From Prostheceraeus crozeri (Eukaryota; Platyhelminthes; Polycladida; Euryleptidae): a DNA stretch of 64,000 bases. The stretch covers positions 62,001 through 126,000 of the forward strand of contig CAJQUW010016165.1 of assembly GCA_907163375.1 (NCBI GenBank), read 5' to 3'. Position numbers and translations under genes: made by a program. The notes under the pieces were generated by a model, which did no database searches, was not told the origin of the DNA, and was given only the letters and a program-made list of their open reading frames with translations. This document shows, piece by piece, positions 1 to 64,000 of this stretch (its first letter is position 1; every line of letters starts with the position of its first letter).

Positions 1-362
1 GTTCTGCCTTCTAACGGCTCATACACTCAACTTATAGAATTTTAATAAAAATGTGCAGTTGCATCAAGTCATTCAGATTGTCAGATTTAAACTGAATGGA
101 ATGTTGTACAGATGACAGAAAGACAAACGCTGATAGCTTGATTAATATCTGCAGAGCTAGATACATGTTTTTTTTAATAAAAGTACAGGTTTAACGTGAT
201 TATCTCTTTACTGATTTATAAATATGAAAGTAGTGCATATGTATTGATATTGTATAACAGAGATGGAAACGGCTCTGTCAGGCTGAAAATTTTGAAGACC
301 GGCCGGTTAATGTAATTAGATTTATGTCGACCGTTGAGCACTTTCAGTCCAGAATAAATGGT
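1..362. other. No recognisable gene
   Basis: AT-rich sequence with no supported coding region. It lies just beyond the 3' end of the Tc1 transposase remnant, so it may be decayed transposon body, but I see no further transposase motifs. Confidence 0.4.
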
Positions 363-542
363 TTATCCAATCATTACTTTATTAAGAGCATGTAATTGTA
401 GCAGAAAATGAGCCAAAGCATTTCTTATGGCTACCCTGGATAGACGCAATTGAGATGCCACCTGACGCTTAGATAGCCCTGATTCAATCAGAGCGACGAT
501 TTTTCCGCGGTGAAACTGAGAAACGTCCTTCGTCTTACCCAT
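363..542 (-). pseudogene. Tc1-like transposase, N-terminal fragment
   Basis: A 59-codon reading frame on the minus strand starts with ATG at 540-542 and ends in TAA at 363-365. It opens MGKTKDVSQFHRGKIVALIE and continues with GLSKRQVASQLRLSRVAIRN, the layout of the first helix-turn-helix (paired-like DNA-binding) domain of Tc1/mariner-superfamily transposases, which bind the element's inverted repeats. Only this domain is left: a stop comes soon after the second recognition-type helix, and the second HTH, the GRPR-like hook and the DDE/D catalytic core are absent. This is therefore a dead fragment of an element normally encoding about 340 residues. The family call is good; the exact subfamily is not determined. 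Confidence 0.7.
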
Positions 543-1020
543 TGTTCACTAAAATGTCAGAAGTTGCGTGCTATAGCAGTTGACACTATGATTTGAATTT
601 TGAACTGTCAAAGATATCTACAATTCGAATCAACTTCAGCTATTCAACAATCATAGTGCGTCAGACAATTTGCTAGTCTGTTGAGGCATAGCTTTCGCAG
701 CAGAAGCATTCTTCATGACATTTTCACAACATGTCAGAAATAACACAAGTGGGCTTAATTTTGTGGCCACGATGGTATTGTAAGTATGCTGTGTGGAAAT
801 TGAATGATGTATAATGGCACAAGTTGACCAAACGGCATACAGTGACACCAGCCGACCGTCCCATCCTCGGCCGGCCGGTTTTAAACAAACGCTACCGACT
901 GGTCGGTTTTGATGACGCCGGGCAGCGGTTCGGCCACGCCCGCCAAAACAATGGACTGCTGCAATCCTGTTGTACGTGTAATCAACTTCTGATTACTGAT
1001 TACTTCTCTAATTAAGCAAA
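543..1020. other. No recognisable gene
   Basis: No supported coding region. A locally GC-rich stretch with GGCCGGCCGG at about 868-877 stands out from the AT-rich surroundings; a related GGCCGG motif occurs at 300-306 on the other side of the Tc1 fragment. These may be remnants of one element, but I could not prove a terminal inverted repeat. Confidence 0.3.
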
Positions 1021-3128
1021 AAGTACGAAGCACAGAGTCATAATTTTTGGTATGAAATGTCTTCAGGTCATTTCCTATTATGTGCATGTGCTATTATCAT
1101 GCATCGAATCGGTAATGTATGTGATTATGTGGCTGAATGTGAATAAAGTTGCTCAAAATGTTTGTGCTTGCCGACATTAAGAGGCTCGCCAAATCTAGAT
1201 GTGTGTAGCTTTATAGACAGGGGTGCATGAAAATGAAAGAAGATGACCTGAAGACATTCCATGCCAAAGCTTATGATTCTGGGCTCATTACGTTTCGTTT
1301 AATCAGAGAGAAAATACAAAATTTCATTTTAGCCAAAAACTGCAATCTCTGTCTCATTAGATCTACATGCGTTTTTCTTTCATCCTGTCTGACAAGCTGA
1401 GGAACTCACTAGGACTCGGCAGACGTGCAGATTCGTAGTAAGCATAGGATGTACACAGAGTTGGAAGTGGGTCAACAAAACTTGACCCATGACCCACCTG
1501 ACCCACGGCATCTATGACCCACTACCCACCTGATCCACCAAATCTTTGACCCACTTGACCCACCTAACACACATGCTGCAAGAGTGAATGATGTGAGTGC
1601 AATTTCTTTTTCTGGTGTCATCTTTACTTGCTGATTGAAAATAGCACTAATGACATTGATGTTGTTATATTCCCTCGAGATCTTTCGCGGCCTCTCGTCA
1701 GGAAAGTACGGCCGTCATCTTTATTTTCATTTTCATTTAAATATTGTTCTTTGTCTATCTAGGTAGAGGACTCGTAGTATCAAAATTATTGTTAAGATTT
1801 GTTATGAAGATTCAAGTGCATCAGATCACTTATCATATGATAAATAGACATGTAACATCATTAAAATTATCTTACAATCAAAGTTAATGTACCACGAATG
1901 CCTAGGGTTCTAAAAAATTTAAACGATTCTGTTTCTTTTCATAATTCTTGACTATCCTTTTTAGTGCCACCTATTTAATTCGTAGAGAGGTTTTCTTAGG
2001 TTGAGGGCCCTACAAAAAAAGTTGTATATTTGATGTAAGAGTGACATTCATTAAAAAGCAAATGGAGTTAGCATGCGTAACGCGTGAATATTATTATAAT
2101 ATTATTATAATTCAAGCTTACATTACGCATAGATGAACTGATATATGTATGAGTACGTTGTGATAACAATCACTATTGACATCATGTAAATATTCCTATT
2201 TTTATTGATACCAAATCAAATATCAAAACGAAACTTTTTGTTAATACGAAGTGTCAAAAAATATCTCCTCACAGAGCTCTGCCGTAACAAGTCTGTGTGA
2301 AAGGGATAAGTCTATATCAATGACGGTCGTATGAATTATCTTATTTCAGATGATCATGTATCGAATGAGCGATGAGATGCATGGAACATGTATGATGCAG
2401 AAGTAGATTGAACGGCTAAATTCTTTAGATGTGAAGCATGATATTTTGATCAATTACATATTTCGAAAATATTTAGGCTCTAATCAATCTTTTTAGAGAT
2501 TTGCAATTCTAATCTCTACCAGAGGATGTTTTCTACGAAAGAACAACAAAATCTGACGAAACAAACAAAACGAAGGTCAGCTGGCATTGCAAGAAAATTT
2601 TCAAGATGAATAAAACCTCTGAATACCTGACTTCTTCAGTAGCTGTATCGCTGAAATCAAGGTCACACATCATTGGGTATCGTCAGACATAGGGACCGAG
2701 AATCGAGCATACACAATTGAACTCAAACAAACGAGCCTTTAATTTGTGTGAATTCCGCCCCCTTTCGAAACTGTATGAGGCTTGTGAAAGTCAATAGTGT
2801 TGCATATTTTGACTGTGGGCATCCATCACCCCTCTCAGTGACACTGACTCAATAATTTTTCATGAATGATAAGAATGCGAATAAATGAAGTTTACTGTAT
2901 TTGAGATTGTCAAATTTATCATGGGTCAAACTGGTTGGAAGTGGGTCAACGAAGTCTGACCCACGGCATATGAGACCCACGACCCACGTGACCCACGCGA
3001 TTTTGTGACCCACTTGACGCACCTGACCCATGACCCACGACCCACTTCCAACTCTGGATGTACATCATTCTATGAAAGTCTCAATTCCGGCCTCGTTCCC
3101 TGCAGAAACTCGTTCTGGCTGCCGGACT
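1021..3128. mobile_element. Foldback-type element, interrupted
   Basis: The sequence at 1033-1455 and 3065-3128 matches, in order, the foldback element at 13551-14263. Shared landmarks are the central segment (sequence around 1045-1090 and its inverted partner around 1240-1262), a right arm containing GCCAAAAACTGCAATCTC, and the terminal segment TGCAGAAACTCGTTCTGGCT ending in GCCGGACT at 3121-3128. The left terminal arm is missing before about 1020. The copy is split at 1456-3056 by a hAT-type MITE, which dates the MITE as the younger insertion. No coding capacity is seen. Confidence 0.65.
1456..3056. mobile_element. Non-autonomous hAT-type element (1601 bp)
   Basis: Perfect 18-bp terminal inverted repeats, CAGAGTTGGAAGTGGGTC at 1456-1473 and its complement at 3039-3056, are flanked by an 8-bp direct repeat GATGTACA (1448-1455 and 3057-3064). 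An 8-bp target duplication with termini starting CAG is the hAT superfamily signature. About 120-130 bp inside each end are packed with variants of TGACCCAC/CCCACNTGACCC, a subterminal array like those bound by hAT transposases. The interior carries no transposase frame, so the copy must have been moved in trans. It interrupts an older foldback element, so the empty site is known. Confidence 0.9.
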
Positions 3129-3570
3129 ACTGTATAAGGCGCATTGCCGAAATGTCGGGCATAAAATGATGATATCTTGCATACAGTTCCCACAGAAGAT
3201 ATTTCCGATCATGTGGAAAATGCTGAATCACAAAATGCGATAGTTTTGTGTCAACGGTTTCAAATTCCATGATAAGCAATAGAGTTAGCAAAACCTTTGT
3301 ATTTTTAAAGGAATTCAATCTATCATGTGACTGTCTATCATTTCCCATCTTCATAGACGAAATTCCACCAGCGATGCAGATGAATCGAATCCACTGAGTA
3401 ACAAAGTGCATGCATTTTGTGCAGTATTTGTGTTTCAGCTGATGCATGTTGATCAAAATAGCTTCATTCCTAGCCCACCTCCGGTTAAACAAATCCTTCT
3501 TTTAATGTACTCCAAAAAATTGAAAATTCAAGAATTCAAGAAAAAAGGATTATTATATTTCTGCTTCTAA
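3129..3570. other. No supported gene
   Basis: A 121-codon minus-strand frame exists at 3127-3492, but it starts inside the neighbouring repeat end and resembles no family I recognise, so I do not call it a gene. Confidence 0.3.
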
Positions 3571-3632
3571 TTCATTCTGTGAAAATTTCATCTTCGGCTT
3601 CGTTCCTTGCAGAAACTCGTTCTGGCTGACAA
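3571..3632. repeat. Foldback element end, short fragment
   Basis: This segment contains TGCAGAAACTCGTTCTGGCT preceded by a CTGTGAAAATTTCA-type sequence. It is the same terminal arm seen at about 3075-3121 and, diverged, at about 14208-14256, so it is a solitary end of that foldback family about 500 bp from the larger copy. Confidence 0.6.
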
Positions 3633-3786
3633 ACTTAATGTTGTTTTTGCACTTTCCTATTGCTCTGTTATGGAAGCAAGAAAAATAATTTATTTGTATA
3701 TATTTTCAGTGGTGATTAATCAAGTGTTACGTGCAACGGTTTATGAAACGGATTGTATGGTCAAACTCTGCTTCATTGTCTTTCAG

Positions 3787-3971
3787 ATCGGCGCAAACAG
3801 TCTACAGTGCCTGAAAATGCTGTACAAGAATTCAAGGCATCGACCATTCTTGATTGTGCGAGGGAGTGCAGCCTGCTTGGAGAGAGGTGCAAATCATTTG
3901 TCTACGAAGGAAAGATGTGTCGATTCAGCTCGACAGTCGAAGGAGAATATGATTCACATCTCATTGTATAA
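3787..3971 (+). CDS. PAN/apple-like domain, candidate last exon
   Basis: A pyrimidine-rich splice acceptor (TTGTCTTTCAG, AG at 3785-3786) leads into about 60 codons ending in TAA at 3969-3971. The protein has four spaced cysteines in the pattern LDCARECSLLGERCKSFVYE followed by MCRFSS. The motif CA-x2-C-x6-C-x-SF-x-Y...C is typical of PAN/apple modules, which are extracellular disulphide-bonded domains that bind protein or carbohydrate in secreted or surface proteins. The domain is shorter than a full PAN fold at its C-terminus. No matching donor or upstream exon could be fixed, so this may be a real terminal exon or a decayed duplicate. An AATAAA signal lies 784 bp downstream of the stop, leaving room for a long 3' UTR. 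Confidence 0.5.
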
Positions 3972-4770
3972 TTAGTGTCATGCGACATTCACATGACTCA
4001 GTCTGATATCCCATCTCGGTCTTATCATAGATATCAGATATCCATGCTTCTCTGTGTCTATAGAGGACGATAGATAACTATGATGGCACCAGTCTGGACT
4101 CTGACAGCGGGTCTAGTTCACATACTTCTCCGTCTTTATTGAAAAATAGCTCTGATGAAAGCAAAACCTACATTTTCGCACAGAGTGAGATCCACATAAG
4201 TAATGTCACTTGCTTGAATACGAATGAAATAGGACCGCTAACAAAGCCTGTCGAGTGTCGACGGCAGAGCTGGAAACGGGCGCTGTCCGCGTTTGGGTCC
4301 GAAAAATTTCGTGGGCATCCGATCCGATATCTATTATGTCTTAAATTAATAACATTTCCCTCATTTGATCATCTGAATTCTCTGAATTAATTGATGTGAT
4401 GGATTATCAACACGACTCCTGAGCAGCTGTGAAAGAACACAATCGATTGGCGATTAGCAAGTGACGTTTCTCTGAAATTTTTGTCAAAAGATTCCATTGA
4501 ATATTTAGGTGCGCGTCTTCTGTGTTTAACTAGCTGCAGATACGGACCATCCTTTACGCAGCTGCTTTCTATTTAATGAGACAACACGACGGAACCAGTG
4601 GACCTTGCGGTTGAAGAACTCATAAGTATAGGTTTGCACTTTATTTTCTTTTCCTTGTGTCCTTTCTATCAGAATCTATCTATTTTTAATTCGAGCTCTG
4701 TCCATTCATGTCTGTGTTCCTGATGATACACTCACCGATTTCTTATGTGAGTCAAATAAAGATGATGTTA
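3972..4770 (+). other. Possible 3' UTR with polyA signal
   Basis: No coding region is supported here. AATAAA at 4755-4760 is followed by a GATGATGTTATTATTATT tail. This could be the end of the transcript carrying the PAN-like exon, or the 3' end of a non-LTR retrotransposon, which often has such a tail; the sequence does not decide. Confidence 0.3.
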
Positions 4771-5769
4771 TTATTATTACATGTCTATTGGTTGGAAGGA
4801 ACATAGACCTTATACACTTTGGGATTTTGAGAGGTGTCATTTTGGTCCTGAAACTTAAATACATTTTATGGTAGAATCCAGAAGATTAAGGTTTTTTTGG
4901 AGGGGTTCTTGACCTTTTGCATTTTGTAGCCAAGATACAGGTCTATTGTCAATGTTCTACACATCATTCAATTGGCCTTTCAATTCAATGATGTGTCATT
5001 GAATTTTGTGATCAACTATTCCTGTCCAGATGTCGGAAAAGTGTCATTTATCATATCGTTTCTTTTCTAATAGCTGCAATGCATCGCAAGCAATCTGACA
5101 TGATTGGCCGATATTTTCAGAGCTTCATATTTTGATATCGAATGTGTTAATTGACGACCACTTACTTTTTTATCCAATATCTTGAAGAATCATTATACAT
5201 ATATATTATTTAAGGTGACTAATCGAATATCTCAATATGAGCGTCTAGTGATTACACTTCCAAGATTTTGCATTCAGCATTGAAAAAATTGTATTGACAT
5301 ATGCATAAACAAAATAGATCGATAATATGTAATTCAAAGGATCCTTCAAACCAAAACCAAAAATATTACATTTTGTATTATTAGTGCTACATTTATTTCA
5401 ATTGTGGTATAACCTTCTCGAAAATGATAATAGTTAAATAACATGTTCGACTGACAGATACCAAGTAAGAATTTAGTCAAGGTAGTCAAAAAAACTACCG
5501 TAGGCTCTAATGGATTAACTAAGCGGTTGGATTCATGCAATAGGACCAATGCAACGGACACAGTACGCCCTTGTCAGTTGCGCTCGTGTAGATGAAGATT
5601 GAACTAAGATGATGAAGTGATTGACTGAATGACGGATGTGCACCCTCAACTCTGTTTCGTGCAACAGATTAAATAAAGTGTTGCACAAAACTAATTCACC
5701 AATCATCATTTTATCTGTCATTCGATTTATAATGCTAACTTTCTGTTCATAAGCATCTCTATAAACTCA
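4771..5769. other. No recognisable gene
   Basis: AT-rich intergenic sequence. Short minus-strand frames at 5346-5721 resemble nothing I know. Confidence 0.4.
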
Positions 5770-6650
5770 TAGAGCAGGTATATTAGGTAGAGTGGTAACT
5801 CCGCATTTATTAAATCCCCAATGTGTATACACTTTCGATTTTATTAACTGAACTCAAGGGAGATACAGGTGTTATTGTCACCAAATGTGAGATGCAAATA
5901 TTTGCAGTTTTGCAGAAATTACAACTGAATTGAGTGATAATGATTGTAATGCAGAAGGAATGATGGTACTTCACAGATTCTCATGACAGTCTTGGAGATT
6001 TAGTATATTTGTTAAATTAGCAATTTGATCGGTTCCTATTACTTTCATGCTCAACCTGAAGAGTATTTTTTGAGCGTGATCATATCACAGCAAAACCTGC
6101 CACTGGCACAGGAAAACCACATAATAAAAAAGACATCATTTAACATTCAAAATCAGACATCATTCATAATCAAAGACTTCATACAACTTCGAAAGATGTA
6201 AATGGTTCCACATCACTATTCAGATTCAAGAAATGAAACATGAATTTGGTGAATCATAAAATCAGGCCGGTGAAAATTGAATTAAAAACTTGAAATTTCA
6301 GCCAAGAAAGCACGAATAATATTGCGACTTTTTCATGAAGACTTTCATTATAATACAATTCATGAAATTCCTTTGCAAATTATAGCTTAATTTCCGCTTA
6401 GTTAGGATGCTTATTATCAAATATTCATTCCTTTTGATATCCAACTTGGTTCATACCACTAATGTAGGACAGTCATCTCGGTAGTATATAAATTGGCAAA
6501 TTTTGACTTTTTTCAAAAGTGCTCAAATAATTTTTTGGACCACGGGAACGTAATCTCCGCAAAAAACTGAATATTTTGATATAAAATTTTCACTGTATGC
6601 AGATACTTTTTTAAGTCGACAATCTATCTATATATCCCAACTCAATGTAT
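5770..6650 (+). repeat. Diverged single copy of the array spacer repeat
   Basis: This stretch is a clearly recognisable but diverged paralogue of the spacer at about 27500-28460 and its two duplicates. Shared blocks include TTATTAAATCCCCAATGTGT at about 5808, the GAACGTAATCTCCGCAAAAA block near 6550, and CTGTATGCAGATACTTTTTT near 6595. Unlike the array copies, this one lacks the palindromic insertion: GCTCAAATAAT at about 6521 runs directly into the next conserved block. It is therefore the empty-site reference for that insertion. Confidence 0.75.
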
Positions 6651-6905
6651 AAACTTATAATACAGATGGAAGCTAGTTGCTAGGCCTATATTCAATATAA
6701 GCTAATCGCACTTTTTGTCTTGAAACCAATGCTCCAATCACATTTAATGAAGTTCTCATCAAGAATGCTTCCTAGAGAAACATGTCGATCACCAGATCCA
6801 TCGATTACTGTATTACAGCTCCTAACCATAGAAGAATACATGTTAAGACTTCTTGTTTGTTATTAGGAAGATAAACATTTTAATGTTGTGCACGGTACTT
6901 GTTAA

Positions 6906-7821
6906 CCCTCAGAGACCTGAGCTTTTTCACCCAGTGGACCCCTTTAGCATTTTCCTAGTTTACCTGCTTAAATCGATATCAAAACATTAGGAAAGTTGTT
7001 TTTAAGTAAAACAATGATGTTTGCGTGTAGCAGGTCGGTATAACGAATCCCTTGAGTGACTTTCAGCCTTCTCAGTAAACACGTGCGAAAATATGGTATT
7101 TTTGTAAGTCAACCACATTTAGTACAGCATCATTTGTACTAGAAGGCGGCTTTACGATATTTTGTGTCACCATAAAGCCTCAGATAGTTGATTTTGATGA
7201 AATTGATTTATTTCATGCAGCTAATCCTCTCCATTTGTACATTCCTTCAAATTTATCCAAAGCTATCAGAAATAGACCTAAAATGAGTCAAAATTGCTGT
7301 ACGTCTAGAACCAAAAACAGCTGTGGAGATCTCAAACTTATCATTACTGCTGTGAAAAGTTTGTCATCAATCAGCCTTTGGTGTTCAACTATGAATATAA
7401 TGATAGCTTTCATTTCGGACATCGATTTATGTCGAGTTGTTCATATAGGCCAACCAGTCACGCGAGATCATGTGCGAAAGCAAAATATTCACATTTTGCG
7501 ATCTTCCAAAACATTGCACATCTACGAGCATGATGCAAACAATGAATAAATGACTTTCACTCTTTATACACCATCGTGGACATGTTCGAAATCATTTTTC
7601 ATCTAATTACAAAATTTTGTGATGGAATTTCTCAGTGGACACCCTTGGCCTATCTGGCATACTTCTACTGATTCAATTGAAATGAAATAACACATGCAGA
7701 TTTACTGTCAGAAATGATGATTTTGTATGGGCTTGAGTGGTTGATATATCGTCAGCGTAAAAAATGACAGAAAAATGTGACTCCGGGGTCCACTGGACCC
7801 CCCCCCTCAGGTCTCTGAGGG
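6906..7821. mobile_element. piggyBac-type MITE (916 bp)
   Basis: Perfect 16-bp terminal inverted repeats, CCCTCAGAGACCTGAG at 6906-6921 and its complement at 7806-7821, are bounded by TTAA on both sides (6902-6905 and 7822-7825). TTAA target sites and CCC-starting termini are the piggyBac signature. A second inverted pair just inside the ends shares CCAGTGGACCCC. No transposase is encoded; the 104-codon frame at 7235-7549 has no recognisable domain. Its termini differ from those of the autonomous-type piggyBac at 52395-54574, so it belongs to another family. Confidence 0.85.
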
Positions 7822-7825
7822 TTAA

Positions 7826-8400
7826 TAATGCCATTTTTGCATTCGTCATAACGCAGACGAAAGGCCGAGCAGTTTTTCCTACATATTTAGAATGACAGAA
7901 TTTACATTCAAGACCTTACTTGCAATAGTTGTTATTTGCCTCTTTGTTTCATGTCTGCAGCTGCAGATCGTCATTGGTTAGGGTGAATTTGCGCTTGATT
8001 TTGTTTTCATTATGTCGTTGATGTGGCAATTGACATTTGAAATGGGAACGCTTCACCTCATCTCGGTAATTGGTTGTTGAATTGCCAGCGATGATTTCGA
8101 AGTGTTAATGTTGTGAATGATCATGCCAATCTGAAGTTGATATATCTCTACCTATTATGAAACGGATAATTAGTTTCTCGATCGATCAAACCTACAGAAA
8201 GCTCAATGAGAACGCAACCTTAGCGTTATCATAGCGTTGTTTGTCAAAATATTTGGCAAGTGTTTAGGAATACCTCCATGCTTAATCATTGTAAATATCA
8301 ATTGCTCTATTTCCATGTCCTGAAATAAACGTCTGCATACAACGAATACATTGCATACAACCACAGTGCGATGAGAAATTTTAGCCACAGAACTAGATTG
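7826..8400. other. No supported gene
   Basis: No gene is confirmed. A 29-codon frame at 7892-7981 encodes a signal-peptide-like segment (see findings). Confidence 0.35.
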
Positions 8401-8880
8401 CTTAAACCCACTTTGCTAGAAGTGCAAACTGATTCAAAACGATGGCACCTGCAGGGACTTACTAAGTGGGCAAAAAGAATTTTTTAATACCTTACAGAGA
8501 TAGGAAAAATAATCGTGCGTCGCTTGCGGATTGCTATGAATTCCTTCAAAATGTTCCGATCGCCACGATTCCTTTATATTCGAAGAATTCATATCATTGC
8601 GCAAATGCTTTCTCGATGATGATGGGCCCTCCGATAATTATCAAAATAGTTAGTAGGCGCATGAAAAAGCGTTCACAAACTTCTCTGTAGAACTTGACAT
8701 CGACTGTGTCTCTTTGCTGTGTGATCCGGTTGATAACAGTCAATGAAACTTTGCACAATTTGGAGTGTTTAATGTTGAACTGGCAGCTCATTTTTCGATT
8801 GCTATGGTATTCTGTCAGCAGATTGTGCCATTTCATTAGCGTCACATGTTCCAATGTTTTAATGTTCTAGTCAAACGGAA
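8401..8880 (-). repeat. Dispersed repeat R1 with coding-like frame
   Basis: In inverted orientation this matches R2 (10755-11240) over its whole length, and partly R3 (11250-11435). On the minus strand it carries an 86-codon frame (8594-8854) ending in a hydrophobic stretch FMRLLTILIIIGGPIIIEKA that could span a membrane. Neighbouring minus-strand frames at 8842-9024 and 8203-8388 are in other phases. R2 and R3 have stops in the same frame. I do not recognise the protein. It may be part of an unclassified mobile element or a duplicated host gene fragment. Confidence 0.55.
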
Positions 8881-9024
8881 GAAGAGATGTCTAATGTCTC
8901 CAGCGAAATGTTCTAATTTTCGGCTATGATGATGCAGACCATCAAAAAAATGATATAAAGTTATAGAAGTTGATTCCAGTTTTATCAGTGCATAGATAAT
9001 CTCAAAATATGAAAACGTATTCAA

Positions 9025-9580
9025 GATCTAAATATTTTCATTAGAAAGATGTAAATGGTGTGCATGAGATGAGACTGCTATCAATAGAGAATGGATGTAA
9101 TGAATAGAGAATGCTTGCGAAAGAAAGCATTGAGCGAACATGGCGGGTTGTGACGGATACCCGATTTCTGAGAAAATGTTCTTGGCTTTGTTTGTTTTCA
9201 GAGTTGAAACTTCAGTTTTGCTTTTAAGATGGTCAACATAGGAAAAACAATAATTGAAAATATTAAAAATGTTCTAAACATTAAAATTCAACATATTGAA
9301 ATATTGAAATAAAATGTTTAATAAAAATATAGATAAAAAACATTTAAAAATACATGCAAATTTTCATTGTGATCCTTCAGAGGAATTGTAGTTTTAATCA
9401 AGAGGATAAAAAAATTATGGTAGCACCAATAGCTCAAGTCATTCTTATAGAAGGTCGGAATTGAAAGATAAATAAAATCTAATCGGTAAATTCCACATCG
9501 TCACTCGGCTGATGCTTCTGCTCCTTTTAAATTGAAAGTCTCCATTATTTTAACATTACTTCAAGCCATATTTGAACCAC
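9025..9580. other. No recognisable gene
   Basis: AT-rich, with short A/T runs around 9240-9360. No coding or repeat assignment is possible beyond low-complexity sequence. Confidence 0.35.
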
Positions 9581-9582
9581 AT

Positions 9583-9652
9583 ATCCTACCGGCCGCACAT
9601 CTTTTGCGTGGCAATTTGATCTATCGTTTATTTAATTTCTTTGTTGTTAATT
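9583..9652 (+). repeat. SINE tail fragment
   Basis: CTACCGGCCGCACATCTTTT and the following GTGGCAATTT...TTTAATTTCTTTGTTG match the body and tail of the tRNA-derived SINE at 10015-10137. The tRNA-like head is missing. Confidence 0.6.
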
Positions 9653-9659
9653 GCATTCA

Positions 9660-9935
9660 CGACAGAAATGACTTTCACTCTTTATGCACCATCGTGGACA
9701 TGTCCGAAATTATTTTTCATCTAATTACAGAAATTTTTAGATGTGAATTTCACCCTCTGAGACCTGAGGGCTGGTCTAGTGGACCCCCATGGTCTATCTA
9801 CCATACTGATTAAATTGAAATTAAATCACACATGCAGATTATGCACTGTCAAAAATAATGATTTTACATGTACATGGGTATGAGCGGTTGACATATCGTC
9901 TTCACAAAAACGGTGGTCACAAATGCGACGAGTTA
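9660..9935 (+). mobile_element. Partial relative of the piggyBac-type MITE
   Basis: This stretch parallels 7547-7790 of the MITE at 6906-7821. Shared features are AAATGACTTTCACTCTTTAT, the CATCGTGGACATGT block, the TGGACCCC block, and TGACATATCGTC near 9889. It contains an internal CCTCTGAGACCTGAGG resembling a terminus, so it may be a second nested end. It is diverged and truncated. Confidence 0.6.
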
Positions 9936-10011
9936 TTTATTCATTGTTTATTATTGCTATGTGACAATGTGTGGTGGTGATGGTTTGATCCTGCCAATTG
10001 ACACAGTCGCA

Positions 10012-10137
10012 TAAGTTGCTCGCAGTTCAGTTGGTTAGAGCACAGATCTAGTTACCCTTGGTCGAAGGTTCGAATCCTACCAGCCGCACATCTTTTGCAT
10101 GGCAATTTTGATGGCTTATTTAATTTCTTTTTTGTTA
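10012..10137 (+). repeat. tRNA-derived SINE
   Basis: A polymerase III A-box-like segment, AGTTCAGTTGGTTAGAGC (from about 10024), is followed about 25 nt later by a consensus B box, GGTTCGAATCC at 10067-10077, and then CTACCAGCCGCACA and a T-rich tail. The would-be acceptor strands do not pair, so this is not a functional tRNA but the head of a SINE. A second tail copy lies at 9583-9652. Both copies sit directly next to pieces of piggyBac-type MITE; here the tail ends at a TTAA. Confidence 0.7.
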
Positions 10138-10138
10138 A

Positions 10139-10185
10139 CCCCTGCAGACCTGAGGCTGTCCAGTGCACCACATATTATCCTATAA
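10139..10185 (+). mobile_element. piggyBac-type MITE left end, fragment
   Basis: TTAA at 10135-10138 is followed by CCCCTGCAGACCTGAGG and a CCAGTGCACC block, a diverged version of the terminus and subterminal block at 6906-6945. No matching right end was found nearby. Confidence 0.5.
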
Positions 10186-10754
10186 ATAAATTAATAGATT
10201 TGAATAGATAAAATATCCCTGTCATTTTGATGGAAGCTTATTTTTACTCCAAAGTGCTCCCGCGGCCTCTTGCACTGCTTGGAGTACCTGATGATCTTGG
10301 TCGACAGCAATTTGTCGGCATATCATTGATTGTGACGGCTTTCTAGGCAATGCGGTTTCCTACTTATTTTCAGTATTAAGTGTTCATCGTTTTACTTTTA
10401 TTATGCATTTCTTAAGATTCTCTTTACATTGTTCATCTCTGTCCATTACTTCTTGCTCAAAAGGAACTCAAGCATGTTTTTTTGTCTTTACTATAATGAC
10501 TTTCTTTTGTCGTGATGATTTTTCCGACCATTATTTTATTAAATCTTATTTACATTTTATTTTTTCTGCAACTTATATTGTGCAATGTGAGTCATGTGCC
10601 ATCTGCCTGTAGCCTATTTGTTATTATTGCTCGACGCACGATAAATAACCATCACAGTGCAATGAATAATATCGAAAAATTTATCATTGGATGGCTGCTA
10701 AAACCACAGAATTAGACAGGTCGTCTCACAGAATTAGACAGATCGCCTCTTTTT
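10186..10754. other. No recognisable gene
   Basis: T-rich sequence. Overlapping short frames at 10403-10715 are composed mostly of F, I, L and S and look like translations of low-complexity DNA. Confidence 0.4.
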
Positions 10755-11240
10755 CTGTTTGGCTAGAAGGGAAGTATTGGAACATGTAACGTAAATGAAA
10801 TGGCACAATCTGCTGACATAATACCATAGCAATCGAACAATCAGCAGCCAGTTCAACATTCAAAAAGCCAAATTGTGCAAAGTTTTATTGACTGTTATCA
10901 ACCGGATCACACAGTAAAGAGACGCATTCGATGTCAAGTTCTACAGAGAAGTTTGTGAACGCTTTTTCATGCGCCTGCTAACTTTTTAAATAATGATCGG
11001 AGGACCCAACATTATCGAGAAAACGTTTGCGCAATGATCGGAATTCTTAGAATTTGAAGGAGTCGTGGCGATCGGATCATTTTGAAGGAATTCATAGCAA
11101 TCCGCAAGCGACGCGCGACTATTTTTCCTATCTCTGCAAGGTACTAAAAATTTCTTTTTGCCCACTTAGTAAGTCCCTGCAGGTGCCATCTTTTTGAATC
11201 AGTTTGCACTTCAGTTTGCAAAGTGATACGATTAAGCAAA
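10755..11240 (+). repeat. Dispersed repeat R2
   Basis: Near full-length inverted partner of R1. Shared blocks include CAATCTGCTGACATAATACC, ACTGTTATCAACCGGATCAC, TCAAGTTCTACAGAGAAGTT and CCACTTAGTAAGTCCCTGCA. Relative to R1 its coding-like frame is broken by stops. Confidence 0.7.
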
Positions 11241-11249
11241 CTAATTCTG

Positions 11250-11435
11250 TGGTTTGACTAGAACGGAAAGATTGGAACATGTGACGCTAATGAAATGGCA
11301 CAATCTGCTGACATAATACTATAGTAATCGAAAATTGAGCAGCCAATTCATTAAACACACCAAAGTGTGCGACGTTTCAGTGACTGTTATCAACCGGATC
11401 ACACAGCAAAGAGACACTGTCGATGTCAAATTCGT
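11250..11435 (+). repeat. Dispersed repeat R3, truncated
   Basis: A direct repeat of the first part of R2, starting at TTTGACTAGAACGGAAAGAT and reaching the ACAGCAAAGAGACACTGTCG block near 11402. It follows R2 within about 10 bp, giving a head-to-tail pair. Confidence 0.7.
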
Positions 11436-12700
11436 CCATTATTTGAGAATAAGTAAGATGATTTATCATCTATTCAGATAAAAGAAGGTAATCAATCACG
11501 GATTTCCGTACTTCATTATTTTGATATCTATAATATGTGTATTGTATTATTATATTCAGAATTATTTCAGTTTATATATTATTTTATTTTATATTTTATA
11601 TATTTGTATTATATTTCTTTTTATAGTATTTATTATTATTAATTTTCATTTTATATTTTTATTGACTAAATTTCAATGGAGATTTGACAAAATTTGCTCT
11701 ATCTATGTCTAGGCCTACTTGCATGCTTTAAGAGATTCCTACGGTCTAGGCTTGATATAGGCCATATGAGACTTTCTAAGGAATATCGATCTTCATATGC
11801 TGTAAATATATCTATTACAATGTATTAAAATAAATTGGGTACTTAAAACCGCGAATGCCACGTTCGTATAGTTTAATCATCAAGAACAGCTGTCATGACA
11901 TTTGCTGTTTTCTTGTGTTCTTTCGGCTATCCTCATCTTGCTATACCATTCTCAGACTCTAATGCGTGATACCTCATTTAGATTATCTGTAAAAAATCTT
12001 CACGATCGGCACCGTTTTTTGCAATCAATAATTCGGTTCTATCTTTTGTCACTCTTTCCATTGAAAGAAGCGAGTCGATGATTGAAAGATAAAAAGCTGG
12101 AAACCTAGACACTATTCGATTGATGTATAGGAAATGTTTGCAAGGTGTACTGCAGATGTAGAAACAGGGGATCGACGCTTTGCTTTCCCCATCGGTCCTT
12201 TTATGATATCATGTCAAGCAGTATAGATTAAATAATGACTTCAGTTTCCATCATCACATCGACGGCTTCGATATATTGACAGTTTGTGCTATTTTTAAGG
12301 CATAGAACAAAGTCAAAAGGTCGAATGACAAATCCAATTATGCCACACTGTAAATGCCTCGCCACCAAAGTCGCTACTAACTCACCACGAAACATTGGCA
12401 ATAAAAGTGAACACCAGGAAGTACGAGTGGCCAACACTCACCACGAATACAATTTCGCATGTGAGACTGCACTACTGATTTCACTACATAAGTAGACTAC
12501 GGATACAGAATTTTTTGCTATTGGAAAGGATTCACCAAATAGCTTTCCCTATAATTATTTACTAGCATTCCCCCTGATCAATTAATTTTTGTCTATTCCG
12601 AGCTATGTAATCATCAATGATGTTTTGATCATTGATACTTGAGAGACGAGGACTAAAATAAACGGTTCCAGAGAGATCATCAGGAGATACATAGAAATCA
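11436..12700. other. AT-rich sequence, no supported gene
   Basis: 11520-11690 is an almost pure A/T tract. Overlapping opposite-strand frames at 12228-12495 have no recognisable domain. Confidence 0.4.
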
Positions 12701-12792
12701 AATTTATTAGTACACAAAATTTTATTTTCATTGTAAAGGTTTCATGTGTTTCCAAATGATGTGCAACATTGTAAAAATTACATGCAAATATT

Positions 12793-12968
12793 TCAGAAAT
12801 TTACATAATCATAAAATGATAGGTACTCCTTAGCAGCAGGACTAATGAGCACTCCCACAGGGAAACCAGACAAAGTCATTTTTTTCATGAAATGCGAGCA
12901 AATATGCAAAATTCTATTCATTTGGCTCGCAAACACATGAATACCCATCTTTCGGTGGATGAGGCTAT
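12793..12968 (-). CDS. Candidate terminal exon, unknown protein
   Basis: On the minus strand a pyrimidine-rich tract and acceptor (TAACTTTTCCAG, AG at 12969-12970) open a frame of 57 codons and 2 nt ending in TGA at 12793-12795. Two AATAAA signals follow within about 90 bp, at the complements of roughly 12703-12708 and 12723-12728. This acceptor/stop/polyA arrangement is what a last coding exon looks like. The peptide includes VFASQMNRILHICSHFMKKM and ends LSFYDYVNF. It has no low-complexity bias, but I recognise no domain. No upstream exon is identified. It could be chance or a processed remnant. Confidence 0.35.
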
Positions 12969-13550
12969 CTGGAAAAGTTAACATGTATAAAATGTAAAAA
13001 TGTACATGTAGTGCGTCAAAAGAAAAAGAAGCAACTTTCTCGATTGATGTTTAGTCTGCGAGCATAGCAGCACGACTGAGAACAAGTTAATAGACAATTT
13101 CTTGAAAAAGTACCTGAACTTCGAGCTGTGTTCGATGTAGATAGAGTAAACAGCGATCACATATCTTCATCCCACAATCAATACTTCCACACCACTGGAA
13201 TGAAGAAAGATCTTCCTTCACATTACTTAAACCACAGTACGTTCGACATGACCACTGCGAACAATATCGGCTGGTGGAGTATGTTGAACGCTGATAGTTG
13301 ATTCTTTCAGCTCTCTCTGTCCTATAACTTAATTACTAACACAATTTCATAACAAATTTTGTAGTCAACAAATCATCAATCAAGATTAATTGTAATCTTA
13401 TCTTTTCAACGTGTAGAACACAGTGCTGTATTCGATGCAGAAATACGCAGCAGGCAAAAAAGACGGCATGATCAATGCGAACAAAAAATAAGGATAGCTA
13501 GACCTGTTTCGTGTGATAGGCATTTATTCAACATTCAGCTACACTAAACA
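12969..13550. other. No recognisable gene
   Basis: If the exon at 12793-12968 is real, this would be its upstream intron. No further exon was recognised. Confidence 0.3.
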
Positions 13551-14263
13551 GTCCGGCAGCCACAATGATTTTCTCCAGGGAAAGAGGCCGAAACTGAAAC
13601 TTTCACAGAATGCGTATATCCTGTGCCTACTACGAATCTGCACGTCTATCGAGTTCTGCCTAGTTCCTCTTCTTGTCAGACACGATCAAGGAAAGGCACA
13701 TTTTAATCCAATGGGATGCAGATTGGAGTTTTTGCTAAAATGAAACTCTCTATGTTTTCTACTACTGAGTGAAAAGTCTAGAGTAATAATTTTTGACATG
13801 GAATGTCTTCAGGTTATTTCCTATCGTGTTTATGTGTTATTATCATGCTTCTTATCGGCGATGTATAGAAGAATGTGGTCAAGTACGAATCAAATTGACA
13901 AAAATGCTTGTGCTTGTCGACATAAAAAGCTTGCCAATTCAACATGTATTTAGCCTCATAGACAGAAGTACCTGAACATGATAGGAAATGACCTGAGGAA
14001 ATTCCATGTCAAAAATCATGGCTTTAAACTTAGTACTTTCACTCAGCATAAGAAAGCATAAAAAGTTTCATTTTTGCCAAAAACTTCAATCTGAGTCCAT
14101 TGGATTAACATGTGTATTACTTTGATCCTGCCTGACAAGAAGAGAAACCAGGCAGAACACGGCAGGCCTGCAAATTTGTAGTAGGCATAGGGTAAACGTA
14201 ATTCTGTGAAAATCTCACTTTTGGCCTGGCTCCCTGCAGAAACTCACTGTGTCTGCCGGAGTA
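13551..14263. mobile_element. Foldback (long inverted repeat) element
   Basis: The arms 13551-13832 and 13979-14263 are imperfect inverted copies of each other around a loop of about 150 bp. Matching blocks are TCCGGCAGNCACANTGA at the tips, TTCACAGAAT, the GTGCCTACTACGAATCTGCA/CTATGCCTACTACAAATTTG pair, TTAATCCAATGG and TGACATGGAAT. There is no coding frame. The same family is present at 1021-3128 and as a lone end at 3571-3632. I could not identify a clear target-site duplication, so the superfamily is open. Confidence 0.75.
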
Positions 14264-16760
14264 GCACCTCTTGTGATCTAAAATAAGTTGTTTAGTTATT
14301 GATTTAAGTTTTCGCTCATTTAATTTAATTTAATTACTTAGCCACTGTTGTATGCTAGATTGCTTAAATACATAGAGCATTTTAGGCAAACCATATAGTA
14401 TGATTTGAATAAAGTTTCTGAACTGCCACGACACTTACTCTAGAAAAGTCATTAGATTTAGGTCGTTTGGTCGCTTTATCTGATTTAATTTTCTAAATTT
14501 TGAAATAACGTATGCCCGCTTATATAAGCCCACAGACCATGGCGATTATGTTGAATTCATGTTTCTCGCTAAGCTGTGGACTCATAAGTACTGAAGAATT
14601 TTCTGCAACAATGCATGCATGTTTGAAAAGAAATAGCCGTTTAGTACTTATCAGAAAAGTGAAATAGAACTTACAATCAGAGTTTTACCATATTCATGCA
14701 TGTACAGTATAAGATGTTGACATGGAACTATTTTAGCGACATCAGTGGATCGCATGAGTACCACTGAAGCTTACGATGGTGAACTTCATGCTGCACATTG
14801 TTATAGTCAAATTCAATCACATGTGAAAAATTTACCCTGAGAGGGCATCGGAAAACTCCATTCTAGATGCTTGATGCAAATTACGGAAATTCAAAATTTG
14901 CAGCATTGCAAACACCAAAAAGTCAACTCTCAGCTCTCAAAAGAGATAGCACACTGAGACTATACTGCTTCAACGCCATATACTTGGATTATCTTTGACA
15001 TGAGAGCGGATGTCAAATTTACTTTAACTACCCAAACGAAGATTGCGTCATAATTTTGCAATACGATAATGCAATTGTTCTATATCTACACATTACGAAA
15101 TCTCACTTAATAATAAGACAATTGAGAACACAGAAATTCTATCAAACTCATAACTATTTTATTAATTCGTACTATATGTATTTTTTAAAACAGATCGAAA
15201 TCTTCCCTTAGGTTGCACAAAGAATTTTTGATTTCGGTGACATAGATAATCCAAGTGTGACATTGGAGCAATTTAACTCAATGAGATCTTTCACACGGGC
15301 CTTATAGGAGACTTATAGGAAGCGGTTCACGGTCGTCAATTTCATTAGTAGGCCTACTCATGCGCACTACTAATGACGCAAAATTGTCCAGATCAACAGC
15401 GCATTTCACATTTTTGAGAGTAATGAAATGTTTGTCTCTCTCTATTTGTGTTTTCATATACTTTGGCAAGTGCAAGCAAAACGGAATATCTGCTCAAGTA
15501 AACATATGATGACACAAGATTTAAAAATGAAAATAATGGTGTTAAAAAATGCACAAGTATTTTTTTTTGAAATCAAGAAAATTAAACTAGATCGAATGAC
15601 CAAACAAACACTTGTGATGATTAAATAGCAAAATCAAATGAGCAAAACCATTCAAATTCTAGAAAACTAATTTCAATGAGCAAATACAGGGTGTCCAGTT
15701 AAGGACACTGGATTTAACTCCTTTAACACTGGATTTTATTGATTTGTTGCCTAGAATATCTACATAGGTATGCAACTTCATTTTGCATTGTCGGTTTACA
15801 CTTGCATATTTGCTAATTATGAAGATTGTAAAATTCTGAAAATGTCTTCAGACTTGAACTACAGTGCGCGACAGCAAGTTGGAAACTTGGCATAAATCTA
15901 CGGACACGTATTTTATCCAACACCTAAAAATTGTTTACTATTAGGAAATGTCGACAAATTTATAATCATCTGAAAGAGAATTTTCGGATCTATCATTTGA
16001 ATGTTGTTGAATCAATTGTTTTTGAAATTGGTGTTTCCTAGAGGCCCATAAACCCGAAAGACCCAAATTTTCTTTTACTTGTTTTGACAAGCACATAAAT
16101 CAATTTGAAACATTCTGCTTGTGATATTCAAAACCGTCACAAAATAGGCTTTCGGAAAATATATAGTTTGAAAGTGTTTTCTCGAAGTTAGTAGGCAATA
16201 TTTTGAAATTAGTATAGATAGAAAATGTGGCGATTTTTCATTTTCAGAATGTGTTGCGATAATATCAGAAATAGCGCTGTTAACTAACTGGTGGCATTTA
16301 TTTACCTCAAAACTAGTGTTTTCTGCTTTTGTTGGGTAAATCTAAGGCCCTTCGAAGACATTTTGTTCAAATCTGTAATGATTTGAAATATTAAATTAAT
16401 ACACTCTTAACAATTCATTTTCTAGACAGCTGCCCGTTTCTTGTATTATCGGATTTCTTCGTATCATTCTTGTTTTTTATGAGGTAAGTGTTGGTCTGAT
16501 TACTGATCAGTATATTACACGAATGTACCTTTCTGAACTTTATCAGCCAGCTTTTAATAGAGTAGGTAAATAAAAAACGATGTTTTAATCACAACTGTCC
16601 ACACAGTAGGTCTAGGCATCTCTCTCTGAGTTGTAAGCCGTAGAGAATGTTGCAGGCCGCTGTAGGTAGGTTGTTGGAAACGTTGAATAGCCTAGAAATA
16701 TACCGTACTAATGATGTGGTATACCGCGAATCATAAAAATCATAAACAATTCTTATACAA
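14264..16760. other. No recognisable gene
   Basis: About 2.5 kb without supportable coding or RNA features. TACAGGGTGTCCAGTTAAGG at 15686-15705 resembles the outer end of a DNA transposon, and the transposase-like pseudogene follows 1.1 kb later. I could not prove that this is its left terminus. Confidence 0.35.
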
Positions 16761-16784
16761 CAATTTTCTCAGCAAAACTGTCGA

Positions 16785-16840
16785 CGGGTCGGATTCGAAC
16801 TTTTGACCTTTTGACTACCATCTCGCCACCATATTGCAAA
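16785..16840 (-). repeat. tRNA-like SINE head or tRNA pseudogene
   Basis: On the minus strand TGGTGGCGAGATGGTAGTC (16813-16831, A-box-like) is followed by GTTCGAATCC (16791-16800, B box). The T-arm stem does not pair and no acceptor stem is visible, so it is not a functional tRNA. It overlaps the start of the neighbouring transposase-like frame, which suggests it truncated that gene. Confidence 0.4.
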
Positions 16841-18173
16841 GGTTGTTGAAAAACAACGTATTGTGGCTGGCATACAGGCATCACGTGTTGGAACTTATTT
16901 TGAAAAGCATATGCACGTCTCTGTTTGGAACATCAACGGGACCTGAAAATTCGGAATTCAGAGCATTCCAGCAGGCTTGGGAGAACATCGATCAGCGAAG
17001 GCGTAAGATATTGGAACTTGATGGATGACTGCAAATCAGACGAGACAAATGTCTTCATGAACTGAAGTCGCTCAGGTAAGTGCTATCTGCCGCGAAGAAT
17101 CTAAGTAGGCCTAAGCTTACACTTGCAAAATAACAACATACCAGAATGTTATGAAATATGTATTAATTATTACTATAATAGATAATCATCATCATTGTCA
17201 TTAACATTATCATTGCAACTATACCGGTATGTACTTTGTAATAATGTGTATCACTAACCACTGACAATAAACGTTTGCATTCATTTACATTAGAAGCCAT
17301 CAAATCACAAAAGAAGCTGCATTGTGTATCGAAATGAATGACATATATTCGTAGATATAGTAATGCTCGAAAAAAGAAATGTCAAATAAATACTGATTCG
17401 GTTTCAAGTGGCAATCGTTTTTCTCGGTGGAGCATTGACATCACCCCTGCGGAAGCCTGGGCCGCATCATCATGCCCGCTGGATGTCTTGCATCTTGTAT
17501 TATGGGAAAATGTTGATGTTTTCAGGCAAAATGAATTACGATAGTGAGAAAATTGAAAAGCTCATTCGGGCAATGAAATCCATTTGTCTTTTTTACGTAC
17601 TGCCATGGCTCAGTACCAATTCAGCTCCTGAAGATTGTTCTGTGATCTACAATTGTACTCGGACATGCAAAGATATCACTTCAGTGATTCACAAGTTTCG
17701 ACAGCCGCTCTGACTGTCATGGATCGCCATCGGTGGTACCTTACACCGGAACTGTCAGTGTTCGGACTATTTTGTAACAAAATATCTGACACTGACAAAG
17801 AGGAGGCTGCAGGAAAACTATTTCAGTTTCCGAAATACTTTTCTTCGGAGAAGCCACAGTTTCCACAAGAACCTGTTATTGGAGTGGATAATGAATTGTC
17901 TGACTTCATCAATGGCCGATCATGGCTGTTGTTTCAACTTATGAAAATGGGAGGAGAAGGACAACACCTGTGGCTAATGATGCCAATTTTCAAGTCATGG
18001 CCAAGCTTGTGGGACAGCTTCCGGTTGTCAACGATCCTGTAGAACGTTCTGTGAAACTCATGGAAGACTTTGTAAAAACCATCACAAAGGATGAAATACA
18101 GAGACAGTTCTTGTTGCAAATTGTAGAGAAAAACAGGAAGACAAACCCTGTGATGAAGAAATGCGCTTTTTGA
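16834..18173 (+). pseudogene. Transposase-like protein remnant
   Basis: Consecutive pieces of one protein lie in different frames: 16834-17028 (LWLAYRHHVLELILKS, then SLFGTSTGPE), 17408-17713 (LRKPGPHHHARWMSC), 17700-17930 (DRHRWYLTPELSVFGLF) and 17922-18173 (VVNDPVERSVKLMEDFVKTI, then QRQFLLQIVEKNRK). I recognise this order of motifs from a widespread set of unannotated invertebrate predicted proteins that look transposon-derived, probably with an RNase H-like core. I cannot name the superfamily with confidence. The expected upstream part with the first acidic residue is missing, cut at a tRNA-like SINE. Several frameshifts and stops make it a pseudogene. Possible outer ends are near 15686 and 18655 (AATCACCCTATC), but the inverted match between them is weak. 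Confidence 0.5.
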
Positions 18174-18660
18174 TTGAATCTGATGATCTGATGTAGATTA
18201 TTGGTACTTGCATGTCCTCTGTGCATAGAGATCAATTTTCGATTCATTCATGCATACATGTACTTTGATCACCCATTGGAATTGTCTTTCATGAATATTT
18301 TGAACACTACTATTGAGGGCCGTAATAAGTAGAATATAGGGGCACTTCAATATAAGATAGCTTTAACAGGAATAGCTGCAGACTATCAAAAACAACATCA
18401 GAGAAAAATTTGTATTATGTTTTGACGAGAGAAATGGTATACATTGCCAATTCAGTATTTTGACATAGATATCGAATACATGAAAAATTGGCAAAAATGC
18501 CAAAAATGACAAAAAATGAAAACTTTGGCCCTGTTGCGCGACCTCTAAACCTAAATATTTTTCAAAAAAAGTTTACGTGTCATCATTGTGGACATAAAGG
18601 AACACTTTAAGCCCTTCACCCATAGAGATTTCAAAATTTCGATTTTTTTGAATCACCCTA
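18174..18660. other. No recognisable gene
   Basis: Probably the 3' flank of the transposase-like remnant. A T-rich segment ends in GAATCACCCTATC at about 18650-18662, which resembles a DNA transposon tip. Confidence 0.3.
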
Positions 18661-20440
18661 TCAATGCATCATAATCTATATGACAATCTCAAACTTGAGG
18701 GATGGGGCAGAATGAATGCAAACTTGCGTCTCATACAAATCTTGAAATAATGAAGCTGCATGATGCATCTATGAATGGTATATTAAATGTGCTTTGTTTA
18801 CGAATGGATTATATTCAAAAGTTATCAAAATACAGACCGCTTCGTTAATCTCTGCACAATGGATCAATATAAACCCTTATTGCGAAAACATGCCTTGCCT
18901 CGACATTTGGCAAAAATGTTTAGATAGGGAAGGCAAAGTGTATGATGGATCTTGGATCATTAGACACTTGGCTTCCCAATATAAATATAATAGACCGCAA
19001 TATTTCATGAAGTTTTATTAACCCGTGGATGCTTGAAAAATGTCTTTTCCGTTAATGCATACTATGTTCTCGAAGACCCAAATAAAAAAAAAATAAAATT
19101 AAGCACTTTTTTCGTCAAATTCAAGTCTTTCAATGACCTTCAAGACAGCCGTTTTAAGCCATGTAATGTGACACATGATACACAAAGTTGTAATCATGTC
19201 AATCTCAGCGTCATAGCTGCACTTAGTCACCGTTAACCATTCATTGAATCAAAAGCTAATCCATTTAATGTATAAAATACTTAAACCGATATAGTTTGCA
19301 AAGTTAAGTTCACAAAGTGATGCTGGTTCACAGAAATTAGCTGAGGTGAATCCCCTAATGATGAAATTAAAAATATGTCAATGAGTTTAGTCGTTACATG
19401 AAGACATTAAGACATGAAGCACTTCTTAATTAAAAGCATCCCTGTCATCAACGTGAAAGTTCTGCTTGCAGTGCGTTTGAATACATACATTACATAGATA
19501 TTTCTAGGTCGCAATAAGGGTCCGGCTATTTGGGTCCGTCAGGCTTATTGGTTTCTGTAGGTATTTCAATTTTTTGAGGAAATTGCAAGATGTAAACGTC
19601 AGGTTTCTAATTATCATATAGATAATTTTTAGAAGTTCGACGCCACAATTTTCTGAGATAACTGTGAGTCTTTATTTCATTGTGAGAAAAATAGCAATAG
19701 ATATCAAATATCGATTCGTACAAGATTGATCACATATCGTACATTATATATTACGATAAAAAAGTGCTTTAAATTAAGCATTTTTCATAGACATCTAATT
19801 AGTCACATATCACCTGTGAAATACTCACATTGACTTAGTTTGTGTGATATCAACGCTCTTGCATCTATGTATATTAAGTTTTCAAATACAGATAACACGG
19901 ACAGGCAAATCCTCGATATTTTTGAGTCAGTGAAAGTTTTTGATCTCACTACTTGCAAAATAATAGTAACATTAGTGTGATCTTTATTGACAAAAGGCCT
20001 TAAATCAACGTACTTTAGACATAATTGATGCTTTCTTTTAACCTTGTGCTGGTATGGCTTTAGTATATAAAGCATACTACACTTGAAATAACATACGAAA
20101 AGCACACAAATATATACTCAAAACACCAAAAAAATATTTGGAATGCATCCTTCGTACGTGATTGGTATTGAGCGATTTACAGTGTAGGATTATAATCACA
20201 CTAAAAATCGCTGGATACAAAAATAACATACAAATTGATGCCAAACTCACATACAATTTGAAACTAACATCTGATACCAGATTCTGGTCTGTTTTTCATA
20301 CCACATCTCACTTACTTTCGTATACGATTGATATGTAACGATACGAACTATTCTATCTGTGATTGGCTGTTTTATTCTGAAATACAAATAGTTGGTATGT
20401 CTTTTATACGAGACCCGATGCAAATTCATCCTTGTTCGTA
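18661..20440 (+). repeat. Composite repeat, copy A
   Basis: This region recurs at 50475-52318. Segment b (18862-20440) is present there in inverted orientation, whereas segment a (18661-18870) is present at 52107-52318 in direct orientation. The right part, about 19805-20184, is the right end of the CACTGTAAATCGCT MITE family, ending AGCGATTTACAGTG + TA at 20171-20186. It is followed after 14 bp by the left end of another MITE copy. No coding frame is supported. Confidence 0.75.
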
Positions 20441-21193
20441 TGGCTCTGGTATGTGTTTGGTATGTGCAGCTTCAAGTCACATAGCAAAAAATATGTATAC
20501 ATTACATACTACTGTCAAATAACTTTTTTCGGTAATACCAGTCGTGAATATTTTTCGTTTGATAGAGGGAAATTTAAGTACATTACATTTATTGTGAATT
20601 ATAATATGCTCCACGAATATGTCGTCATTGCTACTTGTCTAGCAACATCAACAGGACGTTTAGATAACTCTATTTTATGACCCAAGTTATTAAACATCAT
20701 ATCATTTAAACGATATCTTTAGTGAAATTTTGATGACTTATATATCTCAAACATGACTATTTTTGCGTTCATGAATTATAATGTGTTTTTATTACGGATT
20801 GATAATATGCTTAATTTCAAAATTACATAATGCTTAATTGTTGATGGTTGAAATCTTATTGATTATTCATGAAATGCCTTAGACTTACGTGTATTAAAAT
20901 CGAATTCAGTATTGAAAGTATGAATCTTGAATGTCATTATCGCACTACTTACAGAACAGTAGTAACATAAGTCTGATCTTTATTGACAAAAAGCCTTAAA
21001 TCAACATATATTAGAAATCATTGATGCTTTCCTTTAACATTGTGCTAGTATGGCTTTTGTATGTAAAGCATACCACATTTGAAATAACATACGAAAAGCA
21101 TACAAATATATACCAAGAGAATGCAGAAATATACCAAAACAGTACTTTGGTATGCATCCTTCTTATGTGATTGGCATTGAGCGATTTACAGTG
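20199..21193. mobile_element. Tc1/mariner-type MITE, copy B (995 bp)
   Basis: The left end CACTAAAAATCGCT (one substitution from the family consensus CACTGTAAATCGCT outside the conserved part) and the right end AGCGATTTACAGTG at 21180-21193 are followed by TA. The interior carries the family's many CGTATG/CATACG words and the segment CAATTGTTGATGGTTG near 20836. It is non-coding. Single-copy divergence from the array copies shows it is an independent insertion. Confidence 0.75.
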
Positions 21194-21336
21194 TATCCGA
21201 AGTTTTCAGATGCAGTTGACACGGACAAGCAAATCCTCGATTTTTTGAGACGGCTTTCAAAAAGATGATCTATATCATCAAAATAATTTTACTTTTCCTA
21301 CCACAAAATGTCCCGTAACCGACGCTTCCTCGCGAT

Positions 21337-23208
21337 GATTTGAACTTTGACTCGTCTTTCAGAATGTCATGTGTGAAAGACGAGTCAAAGTTCAAATCTT
21401 ATGTTTACGACAAACGGGCTAAGAAAGACCCCTTTATCTTAGAGGAAGATCGCTTCAATAGAAAATTGCAAGCTCTGAAATCGAAGAAGTTGATAAGTGA
21501 TGAGTTGTTTCAAATGATAAAATCTAATGGATCTCAGCCATCCAGACATTATGGGCGGCCGAAGGTCCACAAGAGCATGAGTGACCCACCATATCGCCCG
21601 ATTCTTAACATGAGAAATTCATATACGTCTAAATTAGCCCAATGGCTTGATTCGGTTTTGAAAAAATATATTCCTCAGCGTTTTGTGCTGAAAGATACTT
21701 TTCATCTTGTTGAGGAATTAAAAGAATTCACAAACGAAAATCCGAATGCTAGCTATCGTGCTTGTAGCTACGATGTTTCGAGTCTCTTTACCAAGATTCC
21801 GGTAAGAAGAACCATTGATCATGTCCTGTCCATGATAGATTTCGGCAATTTTCCTATCAAACGTGAAGCCCTTAAACCTTTACTTGAACTGGCCTGCACC
21901 AATATTCTTTTTACCTTTGATAAAAAACTTTACAATCAGGTGGATGGCATGGCGATGGGATCTAGTTTGGGTTCCACCATGGCCGCGTTTACTATGGACA
22001 TGATCGAAGCGAACTACCAGGGGCAGCCTCCCAAATTTTATGGGAGATATGTGGACGATTGTTTGGCCATTTTTGATAATGATGACCAAGCAAGCTGCTT
22101 TTTGAATTTTTTGAACTCGCTTGATGATAGCATCAAGTTTACCATGGAAACAAGTAAAGACGATCGGATCGTCTTCTTGGATACAAAAATTTGCTGCAAT
22201 TCTGATATCGATATTGATTTTCACATCAAACCTACCAACACTGGCATCTATATGCCTTACTCTGCCTATGCTGCCATGTCGGATAGGTTGTCTGCCATGC
22301 GTTCTTTATTTTACAGAGCTTATAAAATCTGCACTAATCCCAGGCTATACGAAGCTTCGGCGGTTGAGATCTCTAATATCTTTATTAAAAATGGTTTTGA
22401 CAATAAAACCATCAGCCGTATTAAAGAAAAGGTTGAAAGGAATATTGAGTGCGGGGCTTCAACTGTAAATGATTCTCAAGCTGAGAATGAGCGGGCGCAA
22501 GTGAGAAGAGTAGTGTGGTCTGTTCCTTTCATTAGCCAAGCTCAAAATGATTTGAAAAACAAAATTCGCTCTCTGAATGAGTTGCTTCCTCCGAATTTAG
22601 AAGTTAGGCCAGTTTACAAAGTCTGTAAACTGTTAAATCAATTTCCGAATAAAGATAAAATTCCGAGTGATCTAAAATCATCTATCGTATATCAATACGC
22701 TTGTGACCGTTGCGAAATGTGGTACGTCGGCGCCACAAAACGCCACCTCGACACTCGGATGAAGGAACACATGAAGGGTTATCCTTCACCTACTGAAATC
22801 TCTACTCACCCTCATCGTCCTAAAAAAGAAAATTTTTCCATTATTGGTAAATGCAAGCAACCATTTATCCTGGAGTCGATATTCATAAAAAGTAATGAAA
22901 CTCTGGCTAATGAAAGGAACGGATCATACACTCTTTCTTTAAATCTGTAACTTATTTTACGAATTGTACACACTATCTTCTAAATTATTTGAGTAGGTTG
23001 TAACTTTGTGTTTTTATTTTATTTTATTTTATCTGTCTGACTTAAGATTTCTATGCTATTACGTGCCTTCCAGAATGAACAGTTTTCAATGTGACTACGT
23101 ATTTAAGAAAGATTTGTCTTTAATTGTAACTTTCCGCTGAAGATGATCTTGAAAGAAGATTGAAACATGTCCGGTCAAAGCATTTGTTCTTTCTTTTAAA
23201 TAAATAAA
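21337..23208 (+). mobile_element. Penelope-like retroelement, copy 1
   Basis: A 5'-truncated copy containing the RT + GIY-YIG frame and a 3' UTR of about 250 bp that ends TTGTTCTTTCTTTTAAATAA just before a (TA)n tract at 23209-23227. The 5' end carries an inverted duplication of 24 bp of its own sequence (21337-21360 against 21377-21400). Copy 2 (41225-43100, opposite strand) shares coding and 3' sequences almost base for base. Confidence 0.85.
21340..22950 (+). CDS. PLE reverse transcriptase with GIY-YIG endonuclease
   Basis: A 536-codon open frame. The Penelope-like RT core includes a KVHKSMSDPPYRPILNMR block (about residues 75-95), DVSSLF (about 149-154), MAMGSSLGSTMAAF, and the catalytic box YVDD at residues 237-240. 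From about residue 451 a GIY-YIG nuclease follows: YACDRC, WYVGATKRHLDTRMKEH, and a downstream glutamate in FILESIFIK. These enzymes copy the element's RNA after nicking the target. The frame starts at TTG, and the first dozen residues come from a self-inverted duplication, so the natural N-terminus is missing. The frame is open, but several conserved positions have changed relative to copy 2: LYGLPK is HYGRPK, LFTNIP is LFTKIP, LGPT is LGST, and three residues before NYQGQPP are missing. It is probably inactive despite lacking stops. Confidence 0.9.
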   Translation: MNFDSSFRMSCVKDESKFKSYVYDKRAKKDPFILEEDRFNRKLQALKSKKLISDELFQMIKSNGSQPSRHYGRPKVHKSMSDPPYRPILNMRNSYTSKLAQWLDSVLKKYIPQRFVLKDTFHLVEELKEFTNENPNASYRACSYDVSSLFTKIPVRRTIDHVLSMIDFGNFPIKREALKPLLELACTNILFTFDKKLYNQVDGMAMGSSLGSTMAAFTMDMIEANYQGQPPKFYGRYVDDCLAIFDNDDQASCFLNFLNSLDDSIKFTMETSKDDRIVFLDTKICCNSDIDIDFHIKPTNTGIYMPYSAYAAMSDRLSAMRSLFYRAYKICTNPRLYEASAVEISNIFIKNGFDNKTISRIKEKVERNIECGASTVNDSQAENERAQVRRVVWSVPFISQAQNDLKNKIRSLNELLPPNLEVRPVYKVCKLLNQFPNKDKIPSDLKSSIVYQYACDRCEMWYVGATKRHLDTRMKEHMKGYPSPTEISTHPHRPKKENFSIIGKCKQPFILESIFIKSNETLANERNGSYTLSLNL

Positions 23209-23227
23209 TATATATATATATATATAT

Positions 23228-24760
23228 AATTATAATTAATATTCATGGATATCATTGTCCAGCGGTTCTAAAAAGCAGCGGCCATTCTTTCATCATCAAT
23301 AAGTCAAAAACGTTTTGAATCCGTAGGTGGTCTGGAAGGGAGGTTTCAATATATAATTTTTGGATATTCTATGAAGTCGTTTCACCTACATGAATCTGGA
23401 AGTTGAAGGCAACAAAAGGATGCAGCTAATTCAAAATACCACTCATCCCGGCATGATATTTGCACTCTACATCGGAATCACATTCCGAAGCGTATACGTA
23501 GCATGTCAAACTTACCTCATCAATATGGGAAATTTGTGAGACTAATACATACCCGGTAGCAGACAGTACCGGTGCATTACATTGCGGAAGACTTATTTTT
23601 GATAAAAAATGTTGCCCAATCCCGTCAATAGGCCACAAAACTCGCTATTCTACCATGAAAATGTATTCATAAGACCTCAACTTCATGTTTGATAATCAAC
23701 TTTCTATGTACTCATTCAATGCACAGTTTCGTAATTGGAAAGATCTAAATACAAAATCATCATCGGCATTTTCATTAATATGCATGTAAATTCTGTCATG
23801 GTGTATAAACGAACTTTCAAATTGAGTAACTACAACACAACAATTACAATTACAACGCAAGTCTGGATATGTGAGTATATATGCCTGTGCAAATTTGGTT
23901 TTATGCGGCTACATATCATTTTTGTCGATTAATGGTAATATTTGTCAAGAACCAAGTGCATGAAAATTGTAGTCATAACAAGTAGAGACTGACAGATGTC
24001 AAACCCATGACGGGCTAATGAATGAAACTGCAAATAACAGTTTACTAAGAATGCATAACGGTGTTCATGTTTGCCATAGGTCCAAGCGCGTGAAAAATTA
24101 ACCTTTGTCTTGACTTGAGTTTGATAACCTAACCCGCCGACCCTTCGTATGCTGTAAGTTGATTGCAATGACGAACGGAGTCAACAGTGAAAAACATCGG
24201 TCTGTATTAGTGTTGATGTACTGGCATCAGTAATTCAAATGGATTCCCACCCTCGACTTTTGAATATGACGCAGACTTTTGAAAAGATGCAATATCTGAA
24301 CACAATCATTAAATTGGAGGTTTTTATAAGTATGTCTTTTGGAATTGAACATGTTAGAACTGAACTTGAGCTTCTCAGGAATGGACCTGCCTTGATCGGT
24401 ATTCGGAAGTGCACGTTAGTAGAAACACAGAACGTCCGTGATTAGTTCCGATTGCACACAATAATCGGATTCTCTACGCAAAGCAATTACCCCAAAATTG
24501 TTTCTTTCATGTAATTAGTTACTTCTTACTAAAGTGCGTTTAGACATTTTTTATATTGGTGGTAGGCAACAATAACATGCGGTTATCTAATTGTTATCAA
24601 AATCTGTACCACATTTATTCACGACAGTTTCCTTGCAATCAAAATCTCTCCCTAATTAATTCGCGTAAACAACTTTATTATCAATGTTGACTACGCAAAA
24701 CATGTATTACAAATCAAATATTTCATCTGGTAAGCGGTTGTGTCAGTTGCTGGTTTGCAG
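23228..24760. other. No recognisable gene
   Basis: About 1.5 kb of apparently unique sequence between PLE copy 1 and the tandem array. Short frames at 23426-23638, 23735-24168 and 24239-24445 have no recognisable domain. Confidence 0.35.
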
Positions 24761-24762
24761 TA

Positions 24763-25791
24763 CACTGTAAATCGCTGGATACGAAAATTACATACAAACA
24801 TATACCAAATCCACATAAAAATTGAAACTAACATCTGATACGAGATTCTCGTATGTTCGCAGAGATCTGGTATGTTTTTCATATGACACCTTACTAATTT
24901 TCGTATGCGATTGGTATATAGCGATACGAACGAACTATTCCATCTGTGATTGGCTGCTTTACAATGAAATACGAGTTGTTTGTATGTTTTATACACGAGG
25001 CCCGATGGAAATTGGTCCTCATTCGTATGTGTTTCGTATGAAGAGCTTTAAGTCAAATGGCAAAAAATAAGTTATATTACATACTACTGTCAAATAACTC
25101 TTTTCCAGTAATACCAGTCGTGAATATTTCTTTGTGAAAGTGTGGCATTTAGCTAGATTAGATTTATTGTGAAATTAAGGCCGCATGTCATCGTTGCTAC
25201 TTGTGTAATGACATTCACAATACTCATAATTATCTCATTTCATGAACTAAGTTGCTAAACATCAATTCATTCAAACAATATCTTTCGCGAAATCACGTTG
25301 ACTTATATATCTCAAAAATAACTATTTTTGCGTTCATGAATTATAATGTGTTTCTATTTTGAATTTATAATAATTATGCTTAGTTTCAAAATTACATAAT
25401 GCATAATTGTTGATGGTTAAATACTTATTGATTATTCATGAAATGCCTTAGACTTACGTGTATTAAAATCGAATTCAGTATTGTAAGTTTCACTATTAAA
25501 TTTCATTATCTCACTACTCACAAAACAGTAGTAAAGATTAGTGTAATCTTTATTAACAAACGGCCTTAAATCAACATGCTTTGGACATGATTGATGTTTG
25601 CTTTTGAGATTGTGCTGGTATGGCTTTAGTATGTAAAGCATACCACATTTGAAATAACCATGGACATTAATATGTCCATGGAAATAACATACGAAAAAAC
25701 TACAAATATATACCAAGAGAAAACAGAAATATACCAAATTAATTTTGGTTTGCATCCTTCGTATGTGATTGGCATTGAGCGATTTACAGTG
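24763..25791. mobile_element. Tc1/mariner-type MITE, unit 1 (1029 bp)
   Basis: 14-bp terminal inverted repeats, CACTGTAAATCGCT (24763-24776) and AGCGATTTACAGTG (25778-25791), are flanked by TA on both sides, the Tc1/mariner-type target duplication. The interior is rich in CGTATG/CATACG words, mostly near the two ends. A 30-bp hairpin insertion at 25658-25687 is absent from copies A and B. No protein is encoded. Confidence 0.85.
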
Positions 25792-28223
25792 TAGGTACAA
25801 TATTGGTTTTTCGCAACCCAAAAAAAGTAATAAATTGTCAAAACCACAGTTCCTTAACATTCATTTAACATTATATATTGTCATTTTCTACAAACAATCG
25901 ACAGCATTGGATATTAAAACCGAAAAATGAGGACCAATTCTATTGGTATTGGTGGCTGTTATAAAGTCTCAATCTAACGAACTTGTTGTTCATACTATTG
26001 ACACGGCTGAGATATATTTCAGATTAACGCGTGTCTAAATGCTCTTTTAAAAATTCACAGATTGCTTCAAGTCTAGGCTAAAATAAGATCATTAATTTGA
26101 ATTTTGGGATGCCTACAAATGTCTGGGTACGCATAATCAATCTGACTTTGGCAACCTGTCACCGGTGTGTGTCTGTTTCAGTAAAAAAACAAGACCATTT
26201 ACGTATAAAAGTTAATTCTTTTTTAACTTCTACGGTTAATTGACAAAACAGAACGATAACTCATGGAATTAACGGTCGCTAACACAATTACCGTTGTAAT
26301 TTCAACTGGTGCAATCATGTGCGAACAGCTGTAAACACGTGGGTTATCATTTTAAAAATGAACTTAAGCTGCTCGGTGTCCCGAACAATTCCTGCCCACG
26401 TCAGGATAGGCGGTTTCAACACGATGACCCTTCTAGCCTTTATATAGTATAGTATAGTATCTGATTTCTGTGGTCGTAGTGTTAATGTTTCTCCAAATGG
26501 GGAGGTCGTCATTAATTCATTTTTAATCATATTTTCATTTAGAGATATTTTGCTTCGTTTACAGGCATCAACATTTTCGAAATAACATAATAACGTGCTG
26601 ATACCTGTTGGTAAATTAAAACAACTTTCATGATTGTATTTGATATTTTATTGCTTGAGGAGGCTTCACAAAATTAGGCAGTAAAGAATGATTCTTTCTT
26701 ATAGCGAATGATTGATTGCATGCTGGAAAAATCAAAGGAGCTTTCGGATATTTCACTGTAACGGAGCTCGTGATTGTCGCTTGGTCCACATTTTCACAAT
26801 GTGTATGGTCTGTTGCATGGCAATTCATAGGATATTCCATTAAATTACAGCATGTGATTCAACTGGCATGAGCTTGGACAGATCATATAATACTAGTGAT
26901 ATTCTAAAGTATAGATATCAAACATCAAAACAAACTATAAAATAAAGAATCTTTATAAAAAGATTAACGCAGGAAAATCAATAACAGCAAGCTTATAAAA
27001 TCATTGGCATAATTGCACCACCAGGAATTGAGGAAGATGACCGCAACAGAATCGTGGATTGTCATGTCAGTTTAATAAAGCTAGCTCACCTCTAGAACTT
27101 GAAACAAAGAGCTCTTGGCTAAAAATTGAGAGACCATTGATCTAAAAATATTGCACGAGTTCTCACATTCCACATCCTAAAAGCAACAAGGAAGCTGACT
27201 GATATGGTAAAGAGGATATTGCTGATACTATGGTTGCATTTTCTGTCAAGTGATTTCAATTCTAGAAATTATTTACATGATGGATTGAAAACTCACAGGT
27301 ATTGGATGGGAAAGCCCACTTCATTTGTTTTAAATATTTCTTTTATCTTTACTTATGGAATTTCAGTTCCTTTGAAGCGTGGTCAAACATAGTGATTATG
27401 GCCAACCGCTAGCGCCGATGTTATGTAGCTCGTTATGTCGAAACTGTGATGCAGCTAAATGAAGACAGAACTATCTGATAGCGACGAAGGCAGTTTCCAT
27501 AGAGTAAGTATATTAGGCAGATTGGTAACTCCACATTTATTAAATCCCCAATGTGTATACACCTTCGATTTTATTAAATGATCTGAAGATGGATACAGTC
27601 GGAATTGTTTCCAAGTGTGAGACATGCACATTCATGCAGTTTTGAAGAAATTACAACGGAATTGCCTGATCATGATAGCATAAAGCAGAAAGATGATATC
27701 ATTTTACAGGTTCTCCGTGTCATGACAGCCTTGGAGAGGTAATGTTTGTTAAATTGGCAACTCGATGACCTGCTATTGCTTTCATGCTGAACCTCAAGAG
27801 AATCTTCTTATGCGTCATCACTTCATAAGGAACCTGCCACTGGTAAAGCAAAATAGCAGAAAGAAAGACGATGATTTCAATTAACTTTGAAAGATGTAAA
27901 TGGGTCCACATCACATTCAGATTCAACAACTGAGACATAAATTTAGTGAATTGTAAATTCATGACGATGAAAATTTAATTAACAGCATGGAATTTCAGCC
28001 ACGACAGCACAGAAAGATCTCGACTTTTTCATAAAGACTTCCATTATGATGCCGTTCATGAGATTTCCTCGATCATCAGCATAATTTCCTCTTAGTTACG
28101 ATGCTTGTTAGCGAATGTTCATTTCCTTTGATATCCAACTTGTTTCATACTTACAAAGGGGCGTCATGTCGGTAGTATTTAAATTGGCAAAAATTTAGCT
28201 TTTTCAAAAACTGCTCAAATAAT

Positions 28224-28341
28224 TGAAAAAAAATTGATTGCCACTGGCTTCGCAGGAATTCCTGCGAAGCCAGTGGCAATCAATTTTTTTTTCAATTACT
28301 CATCCAGGAATGGCCTCATTATACCATATGTATCAGCATGA
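28224..28341. mobile_element. 118-bp palindromic insertion, unit 1
   Basis: A 9-bp direct repeat TCAAATAAT (28215-28223 and 28342-28350) flanks a 118-bp segment. Comparison with the empty paralogue near 6521 supports an insertion. Its first part is a near-perfect palindrome, 28221-28297, with the axis between 28258 and 28259 and a single extra T in one arm. The remaining roughly 45 bp (CATCCAGGAATGGCCTCATT and following) is not palindromic. It matches no superfamily I know. Confidence 0.75.
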
Positions 28342-29121
28342 TCAAATAATGTTTTGGAACGCAGGAACGTAATCTCCGCAAAAAAATGAATCTTTTCATA
28401 AAAAAATTCTCACTGTATACAGATACTTTTTTGGGGCGACACTCTACCTACATATATTTACTCTATGGCAGTTTCCATATTATATATGCTCCAAGCAGTG
28501 AAGTGCATTTGGAATCTGCCACGGACGAGCGACTAGGTGAGTGATTTGATGCAATTACATTACTAACAACATCCATGTATATTAAATAGACTGCAATGTT
28601 GCGGATGAGAATGATCACAAGCTTTCTAAAAGCGTTGCATTGCGTAGGCCTTGACTAGATCAGCCAACTGTTGTGGTCATCTCTGCGCTTTTAACATCTA
28701 TCCTAATACTTCTTTCATTGATGTTCTTCTTCTACAATAATACTTGCAGTTTGAATTGTTGATGATATTTCTGTTTTCGGTACTTGTAATTTCCGTTTCC
28801 AGTGCTAAGTCTTCCTGTCGAATTCACCATTTCGCAACAAAAGCCTTTGCCTAAATCATCAGATATGTGAACACAGATGGTCTTATTTCATGAGATGATT
28901 TTTCTTTGTAGATAGCATAAGTTTACTGATAGGAAGCCATCCATCAGTGAAGAAGCCGATCACTTCTATGAAAGAAAACGGATCTGTCGTTCGATAGTGT
29001 CTTTGTTACGATTGGTCATCAAGCCTGCCATGAGCAAATTTTTCCCTGCAATGTTTTGCAATGAGGATATTTCATTATTTTGTTGTAATTAATGAACCGA
29101 GGATGAAACTGTAACCACGTA

Positions 29122-30151
29122 CACTGTAAATCGCTGGATACGAAAATTACATACAAACATATACCAAATCCACATAAAAATTGAAACTAACATCTGATAC
29201 GAGATTCTCGTATGTTTGCAGAGATCTAGTATGTTTTTCATATGACACCTTACTAATTTTCGTATTTGATTGGTATATAGCGATACTAACGAACTATTCC
29301 ATCTGTGATTGGCTGCTTTACAATGAAATACGAGCTGTTGGTATGTTTTATACACGAGGCCCGATGGAAATTGGTCCTCATTCGTATGTGTTTCGTATGA
29401 AGAGCTTTAAGTCAAATGGCAAAAAAATAAGTTATATTACATACTACTGTCAAATAACTCTTTTCCAGTAATACCAGTCGTGAATATTTCTTTGTGAAAG
29501 TGTGGCATTTAGCTAGATTAGATTTATTGTGAAATTAAGGCCGCATGTCATCGTTGCTACTTGTGTAATGACATTCACAATACTCATAATTATCTCATTT
29601 CATGAACTAAGTTGCTAAACATCAATTCATTCAAACAATATCTTTCGCGAAATCACGTTGACTTATATATCTCAAACATAACAATTTTTGCGTTCATGAA
29701 TTATAATGTGTTTCTATTTTGAATTTATAATAATAATGCTTAGTTTCAAAGTTACATAATGCATAATTGTTGATGGTTAAATACTTATTGATTATTCATG
29801 AAATGCCTTAGACTTACGTATATTAAAATCGAATTCAGTATTGTAAGTTTCACTATTAAATTTCATTATCTCACTACTCACAAAACAGTAGTAAAGATTA
29901 GTGTAATCTTTATTAACAAACGGCCTTAAATCAACATGCTTTGGACATGATTGATGTTTGCTTTTGAGATTGTGCTGGTATGGCTTTAGTATGTAAAGCA
30001 TACCACATTTGAAATAACCATGGACATTAATATGTCCATGGAAATAACATACGAAAAAACTACAAATATATACCAAGAGAAAACAGAAATATACCAAATT
30101 AATTTTGGTTTGCATCCTTCGTATGTGATTGGCATTGAGCGATTTACAGTG
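29122..30151. mobile_element. Tc1/mariner-type MITE, unit 2
   Basis: Same structure as the unit 1 copy: CACTGTAAATCGCT/AGCGATTTACAGTG ends and TA flanks, with one extra A in the A-run at about 29420. It is non-coding. Confidence 0.85.
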
Positions 30152-32583
30152 TAGGTACAATATTGGTTTTTCGCAACCCAAAAAAAGTAATAAATTGTCA
30201 AAACCACAGTTCCTTAACATTCATTTAACATTATATATTGTCATTTTCTACAAACAATCGACAGCATTGGATATTAAAACCGAAAAATGAGGACCAATTC
30301 TATTGGTATTGGTGGCTGTTATAAAGTCTCAATCTAACGAACTTGTTGTTCATACTATTGACACGGCTGAGATATATTTCAGATTAACGCGTGTCTAAAT
30401 GCTCTTTTAAAAATTCACAGATTGCTTCAAGTCTAGGCTAAAATAAGATCATTAATTTGAATTTTGGGATGCCTACAAATGTCTGGGTACGCATAATCAA
30501 TCTGACTTTGGCAACCTGTCACCGGTGTGTGTCTGTTTCAGTAAAAAAACAAGACCATTTACGTATAAAAGTTAATTCTTTTTTAACTTCTACGGTTAAT
30601 TGACAAAACAGAACGATAACTCATGGAATTAACGGTCGCTAACACAATTACCGTTGTAATTTCAACTGGTGCAATCATGTGCGAACAGCTGTAAACACGT
30701 GGGTTATCATTTTAAAAATGAACTTAAGCTGCTCGGTGTCCCGAACAATTCCTGCCCACGTCAGGATAGGCGGTTTCAACACGATGACCCTTCTAGCCTT
30801 TATATAGTATAGTATAGTATCTGATTTCTGTGGTCGTAGTGTTAATGTTTCTCCAAATGGGGAGGTCGTCATTAATTCATTTTTAATCATATTTTCATTT
30901 AGAGATATTTTGCTTCGTTTACAGGCATCAACATTTTCGAAATAACATAATAACGTGCTGATACCTGTTGGTAAATTAAAACAACTTTCATGATTGTATT
31001 TGATATTTTATTGCTTGAGGAGGCTTCACAAAATTAGGCAGTAAAGAATGATTCTTTCTTATAGCGAATGATTGATTGCATGCTGGAAAAATCAAAGGAG
31101 CTTTCGGATATTTCACTGTAACGGAGCTCGTGATTGTCGCTTGGTCCACATTTTCACAATGTGTATGGTCTGTTGCATGGCAATTCATAGGATATTCCAT
31201 TAAATTACAGCATGTGATTCAACTGGCATGAGCTTGGACAGATCATATAATACTAGTGATATTCTAAAGTATAGATATCAAACATCAAAACAAACTATAA
31301 AATAAAGAATCTTTATAAAAAGATTAACGCAGGAAAATCAATAACAGCAAGCTTATAAAATCATTGGCATAATTGCACCACCAGGAATTGAGGAAGATGA
31401 CCGCAACAGAATCGTGGATTGTCATGTCAGTTTAATAAAGCTAGCTCACCTCTAGAACTTGAAACAAAGAGCTCTTGGCTAAAAATTGAGAGACCATTGA
31501 TCTAAAAATATTGCACGAGTTCTCACATTCCACACCCTAAAAGCAACAAGGAAGCTGACTGATATGGTAAAGAGGATATTGCTGATACTATGGTTGCATT
31601 TTCTGTCAAGTGATTTCAATTCTAGAAATTATTTACATGATGGATTGAAAACTCACAGGTATTGGATGGGAAAGCCCACTTCATTTGTTTTAAATATTTC
31701 TTTTATCTTTACTTATGGAATTTCAGTTCCTTTGAAGCGTGGTCAAACATAGTGATTATGGCCAACCGCTAGCGCCGATGTTATGTAGCTCGTTATGTCG
31801 AAACTGTGATGCAGCTAAATGAAGACAGAACTATCTGATAGCGACGAAGGCAGTTTCCATAGAGTAAGTATATTAGGCAGATTGGTAACTCCACATTTAT
31901 TAAATCCCCAATGTGTATACACCTTCGATTTTATTAAATGATCTGAAGATGGATACAGTCGGAATTTTTTCCAAGTGTGAGACATGCACATTCATGCAGT
32001 TTTGAAGAAATTACAACGGAATTGCCTGATCATGATAGCATAAAGCAGAAAGATGATATCATTTTACAGGTTCTCCGTGTCATGACAGCCTTGGAGAGGT
32101 AATGTTTGTTAAATTGGCAACTCGATGACCTGCTATTGCTTTCATGCTGAACCTCAAGAGAATCTTCTTATGCGTCATCACTTCATAAGGAACCTGCCAC
32201 TGGTAAAGCAAAATAGCAGAAAGAAAGACGATGATTTCAATTAACTTTGAAAGATGTAAATGGGTCCACATCACATTCAGATTCAACAACTGAGACATAA
32301 ATTTAGTGAATTGTAAATTCATGACGATGAAAATTTAATTAACAGCATGGAATTTCAGCCACGACAGCACAGAAAGATCTCGACTTTTTCATAAAGACTT
32401 CCATTATGATGCCGTTCATGAGATTTCCTCGATCATCAGCATAATTTCCTCTTAGTTACGATGCTTGTTAGCGAATGTTCATTTCCTTTGATATCCAACT
32501 TGTTTCATACTTACAAAGGGGCGTCATGTCGGTAGTATTTAAATTGGCAAAAATTTAGCTTTTTCAAAAACTGCTCAAATAAT

Positions 32584-32701
32584 TGAAAAAAAATTGATTG
32601 CCACTGGCTTCGCAGGAATTCCTGCGAAGCCAGTGGCAATCAATTTTTTTTTCAATTACTCATCCAGGAATGGCCTCATTATACCATATGTATCAGCATG
32701 A
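32584..32701. mobile_element. 118-bp palindromic insertion, unit 2
   Basis: Same insertion as in unit 1, flanked by TCAAATAAT at 32575-32583 and 32702-32710. The centre CGCAGGAATTCCTGCG is intact. Confidence 0.75.
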
Positions 32702-33480
32702 TCAAATAATGTTTTGGAACGCAGGAACGTAATCTCCGCAAAAAAATGAATCTTTTCATAAAAAAATTCTCACTGTATACAGATACTTTTTTGGGGCGAC
32801 ACTCTACCTACATATATTTACTCTATGGCAGTTTCCATATTATATATGCTCCAAGCAGTGAAGTGCATTTGGAATCTGCCACGGACGAGCGACTAGGTGA
32901 GTGATTTGATGCAATTACATTACTGACAACATCCATGTATATTAAATAGACTGCAATGTTGCGGATGGGAATGATCACAAGCTTTCTAAAAGCGTTGCAT
33001 TGCGTAGGCCTTGACTAGATCAGCCAACTGTTGTGGTCATCTCTGCGCTTTTAACATCTATCCTAATACTTCTTTCATTGATGTTCTTCTTCTACAATAA
33101 TACTTGCAGTTTGAATTGTTGATGATATTTCTGTTTTCGGTACTTGTAATTTCCGTTTCCAGTGCTAAGTCTTCCTGTCGAATTCACCATTTCGCAACAA
33201 AAGCCTTTGCCTAAATCATCAGATATGTGAACACAGATGGTCTTATTTCATGAGATGATTTTTCTTTGTAGATAGCATAAATTTAGTGATAGGAAGCCAT
33301 CCATCAATGAAGAAGCCGATCAGTTCTATGAAAAAAAACGGATCTGTCGTTCGATAGTGTCTTTGTACGATTGGTCATCAAGCCTGCCATGAGCAAATTT
33401 TTCCCTGCAATGTTTTGCAATGAGGATATTTCATTATTTTGTTGTAATTAATGAACCGAGGATGAAACTGTAACCACGTA

Positions 33481-34509
33481 CACTGTAAATCGCTGGATAC
33501 GAAAATTACATACAAACATATACCAAATCCACATAAAAATTGAAACTAACATCTGATACGAGATTCTCGTATGTTTGCAGAGATCTAGTATGTTTTTCAT
33601 ATGACACCTTACTAATTTTCGTATTTGATTGGTATATAGCGATACTAACGAACTATTCCATCTGTGATTGGCTGCTTTACAATGAAATACGAGCTGTTGG
33701 TATGTTTTATACACGAGGCCCGATGGAAATTGGTCCTCATTCGTATGTGTTTCGTATGAAGAGCTTTAAGTCAAATGGCAAAAAATAAGTTATATTACAT
33801 ACTACTGTCAAATAACTCTTTTCCAGTAATACCAGTCGTGAATATTTCTTTGTGAAAGTGTGGCATTTAGCTAGATTAGATTTATTGTGAAATTAAGGCC
33901 GCATGTCATCGTTGCTACTTGTGTAATGACATTCACAATACTCATAATTATCTCATTTCATGAACTAAGTTGCTAAACATCAATTCATTCAAACAATATC
34001 TTTCGCGAAATCACGTTGACTTATATATCTCAAACATAACAATTTTTGCGTTCATGAATTATAATGTGTTTCTATTTTGAATTTATAATAATAATGCTTA
34101 GTTTCAAAGTTACATAATGCATAATTGTTGATGGTTAAATACTTATTGATTATTCATGAAATGCCTTAGACTTACGTATATTAAAATCGAATTCAGTATT
34201 GTAAGTTTCACTATTAAATTTCATTATCTCACTACTCACAAAACAGTAGTAAAGATTAGTGTAATCTTTATTAACAAACGGCCTTAAATCAACATGCTTT
34301 GGACATGATTGATGTTTGCTTTTGAGATTGTGCTGGTATGGCTTTAGTATGTAAAGCATACCACATTTGAAATAACCATGGACATTAATATGTCCATGGA
34401 AATAACATACGAAAAAACTACAAATATATACCAAGAGAAAACAGAAATATACCAAATTAATTTTGGTTTGCATCCTTCGTATGTGATTGGCATTGAGCGA
34501 TTTACAGTG
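33481..34509. mobile_element. Tc1/mariner-type MITE, unit 3
   Basis: Same structure and near-identical sequence to the unit 2 copy, with TA flanks. It is non-coding. Confidence 0.85.
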
Positions 34510-36941
34510 TAGGTACAATATTGGTTTTTCGCAACCCAAAAAAAGTAATAAATTGTCAAAACCACAGTTCCTTAACATTCATTTAACATTATATATTGTC
34601 ATTTTCTACAAACAATCGACAGCATTGGATATTAAAACCGAAAAATGAGGACCAATTCTATTGGTATTGGTGGCTGTTATAAAGTCTCAATCTAACGAAC
34701 TTGTTGTTCATACTATTGACACGGCTGAGATATATTTCAGATTAACGCGTGTCTAAATGCTCTTTTAAAAATTCACAGATTGCTTCAAGTCTAGGCTAAA
34801 ATAAGATCATTAATTTGAATTTTGGGATGCCTACAAATGTCTGGGTACGCATAATCAATCTGACTTTGGCAACCTGTCACCGGTGTGTGTCTGTTTCAGT
34901 AAAAAAACAAGACCATTTACGTATAAAAGTTAATTCTTTTTTAACTTCTACGGTTAATTGACAAAACAGAACGATAACTCATGGAATTAACGGTCGCTAA
35001 CACAATTACCGTTGTAATTTCAACTGGTGCAATCATGTGCGAACAGCTGTAAACACGTGGGTTATCATTTTAAAAATGAACTTAAGCTGCTCGGTGTCCC
35101 GAACAATTCCTGCCCACGTCAGGATAGGCGGTTTCAACACGATGACCCTTCTAGCCTTTATATAGTATAGTATAGTATCTGATTTCTGTGGTCGTAGTGT
35201 TAATGTTTCTCCAAATGGGGAGGTCGTCATTAATTCATTTTTAATCATATTTTCATTTAGAGATATTTTGCTTCGTTTACAGGCATCAACATTTTCGAAA
35301 TAACATAATAACGTGCTGATACCTGTTGGTAAATTAAAACAACTTTCATGATTGTATTTGATATTTTATTGCTTGAGGAGGCTTCACAAAATTAGGCAGT
35401 AAAGAATGATTCTTTCTTATAGCGAATGATTGATTGCATGCTGGAAAAATCAAAGGAGCTTTCGGATATTTCACTGTAACGGAGCTCGTGATTGTCGCTT
35501 GGTCCACATTTTCACAATGTGTATGGTCTGTTGCATGGCAATTCATAGGATATTCCATTAAATTACAGCATGTGATTCAACTGGCATGAGCTTGGACAGA
35601 TCATATAATACTAGTGATATTCTAAAGTATAGATATCAAACATCAAAACAAACTATAAAATAAAGAATCTTTATAAAAAGATTAACGCAGGAAAATCAAT
35701 AACAGCAAGCTTATAAAATCATTGGCATAATTGCACCACCAGGAATTGAGGAAGATGACCGCAACAGAATCGTGGATTGTCATGTCAGTTTAATAAAGCT
35801 AGCTCACCTCTAGAACTTGAAACAAAGAGCTCTTGGCTAAAAATTGAGAGACCATTGATCTAAAAATATTGCACGAGTTCTCACATTCCACATCCTAAAA
35901 GCAACAAGGAAGCTGACTGATATGGTAAAGAGGATATTGCTGATACTATGGTTGCATTTTCTGTCAAGTGATTTCAATTCTAGAAATTATTTACATGATG
36001 GATTGAAAACTCACAGGTATTGGATGGGAAAGCCCACTTCATTTGTTTTAAATATTTCTTTTATCTTTACTTATGGAATTTCAGTTCCTTTGAAGCGTGG
36101 TCAAACATAGTGATTATGGCCAACCGCTAGCGCCGATGTTATGTAGCTCGTTATGTCGAAACTGTGATGCAGCTAAATGAAGACAGAACTATCTGATAGC
36201 GACGAAGGCAGTTTCCATAGAGTAAGTATATTAGGCAGATTGGTAACTCCACATTTATTAAATCCCCAATGTGTATACACCTTCGATTTTATTAAATGAT
36301 CTGAAGATGGATACAGTCGGAATTGTTTCCAAGTGTGAGACATGCACATTCATGCAGTTTTGAAGAAATTACAACGGAATTGCCTGATCATGATAGCATA
36401 AAGCAGAAAGATGATATCATTTTACAGGTTCTCCGTGTCATGACAGCCTTGGAGAGGTAATGTTTGTTCAATTGGCAACTCGATGACCTGCTATTGCTTT
36501 CATGCTGAACCTCAAGAGAATCTTCTTATGCGTCATCACTTCATAAGGAACCTGCCACTGGTAAAGCAAAATAGCAGAATGAAAGACGATGATTTCAATT
36601 AACTTTGAAAGATGTAAATGGGTCCACATCACATTCAGATTCAACAACTGAGACATAAATTTAGTGAATTGTAAATTCATGACGATGAAAATTTAATTAA
36701 CAGCATGGAATTTCAGCCACGACAGCACAGAAAGATCTCGACTTTTTCATAAAGACTTCCATTATGATGCCGTTCATGAGATTTCCTCGATCATCAGCAT
36801 AATTTCCTCTTAGTTACGATGCTTGTTAGCGAATGTTCATTTCCTTTGATATCCAACTTGTTTCATACTTACAAAGGGGCGTCATGTCGGTAGTATTTCA
36901 ATTGGCAAAAATTTAACTTTTTCAAAAACTGCTCAAATAAT

Positions 36942-37062
36942 TGAAAAAAAATTGATTGCCACTGGCTTCGCAGGAATTGGCTTCGCGAAGCCAGTGGCAA
37001 TCAATTTTTTTTTCAATTACTCATCCAGGAATGGCCTCATTATACCATATATATCAGCATGC
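36942..37062. mobile_element. Palindromic insertion, unit 3, altered centre
   Basis: The insertion is flanked by TCAAATAAT at 36933-36941 and 37063-37071. The centre reads CAGGAATTGGCTTCGCGAAG instead of CAGGAATTCCTGCGAAG: the left arm is unchanged, and a new, shifted axis TTCGCGAA has replaced the old one. Confidence 0.75.
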
Positions 37063-37842
37063 TCAAATAATGTTTTGGAACGCAGGAACGTAATCTCCGC
37101 AAAAAAATGAATCTTTTCATAAAAAAAATCTCACTGTATACAGATACTTTTTTGGGGCGACACTCTACCTACATATATTTACTCTATGGCAGTTTCCATA
37201 TTATATATGCTCCAAGCAGTGAAGTGCATTTGGAATCTGCCACGGACGAGCGACTAGGTGAGTGATTTGATGCAATTACATTACTGACAACATCCATGTA
37301 TATTAAATAGACTGCAATGTTGCGGATGGGAATGATCACAAGCTTTCTAAAAGCGTTGCATTGCGTAGGCCTTGACTAGATCAGCCAACTGTTGTGGTCA
37401 TCTCTGCGCTTTTAACATCTATCCTAATACTTCTTTCATTGATGTTCTTCTTCTACAATAATACTTGCAGTTTGAATTGTTGATGATATTTCTGTTTTCG
37501 GTACTTGTAATTTCCGTTTCCAGTGCTAAGTCTTCCTGTCGAATTCACCATTTCGCAACAAAAGCCTTTGCCTAAATCATCAGATATGTGAACACAGATG
37601 GTCTTATTTCATGAGATGATTTTTCTTTGTAGATAGCATAAGTTTACTGATAGGAAGCCATCCATCAGTGAAGAAGCCGATCACTTCTATGAAAGAAAAC
37701 GGATCTGTCGTTCGATAGTGTCTTTGTTACGATTGGTCATCAAGCCTGCCATGAGCAAATTTTTCCCTGCAATGTTTTGCAATGAGGATATTTCATTATT
37801 TTGTTGTAATTAATGAACCGAGGATGAAACTGTAACCACGTA

Positions 37843-38820
37843 CACTGTAAATCGCTGGATAAATGCTGGATTGCATACAAACATATACCAAGATCACATA
37901 CAATTTGAAAATAACATTTGATACGAGATTCCGGCATTCTTACAGAGATCTGTCATGTTCTTCATACGAAAGCTCTCGTACTTTCGTATGTGATTGGTAT
38001 GTAGCGATACGAGCTATTCTATCTCTGGTTGGCTGTTTTACACTGAAATACTAGCTGTTGGTATGTTTTATATACGAGACCCGATGCAAATTCATCCTCA
38101 TTAGCATGCCTTTGGTATGCCTCTAATATGTACAGCTTTAAGTCACATAGAAAAATATATATATATATATATTCACACTACTGTCAAATCACTTTTTTTC
38201 GGTAATACCAGTCGTGAATGTTTTTTTTGATAGTGTGATAGAAGAGATTTATTGAGCACATTAACAATGGTATTATTATTGTAAATGAGTATTAACAGGA
38301 CGCTTAGATAGGTCTACTATATGAACCAAGTTTACTAGCATCAATTCATTCAAACGATGTTTTTCATGCACTCATGTTGACATATATATCTCAAACATAA
38401 CTATTTTTGCGTTCATGAATTATAATGTGTCTTTGCTTCGGATTGATAATATGCTTAATTTCAAAATTACATAATTGTTGATGGTTGAATACTTATTGAT
38501 TATTTATTAAATGCCTTAGACTTACATGTATTAAAATCGAATTCAGTATTGTAATTTTGACTATTGAATGTCATGATCTCACTACTTGTAAAATAATATC
38601 AACATTACCGTGATCTTTATTGACAAAAGGCCTTATCAACATGCTTTGGACATGATTGATGCTTTCTTTTAAAATTGTGCTGGTATGGTTGTAGTGTGCA
38701 AAGCATACCACACTTGAATCAACATACGAAAAGCATGCAACTACAGTATATACACAAATATATAAAAAATATTTTGGTGTGCATCCTTCGTATGTGATTG
38801 GTATTGACCGACTTACAACG
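37843..38820. mobile_element. Tc1/mariner-type MITE, diverged terminal copy
   Basis: It starts CACTGTAAATCGCTGGATAA and ends GACCGACTTACAACG + TA at 38821-38822. The interior aligns with the family but is clearly diverged, lacks the 30-bp hairpin insertion of the array copies, and contains a short (TA)n at about 38155-38171. It closes the tandem array and is probably the original right-hand partner of the recombination that made it. Confidence 0.75.
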
Positions 38821-38822
38821 TA

Positions 38823-41074
38823 GCTGCATGAAATATGACAATGGTTTTTTTACGTGCTGAGATCCGGAGCATGTTGCCAGTCATTTCACAAAAATGTACT
38901 TTTTTACACTGTGCACTATGTTTTTTATAACCCAATACAGAGATCATAGGTAATAGAAAGGAATTCTCACATCCGAGTTGATAACGGGTCACTAAATATT
39001 TTTGTTGAATTACGGAATGGTAAATTATCAATTTGACATGTTTTTGCGTGAAAATATTGGTTTAGCTTATGTCTGTCGCTGTTGAAAGTTTTGTCTGCAT
39101 GCATGAGACGCTCTGGCGGTTCGCTTATTCAAGGAAACCTGGTTCGTAAGCGCATAGTACCGGTATTTTTTGTTGAATAACAATTTTAATGTCTACAACA
39201 TTTAGCCTACACCAATATGCAGCCAATTTACCAAAAATAAAATAATGTTTCATTGACTAGGACATTTTTTCAAAGTCTGGGTACTGGGGCATTCATAGGG
39301 TTCCTACTGCAGTTTAGCCGATGTGGCTCATCAGGGATTCTCGGAAAAAACTCACGTTCTAAGAAAAAAAATCAGATAAGAAAATCACTTGATTGACTTA
39401 ATGACTTGAAGGCGACATCATTGCATGAAAATACTTGTGAAATGCCAGGAATGCAGGATTTAACAATAGTTAAACATCGATGTAGCAAGCGCACCCGTCT
39501 CACTGGAAGCGGTCCCATTAGAGCGACGGTCGCTATGCCTACAAAATATACATTGACACTAATCTATGAGCAGTATAAAAACTGAATTAGTAGTTAGGAT
39601 TGTTTCATGGCGTTACCACTCTCAGATCACAATGTTTTATGTGAGAATTAAAATGCATTATGGTCAAGAGTTCAAGATAGCACCTTTGATGTATAACCGA
39701 CAAAAGATGAGATGAGTCTCTTAACACAAAAATGAAGTAGTAATTGGCGGGAGTGTGAATTTCTTATGCACATCGATGTCAACTCAAGTTGTCAATTGAG
39801 TTGAAGAAGTGCTGATTTGCACTCTAACTGTCTGTGATTTCTTTGCATATTTCGAATCACATCATTGAACATAGCTTGAAACATCATGAAACATTGGAAT
39901 ATACGAAAACACGAACGCATATAGAATGGATGCGAGTCATTTCGGATCGAATTCGAAGATGGCTAAAAAGTAGTAAATACCCACTTTACTACTCCTAAAA
40001 GTAGTAAATTTCGGTTGTGATCTCAAAAGGCAAAATTGAAGTACTGATCTTAATAAAGCTGCTATCAGAACAATTTGTCTAGTTCGAGCATCTTACTTGT
40101 GTATTTCAAATCGGATTTTATACATTCATTATCCATATCAACAGCTTTGATGGGTTATTCAGTTACATGTAGGCAACATGCAAATCAAATGGGAACAATC
40201 AATGATTTATAATTCTGCTTTCTAGTTTTATTCAAATGTGACATTGTTAATTGGCATAAAATCAGGTCTGACATCAATGTATAACAGTTTCTAAAACGTT
40301 CATGCAAATACATATGGATTGTACACGTGCACTCCTATCAGTGATTTTCTCTTTAGTAGGCCTATTTTGCTCTTAAAACGATCATGTATTTGTGTGTATG
40401 CATAGCGGTTCATGTCGTCATGAAATAAGTCACCCGTGGTGCGCTTTGAAACACTTGACCCACAATCCCATGCTACATTTCTAGCATTTTTTCGTGAAAG
40501 ACCTTGACATTGAACCAAGGCGCAGCACCTACTTCAAAGATATTTTGATATTTTAAAGTTATTCCAGATTTTATTTCCTTCAGCTATTTATTTTGGTCCA
40601 TGGCCCCTTACTAAGCTCTTCTAGTAGCGGCTACGAAGCTTCGAAGAAGGAAATATTAGTGCAAATGTGGTGAGGGTGTGTTCATTGTCTTCAAACCGTT
40701 AGTAGGCCTACTGAGGTCGATCCTGATCTCACGTCTTTAACTTCCTGCAATACCCTACACACCATGTGCATGTTGCAAAATAATAGAAGAACCAAACAAG
40801 CTGATGTGTAGAATATGTGTAAATATAGAGTGTTCGATATACATATTCTTATTTGTATACATGTATGCAGAATTAGGCCTACTTGATCTGTCATCCTCAT
40901 GGCTGCCTTTGTCGTCTTTACCATTGCCTCTGCGCTGTCTTCACCATCCCACAATGAGGGCTACATCATAACATCCTCTCCATTGTTGATGGAATCATGC
41001 AGCGAGTGAATCGCTCAGGTTTTTGATCTGAAAGTTACACTTATTCTGACTTTCACAATAGCGCATTTCGCGAT

Positions 41075-41078
<4 letters not shown>
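38823..41078. other. No recognisable gene
   Basis: About 2.2 kb without supportable coding. Short minus-strand frames at 38813-39031, 40300-40518 and 40691-40954 have no known domain. AAGTAGTAAAT words repeat around 39968-40012. Confidence 0.35.
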
Positions 41079-41112
<34 letters not shown>

Positions 41113-41186
41113 TTTGTCAAAAAGGAATTATCCAAAAAACGAGTTTTCACTCTTAAAATGAAGCATAAATGAAGGAAGTTTCATGA

Positions 41187-41224
<38 letters not shown>
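41079..41224. repeat. (TA)n tracts beside PLE copy 2
   Basis: Two TA microsatellites, 41079-41109 and about 41190-41222, are separated by about 80 bp of unique sequence. The second abuts the 3' end of PLE copy 2. Confidence 0.9.
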
Positions 41225-41226
<2 letters not shown>

Positions 41227-43100
41227 AAAGAAAGAACAAATGCTTTGACCGGACATGTTTCAATCTTCTTTCAAGATCATCTTCAGCGGAAAGTTACAAT
41301 TAAAGACAAATCTTTCTTAAATACGTAGTCACATTGAAAACTGTTCATTCTGGAAGGCACGTAATAGCATAGAAATCTTAAGTCAGACAGATAAAATAAA
41401 ATAAAATAAAAACACGAAGTTACAACCTACTCAAATAATTTAGAAGATAGTGTGTACAATTCGTAAAATAAGTTACAGATTTAAAGAAAGAGTGTATGAT
41501 CCGTTCCTTTCATTAGCGAGATTTTCATTACTTTTTATGAATATCGACTCCAGGATAAATGGTTGCTTGCATTTACCAATAATGGAAAAATTTTCTTTTT
41601 TAGGACGATGAGGGTGAGTAGAGATTTCAGTAGGTGAAGGATAACCCTTCATGTGTTCCTTCATCCGAGTGTCGAGGTGGCGTTTTGTGGCGCCGACGTA
41701 CCGCATTTCGCAACGGTCACAAGCGTATTGATATACGATAGATGATTTTAGATCACTCGGAATTTTATCTTTATTCGGAAATTGATTTAACAGTTTACAG
41801 ACTTTGTAAACTGGCCTAACTTCTAAATTCGGAGGAAGCAACTCATTCAGAGAGCGAATTTTGTTTTTCAAATCATTTTGAGCTTGGCTAATGAAAGGAA
41901 CAGACCACACTACTCTTCTCACTTGCGCCCGCTCATTCTCAGCTTGAGAATCATTTACAGTTGAAGCCCCGCACTCAATATTCCTTTCAACCTTTTCTTT
42001 GATACGGCTGATGGTTTTACTGTCAAAACCATTTTTAATAAAGATATTAGAGATCTCAACCGCCGAAGCTTCGTATAACCTGGGATTAGTGCAGATTTTA
42101 TAAGCTCTGTAAAATAAAGAACGCATGGCAGACAACCTATACGACATGGGAGCATAGGCAGAGTAAGGCATATAGATGCCAGTGTTGGTAGGTTTGATGT
42201 GAAAATCAATATCGATACCAGAATTGCAGCAAATGTTTGTATCCAAGAAGACGATCCAATCGTCTTTACTTGTTTCCATGGTAAACTTGATGCTATCATC
42301 AAGCGAGTTCAAAAAATTCAAAAAATCAGCTTGCTTGGTCATCATTATCAAAAATGGCCAAACAATCGTCCACATATCTCCCATAAAATTTGGGAGGCTG
42401 CCCCTGGTAGTTATCAAACTTCGCTTCGATCATGTCCATAGTAAACGCGGCCATGGTGGGACCCAAACTAGATCCCATCGCCATGCCATCCACCTGATTG
42501 TAAAGTTTTTTATCAAAGGTAAAAAGAATATTGGTGCAGGCCAGTTCAAGTAAAGCTTTAAGGGCTTCACGTTTGATAGGAAAATTGCCGAAATCTATCA
42601 TGGACAAGACATGATCAATGGTTCTTCTTACCGGAATGTTGGTAAAGAGACTCGAAACATCGTAGCTACAAGCACGATAGCTAGCATTCGGATTTTCGTT
42701 TGTGAATTCTTTTAATTTCTCAACAAGATGAAAAGTATCTTTCAGCACAAAACGCTGAGGAATATATTTTTTCAAAACCGAATCAAGCCATTGGGCTAAT
42801 TTAGACGTATACGAATTTCTCATGTTAAGAATCGGGCGATATGGTGGGTCACTCATGCTCTTGTGGACCTTCGGCAGCCCATAAAGTCTGGATGGCTGAG
42901 ATCCATTAGATTTTATCATTTGAAACAACTCATCACTTATCAACTTCTTCGATTTCAGAGCTTGCAATTTTCTATTTAAGCGATCTTCCTCTAAGATAAA
43001 GGGGTCTTTCTTAGCCCGTTTGTCGTAAACATAAGATTTGAACTTTGACTCGTCTTTCAGAATGTCATTCAATTTGCGAACAAAATTTTCTTTGTCGTCA
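41225..43100 (-). mobile_element. Penelope-like retroelement, copy 2
   Basis: A minus-strand copy of the element at 21337-23208, with the same 3' UTR (ending against (TA)n) and coding sequence. It extends about 33 bp further 5' than copy 1 and stops at another (TA)n tract at 43101. Both boundaries therefore lie in TA repeats. Confidence 0.9.
41473..43100 (-). pseudogene. PLE reverse transcriptase/GIY-YIG, frameshifted
   Basis: Two overlapping frames, 42326-43072 (extending in frame to about 43100) and 41473-42417, together cover the same protein as copy 1. A stop plus a 1-nt insertion just after the YVDDCLAIF region, at about 42325, splits them; copy 1 shows the uninterrupted sequence there. 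Copy 2 keeps the family residues that copy 1 has lost (LYGLPKVHKS, LFTNIPV, SSLGPTMAAF). The GIY-YIG part (MRYVGATKRHLDTRMKEH) and its C-terminal glutamate are present. The 5' part of the full element is absent. Confidence 0.9.
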
Positions 43101-43160
43101 ATATATATATATTGATATATATATATATAATATATATATATATACAGTATACATATACAC
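43101..43160. repeat. (TA)n-rich tract
   Basis: An interrupted TA microsatellite directly at the 5' junction of PLE copy 2. Confidence 0.9.
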
Positions 43161-44010
43161 AGTATATAATTATATCAGTGCCGTCGTCCCCGTGCCTGCG
43201 AGGCCTTCGCCGCATACCCAAAATAATTATTTACGTTCATAAAACAAAGGTTATTTTTGTTTTTGAGAGTATCCTTATGTTTACAACTTTACACACAATT
43301 CACAGTTTCAAGTCACTACTCTCAAATACGCTCCGAGTGCCAGCGCTCAGCTGTTAACTGCAGGGATCTTCAAACAATCACACAATGCGCTGGGGATGTG
43401 TTCACAGCAAATCACAGAGATTTGTGTGTTTGTGTGATATGTGGAGCGTGTGCGCTTAGCTCGATCGTCTTCTCCCGGTAGAAACGAAGAAGCAAATATA
43501 TTGCAGCAATGCAAGAAAAGATCTATTTACAAATTCTTAGATTCAGATAGAGAGAGAGAGAGAGAGACGCAAATTTTCCCTATTCGTGGCTTCGCCAAAC
43601 TTTGGAGAAGATGATGACGCATTGAATTGTCGTGTCTGCGTTCACCAATGGCTGAATGTCGGATCGGAAGGTGAGAAGCCGATGAAAGATAGAGCGATGA
43701 AGTTTCCATGATTGATGTGTAATTCAGTCAGAGATACTGATTCAGGGGATATTGGTGATATTATGTTTATGACGGCGATTTCCACAATGGTTATTTTCTA
43801 CACCGGCTAGTCGTCCGATGGATTGTGCAGAAAACTCAAACCATCGTACACGAAGTACATGGCATTGAAATAAAACTAAACCACTCTCAAGAGATAGAAT
43901 ATGAGGAGGAGCACTAAAAACAATTTAGCAGCCCTAAATTTGAAGAATGTAAGTGATTGACAGGCTAAAATAAACACAAGTGTCATGCGTTGGCGAGAGC
44001 TTCCTCGAGA
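43161..44010. other. No recognisable gene
   Basis: No supported coding region. A (GA)n tract lies at about 43545-43567. Confidence 0.4.
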
Positions 44011-44348
44011 CACGGTGGGTTTAAATTTCGAAAAAGTCAGAAAAAAATGCCCGGCCAATTTGTCATCATTTTTTGATAATATACCAATAGCTCATCATTT
44101 TAAGACAAAAACGAAAATCGTTTAACTATGGCTTTCTGAGAAAATGGCGAAAAGCGGTTTTCATACTACTTATGAAATAGTTTTCAAACTTATAGTGAAA
44201 ACTAAAAGATTAGAGGTCAGTATTGTTACAGTTTTGTAATCAATGATGATCAGTAGTCCATCTATAGTTAGAATGACAATCCCCAGTTACCTCGCCTTTT
44301 ATTATATTCAATTAATGTCCCTCAAATACTACTTTCAAGAGCAAAATC
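44011..44348 (+). repeat. Left terminal inverted repeat
   Basis: Same length as, and closely matching, the complement of 47252-47589. It starts CACGGTG, similar to the heptamer-like CAC tips of Transib/RAG-type elements. Confidence 0.85.
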
Positions 44349-44617
44349 CTGATATGAAGTCGAAAAGATGAACATCAATTTACAAATCACATTTATGCAA
44401 AATATTCATAATAATGTAATTCTATTAATTATGATACCCACGTTGGTGTGTCTGCATCTTTATGACATCAGAACAATATTCATAGAAATCAACTTGATTT
44501 ACTTTAAAAAAATGATCAACATTGACAACGATACGGAGTAAGTATGTATTTTAGAAATTACAGAAAACACATGCATAAAATGCCGCGAAATATAATAAAC
44601 ATGAAGTGGTGAACAAG

Positions 44618-46636
44618 CTAAACATGCTTACTATTGTACTCACCCACAGCACAAAGTAGTGCGGTCGGATAATTTGGATGATTCTCTGGCACTTTATACT
44701 TGTACCATGTCGATTTAAAGTCACTGTGAATAGCTTCGAGTGACTATTCTGAAGATCGACCAAGTGAAGCTTCATTCTTCAAACAAAATTCTTTCACATG
44801 ATAGAAAACACAATGGACCTTTGGAGTCACCGGTATGCTCAAGGCCATATAGCTTTCCTGAAACTTGTCGAGATATTCAACAAAGTTTTGATCATTTAAG
44901 TTTGTGCCGAAACAAACAGAAACAACCTTGTCGAAATCACGAAAGGTCTTTACAAATTTCAAAATTTGTATCGGGCACATTGATTGTAATTTGTCTACAT
45001 TCCTGAGAAGTTTGCGACAACTGTTCCCATCAAATGATCCTCCATGGTAGGCTTGACGCTCTAAGTGACATTCTTCAGCCCAGCATCGGACTCCTGACCA
45101 CTGAGCTTCTATTGCTCTATACAAATGGTTCACAACACCTAGCATAAGGTGGAGTTCAGGTGGAGGATACAGGTTGATCACTAATGTCTCCGAATCACCT
45201 GCTTACAAAGGAGAATGGACACAGTTTTCAAAATGTTTAGCTGAATTGGGAGCGGCACCTGATTTTTGCCAGTTCCAGAATTGCTGCTTCATCCTCCCAA
45301 GAGTTCGCAGGGTGTCCTCCTCAGATAAATTTGCCTTGTCAACGTTGCACCAGCAGCACGGATGCACAGAACTATGAGCATTCAAACCAAAGATAATGTT
45401 TCCCAACTTCAAATCTGCTGACAGAAACAACCTGTCGGCCAAAATGTCCTTCATTTCAGAATCACCCACAGTTGAAGTATATTTCTGTAATTTTCATAAA
45501 TGATCGGAACAATTGCGATAATGAAGGTTCTTTTGACACTTGTCTCTTTGAAATCCCTTGCTGCAGCACCATGAATGTATTGAATTCGTCGACGTTCTTC
45601 TTGAAATTCTCTATTGGAGCTTAGAACTGCAAGGCATACTTTCAAAAAGCCGCCCCCACCATCAATGCCGACTTTAATTGTCAATTCATTCGTCTGGAGA
45701 TTCCTTTCTTCTTGAATTCTTGCTATAAGGCCGTTTAAATCACAGCAATAAGCAGTCGCTTGGCCTTTGATTGTTCCATCTTTCTCCTTCTAGTCACTTG
45801 TGACGGACACATCAAAGTAATCATCAAGACAATGGTTCACTTTAGACAGCTTTTATTTCAAACCAACTTCAATAATCCCTCGTTTACCTACACAACTGCG
45901 AATATGTTTGGCAACTAATAGAGTTCGTGGATAAGTTTAGATCGACCTGCAACTTGGACATACCGCGTGCTGATATTAGATGTTGTGCAGACGACAATTG
46001 AGCTACTGTAGAACAACACACTTCAACTGGACGACCACCTGTAGAAAATTTTGCAGAACTCGAAGAATGTTCAGGCGAGTTGATCTTCTCTTTCAGAACG
46101 CGCGACGCCATCAATTCTTTTGTGTTCTGATTGCTGTTGTTGATAAAGTCCTGGATGTTGTTCCGCCGTGAAGTTTCGCAGCACTTGTGTTCACAGCCTT
46201 TGGCTACGGTTGATAAGCACTTACAACACAGTCTCACAACTTCGCGATGTTCATTGATGATCTCTTGAGGTCTACCACGATCCATTTTCGTCGATAATGA
46301 TGTCGTTGAATTAATATTTGCGGATGCGAGTTGACACAGGACACAAGGGCAATGCGAATGTGAACGTGTATACGGTGGCGTTCCTGTCATTAAAGAGTGA
46401 TCAGCAAGAACTAAATGTCTTTTGAAAATACCTCGTCCATAGTCCAAAACGACAGTTCGACATGTTGAGCAGAGAGCACTGGGCAAACGGTTATCGTCGA
46501 CGTTGTATTCCATGAAGAAATTGTTTATGATCTCGTTGTGTCTGCTGTTTATGGGACGCATTTCTTTGGACTTTCCCAGACGAAGAAGGCACAGCGCCAA
46601 GCGGTTTTCATCATGCGATTTAGCAGCATGTGGCAT
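44618..46636 (-). pseudogene. RAG1-like transposase (N-RAG-TP type), inactivated
   Basis: The first 250 codons (46636-45884) hold paired cysteine motifs: CLLRLGKSKEMRPI (the second ligand changed to Arg), LPSALCSTCRTVV, HSHCPCVLC, MDRGRP and CCKCLSTVAKGCEHKCC. The order and spacing match the RAG1 N-terminal region upstream of its RING finger. Later parts carry VGIDGGGGFLK (candidate first catalytic Asp), HPCCWC, PPPELHLMLGVVNHLY, YHGGSFDGNSCRKLL and RSSE-stop-SLEAIHSDF, in the order of the RAG1 core (Asp; zinc site; ALHCDIGN-like; NGNF-like; catalytic Glu). Breaks seen: a frame change near 45884, stops near 45859 and 45790, a frame change near 45480, a stop near 45203, and a stop at about 44744 replacing the residue after the Glu. 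The RAG1 family link is by motif order; no search was run. Confidence 0.65.
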
Positions 46637-47251
46637 TCTTCACCTCATAACCTAGCAGAAGAGTCGAGTGCAACGAATATGTGCACGCAATACTTGTACG
46701 TGCGCATATCAATTTTTTCTGAGTAATTTGAATTCATAAATAGTGAAATTAGCACAACGCACGTTAATTATATTTCTATGAATAAGCTTGCAAATTTAAA
46801 ATTTTCGATGCATGATAGATTTGCACATTCACAAATTTCCATTGATAATTTCAAAACTGAATACCGATTGCTATATACAATGTAGCTCTATTCTATTGTA
46901 AAACATCTAAGATATCGACAACACAAATAGTCTACGCCAGCAAGAGCTCTAATCAGGTTTGACTAAAAAAGAGTTCTCAGAAAATTGTTTAGCTAGGTCT
47001 ATTCTTTCTAGACGAGTGCATATATTTGTAAAATGAGGATTTCCTTGTTATCGCAAAAGCATTGGCACAGTAATTAATTTCTTTTAAATAACCAATGCCG
47101 GTTTCTCATGTAGCCTATGTGTATCGTATCAATATCATTATCGAAAAGAAGCTCATCTGAGCTCTGTATTTCGATTTTATGATAAATAGTAGGATTCAGA
47201 AGCAGTGCAAAATATATCCAAAGTAATACATAACATTTTAACATCAAAAAT

Positions 47252-47589
47252 GATTTTGCTTTTGCAAGTAGTATTTGAGGGACATTAATTGAATATAATA
47301 AAAGTTGAGGTCACTGGGGATTGTCATTCTAACTATAGATGGACTACTGATCATCATTGATTACAAAACTGTAACAATACTGACCTCTAATCTTTTAGTT
47401 TTCACTATAAGTTTGAAAACTATTTCATAAGTAGTATGAAAACCGCTTTTCGCCATTTTCTCAGAAAGCTATCGTTAAAAGATTTTCGCTTTTCTCTTAA
47501 AATGATGAGCTATTGGTATATTATCAAAAAATGATGACAAATTGGTTGGGCATTTTTTTCTGACTTTTTCGAAATTTAAACCCATCGTT
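47252..47589 (-). repeat. Right terminal inverted repeat
   Basis: Inverted partner of 44011-44348 with the same length. About 615 bp separate its inner edge from the gene's start codon, leaving room for a promoter. Confidence 0.85.
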
Positions 47590-48060
47590 GAGAGGGAATG
47601 TTCTCTACAGTGATCTCACCAAGGCGATCAAGCATCATGTGAGAAATCAACATCACATTTTCATTTTCATTTGACGTTTAAAATCTTGGGAAAACAAGAG
47701 TCGCGTTGACGAACAATCAGCTTAGGATTGCATGCTTATGAGACTGTTCAGAAAAAGAGGACATTGGACTCACAGTGAATCATAATTCACATGCAGTATA
47801 GTCTACATTGGGTAGTCTATGGACTTCACTGTACCTTTCATTAAAATATCAGTTTCTATTTCTCACATAATTTCATTTAATTCTGTAGTAATGGATGCCA
47901 GCATGACTTGAATGTTCATGTACTTGTACAAGTGTTTGAAAATTCACTGAAATTAAGATAGTGTCATATTAATTATATTATGCAGTTCATGCTGTCTGTT
48001 GCAGAAATATAGGAAACCACTATGGAGCGAAGGCCTATGGTCTGTGAGCACGCGACGCCA

Positions 48061-48061
<1 letters not shown>
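47590..48061. other. No recognisable gene
   Basis: Flank between the RAG1-like element and a long (TA)n tract. Nothing is recognised. Confidence 0.4.

Positions 48062-48127
<66 letters not shown>
48062..48127. repeat. (TA)n microsatellite
   Basis: About 33 uninterrupted TA dinucleotides, the longest in the window. Confidence 0.95.
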
Positions 48128-48130
<3 letters not shown>

Positions 48131-48276
48131 CAAAAAATTGCAAATAGTATATGAAGACGTAGATGAATAAATAAATAAATAAAAGATGTCATGGACCTAA
48201 AGTCAAATTCCTGTTAGTAATGTATATATGACCGGTCCAGGACAACTAAAAAAAAGATACCTCCAGAATGCAAAAT

Positions 48277-48620
48277 TGGAATATTTCATAGACTGAAAAA
48301 AGATCTAAAAAATAAAAAATAAAATAATAAAATCAAAAAAAAGTTTTAAGCTCGTTGGGATTTTTTCATATACTGAGAATGAGTAGAGGAATATTTCATA
48401 GACTGAAAAAGACCTAAAAAATAAAAAATAAAATAATAAAATCAAAAAAAAGTTTTAAGCTCGTTGGGATTTTTTCATATACTGAGAATGAGTAGAGGAA
48501 TATTTCATACACTGAAAAAGAGTTTTACGAATAAAAATAATATTAAGGATAAAATTAAAAAACAATTTCTACAAATTTTTAAACAAATTCGTTTGGATTT
48601 TTTCATATACTGAAAAGAGG
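48277..48620 (+). repeat. Tandem repeat, about 110-bp period
   Basis: Units begin GGAATATTTCATAGACTGAA at 48277, 48388 and 48497. The first two are nearly identical and the third is diverged. Each contains AAAGTTTTAAGCTCGTTGGG followed by TTTTTTCATATACTGAGAAT. Confidence 0.9.
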
Positions 48621-48624
48621 TTTC

Positions 48625-48850
48625 AAAAATATCACGTAGTCTAAAAATTTCACGTAGTCGAAAATTTATGTAATCCAAAAATTTGGGTAGTCTAAAAATT
48701 TCACGTAGTCGAAAATTTAAGTAGTCTAAAAATTTCACGTAGCCGAAAATTTAATTAGTCCAAAAATTTAGGTAATCCAAAAATTTACGTAGTCTAAAAG
48801 TTTACAAAATTTATGTAGTCTTTTCACATAGTCTTAAAATATCAGAAGAA
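48625..48850 (+). repeat. Minisatellite, about 18-bp period
   Basis: Degenerate copies of a unit like CACGTAGTCTAAAAATTT. The reverse strand reads as a repetitive frame rich in F, L, R, I and D (48505-48738), which is a product of the repeat and not a gene. Confidence 0.85.
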
Positions 48851-48890
48851 TGTATTCAAAATATTTATTAAAAAATGGAAACCTCAAAAA

Positions 48891-49250
48891 ATGGAAGAAA
48901 CCTCAAAAATGGAAGAATCTTCGAGAATATATCCTTCGTTAATAAATGAACATAGTTCTACTTTAATGGACATTGAAAAGATGAACCTTGAAAAACACAA
49001 AGATAGAGTACGTTATATGAAAGATAAGGAATCACAATTATTATTAAGATTAGAGCATTATGATAAATTAAGAAAGAGATGGTCTAACGTTAGGAATGTA
49101 ACACAAGGTATAGGAATATTTTTAACAGTAAGTTTAGGTGCTTCCACAATTGTTATTTCTTCAGGCGCTCTTACAATTCATGTTATTGTTACTGCTTTGC
49201 ACTCTGATGATCGCCCAATTGTAAAGAACAGCTGCTTCCCGCATTCATGA
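48891..49250 (+). CDS. Coiled-coil plus membrane-segment protein, unknown
   Basis: A 119-codon frame. Residues about 25-65 are highly charged (K, E, R, with L and M spaced at helical intervals), suggesting a coiled coil. They are followed by a basic stretch (KLRKRWSNVRN) and a hydrophobic segment GIGIFLTVSLGASTIVISSG, then a second hydrophobic piece, so one or two membrane passes are likely. A charged helix followed by a small-residue-rich membrane hairpin recurs in small proteins of Polinton/adintovirus-type elements, but I cannot assign a name. The adenain-like protease remnant about 310 bp downstream on the same strand supports a common origin. The last 20 codons may not be original, because a short direct repeat (GCTTCCCGCATTCATGAAA/GCTTCTCGCATTCATGAAA) starts there. 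In-frame ATG codons also occur at 48873 and 48912. Confidence 0.45.
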   Translation: MEETSKMEESSRIYPSLINEHSSTLMDIEKMNLEKHKDRVRYMKDKESQLLLRLEHYDKLRKRWSNVRNVTQGIGIFLTVSLGASTIVISSGALTIHVIVTALHSDDRPIVKNSCFPHS

Positions 49251-49562
49251 AACAATGCAGTTGCTTCTCGCATTCATGAAATAGTACATTTCAGAACAAA
49301 CAGCTGTTACCCTCACTTATACAATTACTAAATGCGCTGCCAGTTTTCCGTCCAAATCCAGAACCAAAACCGCTTTTGAATCCAGAACTGCTCAGAAATT
49401 GGCAGCGATTCATTGGTTTATTTGAACTCTGTGGTTTTAGAAAGTTACAATTGCCACGTCAACTTTGTCATAGGGATTCCATTGATGCTTATAAACTGTA
49501 TCTCATTTAACAAATTGTTGACAGTTAAAACGTAGACAGTTAATAGAATTTTTTCATTTAAA

Positions 49563-49889
49563 ATGAATGGTGAAAATCTGACTTAGTTATCTCCCAGAGC
49601 TTTTAGTCTGACTGAGTTCTTTAAATTATATGGCAAACAAACAACTACGAATTTCGACCTAAAGAAAATTGCTAATCAATTAGGAATAAAAAATCTCCAT
49701 GTGTTAATGAGAGATGAACTACAATTCCTAAAAAATAAGCCATCTATAAATTTTGTAACAAATCTTCACACATCAGACCAAAAAGGAGTACATTGGTCAG
49801 CAGGACAAAAGAATACTAATGTGGAAAACTATTGGTTCGACTCACATGGACTTCCCCCTACAAATGATTGTCGAAAGTTCACCGAATAA
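49563..49889 (+). pseudogene. Adenain-like cysteine protease fragment
   Basis: A frame from ATG 49563, with a stop at 49584-49586 and then open to TAA at 49887-49889. It contains a helical N-terminal part (LKKIANQLGI, then LMRDEL), a hydrophobic strand FVTNLHT, and the box GVHWSAGQ followed by YWFDSHGLPPT. The H-W and FDS-G-x-P motifs match the His and Asp positions of adenovirus-type (C5/Ulp-like) proteases, used by Polinton/Maverick and adintovirus-like elements to mature capsid proteins. The part with the Gln and catalytic Cys is missing, so it cannot be active. Together with the coiled-coil ORF at 48891 and flanking satellites it looks like a small relic of such an element. The family call is moderate. 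Confidence 0.5.
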
Positions 49890-50474
49890 GATGGTTTGCT
49901 GAAATCTTTGCAAGTTAGCAGTCGCTAACATGGTTATTAACATGGTCATCGTGCTTAAGGGTGTTTTCACCTAGATCATTCTAAAAGCATGGAAGTGCGG
50001 TGTGCCAAGATATAAGTTTCACGAAGATTTTGCGATTTGGATCAAAATGCTTTCTTGCAATTGTTGTCAGATCTTCACAACTCTTCAAAACATGCTTATC
50101 GTTGCTCCCCTGAGATAGACAGGATTCATCGCAAACTTTAAGACGGCTCTAGGTCTGACATTAGATATCCGTAAGAACTATAGTCATTAAGTCTGTGTTT
50201 TTGTCTTACAGAAGTGGCAATCGACATCGACTATGGTTCCAGAGCTAATCTTCCAGGAACATCACGACACGACTTATATTTAGAACTATTAGCCGGCGTT
50301 AAAGAGAGTTTAACCCCTTCGACACCAATGCCGAAGAGCCAATCTCAACAATGTCAATAACGTATTACAGCATTACACTATCCATAGCAATATGCATGGC
50401 TGATACTACTGACAGAAGTAATTTGACAGTAGAATGTAATATCTGTAGATTTTTGTTTTTCAAGTTCTATATGC
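49890..50474. other. No recognisable gene
   Basis: No coding or repeat assignment. It may be the rest of the relic element or host DNA. Confidence 0.35.
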
Positions 50475-52318
50475 TATTAAAGATGCACCGATGGGAAGGG
50501 ATTTGCATATGGCCTCTCATATAAACCATACCAAGAGCTCGTATGTCATCGTAAGACAGACAATCACAGATAGAATAGTTCGGTATATACAGATCACATG
50601 CGAAAGTAAGTGAGTATTCATGTGAAAAGCATACCAAATGTCTGTAAATATGCGAGAATCTTGAATCAATTGCTAGTTTCAATTGTATGTGAGTTTGGCA
50701 TCAATTTGTATGTTATTTTTGTATCCAGCGATTTTTAGTGTGGTTATAATCCAATACTGTAAATCGCTCAATACCAATCACGTACGAAGGATGCATACCA
50801 AAATATTTTTTTGGTTTCTTTCAGTATATATTTGTGTGCTTTTCGTATGTTATTTCAAGTGTAGTATGCTTTATATACTAAAGCCATACCAGCACAAGGT
50901 TAAAAGAAAGCATCAATTATGTTAAAGTACGTTGATTTAAGGCCTTTTGTCAATAAAGATCACGCTAATGTTACTATTATTTTGCAAGTAGTGAGATCAA
51001 AAACTTTCACTGACTCAAAAAAAAATCGAGGATTTGCCTGTCCGTGTCATTTTTTTTGAAAACTTAATATACATAGATGCAAAAGCGTTGATATCACACA
51101 AAATAAGTCAATGTGAGTATTTCACAGGTGATATGCGACTAATTACATGTCTATGAAAAATGCTTAATTTAAAGCACTTTTTTTATTGTAATATATATTG
51201 TACGATATGTGATCAATCTTGTACGATCCGATATTTGATGTCTATTGCTATTTTTCTCACAATGAAATAAAGACTCACAGTTATCTCAGAAAATCGTGGC
51301 GTCGAACTTCTAAAAATTATCTATATGATAATTAGAAACCTGACGTTTATATCTTGCAATTTCCTCAAAAAATTGAAATACCTACAGAAACTAATAAGCC
51401 TGACGGGACCCAAATAGACGGACCCTTATTGCGACCTAGAAATATCTATGTACAATGTATGTATTCAAACGTACTGCAAGCAGAACTTTCACGTTCATGA
51501 CAGGGATGCTTTTAATTAAAAAAATGTTTAATGTCTTCATGTCAACGTGTAGCGACTTTACATCTTTTAATTTTCATCGTTTTGGAGATTCATCTCAGCT
51601 ACATTTCTGTGAACCAGCATCTCCTTGGGAACTTAACTTTGCAAGCTATATCGATTTAAGTATTTATACATTAAATGAAAGAAGTTTAGCTTTTGATTCA
51701 ATGAATGGTTAACGGTGACTAAGTGCAGCTATGAAGGTGAGATTGACATGATTACAACTTTGTGTATTATGTGTCATATTACCTGGCTTACAACGGGCTG
51801 TCTTGAAGGTCATTGAAAGACTTGAATTTGACGAAAAAAGTTATTAATTTTAAGCACCTGTGCGGTCAAATAATCATTAAGGATTTGGGTCTCCGAGATC
51901 ATAGCCTGCAGCAACGGACAAGACATTTTTCATGCATCCACGGGTTAATAAAACTCCATGAAATATTGCGGTCAATTATATTTAGATTGGGAAGCCAAGT
52001 GTCTAATGATCCAAGATCCATCAGACGCTTGGCCTTCCCAATCTAAACATTTTAGCAAATGTCGAGGCAAGGCATTTTTTTGCAATTACGGTTTATATTG
52101 ATCGATTATCAATGCATCAATCTATATGACAATCTCAAATTTGAGGGATTGGGCAGAATGAATACAAACTTGCGTCTCATACAAATCCTGAAATAATGAA
52201 GATGTATGATGTATCTATGAATGGTATATTGAAATGTGTTTTTTTTACGAATGGATTATGATCAAAAGTCATCAAAATACAGATCGCTTCATTAATCTCT
52301 GCACAATGGAGATCAATC
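50475..52318 (-). repeat. Composite repeat, copy B (inverted, with flipped end)
   Basis: 50475-52095 is the reverse complement of 18862-20440 with moderate divergence. It includes the same close apposition of a MITE left end (complement, ending TAGTG at 50740) and a MITE right end (starting near 50755). 52107-52318 matches 18661-18870 in the direct orientation. The two blocks therefore have opposite relative orientation in copies A and B. Confidence 0.75.
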
Positions 52319-52394
52319 AAAGAACAGATGTAGGCCTGCTAATTTAAATAGATAATCAGAATGCATAAATTTTCTTTTTATTTTTCTTTCTTAA

Positions 52395-54574
52395 CCCTTA
52401 GACGGCCAAGCCACTTGATACTACGAGAATGGCCAAGGGGTGGTGATTTTAAACACCGCCATAATTTTTTATTCTAACCCAATTTTTAACCCAAAAGACT
52501 TTATTATTCCAAATGATATCTAATTATTCGAAATGAATCATTATCAGCAAAAAAGTTAGTTATTTGAGACACAGCATTGAATGCAAACGAAATTACTCTG
52601 TGATTTGCAAGCTGGAATTTCAGAAAGTCCGCATTTTCTTTGGTTTCGAGTGCATCGAGTGGTTTCTCGCTTTCTTCTTTACATCTTTGGCATCTGAACA
52701 GTTCTTGTCCAGCTGAAGGATTTGGAGGATTTTGTCTTGTGGTTCTTGGATTTGGTACTCTGATTCTGTGGGACATCAAGGAGACGATCTCATTTGGTAT
52801 TCCAACTGGATCACTCAATCGGAAACTCATATGCGGAGTCGCTAATTGCTCTGCGAGTTGAAGAAGAAATTGTCGTCTTCTAATCTTCTGTGGCAGACTT
52901 GTCTAATCCGAATGATGCAAGTTGAAAATAGTGTAGACATTAATGGCATTTATATCAAGGACATTTTGCATATGAACCATTGGCCATCGTCGAACACTCG
53001 TTCTGCATGAGTATGCCTTCGCCACTTGGCTAGCTGCATCAACACCGGCTTTAGTAGAATTGTAGTACTCTTGAATGGTATTCTTCTTTTTTGGAGTGTT
53101 AGTAACTTCTCCTGAGTGCATAGTGGAAAGCATATACACTTTACTCTTTCGCTTCACCTTGTAGCTTTGTAGAGTGACCTTTCGCTCGTCCTCAGAATAA
53201 GCAAACTTTGACTCATGCCTTCGGTTTCCTGATGCAGCACAGGAGGGATAAATCGCTTGTTTTCTTGTAGAGTTCCAACAAATGTTGTTTCCTTCTTTAG
53301 CAATTCAACTGCCATTTCCTTTGAGCTGAAAAATCTGTCGCCTGTGAGTGACATTCCGTCCATAGTTCAGGAAGGGTTCAGTCAAATGAAGGACAAGCTT
53401 CTTGCCCGTGTTGTTTGCTTTGTGGCCTGCGGCTGCATTAGGATCAGAAGGCTTCTTGCATGATGGCGATCCATTCAAATAATACCGATGTTTGGAATCA
53501 CAGGCCCAGTGAATAACCTCGCCAAACTTCCCCGGCTTTCTCGGATTGTAGACAGTATGAGGTGACCTGCACCGGGATGCCACCAATTGCTCGTCTACAG
53601 CGATGCACTCACTTGGAGTAAAGTAGATCCGCAGCCTTTCGTTCCATTTCATCCAAATATCTCTCATTGCAGCAAATGTATCTGTGAGCTTTCGATTTTC
53701 GCGGGTCTCTGGATCATCAAACCTCATACAACGGCTCCATATTCGAAACAAATTTCTGCCCATTGCCGTTCTGTAAAACGTTGAATATTGAGCACTCCAC
53801 AATTCATTTGTAGGGATGTGTTGATCGTTGTTTGCACCACGATAGTATAATATTCCCAAGTAAGCTTTCAATGACTCCATTGAGAGATTCACATGAATTC
53901 CAATATTATTCGCTTTTCTTTGGGAGTACCAAAGGTTTTCCTCTAACATATCTGGCGGGCAGAATAGTTCCCACGTTTCTGAGATTGCGTCTTCGCTTCA
54001 TTTGTAGGCCCCTCGTTATCTCGGTATACGTTCTCAGCATATCGTTTTCTTTCCGTACGAGCATTTTCCGACCATTTGTTTCCATCTTTGTCTGTCCACA
54101 TGTTATCCTGTTGAGCTGGTTCTTCTTACGGTTGCGGACGCATATAGCTTCTTGGAATTACGTCTTCTTCGTCTGTTGATGAGATATAATTATCAGGATC
54201 TTGCTCTGCTCTCACGTCATTGATTTGCACCACACAACTCTCATTGTCTCCACTTGAACTATCGCCATCCGATTCATTGATATCAAACAGTCTGTCTACA
54301 GCTACACGGGCAGCAGCTCTTCTTGGTCGTGATGAAGTTGCCATTGCATGCGAAGTAGAAATGAATTCACATCCACTCCCTTGTCAACACGCACATTACA
54401 CGCAAGATGCGATCGATGCAGGCGCCGCTGGAATGCGAAACTCTTCAGGGTTTAATGACAATACCCATAAACTAAAATTCATCAAGTTTCAGTTCCTATC
54501 GAGTTGTTGATTAGGAATGCAGACGAAAACTCCGAAGGGGTGGTGATTTTCACCACCCCTTGGCCGTCTAAGGG
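52395..54574. mobile_element. Full-length piggyBac element, inactivated (2180 bp)
   Basis: Perfect 16-bp terminal inverted repeats, CCCTTAGACGGCCAAG (52395-52410) and its complement (54559-54574), are flanked by TTAA at 52391-52394 and 54575-54578. A second copy of GGCCAAGGGGTGGTGATTTT lies 35 bp inside the left end; at the right end GGGGTGGTGATTTTCACCACCCC forms a hairpin adjoining the terminal repeat. A decayed transposase gene fills most of the interior on the minus strand. Confidence 0.92.
52504..54344 (-). pseudogene. piggyBac transposase, inactivated
   Basis: Pieces run in order on the minus strand. 54344-54126 is an acidic N-terminus starting MATSSRPRRAAARVAVDRLF. 53949-53305 carries LKAYLGILYYRGANN, ECIAVDEQLVASRCR and NPRKPGKFG. 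53363-53154 carries SLTGDRFFSSKEMAVELL. 53157-52903 carries KAGVDAASQVAKAYSCRTSV and RRWPM. 52830-52504 holds the start of a C-terminal cysteine-rich region (FRCQRCKEE). The three catalytic Asp residues of the DDE_Tnp_1_7 fold are visible in VDEQLV, GDRFFSS and GVDAASQ, although the usual second Asp of GVDxxDQ is Ser. Frame changes separate the first four pieces, a stop lies near 52903, and the last cysteines continue in another frame. The protein would cut and paste DNA at TTAA; this copy cannot. Confidence 0.9.
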
Positions 54575-54578
54575 TTAA

Positions 54579-55394
54579 ATAGGTGCGGCTACATAGGATG
54601 AACTATTATGCTACAACTTTCACCTTGTTCCAGTGGCGGGCGCGATTCGATTACCGCGCGATTCAGAATCGTGTGACTCAGCGCACAATTAATCGAATAT
54701 GACACGATTCTGGATATTTTGAGATTCAGTAACTAAAGTTTACAGCTAATCAAGCTTGCACTATTTTTAATTTCTTGACCTTTTTTCTTTGAAAGTTTGA
54801 TAATTTAAATTGAGGGCATGTGACACACAGTCTATTTAGACTGAAATTATGACTAGCGCATTAATTAATGCGATACCCTATTTGTAAATGCTTGGAAAAA
54901 CAGCATAATAAATCAGAACTGCCATAATACTGCAAATCTGCCGACATAGAAGCACTGCAAGTACTATAAATCATATAATATTATATTAATATATATATTC
55001 ACCAGTTTTGGTTCTTTCGTCTTTATCAATCATATTTTATCTAACATAGCTTTAGGAGTACAGGTGTTTGCCGTTTCTTCTATCAGTCCCGAAAAAAGGC
55101 ATAATTATGCATCAATTAGGTCTAAATCACGCAATCAGACTTATAACGTTTGCAAAAATTGGCAAATGTAATAGAGACACGTCCTTAGACTTAACAATTG
55201 TAAGCACAAAAATTCTGTGACAGCCTTAAACACTGTGAAGCCTTGTAAAGGTTCGTCAACACGGTTTTTGAATGGCCCAAACTAGCTGAAAATATCTTGA
55301 ATTGGCACTCCATAATCTGTGTGATTATCAGCCGCACGGCACAGCCAGGATAGATAAACACAGAGTTGCCGATTGTGCGGTCATTCAGCTTGCT
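54579..55394. other. No recognisable gene
   Basis: AT-rich intergenic sequence. No coding region is supported. Confidence 0.4.
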
Positions 55395-56000
55395 CAGTCA
55401 TCTACTATCAAATATTTTTTTCCGTAATACCAGTCGTGAATTTGATAGAGTGATATTTAAGTAGATACGATTTCTTGTTAAGTTTATGCTCCTTGAGATC
55501 GTCGTCGTTGCTACTTGTCTAGCTATGTTAGCAAGACGTTTAGTTAGCTCTATCTTATAAAACAAGTTGATAAGCATTAATTCATTCAAACAATATTTTT
55601 TGTGCAATCATGTTGACTTATATATCTCAGACATAACTATTTTTGCTTTCATGAATTATAATATGTTTTTATTTCGGATTACATAATTACAAAATTACAT
55701 AATGCATAATTGTTGAAAGTTGAATACTTATTGATTGTTTATTAAATGCTTACATGTATTACATGTATTAACATGTATTAACATGTATACTTACATGTAT
55801 TAAAATCGAATTCAGTATTGTAAGTTTGACTCTTGAATGTCGTTATCTCACTACTCACAAAACAGTAGTAACATTGGTAAATTCTTTTAGTAATAACATC
55901 AACTTTTGTATTGACACAAGTCCTTAAATCAACATACTTTAGAGATAATTGATGCTTTCTTTCAACACTGTGCTGACATGGTTTTGAGCAATTTACATTG
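55395..56000 (-). mobile_element. Tc1/mariner-type MITE, partial copy
   Basis: Diverged right-hand 60% of the MITE family: AATACCAGTCGTGAAT near 55426, TTGCTACTTGTCTAGC near 55508, TAAAATCGAATTCAGTATTG near 55800, and a degenerate right tip GAGCAATTTACATTG + TA at 56000-56002. A local ACATGTATTA tandem repeat (55748-55800) expands within it. The left end is missing. Confidence 0.7.
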
Positions 56001-56002
56001 TA

Positions 56003-56974
56003 TAATGAACATCTAAGCCCTTTAAAGCCCTTTAAGATGAATACCTGAAGATTGATTGGCCTCTGATTTTAAGCTGGAGTAATGCATCTTCTGTAGATCG
56101 ACAATACAAGTTGCACATAATGTGTCTGATTATACTCTTGATAAATTGTAGGAACGACATTTCAAAATGATGAACGTGTAGAACGTTTTTAAGTATTTAC
56201 TTCTTTGTCATCCTGTTGCAGTATTTTGTATATTCATTTTTGCTTTTGTGGGCATGATCTTTCGACATGGGTCAACAATCCAGATCACAAACTGACTTGA
56301 TGAATATAAATGCTAATCATAAAACTTGGAAACCAGCTCGTACAATTTGCATTTTGCTCCAAGTATGTTCCCCCGGCGTGTGCCATAATTTTCATGCAAT
56401 TTCCATTCTAGGACTTTCCATGGTATTGCTAATTTCTATGCAGAAAACCTTTTCGACCAACTGAATTCGTCACTTCATATACGCGACTCAAGTCGGTCTT
56501 TTTGACTCAAATGGTAAATTAGACGCAAGAAGTATATTTGACTCCGGCTGAAGTAAATGAAAATTGAAGATAGACTTTTTGACGCAGTTGGCACATTTGA
56601 ATCAAAATCAATCAATGGACTGAAAATTCTGAAAGCTTCCTGTCGCTGTCGGACAATTTGACGCATTTAGTATATTTGAGTCAAAAACGATCGATAATGC
56701 GATTCGGTATATCAATATCTAAAATTCTGTCAGGTATCCTCTCAACGATTTCTTGTAACGAATAAAGCGCTTTTCTCAGAAGAGCAAGTTAACATGGAAT
56801 TAAATATTATGAAATGACACACATAGTGTTATAGGAACATGAGTATTTCGTCACTGACACTGAGTGCCTCTATTCTGGAAAATTGATGTAACTCTTTACT
56901 GTTTGCCTGTCTGCTCGGCGAGCATTTCGGGCAGGAGATACCCGAGTAAAAAAATATGCTATGCTTAATAGGTA
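56003..56974. other. No recognisable gene
   Basis: No supported gene. TTTGACTCAA-like words recur at 56505-56690. Confidence 0.35.
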
Positions 56975-56976
56975 GT

Positions 56977-57190
56977 TTAGTAAGCACCATAGATAAACTG
57001 CCAAGTTTTATAATAACTGCCTAGTATGGCGCTGCGTAAGCTATCCATGTTTTGCTTAGTAAGCACCATAAATAAACTGCCAAGTTTTATAATAACTGCC
57101 TAGTATGGTGCTGCGTAGGCTGTCAATGTTCTGTCTAGCATAAAGCCTATAAATAAACTGCGAAGTTTAATATTAATTGCTTAGAATGGG
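56977..57190 (+). repeat. Tandem repeat, about 79-bp period
   Basis: Two near-identical units and a diverged third, each containing AAATAAACTGCCAAGTTTTA (or the close variant) and AATAACTGCCTAGTATGG. No coding region. Confidence 0.85.
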
Positions 57191-58435
57191 ACTGTTAGAC
57201 CCAGCAAGCTGTGTGCTAAATATGAAAACATCATTGAGATCATTGCGCTTCCCGCAGTTGCTGCCGATGAAATTTACAAAACAATTAATAGTGAAACTTT
57301 TATTGTATTAACATAGGAACAGCTAGGACTCATACACAATATACTGTACAACTGGATAGTGGAAAAAATTCATTCACATCAGATAAGAGCATGCATGCAG
57401 TTGATCCAATTCTACGATGCGCTGAAATAAATAACTAGATAAAAGTAAACATTCACAGAAAAATTGGATAAAAATGTCTGGCCCTCTAAGTTTCTTCAGT
57501 GAATACTTCCTTAAGTTTAAGAAAGCAGTTCCAAAGTCTTTTAAAGGACCCCAAGCTGCATTACTTATGAAAATAGCAGTTTCTCCGTCGTCGTGGACAG
57601 TATAGCAAGGTTTTCGTCTGGTCTAACAAATTACTCAACGCATGTAGAGAACATATTTTCACAACTTCATCAAAATTCTGATCAAAAGTTTTTGAAAAAT
57701 ATATAACAATTTTCAATACTAATAATTACAATAATGTTTATCATCTCACATGAAAGCAAAATATCGACAGCACGAAACATAAATATAGGAAGATTGTTTC
57801 TGCCTCGCTACATTTGTTTAAATAAAATTTGGATATGTAAAGACAAAGGAGAGAAGGTAAGGTACACCAAAAGATTGTGCTCTTACGTTTTCCATAAATA
57901 TATTGGAATACATTTCTGGGCCGCCTTCAAAAAATAGTGATGAATTTTGACAGATGATACTATGAAGTGACCATGTCAACGGTTAAAAGCTTCTTATCGA
58001 ACAATGTTTGCAACAATATTTTAGCAGTCCGCAAGTGCATATCGAGAGGCACTGATAGTGGAAGTCTCCTTATAGAATTCAGAGGCTACATACCTTTAAC
58101 ACTGAACATTGTTTTGTCAGCACTTGGTTGTCGATGAGAATCTCCTCCCAAACGCAGCGGCTTTTCGATAGGAAATATCGTCTTGTATCCGCATCTAAAA
58201 TTGAGATAAACAACATATCAACATAGGGCTACTACACGATAAAGCTTCATTTTTTGCACAGGCACACGAAATTTCGGAACCTCCACTAACGTATCATGAA
58301 GCATGCAATTGAAGAATTAGTAATTATTAAAAAGTAGGCTACACTCAAACTCAGCAAACGTTAAACCCTCCCTCTGCAGTTTAGAGACAAAAATCTCATC
58401 TCTCGAACTTTGATATGACAACTCTTACCCTCGCC
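57191..58435. other. No supported gene
   Basis: Apart from two adjoining open stretches on the minus strand at about 57480-57720 that I could not identify, nothing is seen. Confidence 0.35.
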
Positions 58436-58443
58436 GCTTGCTG

Positions 58444-59284
58444 CAAGGTTGGGCAAAAACTTGGGGTCAAAACCCAAAACCTAAGTTTCAATAAATGAAT
58501 GAAATCAAGTAGACGAAGTGCATTCTTTGTATTTTGTGCTGACATAAAGATTCTTCTATAGGCCAAAATTCTTATTGGTCCCATGAGAAGTGTGGTATTA
58601 GTGGGAAACGATTTATTATTGCAATAATTAATGTAATTAGTCGCCTAAGTACATGTATTACGTCATAAAGTTTTCTTTTAATTTAACCTACACTGATATA
58701 CTGACTAATTGAAGATCTTTGATTTAGTTATGATTGAGTTACACATCGCTCATAGCAAAGCAATTGTTTTTCATTTTATCATTCAGAAATATAAACAAGC
58801 TTGATAAATATTATAGCTGCGCAGTAAGTGAATGGTTAAACATATTTAGAATGCGAAATCGGAATGATTTTATTTTTTGGATAAATGTCGGCCATCGCAG
58901 AAAGTTAAGGGTGCGAAGATAACTGCGAAGATGTAAAATATGCGGAATATATAATAATTCAATATGCACAAATGCAGCAAAAGACATGTAAACTTACAGT
59001 AGATACAATATGTATGAACTGTCAATGCGCGGTATTGTCAAGCCCAGAATGAAATAGCTAATAATCACCAGTATCTCACTTTTGAAATATTCTGTGAATC
59101 CAGTGGAAATTTGATAAAATATCAGAACTTTATTTTATGCTCTTATCCTGTAGCTCTCCTAAGATTCAAATCAAAATACTAATTTTTGTAACTTGATCTG
59201 TATAGGCCTATATTCAGCATTAATAGAAAACCCAAGTTTTGTATCACTTACCCAAGGTCGACCCAAAACCATAGGTCCAACCTT
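58444..59284. mobile_element. Non-autonomous hAT-like element (841 bp)
   Basis: The left tip CAAGGTTGGGCAAAAACTTG and the right tip (complement AAGGTTGGACCTATGGTTTT) form imperfect inverted repeats with TGGGGTC/TTGGGTCGACC subterminal blocks. An 8-bp direct repeat GCTTGCTG lies at 58436-58443 and 59285-59292. With that duplication, the right tip lacks the terminal C. 8-bp duplications with CA-starting tips fit hAT. No transposase is encoded. Confidence 0.7.
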
Positions 59285-59784
59285 GCTTGCTGTCACTTCA
59301 GCACTTGTGTCAAATACAATGATTAGAACCTACCATAGGAAGCGGTCGGGGAATCAAGGGCGTTAATGTTCTTTATTGACAAATCAGTTGTCACTCACTC
59401 AGTATAATACCATGATACGATGATTAGAGCTGTAAATTTCCAATTATAGCTCTAGTTTATCTAAATCACCCTTAGTCAAAGATAGAAAGCAAAATGACTA
59501 TATTAGGCATTTTTCTTTACTGATGCAACTTGGGACGTAACAGAAAGTGGAGTGGATGTGAAGATGTGAATGACAATTGCATCACAATTACGTTTACAGG
59601 AAACAACTATTAACTCATGATAAAGTGTATTTGTTGAAAATTGAAGTTTGCAAAACGATTGACCTTTATGATTGCTCGTAGACTGTGAGTCTTAAATATT
59701 AGTTGCATTGTGCTATAGGTGCACATTTCGAGAGATCTGTTCGCTCTATACTTCAGTTCTCACTTTTTTTGTCTGGAGGCCAAG
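59285..59784. other. No recognisable gene
   Basis: This would be the promoter region if the first exon at 59785 is real. No clear TATA box is seen; TACTTCAGTTCT at about 59750 could contain an initiator. Confidence 0.3.
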
Positions 59785-59814
59785 ATGATGCGAGCGTTGC
59801 TACTGCCATTGCTT
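59785..59814 (+). CDS. Candidate first exon, signal peptide start
   Basis: GCCAAGATGATGCGAG gives a good translation-start context. The frame reads MMRALLLPLL, a charged then strongly hydrophobic start of a signal peptide, and then meets GTATGA, a plausible splice donor (GT at 59815). Read through, the frame stops at once, so only splicing would make it a gene. No downstream exon was found before the PLE at 62.2 kb; they may lie beyond the window or not exist. Confidence 0.25.
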
Positions 59815-62107
59815 GTATGAATTGGAAATTGCAAAAGTAATATATGCACATGCAGTTCTGGCAGAGAACATACATGTATATGTACATGTGCTTTAAGTAG
59901 AGAAACTGCTAGCTAGTCATGAAGCAAACTTCTTAGGACACCGAGTCATGGACAAAGAAGAAAAATTTTTCAAATGTACATGCACATGTATTCCATGACT
60001 AGCAGGCTATGCATGTTGAATGCGAATTATCCAGCTCATAGGTGTTAAAAACGGTTCTAGTAACGGGCCACATCATGGATATGATTAGCTTTGTGATCAG
60101 CTAATTCTGTAGTAGACTACTACAGAAATCAGAATCATTGAAATGATAATAGGCCTGCTGTGAAGAGCAGGCCTCTGCAACTTCTTTTTTTTTAACAAAA
60201 GATGAAACCAAAAGCAGATGCTGAAGGTGCACATTTGTTATCAAAAACGATGCTTAACCAAAATTTTAACCTGTAGTTGTTTTTACGATTTCCAAAATAT
60301 TCTGTTTTCATTGAAACATCTTAGGGCTTTTCCGCAAGTTTAGAGCAGTGACAAATATAGTTTTAAGAAATATAAACCATGCACAGAAATTGTACCCACA
60401 ACTCTGCACCGGAGCAAGATTTCGGAATGCTCAAATACTTGCATAAAAACCGTGGCCATTGCCAAAGTGGCCAGTCTTAACAAAGGAAATCTGCGATCTA
60501 TAACGAAACCTACTTTTAAAGCATTTTACAAAAGTTAGTTAAATACACATTAAATACGGAATGCATTGCTAGAAAATTCTATCATTATAAATAATACAAA
60601 TGAGTCAGGGCTGAAAACGGCCGGAGTAATCAAAGCCAGCAGGGTTTGACAACGTACGATGTCAATCAAAATTGATCGCATGCCGCTAACTTCAGACACT
60701 GCTCTACCATCGACTGTCAAGAGCACAGGCAGTAGACGCTACTAGCATTACTCGTATATGTGTTTCCATTGAAATCGAATCATTCATTTTGATTCCTCGA
60801 GATTATTTCCAGTTAATCGAGATATGAAATGGTCATTCGATAGATAGGCTAAGGAATACATAATTCTTACAAAATTCACACATTTGACCATACGGCAGAA
60901 GATCATAGTCATTATAGCAGCACAGAAAAAAATCAAGATCCCCTTTCTTTTGAGGTCGATTTCTACTGGCGCTAAAATTATGCAGAAGTTGACGCCCTTC
61001 GGCGTCCCGCGCTTTTAAAAGTCGATAGAAACAATGTGGGCAGAATGGTGGAGCTTGATCTTTTATTTGCTGCTATAAAAATTCATGTAGGCAAGAATAT
61101 AGGATTCTGACAATTTTATTTGAGATAAGCTATGTGTAATTACATGCAAAAGTTAGTATTCTCTTACTATTTAAGAATCAGTTCGCAACATTTATGTCAG
61201 ATAGAGCACGTTTAGGTAGGTATCTTTAAATATGTTACACTAACTATACATGCTCCTATAATGCTGTTTTCCTTTTGATTGACTAAGCGATTTCCTTTAG
61301 AGGGAATGCATAGTTAATGGTCAAGATAGGCCCATTAAAATTAATCGAAAGGCCGTGCCCGCGGCCTGTTCCATCCCGGTGATGCTTAATCACAGGAGAA
61401 AGAGAACATACGTGGTTTGACGCTTTGAAACTGATTTTTTCATCGCATAAAACTCAATTTTGTCATACTAAAAAGTTATTTCTGATTGATTTGGTCGATG
61501 GTTTATAAAGATGATAAGCTCCTGAAACTCTCAGTCCATCCCGAAGATGATGCCAATCATTTGCACTGCTTCAAATGTTGGAGTTTATTTAAGATGAAAT
61601 TATGCTGATAATGTTATTCAAGTGAAAGGATTTCTATTTTTCCCTCGAAATTAATGTTCATGTTGGCTCATGGTTGAGAAGAAGAACAGAGAAGTGTCAA
61701 TTGTCCTGACGTAGCAGCGTGAAGCAAAGATTGATCAAGCACACTCAAATGAATACCTCCCTAAAGCCTACTCCGCGACAAGCTACCGGAAGCGAAAATC
61801 CCGAAGCTTGTTATTTGGGGGGGGGACTTGCTGTAAAATCCGGTGCCATAAGAAATGAAGGGCTACTGAACGTTGTTTATACAAAAAGTCAAGAATGATT
61901 TAAAGTTTATCATGTCGGCACCTCTCTTATAGTTATAAGAGTTTTATCTGCAGTTTTTCAAGATCTGATCAAATTTTGTCGAATAAATATCACTAACAAA
62001 TTATAATCTCCAAATATTCATTAGTGAGAGAGGATCGAGGAGTTCGTTGAGTTCCGTTGGTAGCTTATCTCTCATGGCGCATCAGCAACATACTGCGCCA
62101 ATTGCTG
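59815..62107. other. No supported gene; small hairpins
   Basis: No coding region is recognised. Perfect hairpins occur at about 60104-60126 (arms TTCTGTAGTA) and 60151-60174 (arms AGGCCTGCT), the second followed by a T-run. There is a G9 run at about 61818. Confidence 0.4.
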
Positions 62108-62241
62108 CACTGTAAATCGCTGGATACGAAAATTACATACAAACATATACCAAAATTACGTACAATTTGAAACTAACATCTGATACGAGATTCTGGTATG
62201 TCTACAGAGATCTGGTATGTTTTTCATACCACATCTCATTT
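62108..62241 (+). mobile_element. Tc1/mariner-type MITE, left end only
   Basis: It starts CACTGTAAATCGCTGGATAC and follows the family as far as TTTTTCATACCACATCTCAT, then stops abruptly where the third PLE's 3' end begins. The expected continuation (TACTTTCGTATACG in copy B) is absent. Confidence 0.8.
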
Positions 62242-64000
62242 AGGAACGATCTAAATCATGTTACATGCAACAAATCATTTCAAAAGCTGAAGTACATGAT
62301 AATTAAATAAGGTACACATAATAACTAGACTCAAATTAATTTACATTTGAAAAAAGCACCATCATGGTTAACTTGCTTATTCAAAGTGGGGTTGAGTTTT
62401 TTTATGTACATGGCTTCCAAAATATTTAGGTCATAAGTGTTGGGAGCTTGAGATAGAATTTTGAAATTGTCAACTTTACAGCTGCAACTGCAATTCAACC
62501 TATGGTCAGAAATGGCGGACATTTTTTCTCGATGTTCTTTTATTCTTAAGTTTAAGTGTCTTGTAGTTCTACCTATGTAGGTAGTGCGAGGGTCCACCTC
62601 ACAAGCGAATTGGTAAATGACATTAGACCTAAGAACTTTGGGAGTATGATCTTTGTTGGAGAAACCACTTTTTAGTTTATTGCATGTGAAAACCCAACGG
62701 ATAGGAAATTCTTTATCTATTCTACGGAATAGTGATAGTAGTTTCTTTTTAAAATAAACCGATTGAATGCCAAAAAATGGAATTTTGACAGTATGGAGGT
62801 ATTTGGATTCATCTTTTTCTTTTGGAGCACAGAATCTTTTGTCCAGATACTGTTTGACCACTTTTTGTATAAAGTACAACGGATATCCGTTGTTTTGAAA
62901 AATTTTGGTCAATTTCCCTATTTCATCATGGAAAGTTTGCCATGACGAGCAGACGATGTAGGCTCTGTTGATCAGAGTGCTTAAAACAGAAATTTTCCAT
63001 TGCATGGGGCATATGGCTCTGAAATTCAAGGTTAGACCGGTGTACGTGGGTTTTCTGTACACCTTAGTAGTTAGCGTGTTGGATGAAACATCCAGGTCAA
63101 TATCTAGAAAAGGTAGCACTTTACCTCCTACCTCTGTGGTGAATTTCATATTACTATGCCACTTGTTAATATAGTTGAAGAAGGATAAGTGGTCATCATC
63201 TTCAAAGATAGCCAAGATGTCATCTACATATCTGACATAGAATTTTAGGTTTAGTTTATCATTTTGTAGGAAAGTCTGTTCTAAATGTCCCATAAATAAG
63301 TTACTGAGGGTTGGGGCTAAGGGGCTACCCATGCTCAAACCATCACTTTGACGATAGAGAATGTTGTTGAACGAGAAAATGCCACCAGTGGCGAATTGAA
63401 GTAATTTTTTGAAGGTGTCTTTACTATATGGTGGTTTTGTGTTATTGGAGCTATACACCTTATCACACGCTAGATCAATGACTTCTTTGAGAGGGACGTT
63501 AGTGAAAAGACTAACAACATCAAAGCTGATGAGTTTCGAATCCGATGAGAATTTGTAGCTAGCGAGTTTGTCTAGCAGATCAGCGTTATTTTGTACTGAG
63601 TACTCCGTAGGAATTATAGGAGTAATGTACTGGTTTAGGTACTTGGCAAGGTTATATTCGGCCGTGCCATAACTGGCGACAACAGGTCTAAGAGGTGCAT
63701 TATTTTTATGTACCTTGGCAGAACCGTAAAGTTTGCCACTACAGGAACCCCTAGGAGTAATTTTAGTGAACACTTGGGAGTCCACGTACGGTTTCACATA
63801 TTTGTTCAAAAAGTATTTTAGTTTATTCTGTTGTTTTATAACAGGGTGATCGAGCATCAATTCATTTTGGTTGTGTGGGATAGCAGTAAATTTGGTAGTA
63901 TCTTCAATGATAGCATTGAGCTTGTTTACATATTCATCAGCATCTAGAATAGCTATACCATTACCTTTGTCCAATGGGACAACTTTGATGTCTTTATTTA
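62242..64000 (-). mobile_element. Penelope-like retroelement, second family (partial)
   Basis: A minus-strand element with a 3' UTR of about 90 bp (62242-62330) and an open coding frame, cut by the window edge. The 3' junction lies inside a MITE copy. It belongs to a different PLE family from copies 1 and 2. Confidence 0.85.
62331..64000 (-). CDS. PLE reverse transcriptase with GIY-YIG endonuclease (partial)
   Basis: Open from the window edge to the stop at 62331; an internal Met lies at 63974, and residues below are numbered from it. The frame has no stops. The N-terminal DKGNGIAILDADEY motif and KLYGSAKVHKNNAPLRPVVA are typical of PLE RTs, followed by SFDVVSLFTNVPL, DGLSMGSPLAPTLSNLFM, and the catalytic YVDD at residues 249-252. 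From about residue 454 the GIY-YIG nuclease shows FACEVD, TTYIGRTTRHLNLRIKEH, a CSCSC zinc-type insertion, the catalytic Glu in NILEAMYIKKLNPTLN, and a short tail. All canonical RT and nuclease positions I can judge are intact, so this is the best candidate in the window for a recently active element. The 5' part lies outside. Confidence 0.92.
   Translation of the reverse strand, partial: NKDIKVVPLDKGNGIAILDADEYVNKLNAIIEDTTKFTAIPHNQNELMLDHPVIKQQNKLKYFLNKYVKPYVDSQVFTKITPRGSCSGKLYGSAKVHKNNAPLRPVVASYGTAEYNLAKYLNQYITPIIPTEYSVQNNADLLDKLASYKFSSDSKLISFDVVSLFTNVPLKEVIDLACDKVYSSNNTKPPYSKDTFKKLLQFATGGIFSFNNILYRQSDGLSMGSPLAPTLSNLFMGHLEQTFLQNDKLNLKFYVRYVDDILAIFEDDDHLSFFNYINKWHSNMKFTTEVGGKVLPFLDIDLDVSSNTLTTKVYRKPTYTGLTLNFRAICPMQWKISVLSTLINRAYIVCSSWQTFHDEIGKLTKIFQNNGYPLYFIQKVVKQYLDKRFCAPKEKDESKYLHTVKIPFFGIQSVYFKKKLLSLFRRIDKEFPIRWVFTCNKLKSGFSNKDHTPKVLRSNVIYQFACEVDPRTTYIGRTTRHLNLRIKEHREKMSAISDHRLNCSCSCKVDNFKILSQAPNTYDLNILEAMYIKKLNPTLNKQVNHDGAFFKCKLI

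Follow-up and report, generated by a model that had tools for sequence, protein, structure and literature searches.

A broken gene enclosed by long inverted repeats in the flatworm Prostheceraeus crozeri raises the question of what kind of element it belongs to, and what that element implies for the origin of RAG1. According to the available portions of the two papers concerned, RAG1 arose either by insertion of an N-RAG-TP element into a Transib (PMC8355894) or from an ancestor in which the N-terminal domain and the core were already joined (PMC4411706). We analyzed the 64,000-nt stretch of DNA that holds this locus (the window), together with related copies in the host genome, which was searched as 2.05 Gb in 14,165 contigs.

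Element ends, insertion site and genomic copies

Self-comparison of the window revealed two inverted arms of 337 nt (44012-44348 and 47252-47588) that pair without gaps and are 96% complementary, and comparison with 13 other copies retaining both ends (28 ends, including the window's) added one outer base to each. The element accordingly measures 3579 bp (44011-47589) and carries terminal inverted repeats (TIRs) of 338 bp (Table 1); the alignment of 28 ends reproduced exactly the limits and repeat length given in the preliminary description. It starts CACGGTGGGTTTAAATTTCG, and C occupies the first position at 27 of the 28 aligned ends from these 14 two-ended copies; the right-hand end of the window element carries A there instead. 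Within single copies the TIRs are 95.6-100% identical (14 copies), with the window copy the most diverged. Among L009-L021, TIRs within a copy mostly resemble each other more closely than TIRs from different copies do on average, which suggests homogenization between ends or subfamily sources.

Table 1. Coordinates of the element and its parts within the window
Feature	Position	Strand	Basis
Target site duplication GAGA, left	44007..44010	.	Flank comparison; empty repeats matched by the two flanks fused around one GAGA
Left TIR, 338 bp, starts CACGGTGGGTTTAAATTTCG	44011..44348	+	Arm alignment, copy comparison
Transposase gene remains, single gene with frameshifts and stops	44618..46636	-	ORF pieces, alignment to P0001
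RAG1/Transib-type catalytic core, approximate limits from P0001 residues 220-673	44621..45979	-	Profile, predicted fold
Catalytic Glu (SE*SLEAIH)	44735..44737	-	Glu in 35/37 homologues, 2 gaps
Second catalytic Asp (ADLKLG), C-x2-C 19 residues later as in RAG1	45413..45415	-	
First catalytic Asp (KVGIDGGGG)	45661..45663	-	Asp in 37/37 homologues
N-terminal piece with zinc and GRP motifs	45884..46636	-	ORF pieces, family alignment
ZAD-like zinc domain at residues 8-73 within the 251-aa piece; corresponds to RAG1 C1-C2 region	46421..46618	-	
Right TIR, 338 bp, outermost base changed	47252..47589	-	Arm alignment, copy comparison
Target site duplication GAGA, right	47590..47593	.	Flank comparison

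Exact 4-bp target duplications flank 9 of 14 end pairs in the window subfamily, far more than chance would give; shuffling right flanks among copies never reached this number (0 in 2000), and eight shifted positions gave 0-2. Across all families read, 30 end pairs comprised 15 with exactly 4 bp, one with 5 bp (L037) and 14 with none, three of which we judged by eye to be near-misses (L011, L017, C13567). This tally consists of 28 pairs plus L035 and L036, both without exact duplication, as are L030, L050, L051, L052 and L056. It leaves out L019, which is probably the same locus as L016 on a second contig (99.2% identity, and flanks shared but reversed), and also L029, L031, L043, L044, L046, L053, L054 and the other entries of L029-L058 without both ends. 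In L036 and L056 the flanks outside the CACGGTG ends resemble mutual inverted repeats and show no duplication; these copies are perhaps nested inside another inverted repeat.

A 200-nt query made of the two flanks of the window copy around one GAGA aligned across the junction at all 40 scored places in the genome (40 of 948 candidates scored), with 91-95% identity over 187-203 bp at the level of alignments. The element therefore lies inside an interspersed repeat that is commonly found empty, and its insertion was clean. This repeat includes the flanks themselves (43911-44010 and 47594-47693), and at least 40 further places were scored for it.

In the TIR search, proposed earlier as a route to intact copies, at least 40 places match at 95-100% identity, both ends of the window copy counted (40 of 146 candidates scored), and two-ended copies were recovered. 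A protein match was found at 18 of 20 fetched subfamily loci; no whole frame is present at any of the 18, nor in the window copy. Indels are mostly private among the 10 subfamily copies compared, the pattern that an active source would leave if its copies spread and then decayed one by one. The same indels, on which this comparison rests, disfavor a single dead element moved in trans as the source of the copies.

Intact relatives came from a genome-wide protein search with P0001, an intact 673-aa homologue, which returned at least 74 matches and at least 15 whole, stop-free frames at 38-49% identity (66 of 7034 candidates scored). Two intact sisters, L048 (48% identical to P0001, CACGGTGGG ends) and L064 (41%, CACGCCCTG ends), have 4-bp duplications; a third, L063 (44%, CACGGTGGGG ends), differs at a single terminal base and lacks a duplication. 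More distant from P0001 (37%) are L059-L062, with 675-aa genes and repeats of more than 660 bp starting CACGGTGGGACG. Three copies match L059 at 99.7-99.8% identity over 4.8 kb, and among six copies read at their ends five have exact 4-bp duplications and one a duplication with a mismatch. Judged from these sequences, L059-L062 is a very young RAG1-like family with intact genes that moved very recently. L059 contains no second long gene in the 5,025 bp read, from which only the last few element bases are missing.

The transposase gene and its catalytic core

The minus-strand gene of the window copy starts at 46636 and has its last stop at 44618. Its open pieces of 251, 112, 96 and 152 aa lie in two frames and together align with residues 1-673 of P0001, from first to last. 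The copy is coding-dead; one stop falls three residues ahead of the catalytic Glu. A read-through query matched 75 proteins at E <= 0.001, many of them full-length (7993 candidates scored), and 37 of these make up our family alignment (A1), in which cysteines and acidic residues are invariant or nearly so. Between the second D and the last E, the family has C-x2-C (C428 and C431 in 37/37) and H-x3-4-H (H609 and H614 in 35/37, with 2 gaps). The single broken gene read from the letters, and the order of its cysteine pairs and core motifs, were borne out by these comparisons.

Family profile and predicted fold, though not searches with single sequences, assign the core to the RAG1/Transib type with a D, D, E triad. 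Of the checks suggested beforehand, fold prediction gave a RAG1/Transib fold, and the profile search did so at the level of the family; searched as single sequences, the four window pieces match no RAG or Transib model in Pfam, and the first and last pieces and P0001 retrieve neither a RAG1 nor a Transib chain from the PDB, their best matches being an unrelated kinase (0.063) and a spectrin (0.42). We dropped PF23526 (AprA_N; 3e-4 for one window piece, 2/37 members), DUF1258 and other weak Pfam matches as below cut-off and scattered. The Pfam model DUF1280, of unknown function, matches 5/37 A1 homologues (best 6.4e-7), and DUF1280 proteins may be related to these transposases. Single scans of viral_contigs (28 pattern matches) and of prokaryote genome_contigs (54) confirmed no relative, and phages gave no near-identical DNA match.

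The N-terminal zinc region

Ahead of the core, the motifs run C-x2-C, C-x2-C, C-x-C-x2-C, GRP, C-x2-C..H-x-C and a second GRP; in the window copy the first cysteine pair is partly lost. The layout is that of RAG1 without RING: a ZAD-like domain, zinc and GRP (AT-hook-like) motifs, and a RAG1-type core. A RAG1-like RING, to which the preliminary description had referred, has no counterpart in the element family, since Pfam scans of the 37 A1 members, of six family members scanned separately and of L059 gave no RING model; Sina_RING appeared in 1 of 23 transposase fragments (0.051).

Likeness to RAG1 is weaker here than in the core, and it is possible, if rather unlikely, that the cysteine pairs converged and that relatedness is confined to the core. 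In an N-to-N hhalign profile comparison, 2 of 200 permutations equalled the score for RAG1; the transposase and RAG1 fragment profiles align over the second cysteine pair only; zf-AD does not match full-length RAG1 at E <= 5; and PDB searches listed a single ZAD chain, sixth of 10 (E 0.55), with the transposase profile and none with the RAG1 profile, all of which is compatible with convergence. Against it, zf-AD is the commonest Pfam model for the transposase N-terminal fragments (19/23; best E 6.3e-5, below the Pfam cut-off) and, after RAG1's own model, for RAG1 N-terminal fragments (10/12, below cut-off), whereas shuffled fragments with their cysteines kept gave it in 0/10, even at E <= 10. 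H-x7-C-x2-C and P-x3-C-x2-C, a pattern picked after seeing the data, are likewise common to 35/44 and 22/22 of the sequences.

The first zinc domain of the element has a weak fold and Pfam match to the ZAD (zf-AD) of Drosophila transcription factors. There ZAD is fused to C2H2 fingers, whereas in the element its partner is a transposase. A shared zf-AD match would place the N-terminal zinc region of RAG1 in a known domain family. We tentatively propose, as a minority view among those we hold, that RAG1 C1-C2 is a ZAD, and that the ZAD of arthropod factors and the N-termini of RAG1 and of these transposases descend from one ancestor carried with the core by CMCT (CACTA/Mirage/Chapaev/Transib) transposons. 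If so, RAG1 would not be a fusion of N-RAG-TP and Transib; its two parts would have been companions from the beginning, and ZAD proteins would be another domestication of such transposases. Among open-licence papers we found none linking the RAG1 N-terminus to zf-AD.

Class of the element and the origin of RAG1

Chapaev target duplications are 4 bp long, the length found here at 15 of 30 end pairs, and those of CACTA and Mirage are 2-3 bp. CMCT transposases share C-x2-C and H-x3-4-H, mostly 5'-CA..TG-3' ends and duplications of 2-5 bp (PMC12730594, available part), and the element has CA..TG ends and 4-bp duplications. In the accessible text of PMC4411706, Chapaev transposases combine a RAG1-N-terminus-like Chapa domain with a distant core. 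By description, the element resembles them in pairing a RAG1-N-like zinc region with a distantly related RAG1/Transib-type core within a single protein; two Chapaev subgroups there have a RING, which the element lacks. N-RAG-TP of Aplysia, as far as the sections at hand of PMC8355894 and PMC2996935 describe it, is an invertebrate transposon with a RAG1-N-terminus-like protein, and on that description the element resembles it, but in the element a RAG1-type core follows within the same protein. With the CMCT features present and the Chapaev description fitting, we file the locus as a dead cut-and-paste DNA transposon copy of the CMCT clade, with considerable confidence, and probably of the Chapaev/N-RAG-TP group.

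Membership of the direct RAG1 lineage, as a Transib or RAGL (ProtoRAG-type) transposon, would account for the CAC ends, whose CACGGTG agrees with the RSS heptamer CACAGTG at 6/7 positions, for the predicted core fold and for the RAG1-like N-terminal zinc region; RAGL/ProtoRAG has all three in common with the element (PMC7204232, available part). We nevertheless consider it very improbable because of the duplication length and the missing RAG2: Transib and RAGL make 5-bp duplications, found here at 1/30 end pairs against 15/30 with 4 bp, and RAGL carries a RAG2L gene (same source), whereas no RAG2-like gene, convergent or otherwise, is present in the intact sister L059 or in the window element, each having one long frame only. 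The core, moreover, is 14-15% identical to RAG1 by predicted-fold comparison, against more than 30% for TransibSU cores, and canonical Transib is described without further identifiable domain (both from the part of PMC4411706 available), unlike the element. Transib, represented by the HzTransib structures, also differs in its 5-bp duplications. Candidate RSS-like nonamers, GAAAAAGTC at 12 bp (5/9) and AAAAAAATG at 23 bp (6/9), were rejected; since neighboring spacings score equally and 1.7% of window positions reach a score of 6, we claim no 12/23 signal. The clade-wide features also suit CACTA, Mirage or an unnamed CMCT lineage tied to RAG1 by the clade alone. The RAG1-like zinc domain within the same protein, and duplications of 4 rather than 2-3 bp, make that assignment unlikely.

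The link to RAG1 and Transib drawn from the letters thus holds for the core, by profile and predicted fold, and Transib or RAGL membership is disfavored. A bounded element with both RAG1-like parts was likewise correctly seen, in one protein and with precise ends, though its N-terminal likeness is the weaker and the copy is dead. A family that unites the two parts in a single protein, has exactly defined ends and includes intact members of recent mobility within one genome favors the joined-ancestor scenario, and it lends itself to biochemical tests. The suggested value of the locus for tracing RAG1 assembly is supported in that both parts are kept in one protein; the kind of element and its arrangement of N-terminal domain and core were already described for Chapaev (PMC4411706, available text).

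In the mechanism we envisage, a transposase dimer would pair two CACGGTG ends through its GRP motifs and core. The RAG1 GGRPR motif grips A/T-rich DNA, and the GRP motifs may grip the A/T-rich repeats in the same way. The D-D-E site would cut, probably via hairpins on flanking DNA as in RAG and Transib, and the freed element would be joined with a stagger of 4 bp. Dimerization or anchoring of the protein is the probable role of the ZAD-like domain, and a RAG2-like partner would not be needed. What we observed are the two ends of the element, its empty site, the duplication of 4 bp, catalytic residues conserved in the family, dead subfamily copies and intact recent sisters; the core fold is predicted.

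Other repeats share the window. Near-identical tandem copies with a unit of ~4.36 kb, 95-97% alike, occupy 24760-38823; three units hold a 142-aa open frame, and the one scanned has no Pfam match. Two related reverse-transcriptase regions (21319-22950 and 41473-43174; Pfam RVT_1) have what we take to be a Penelope-like look, and a transposase fragment at 53305-53997 (Pfam DDE_Tnp_1_7, E 1.1e-28) is presumably of piggyBac type. At 48064-48820 lies an AT microsatellite, and after it come a 109-bp direct repeat and an array of 17-nt periodicity.
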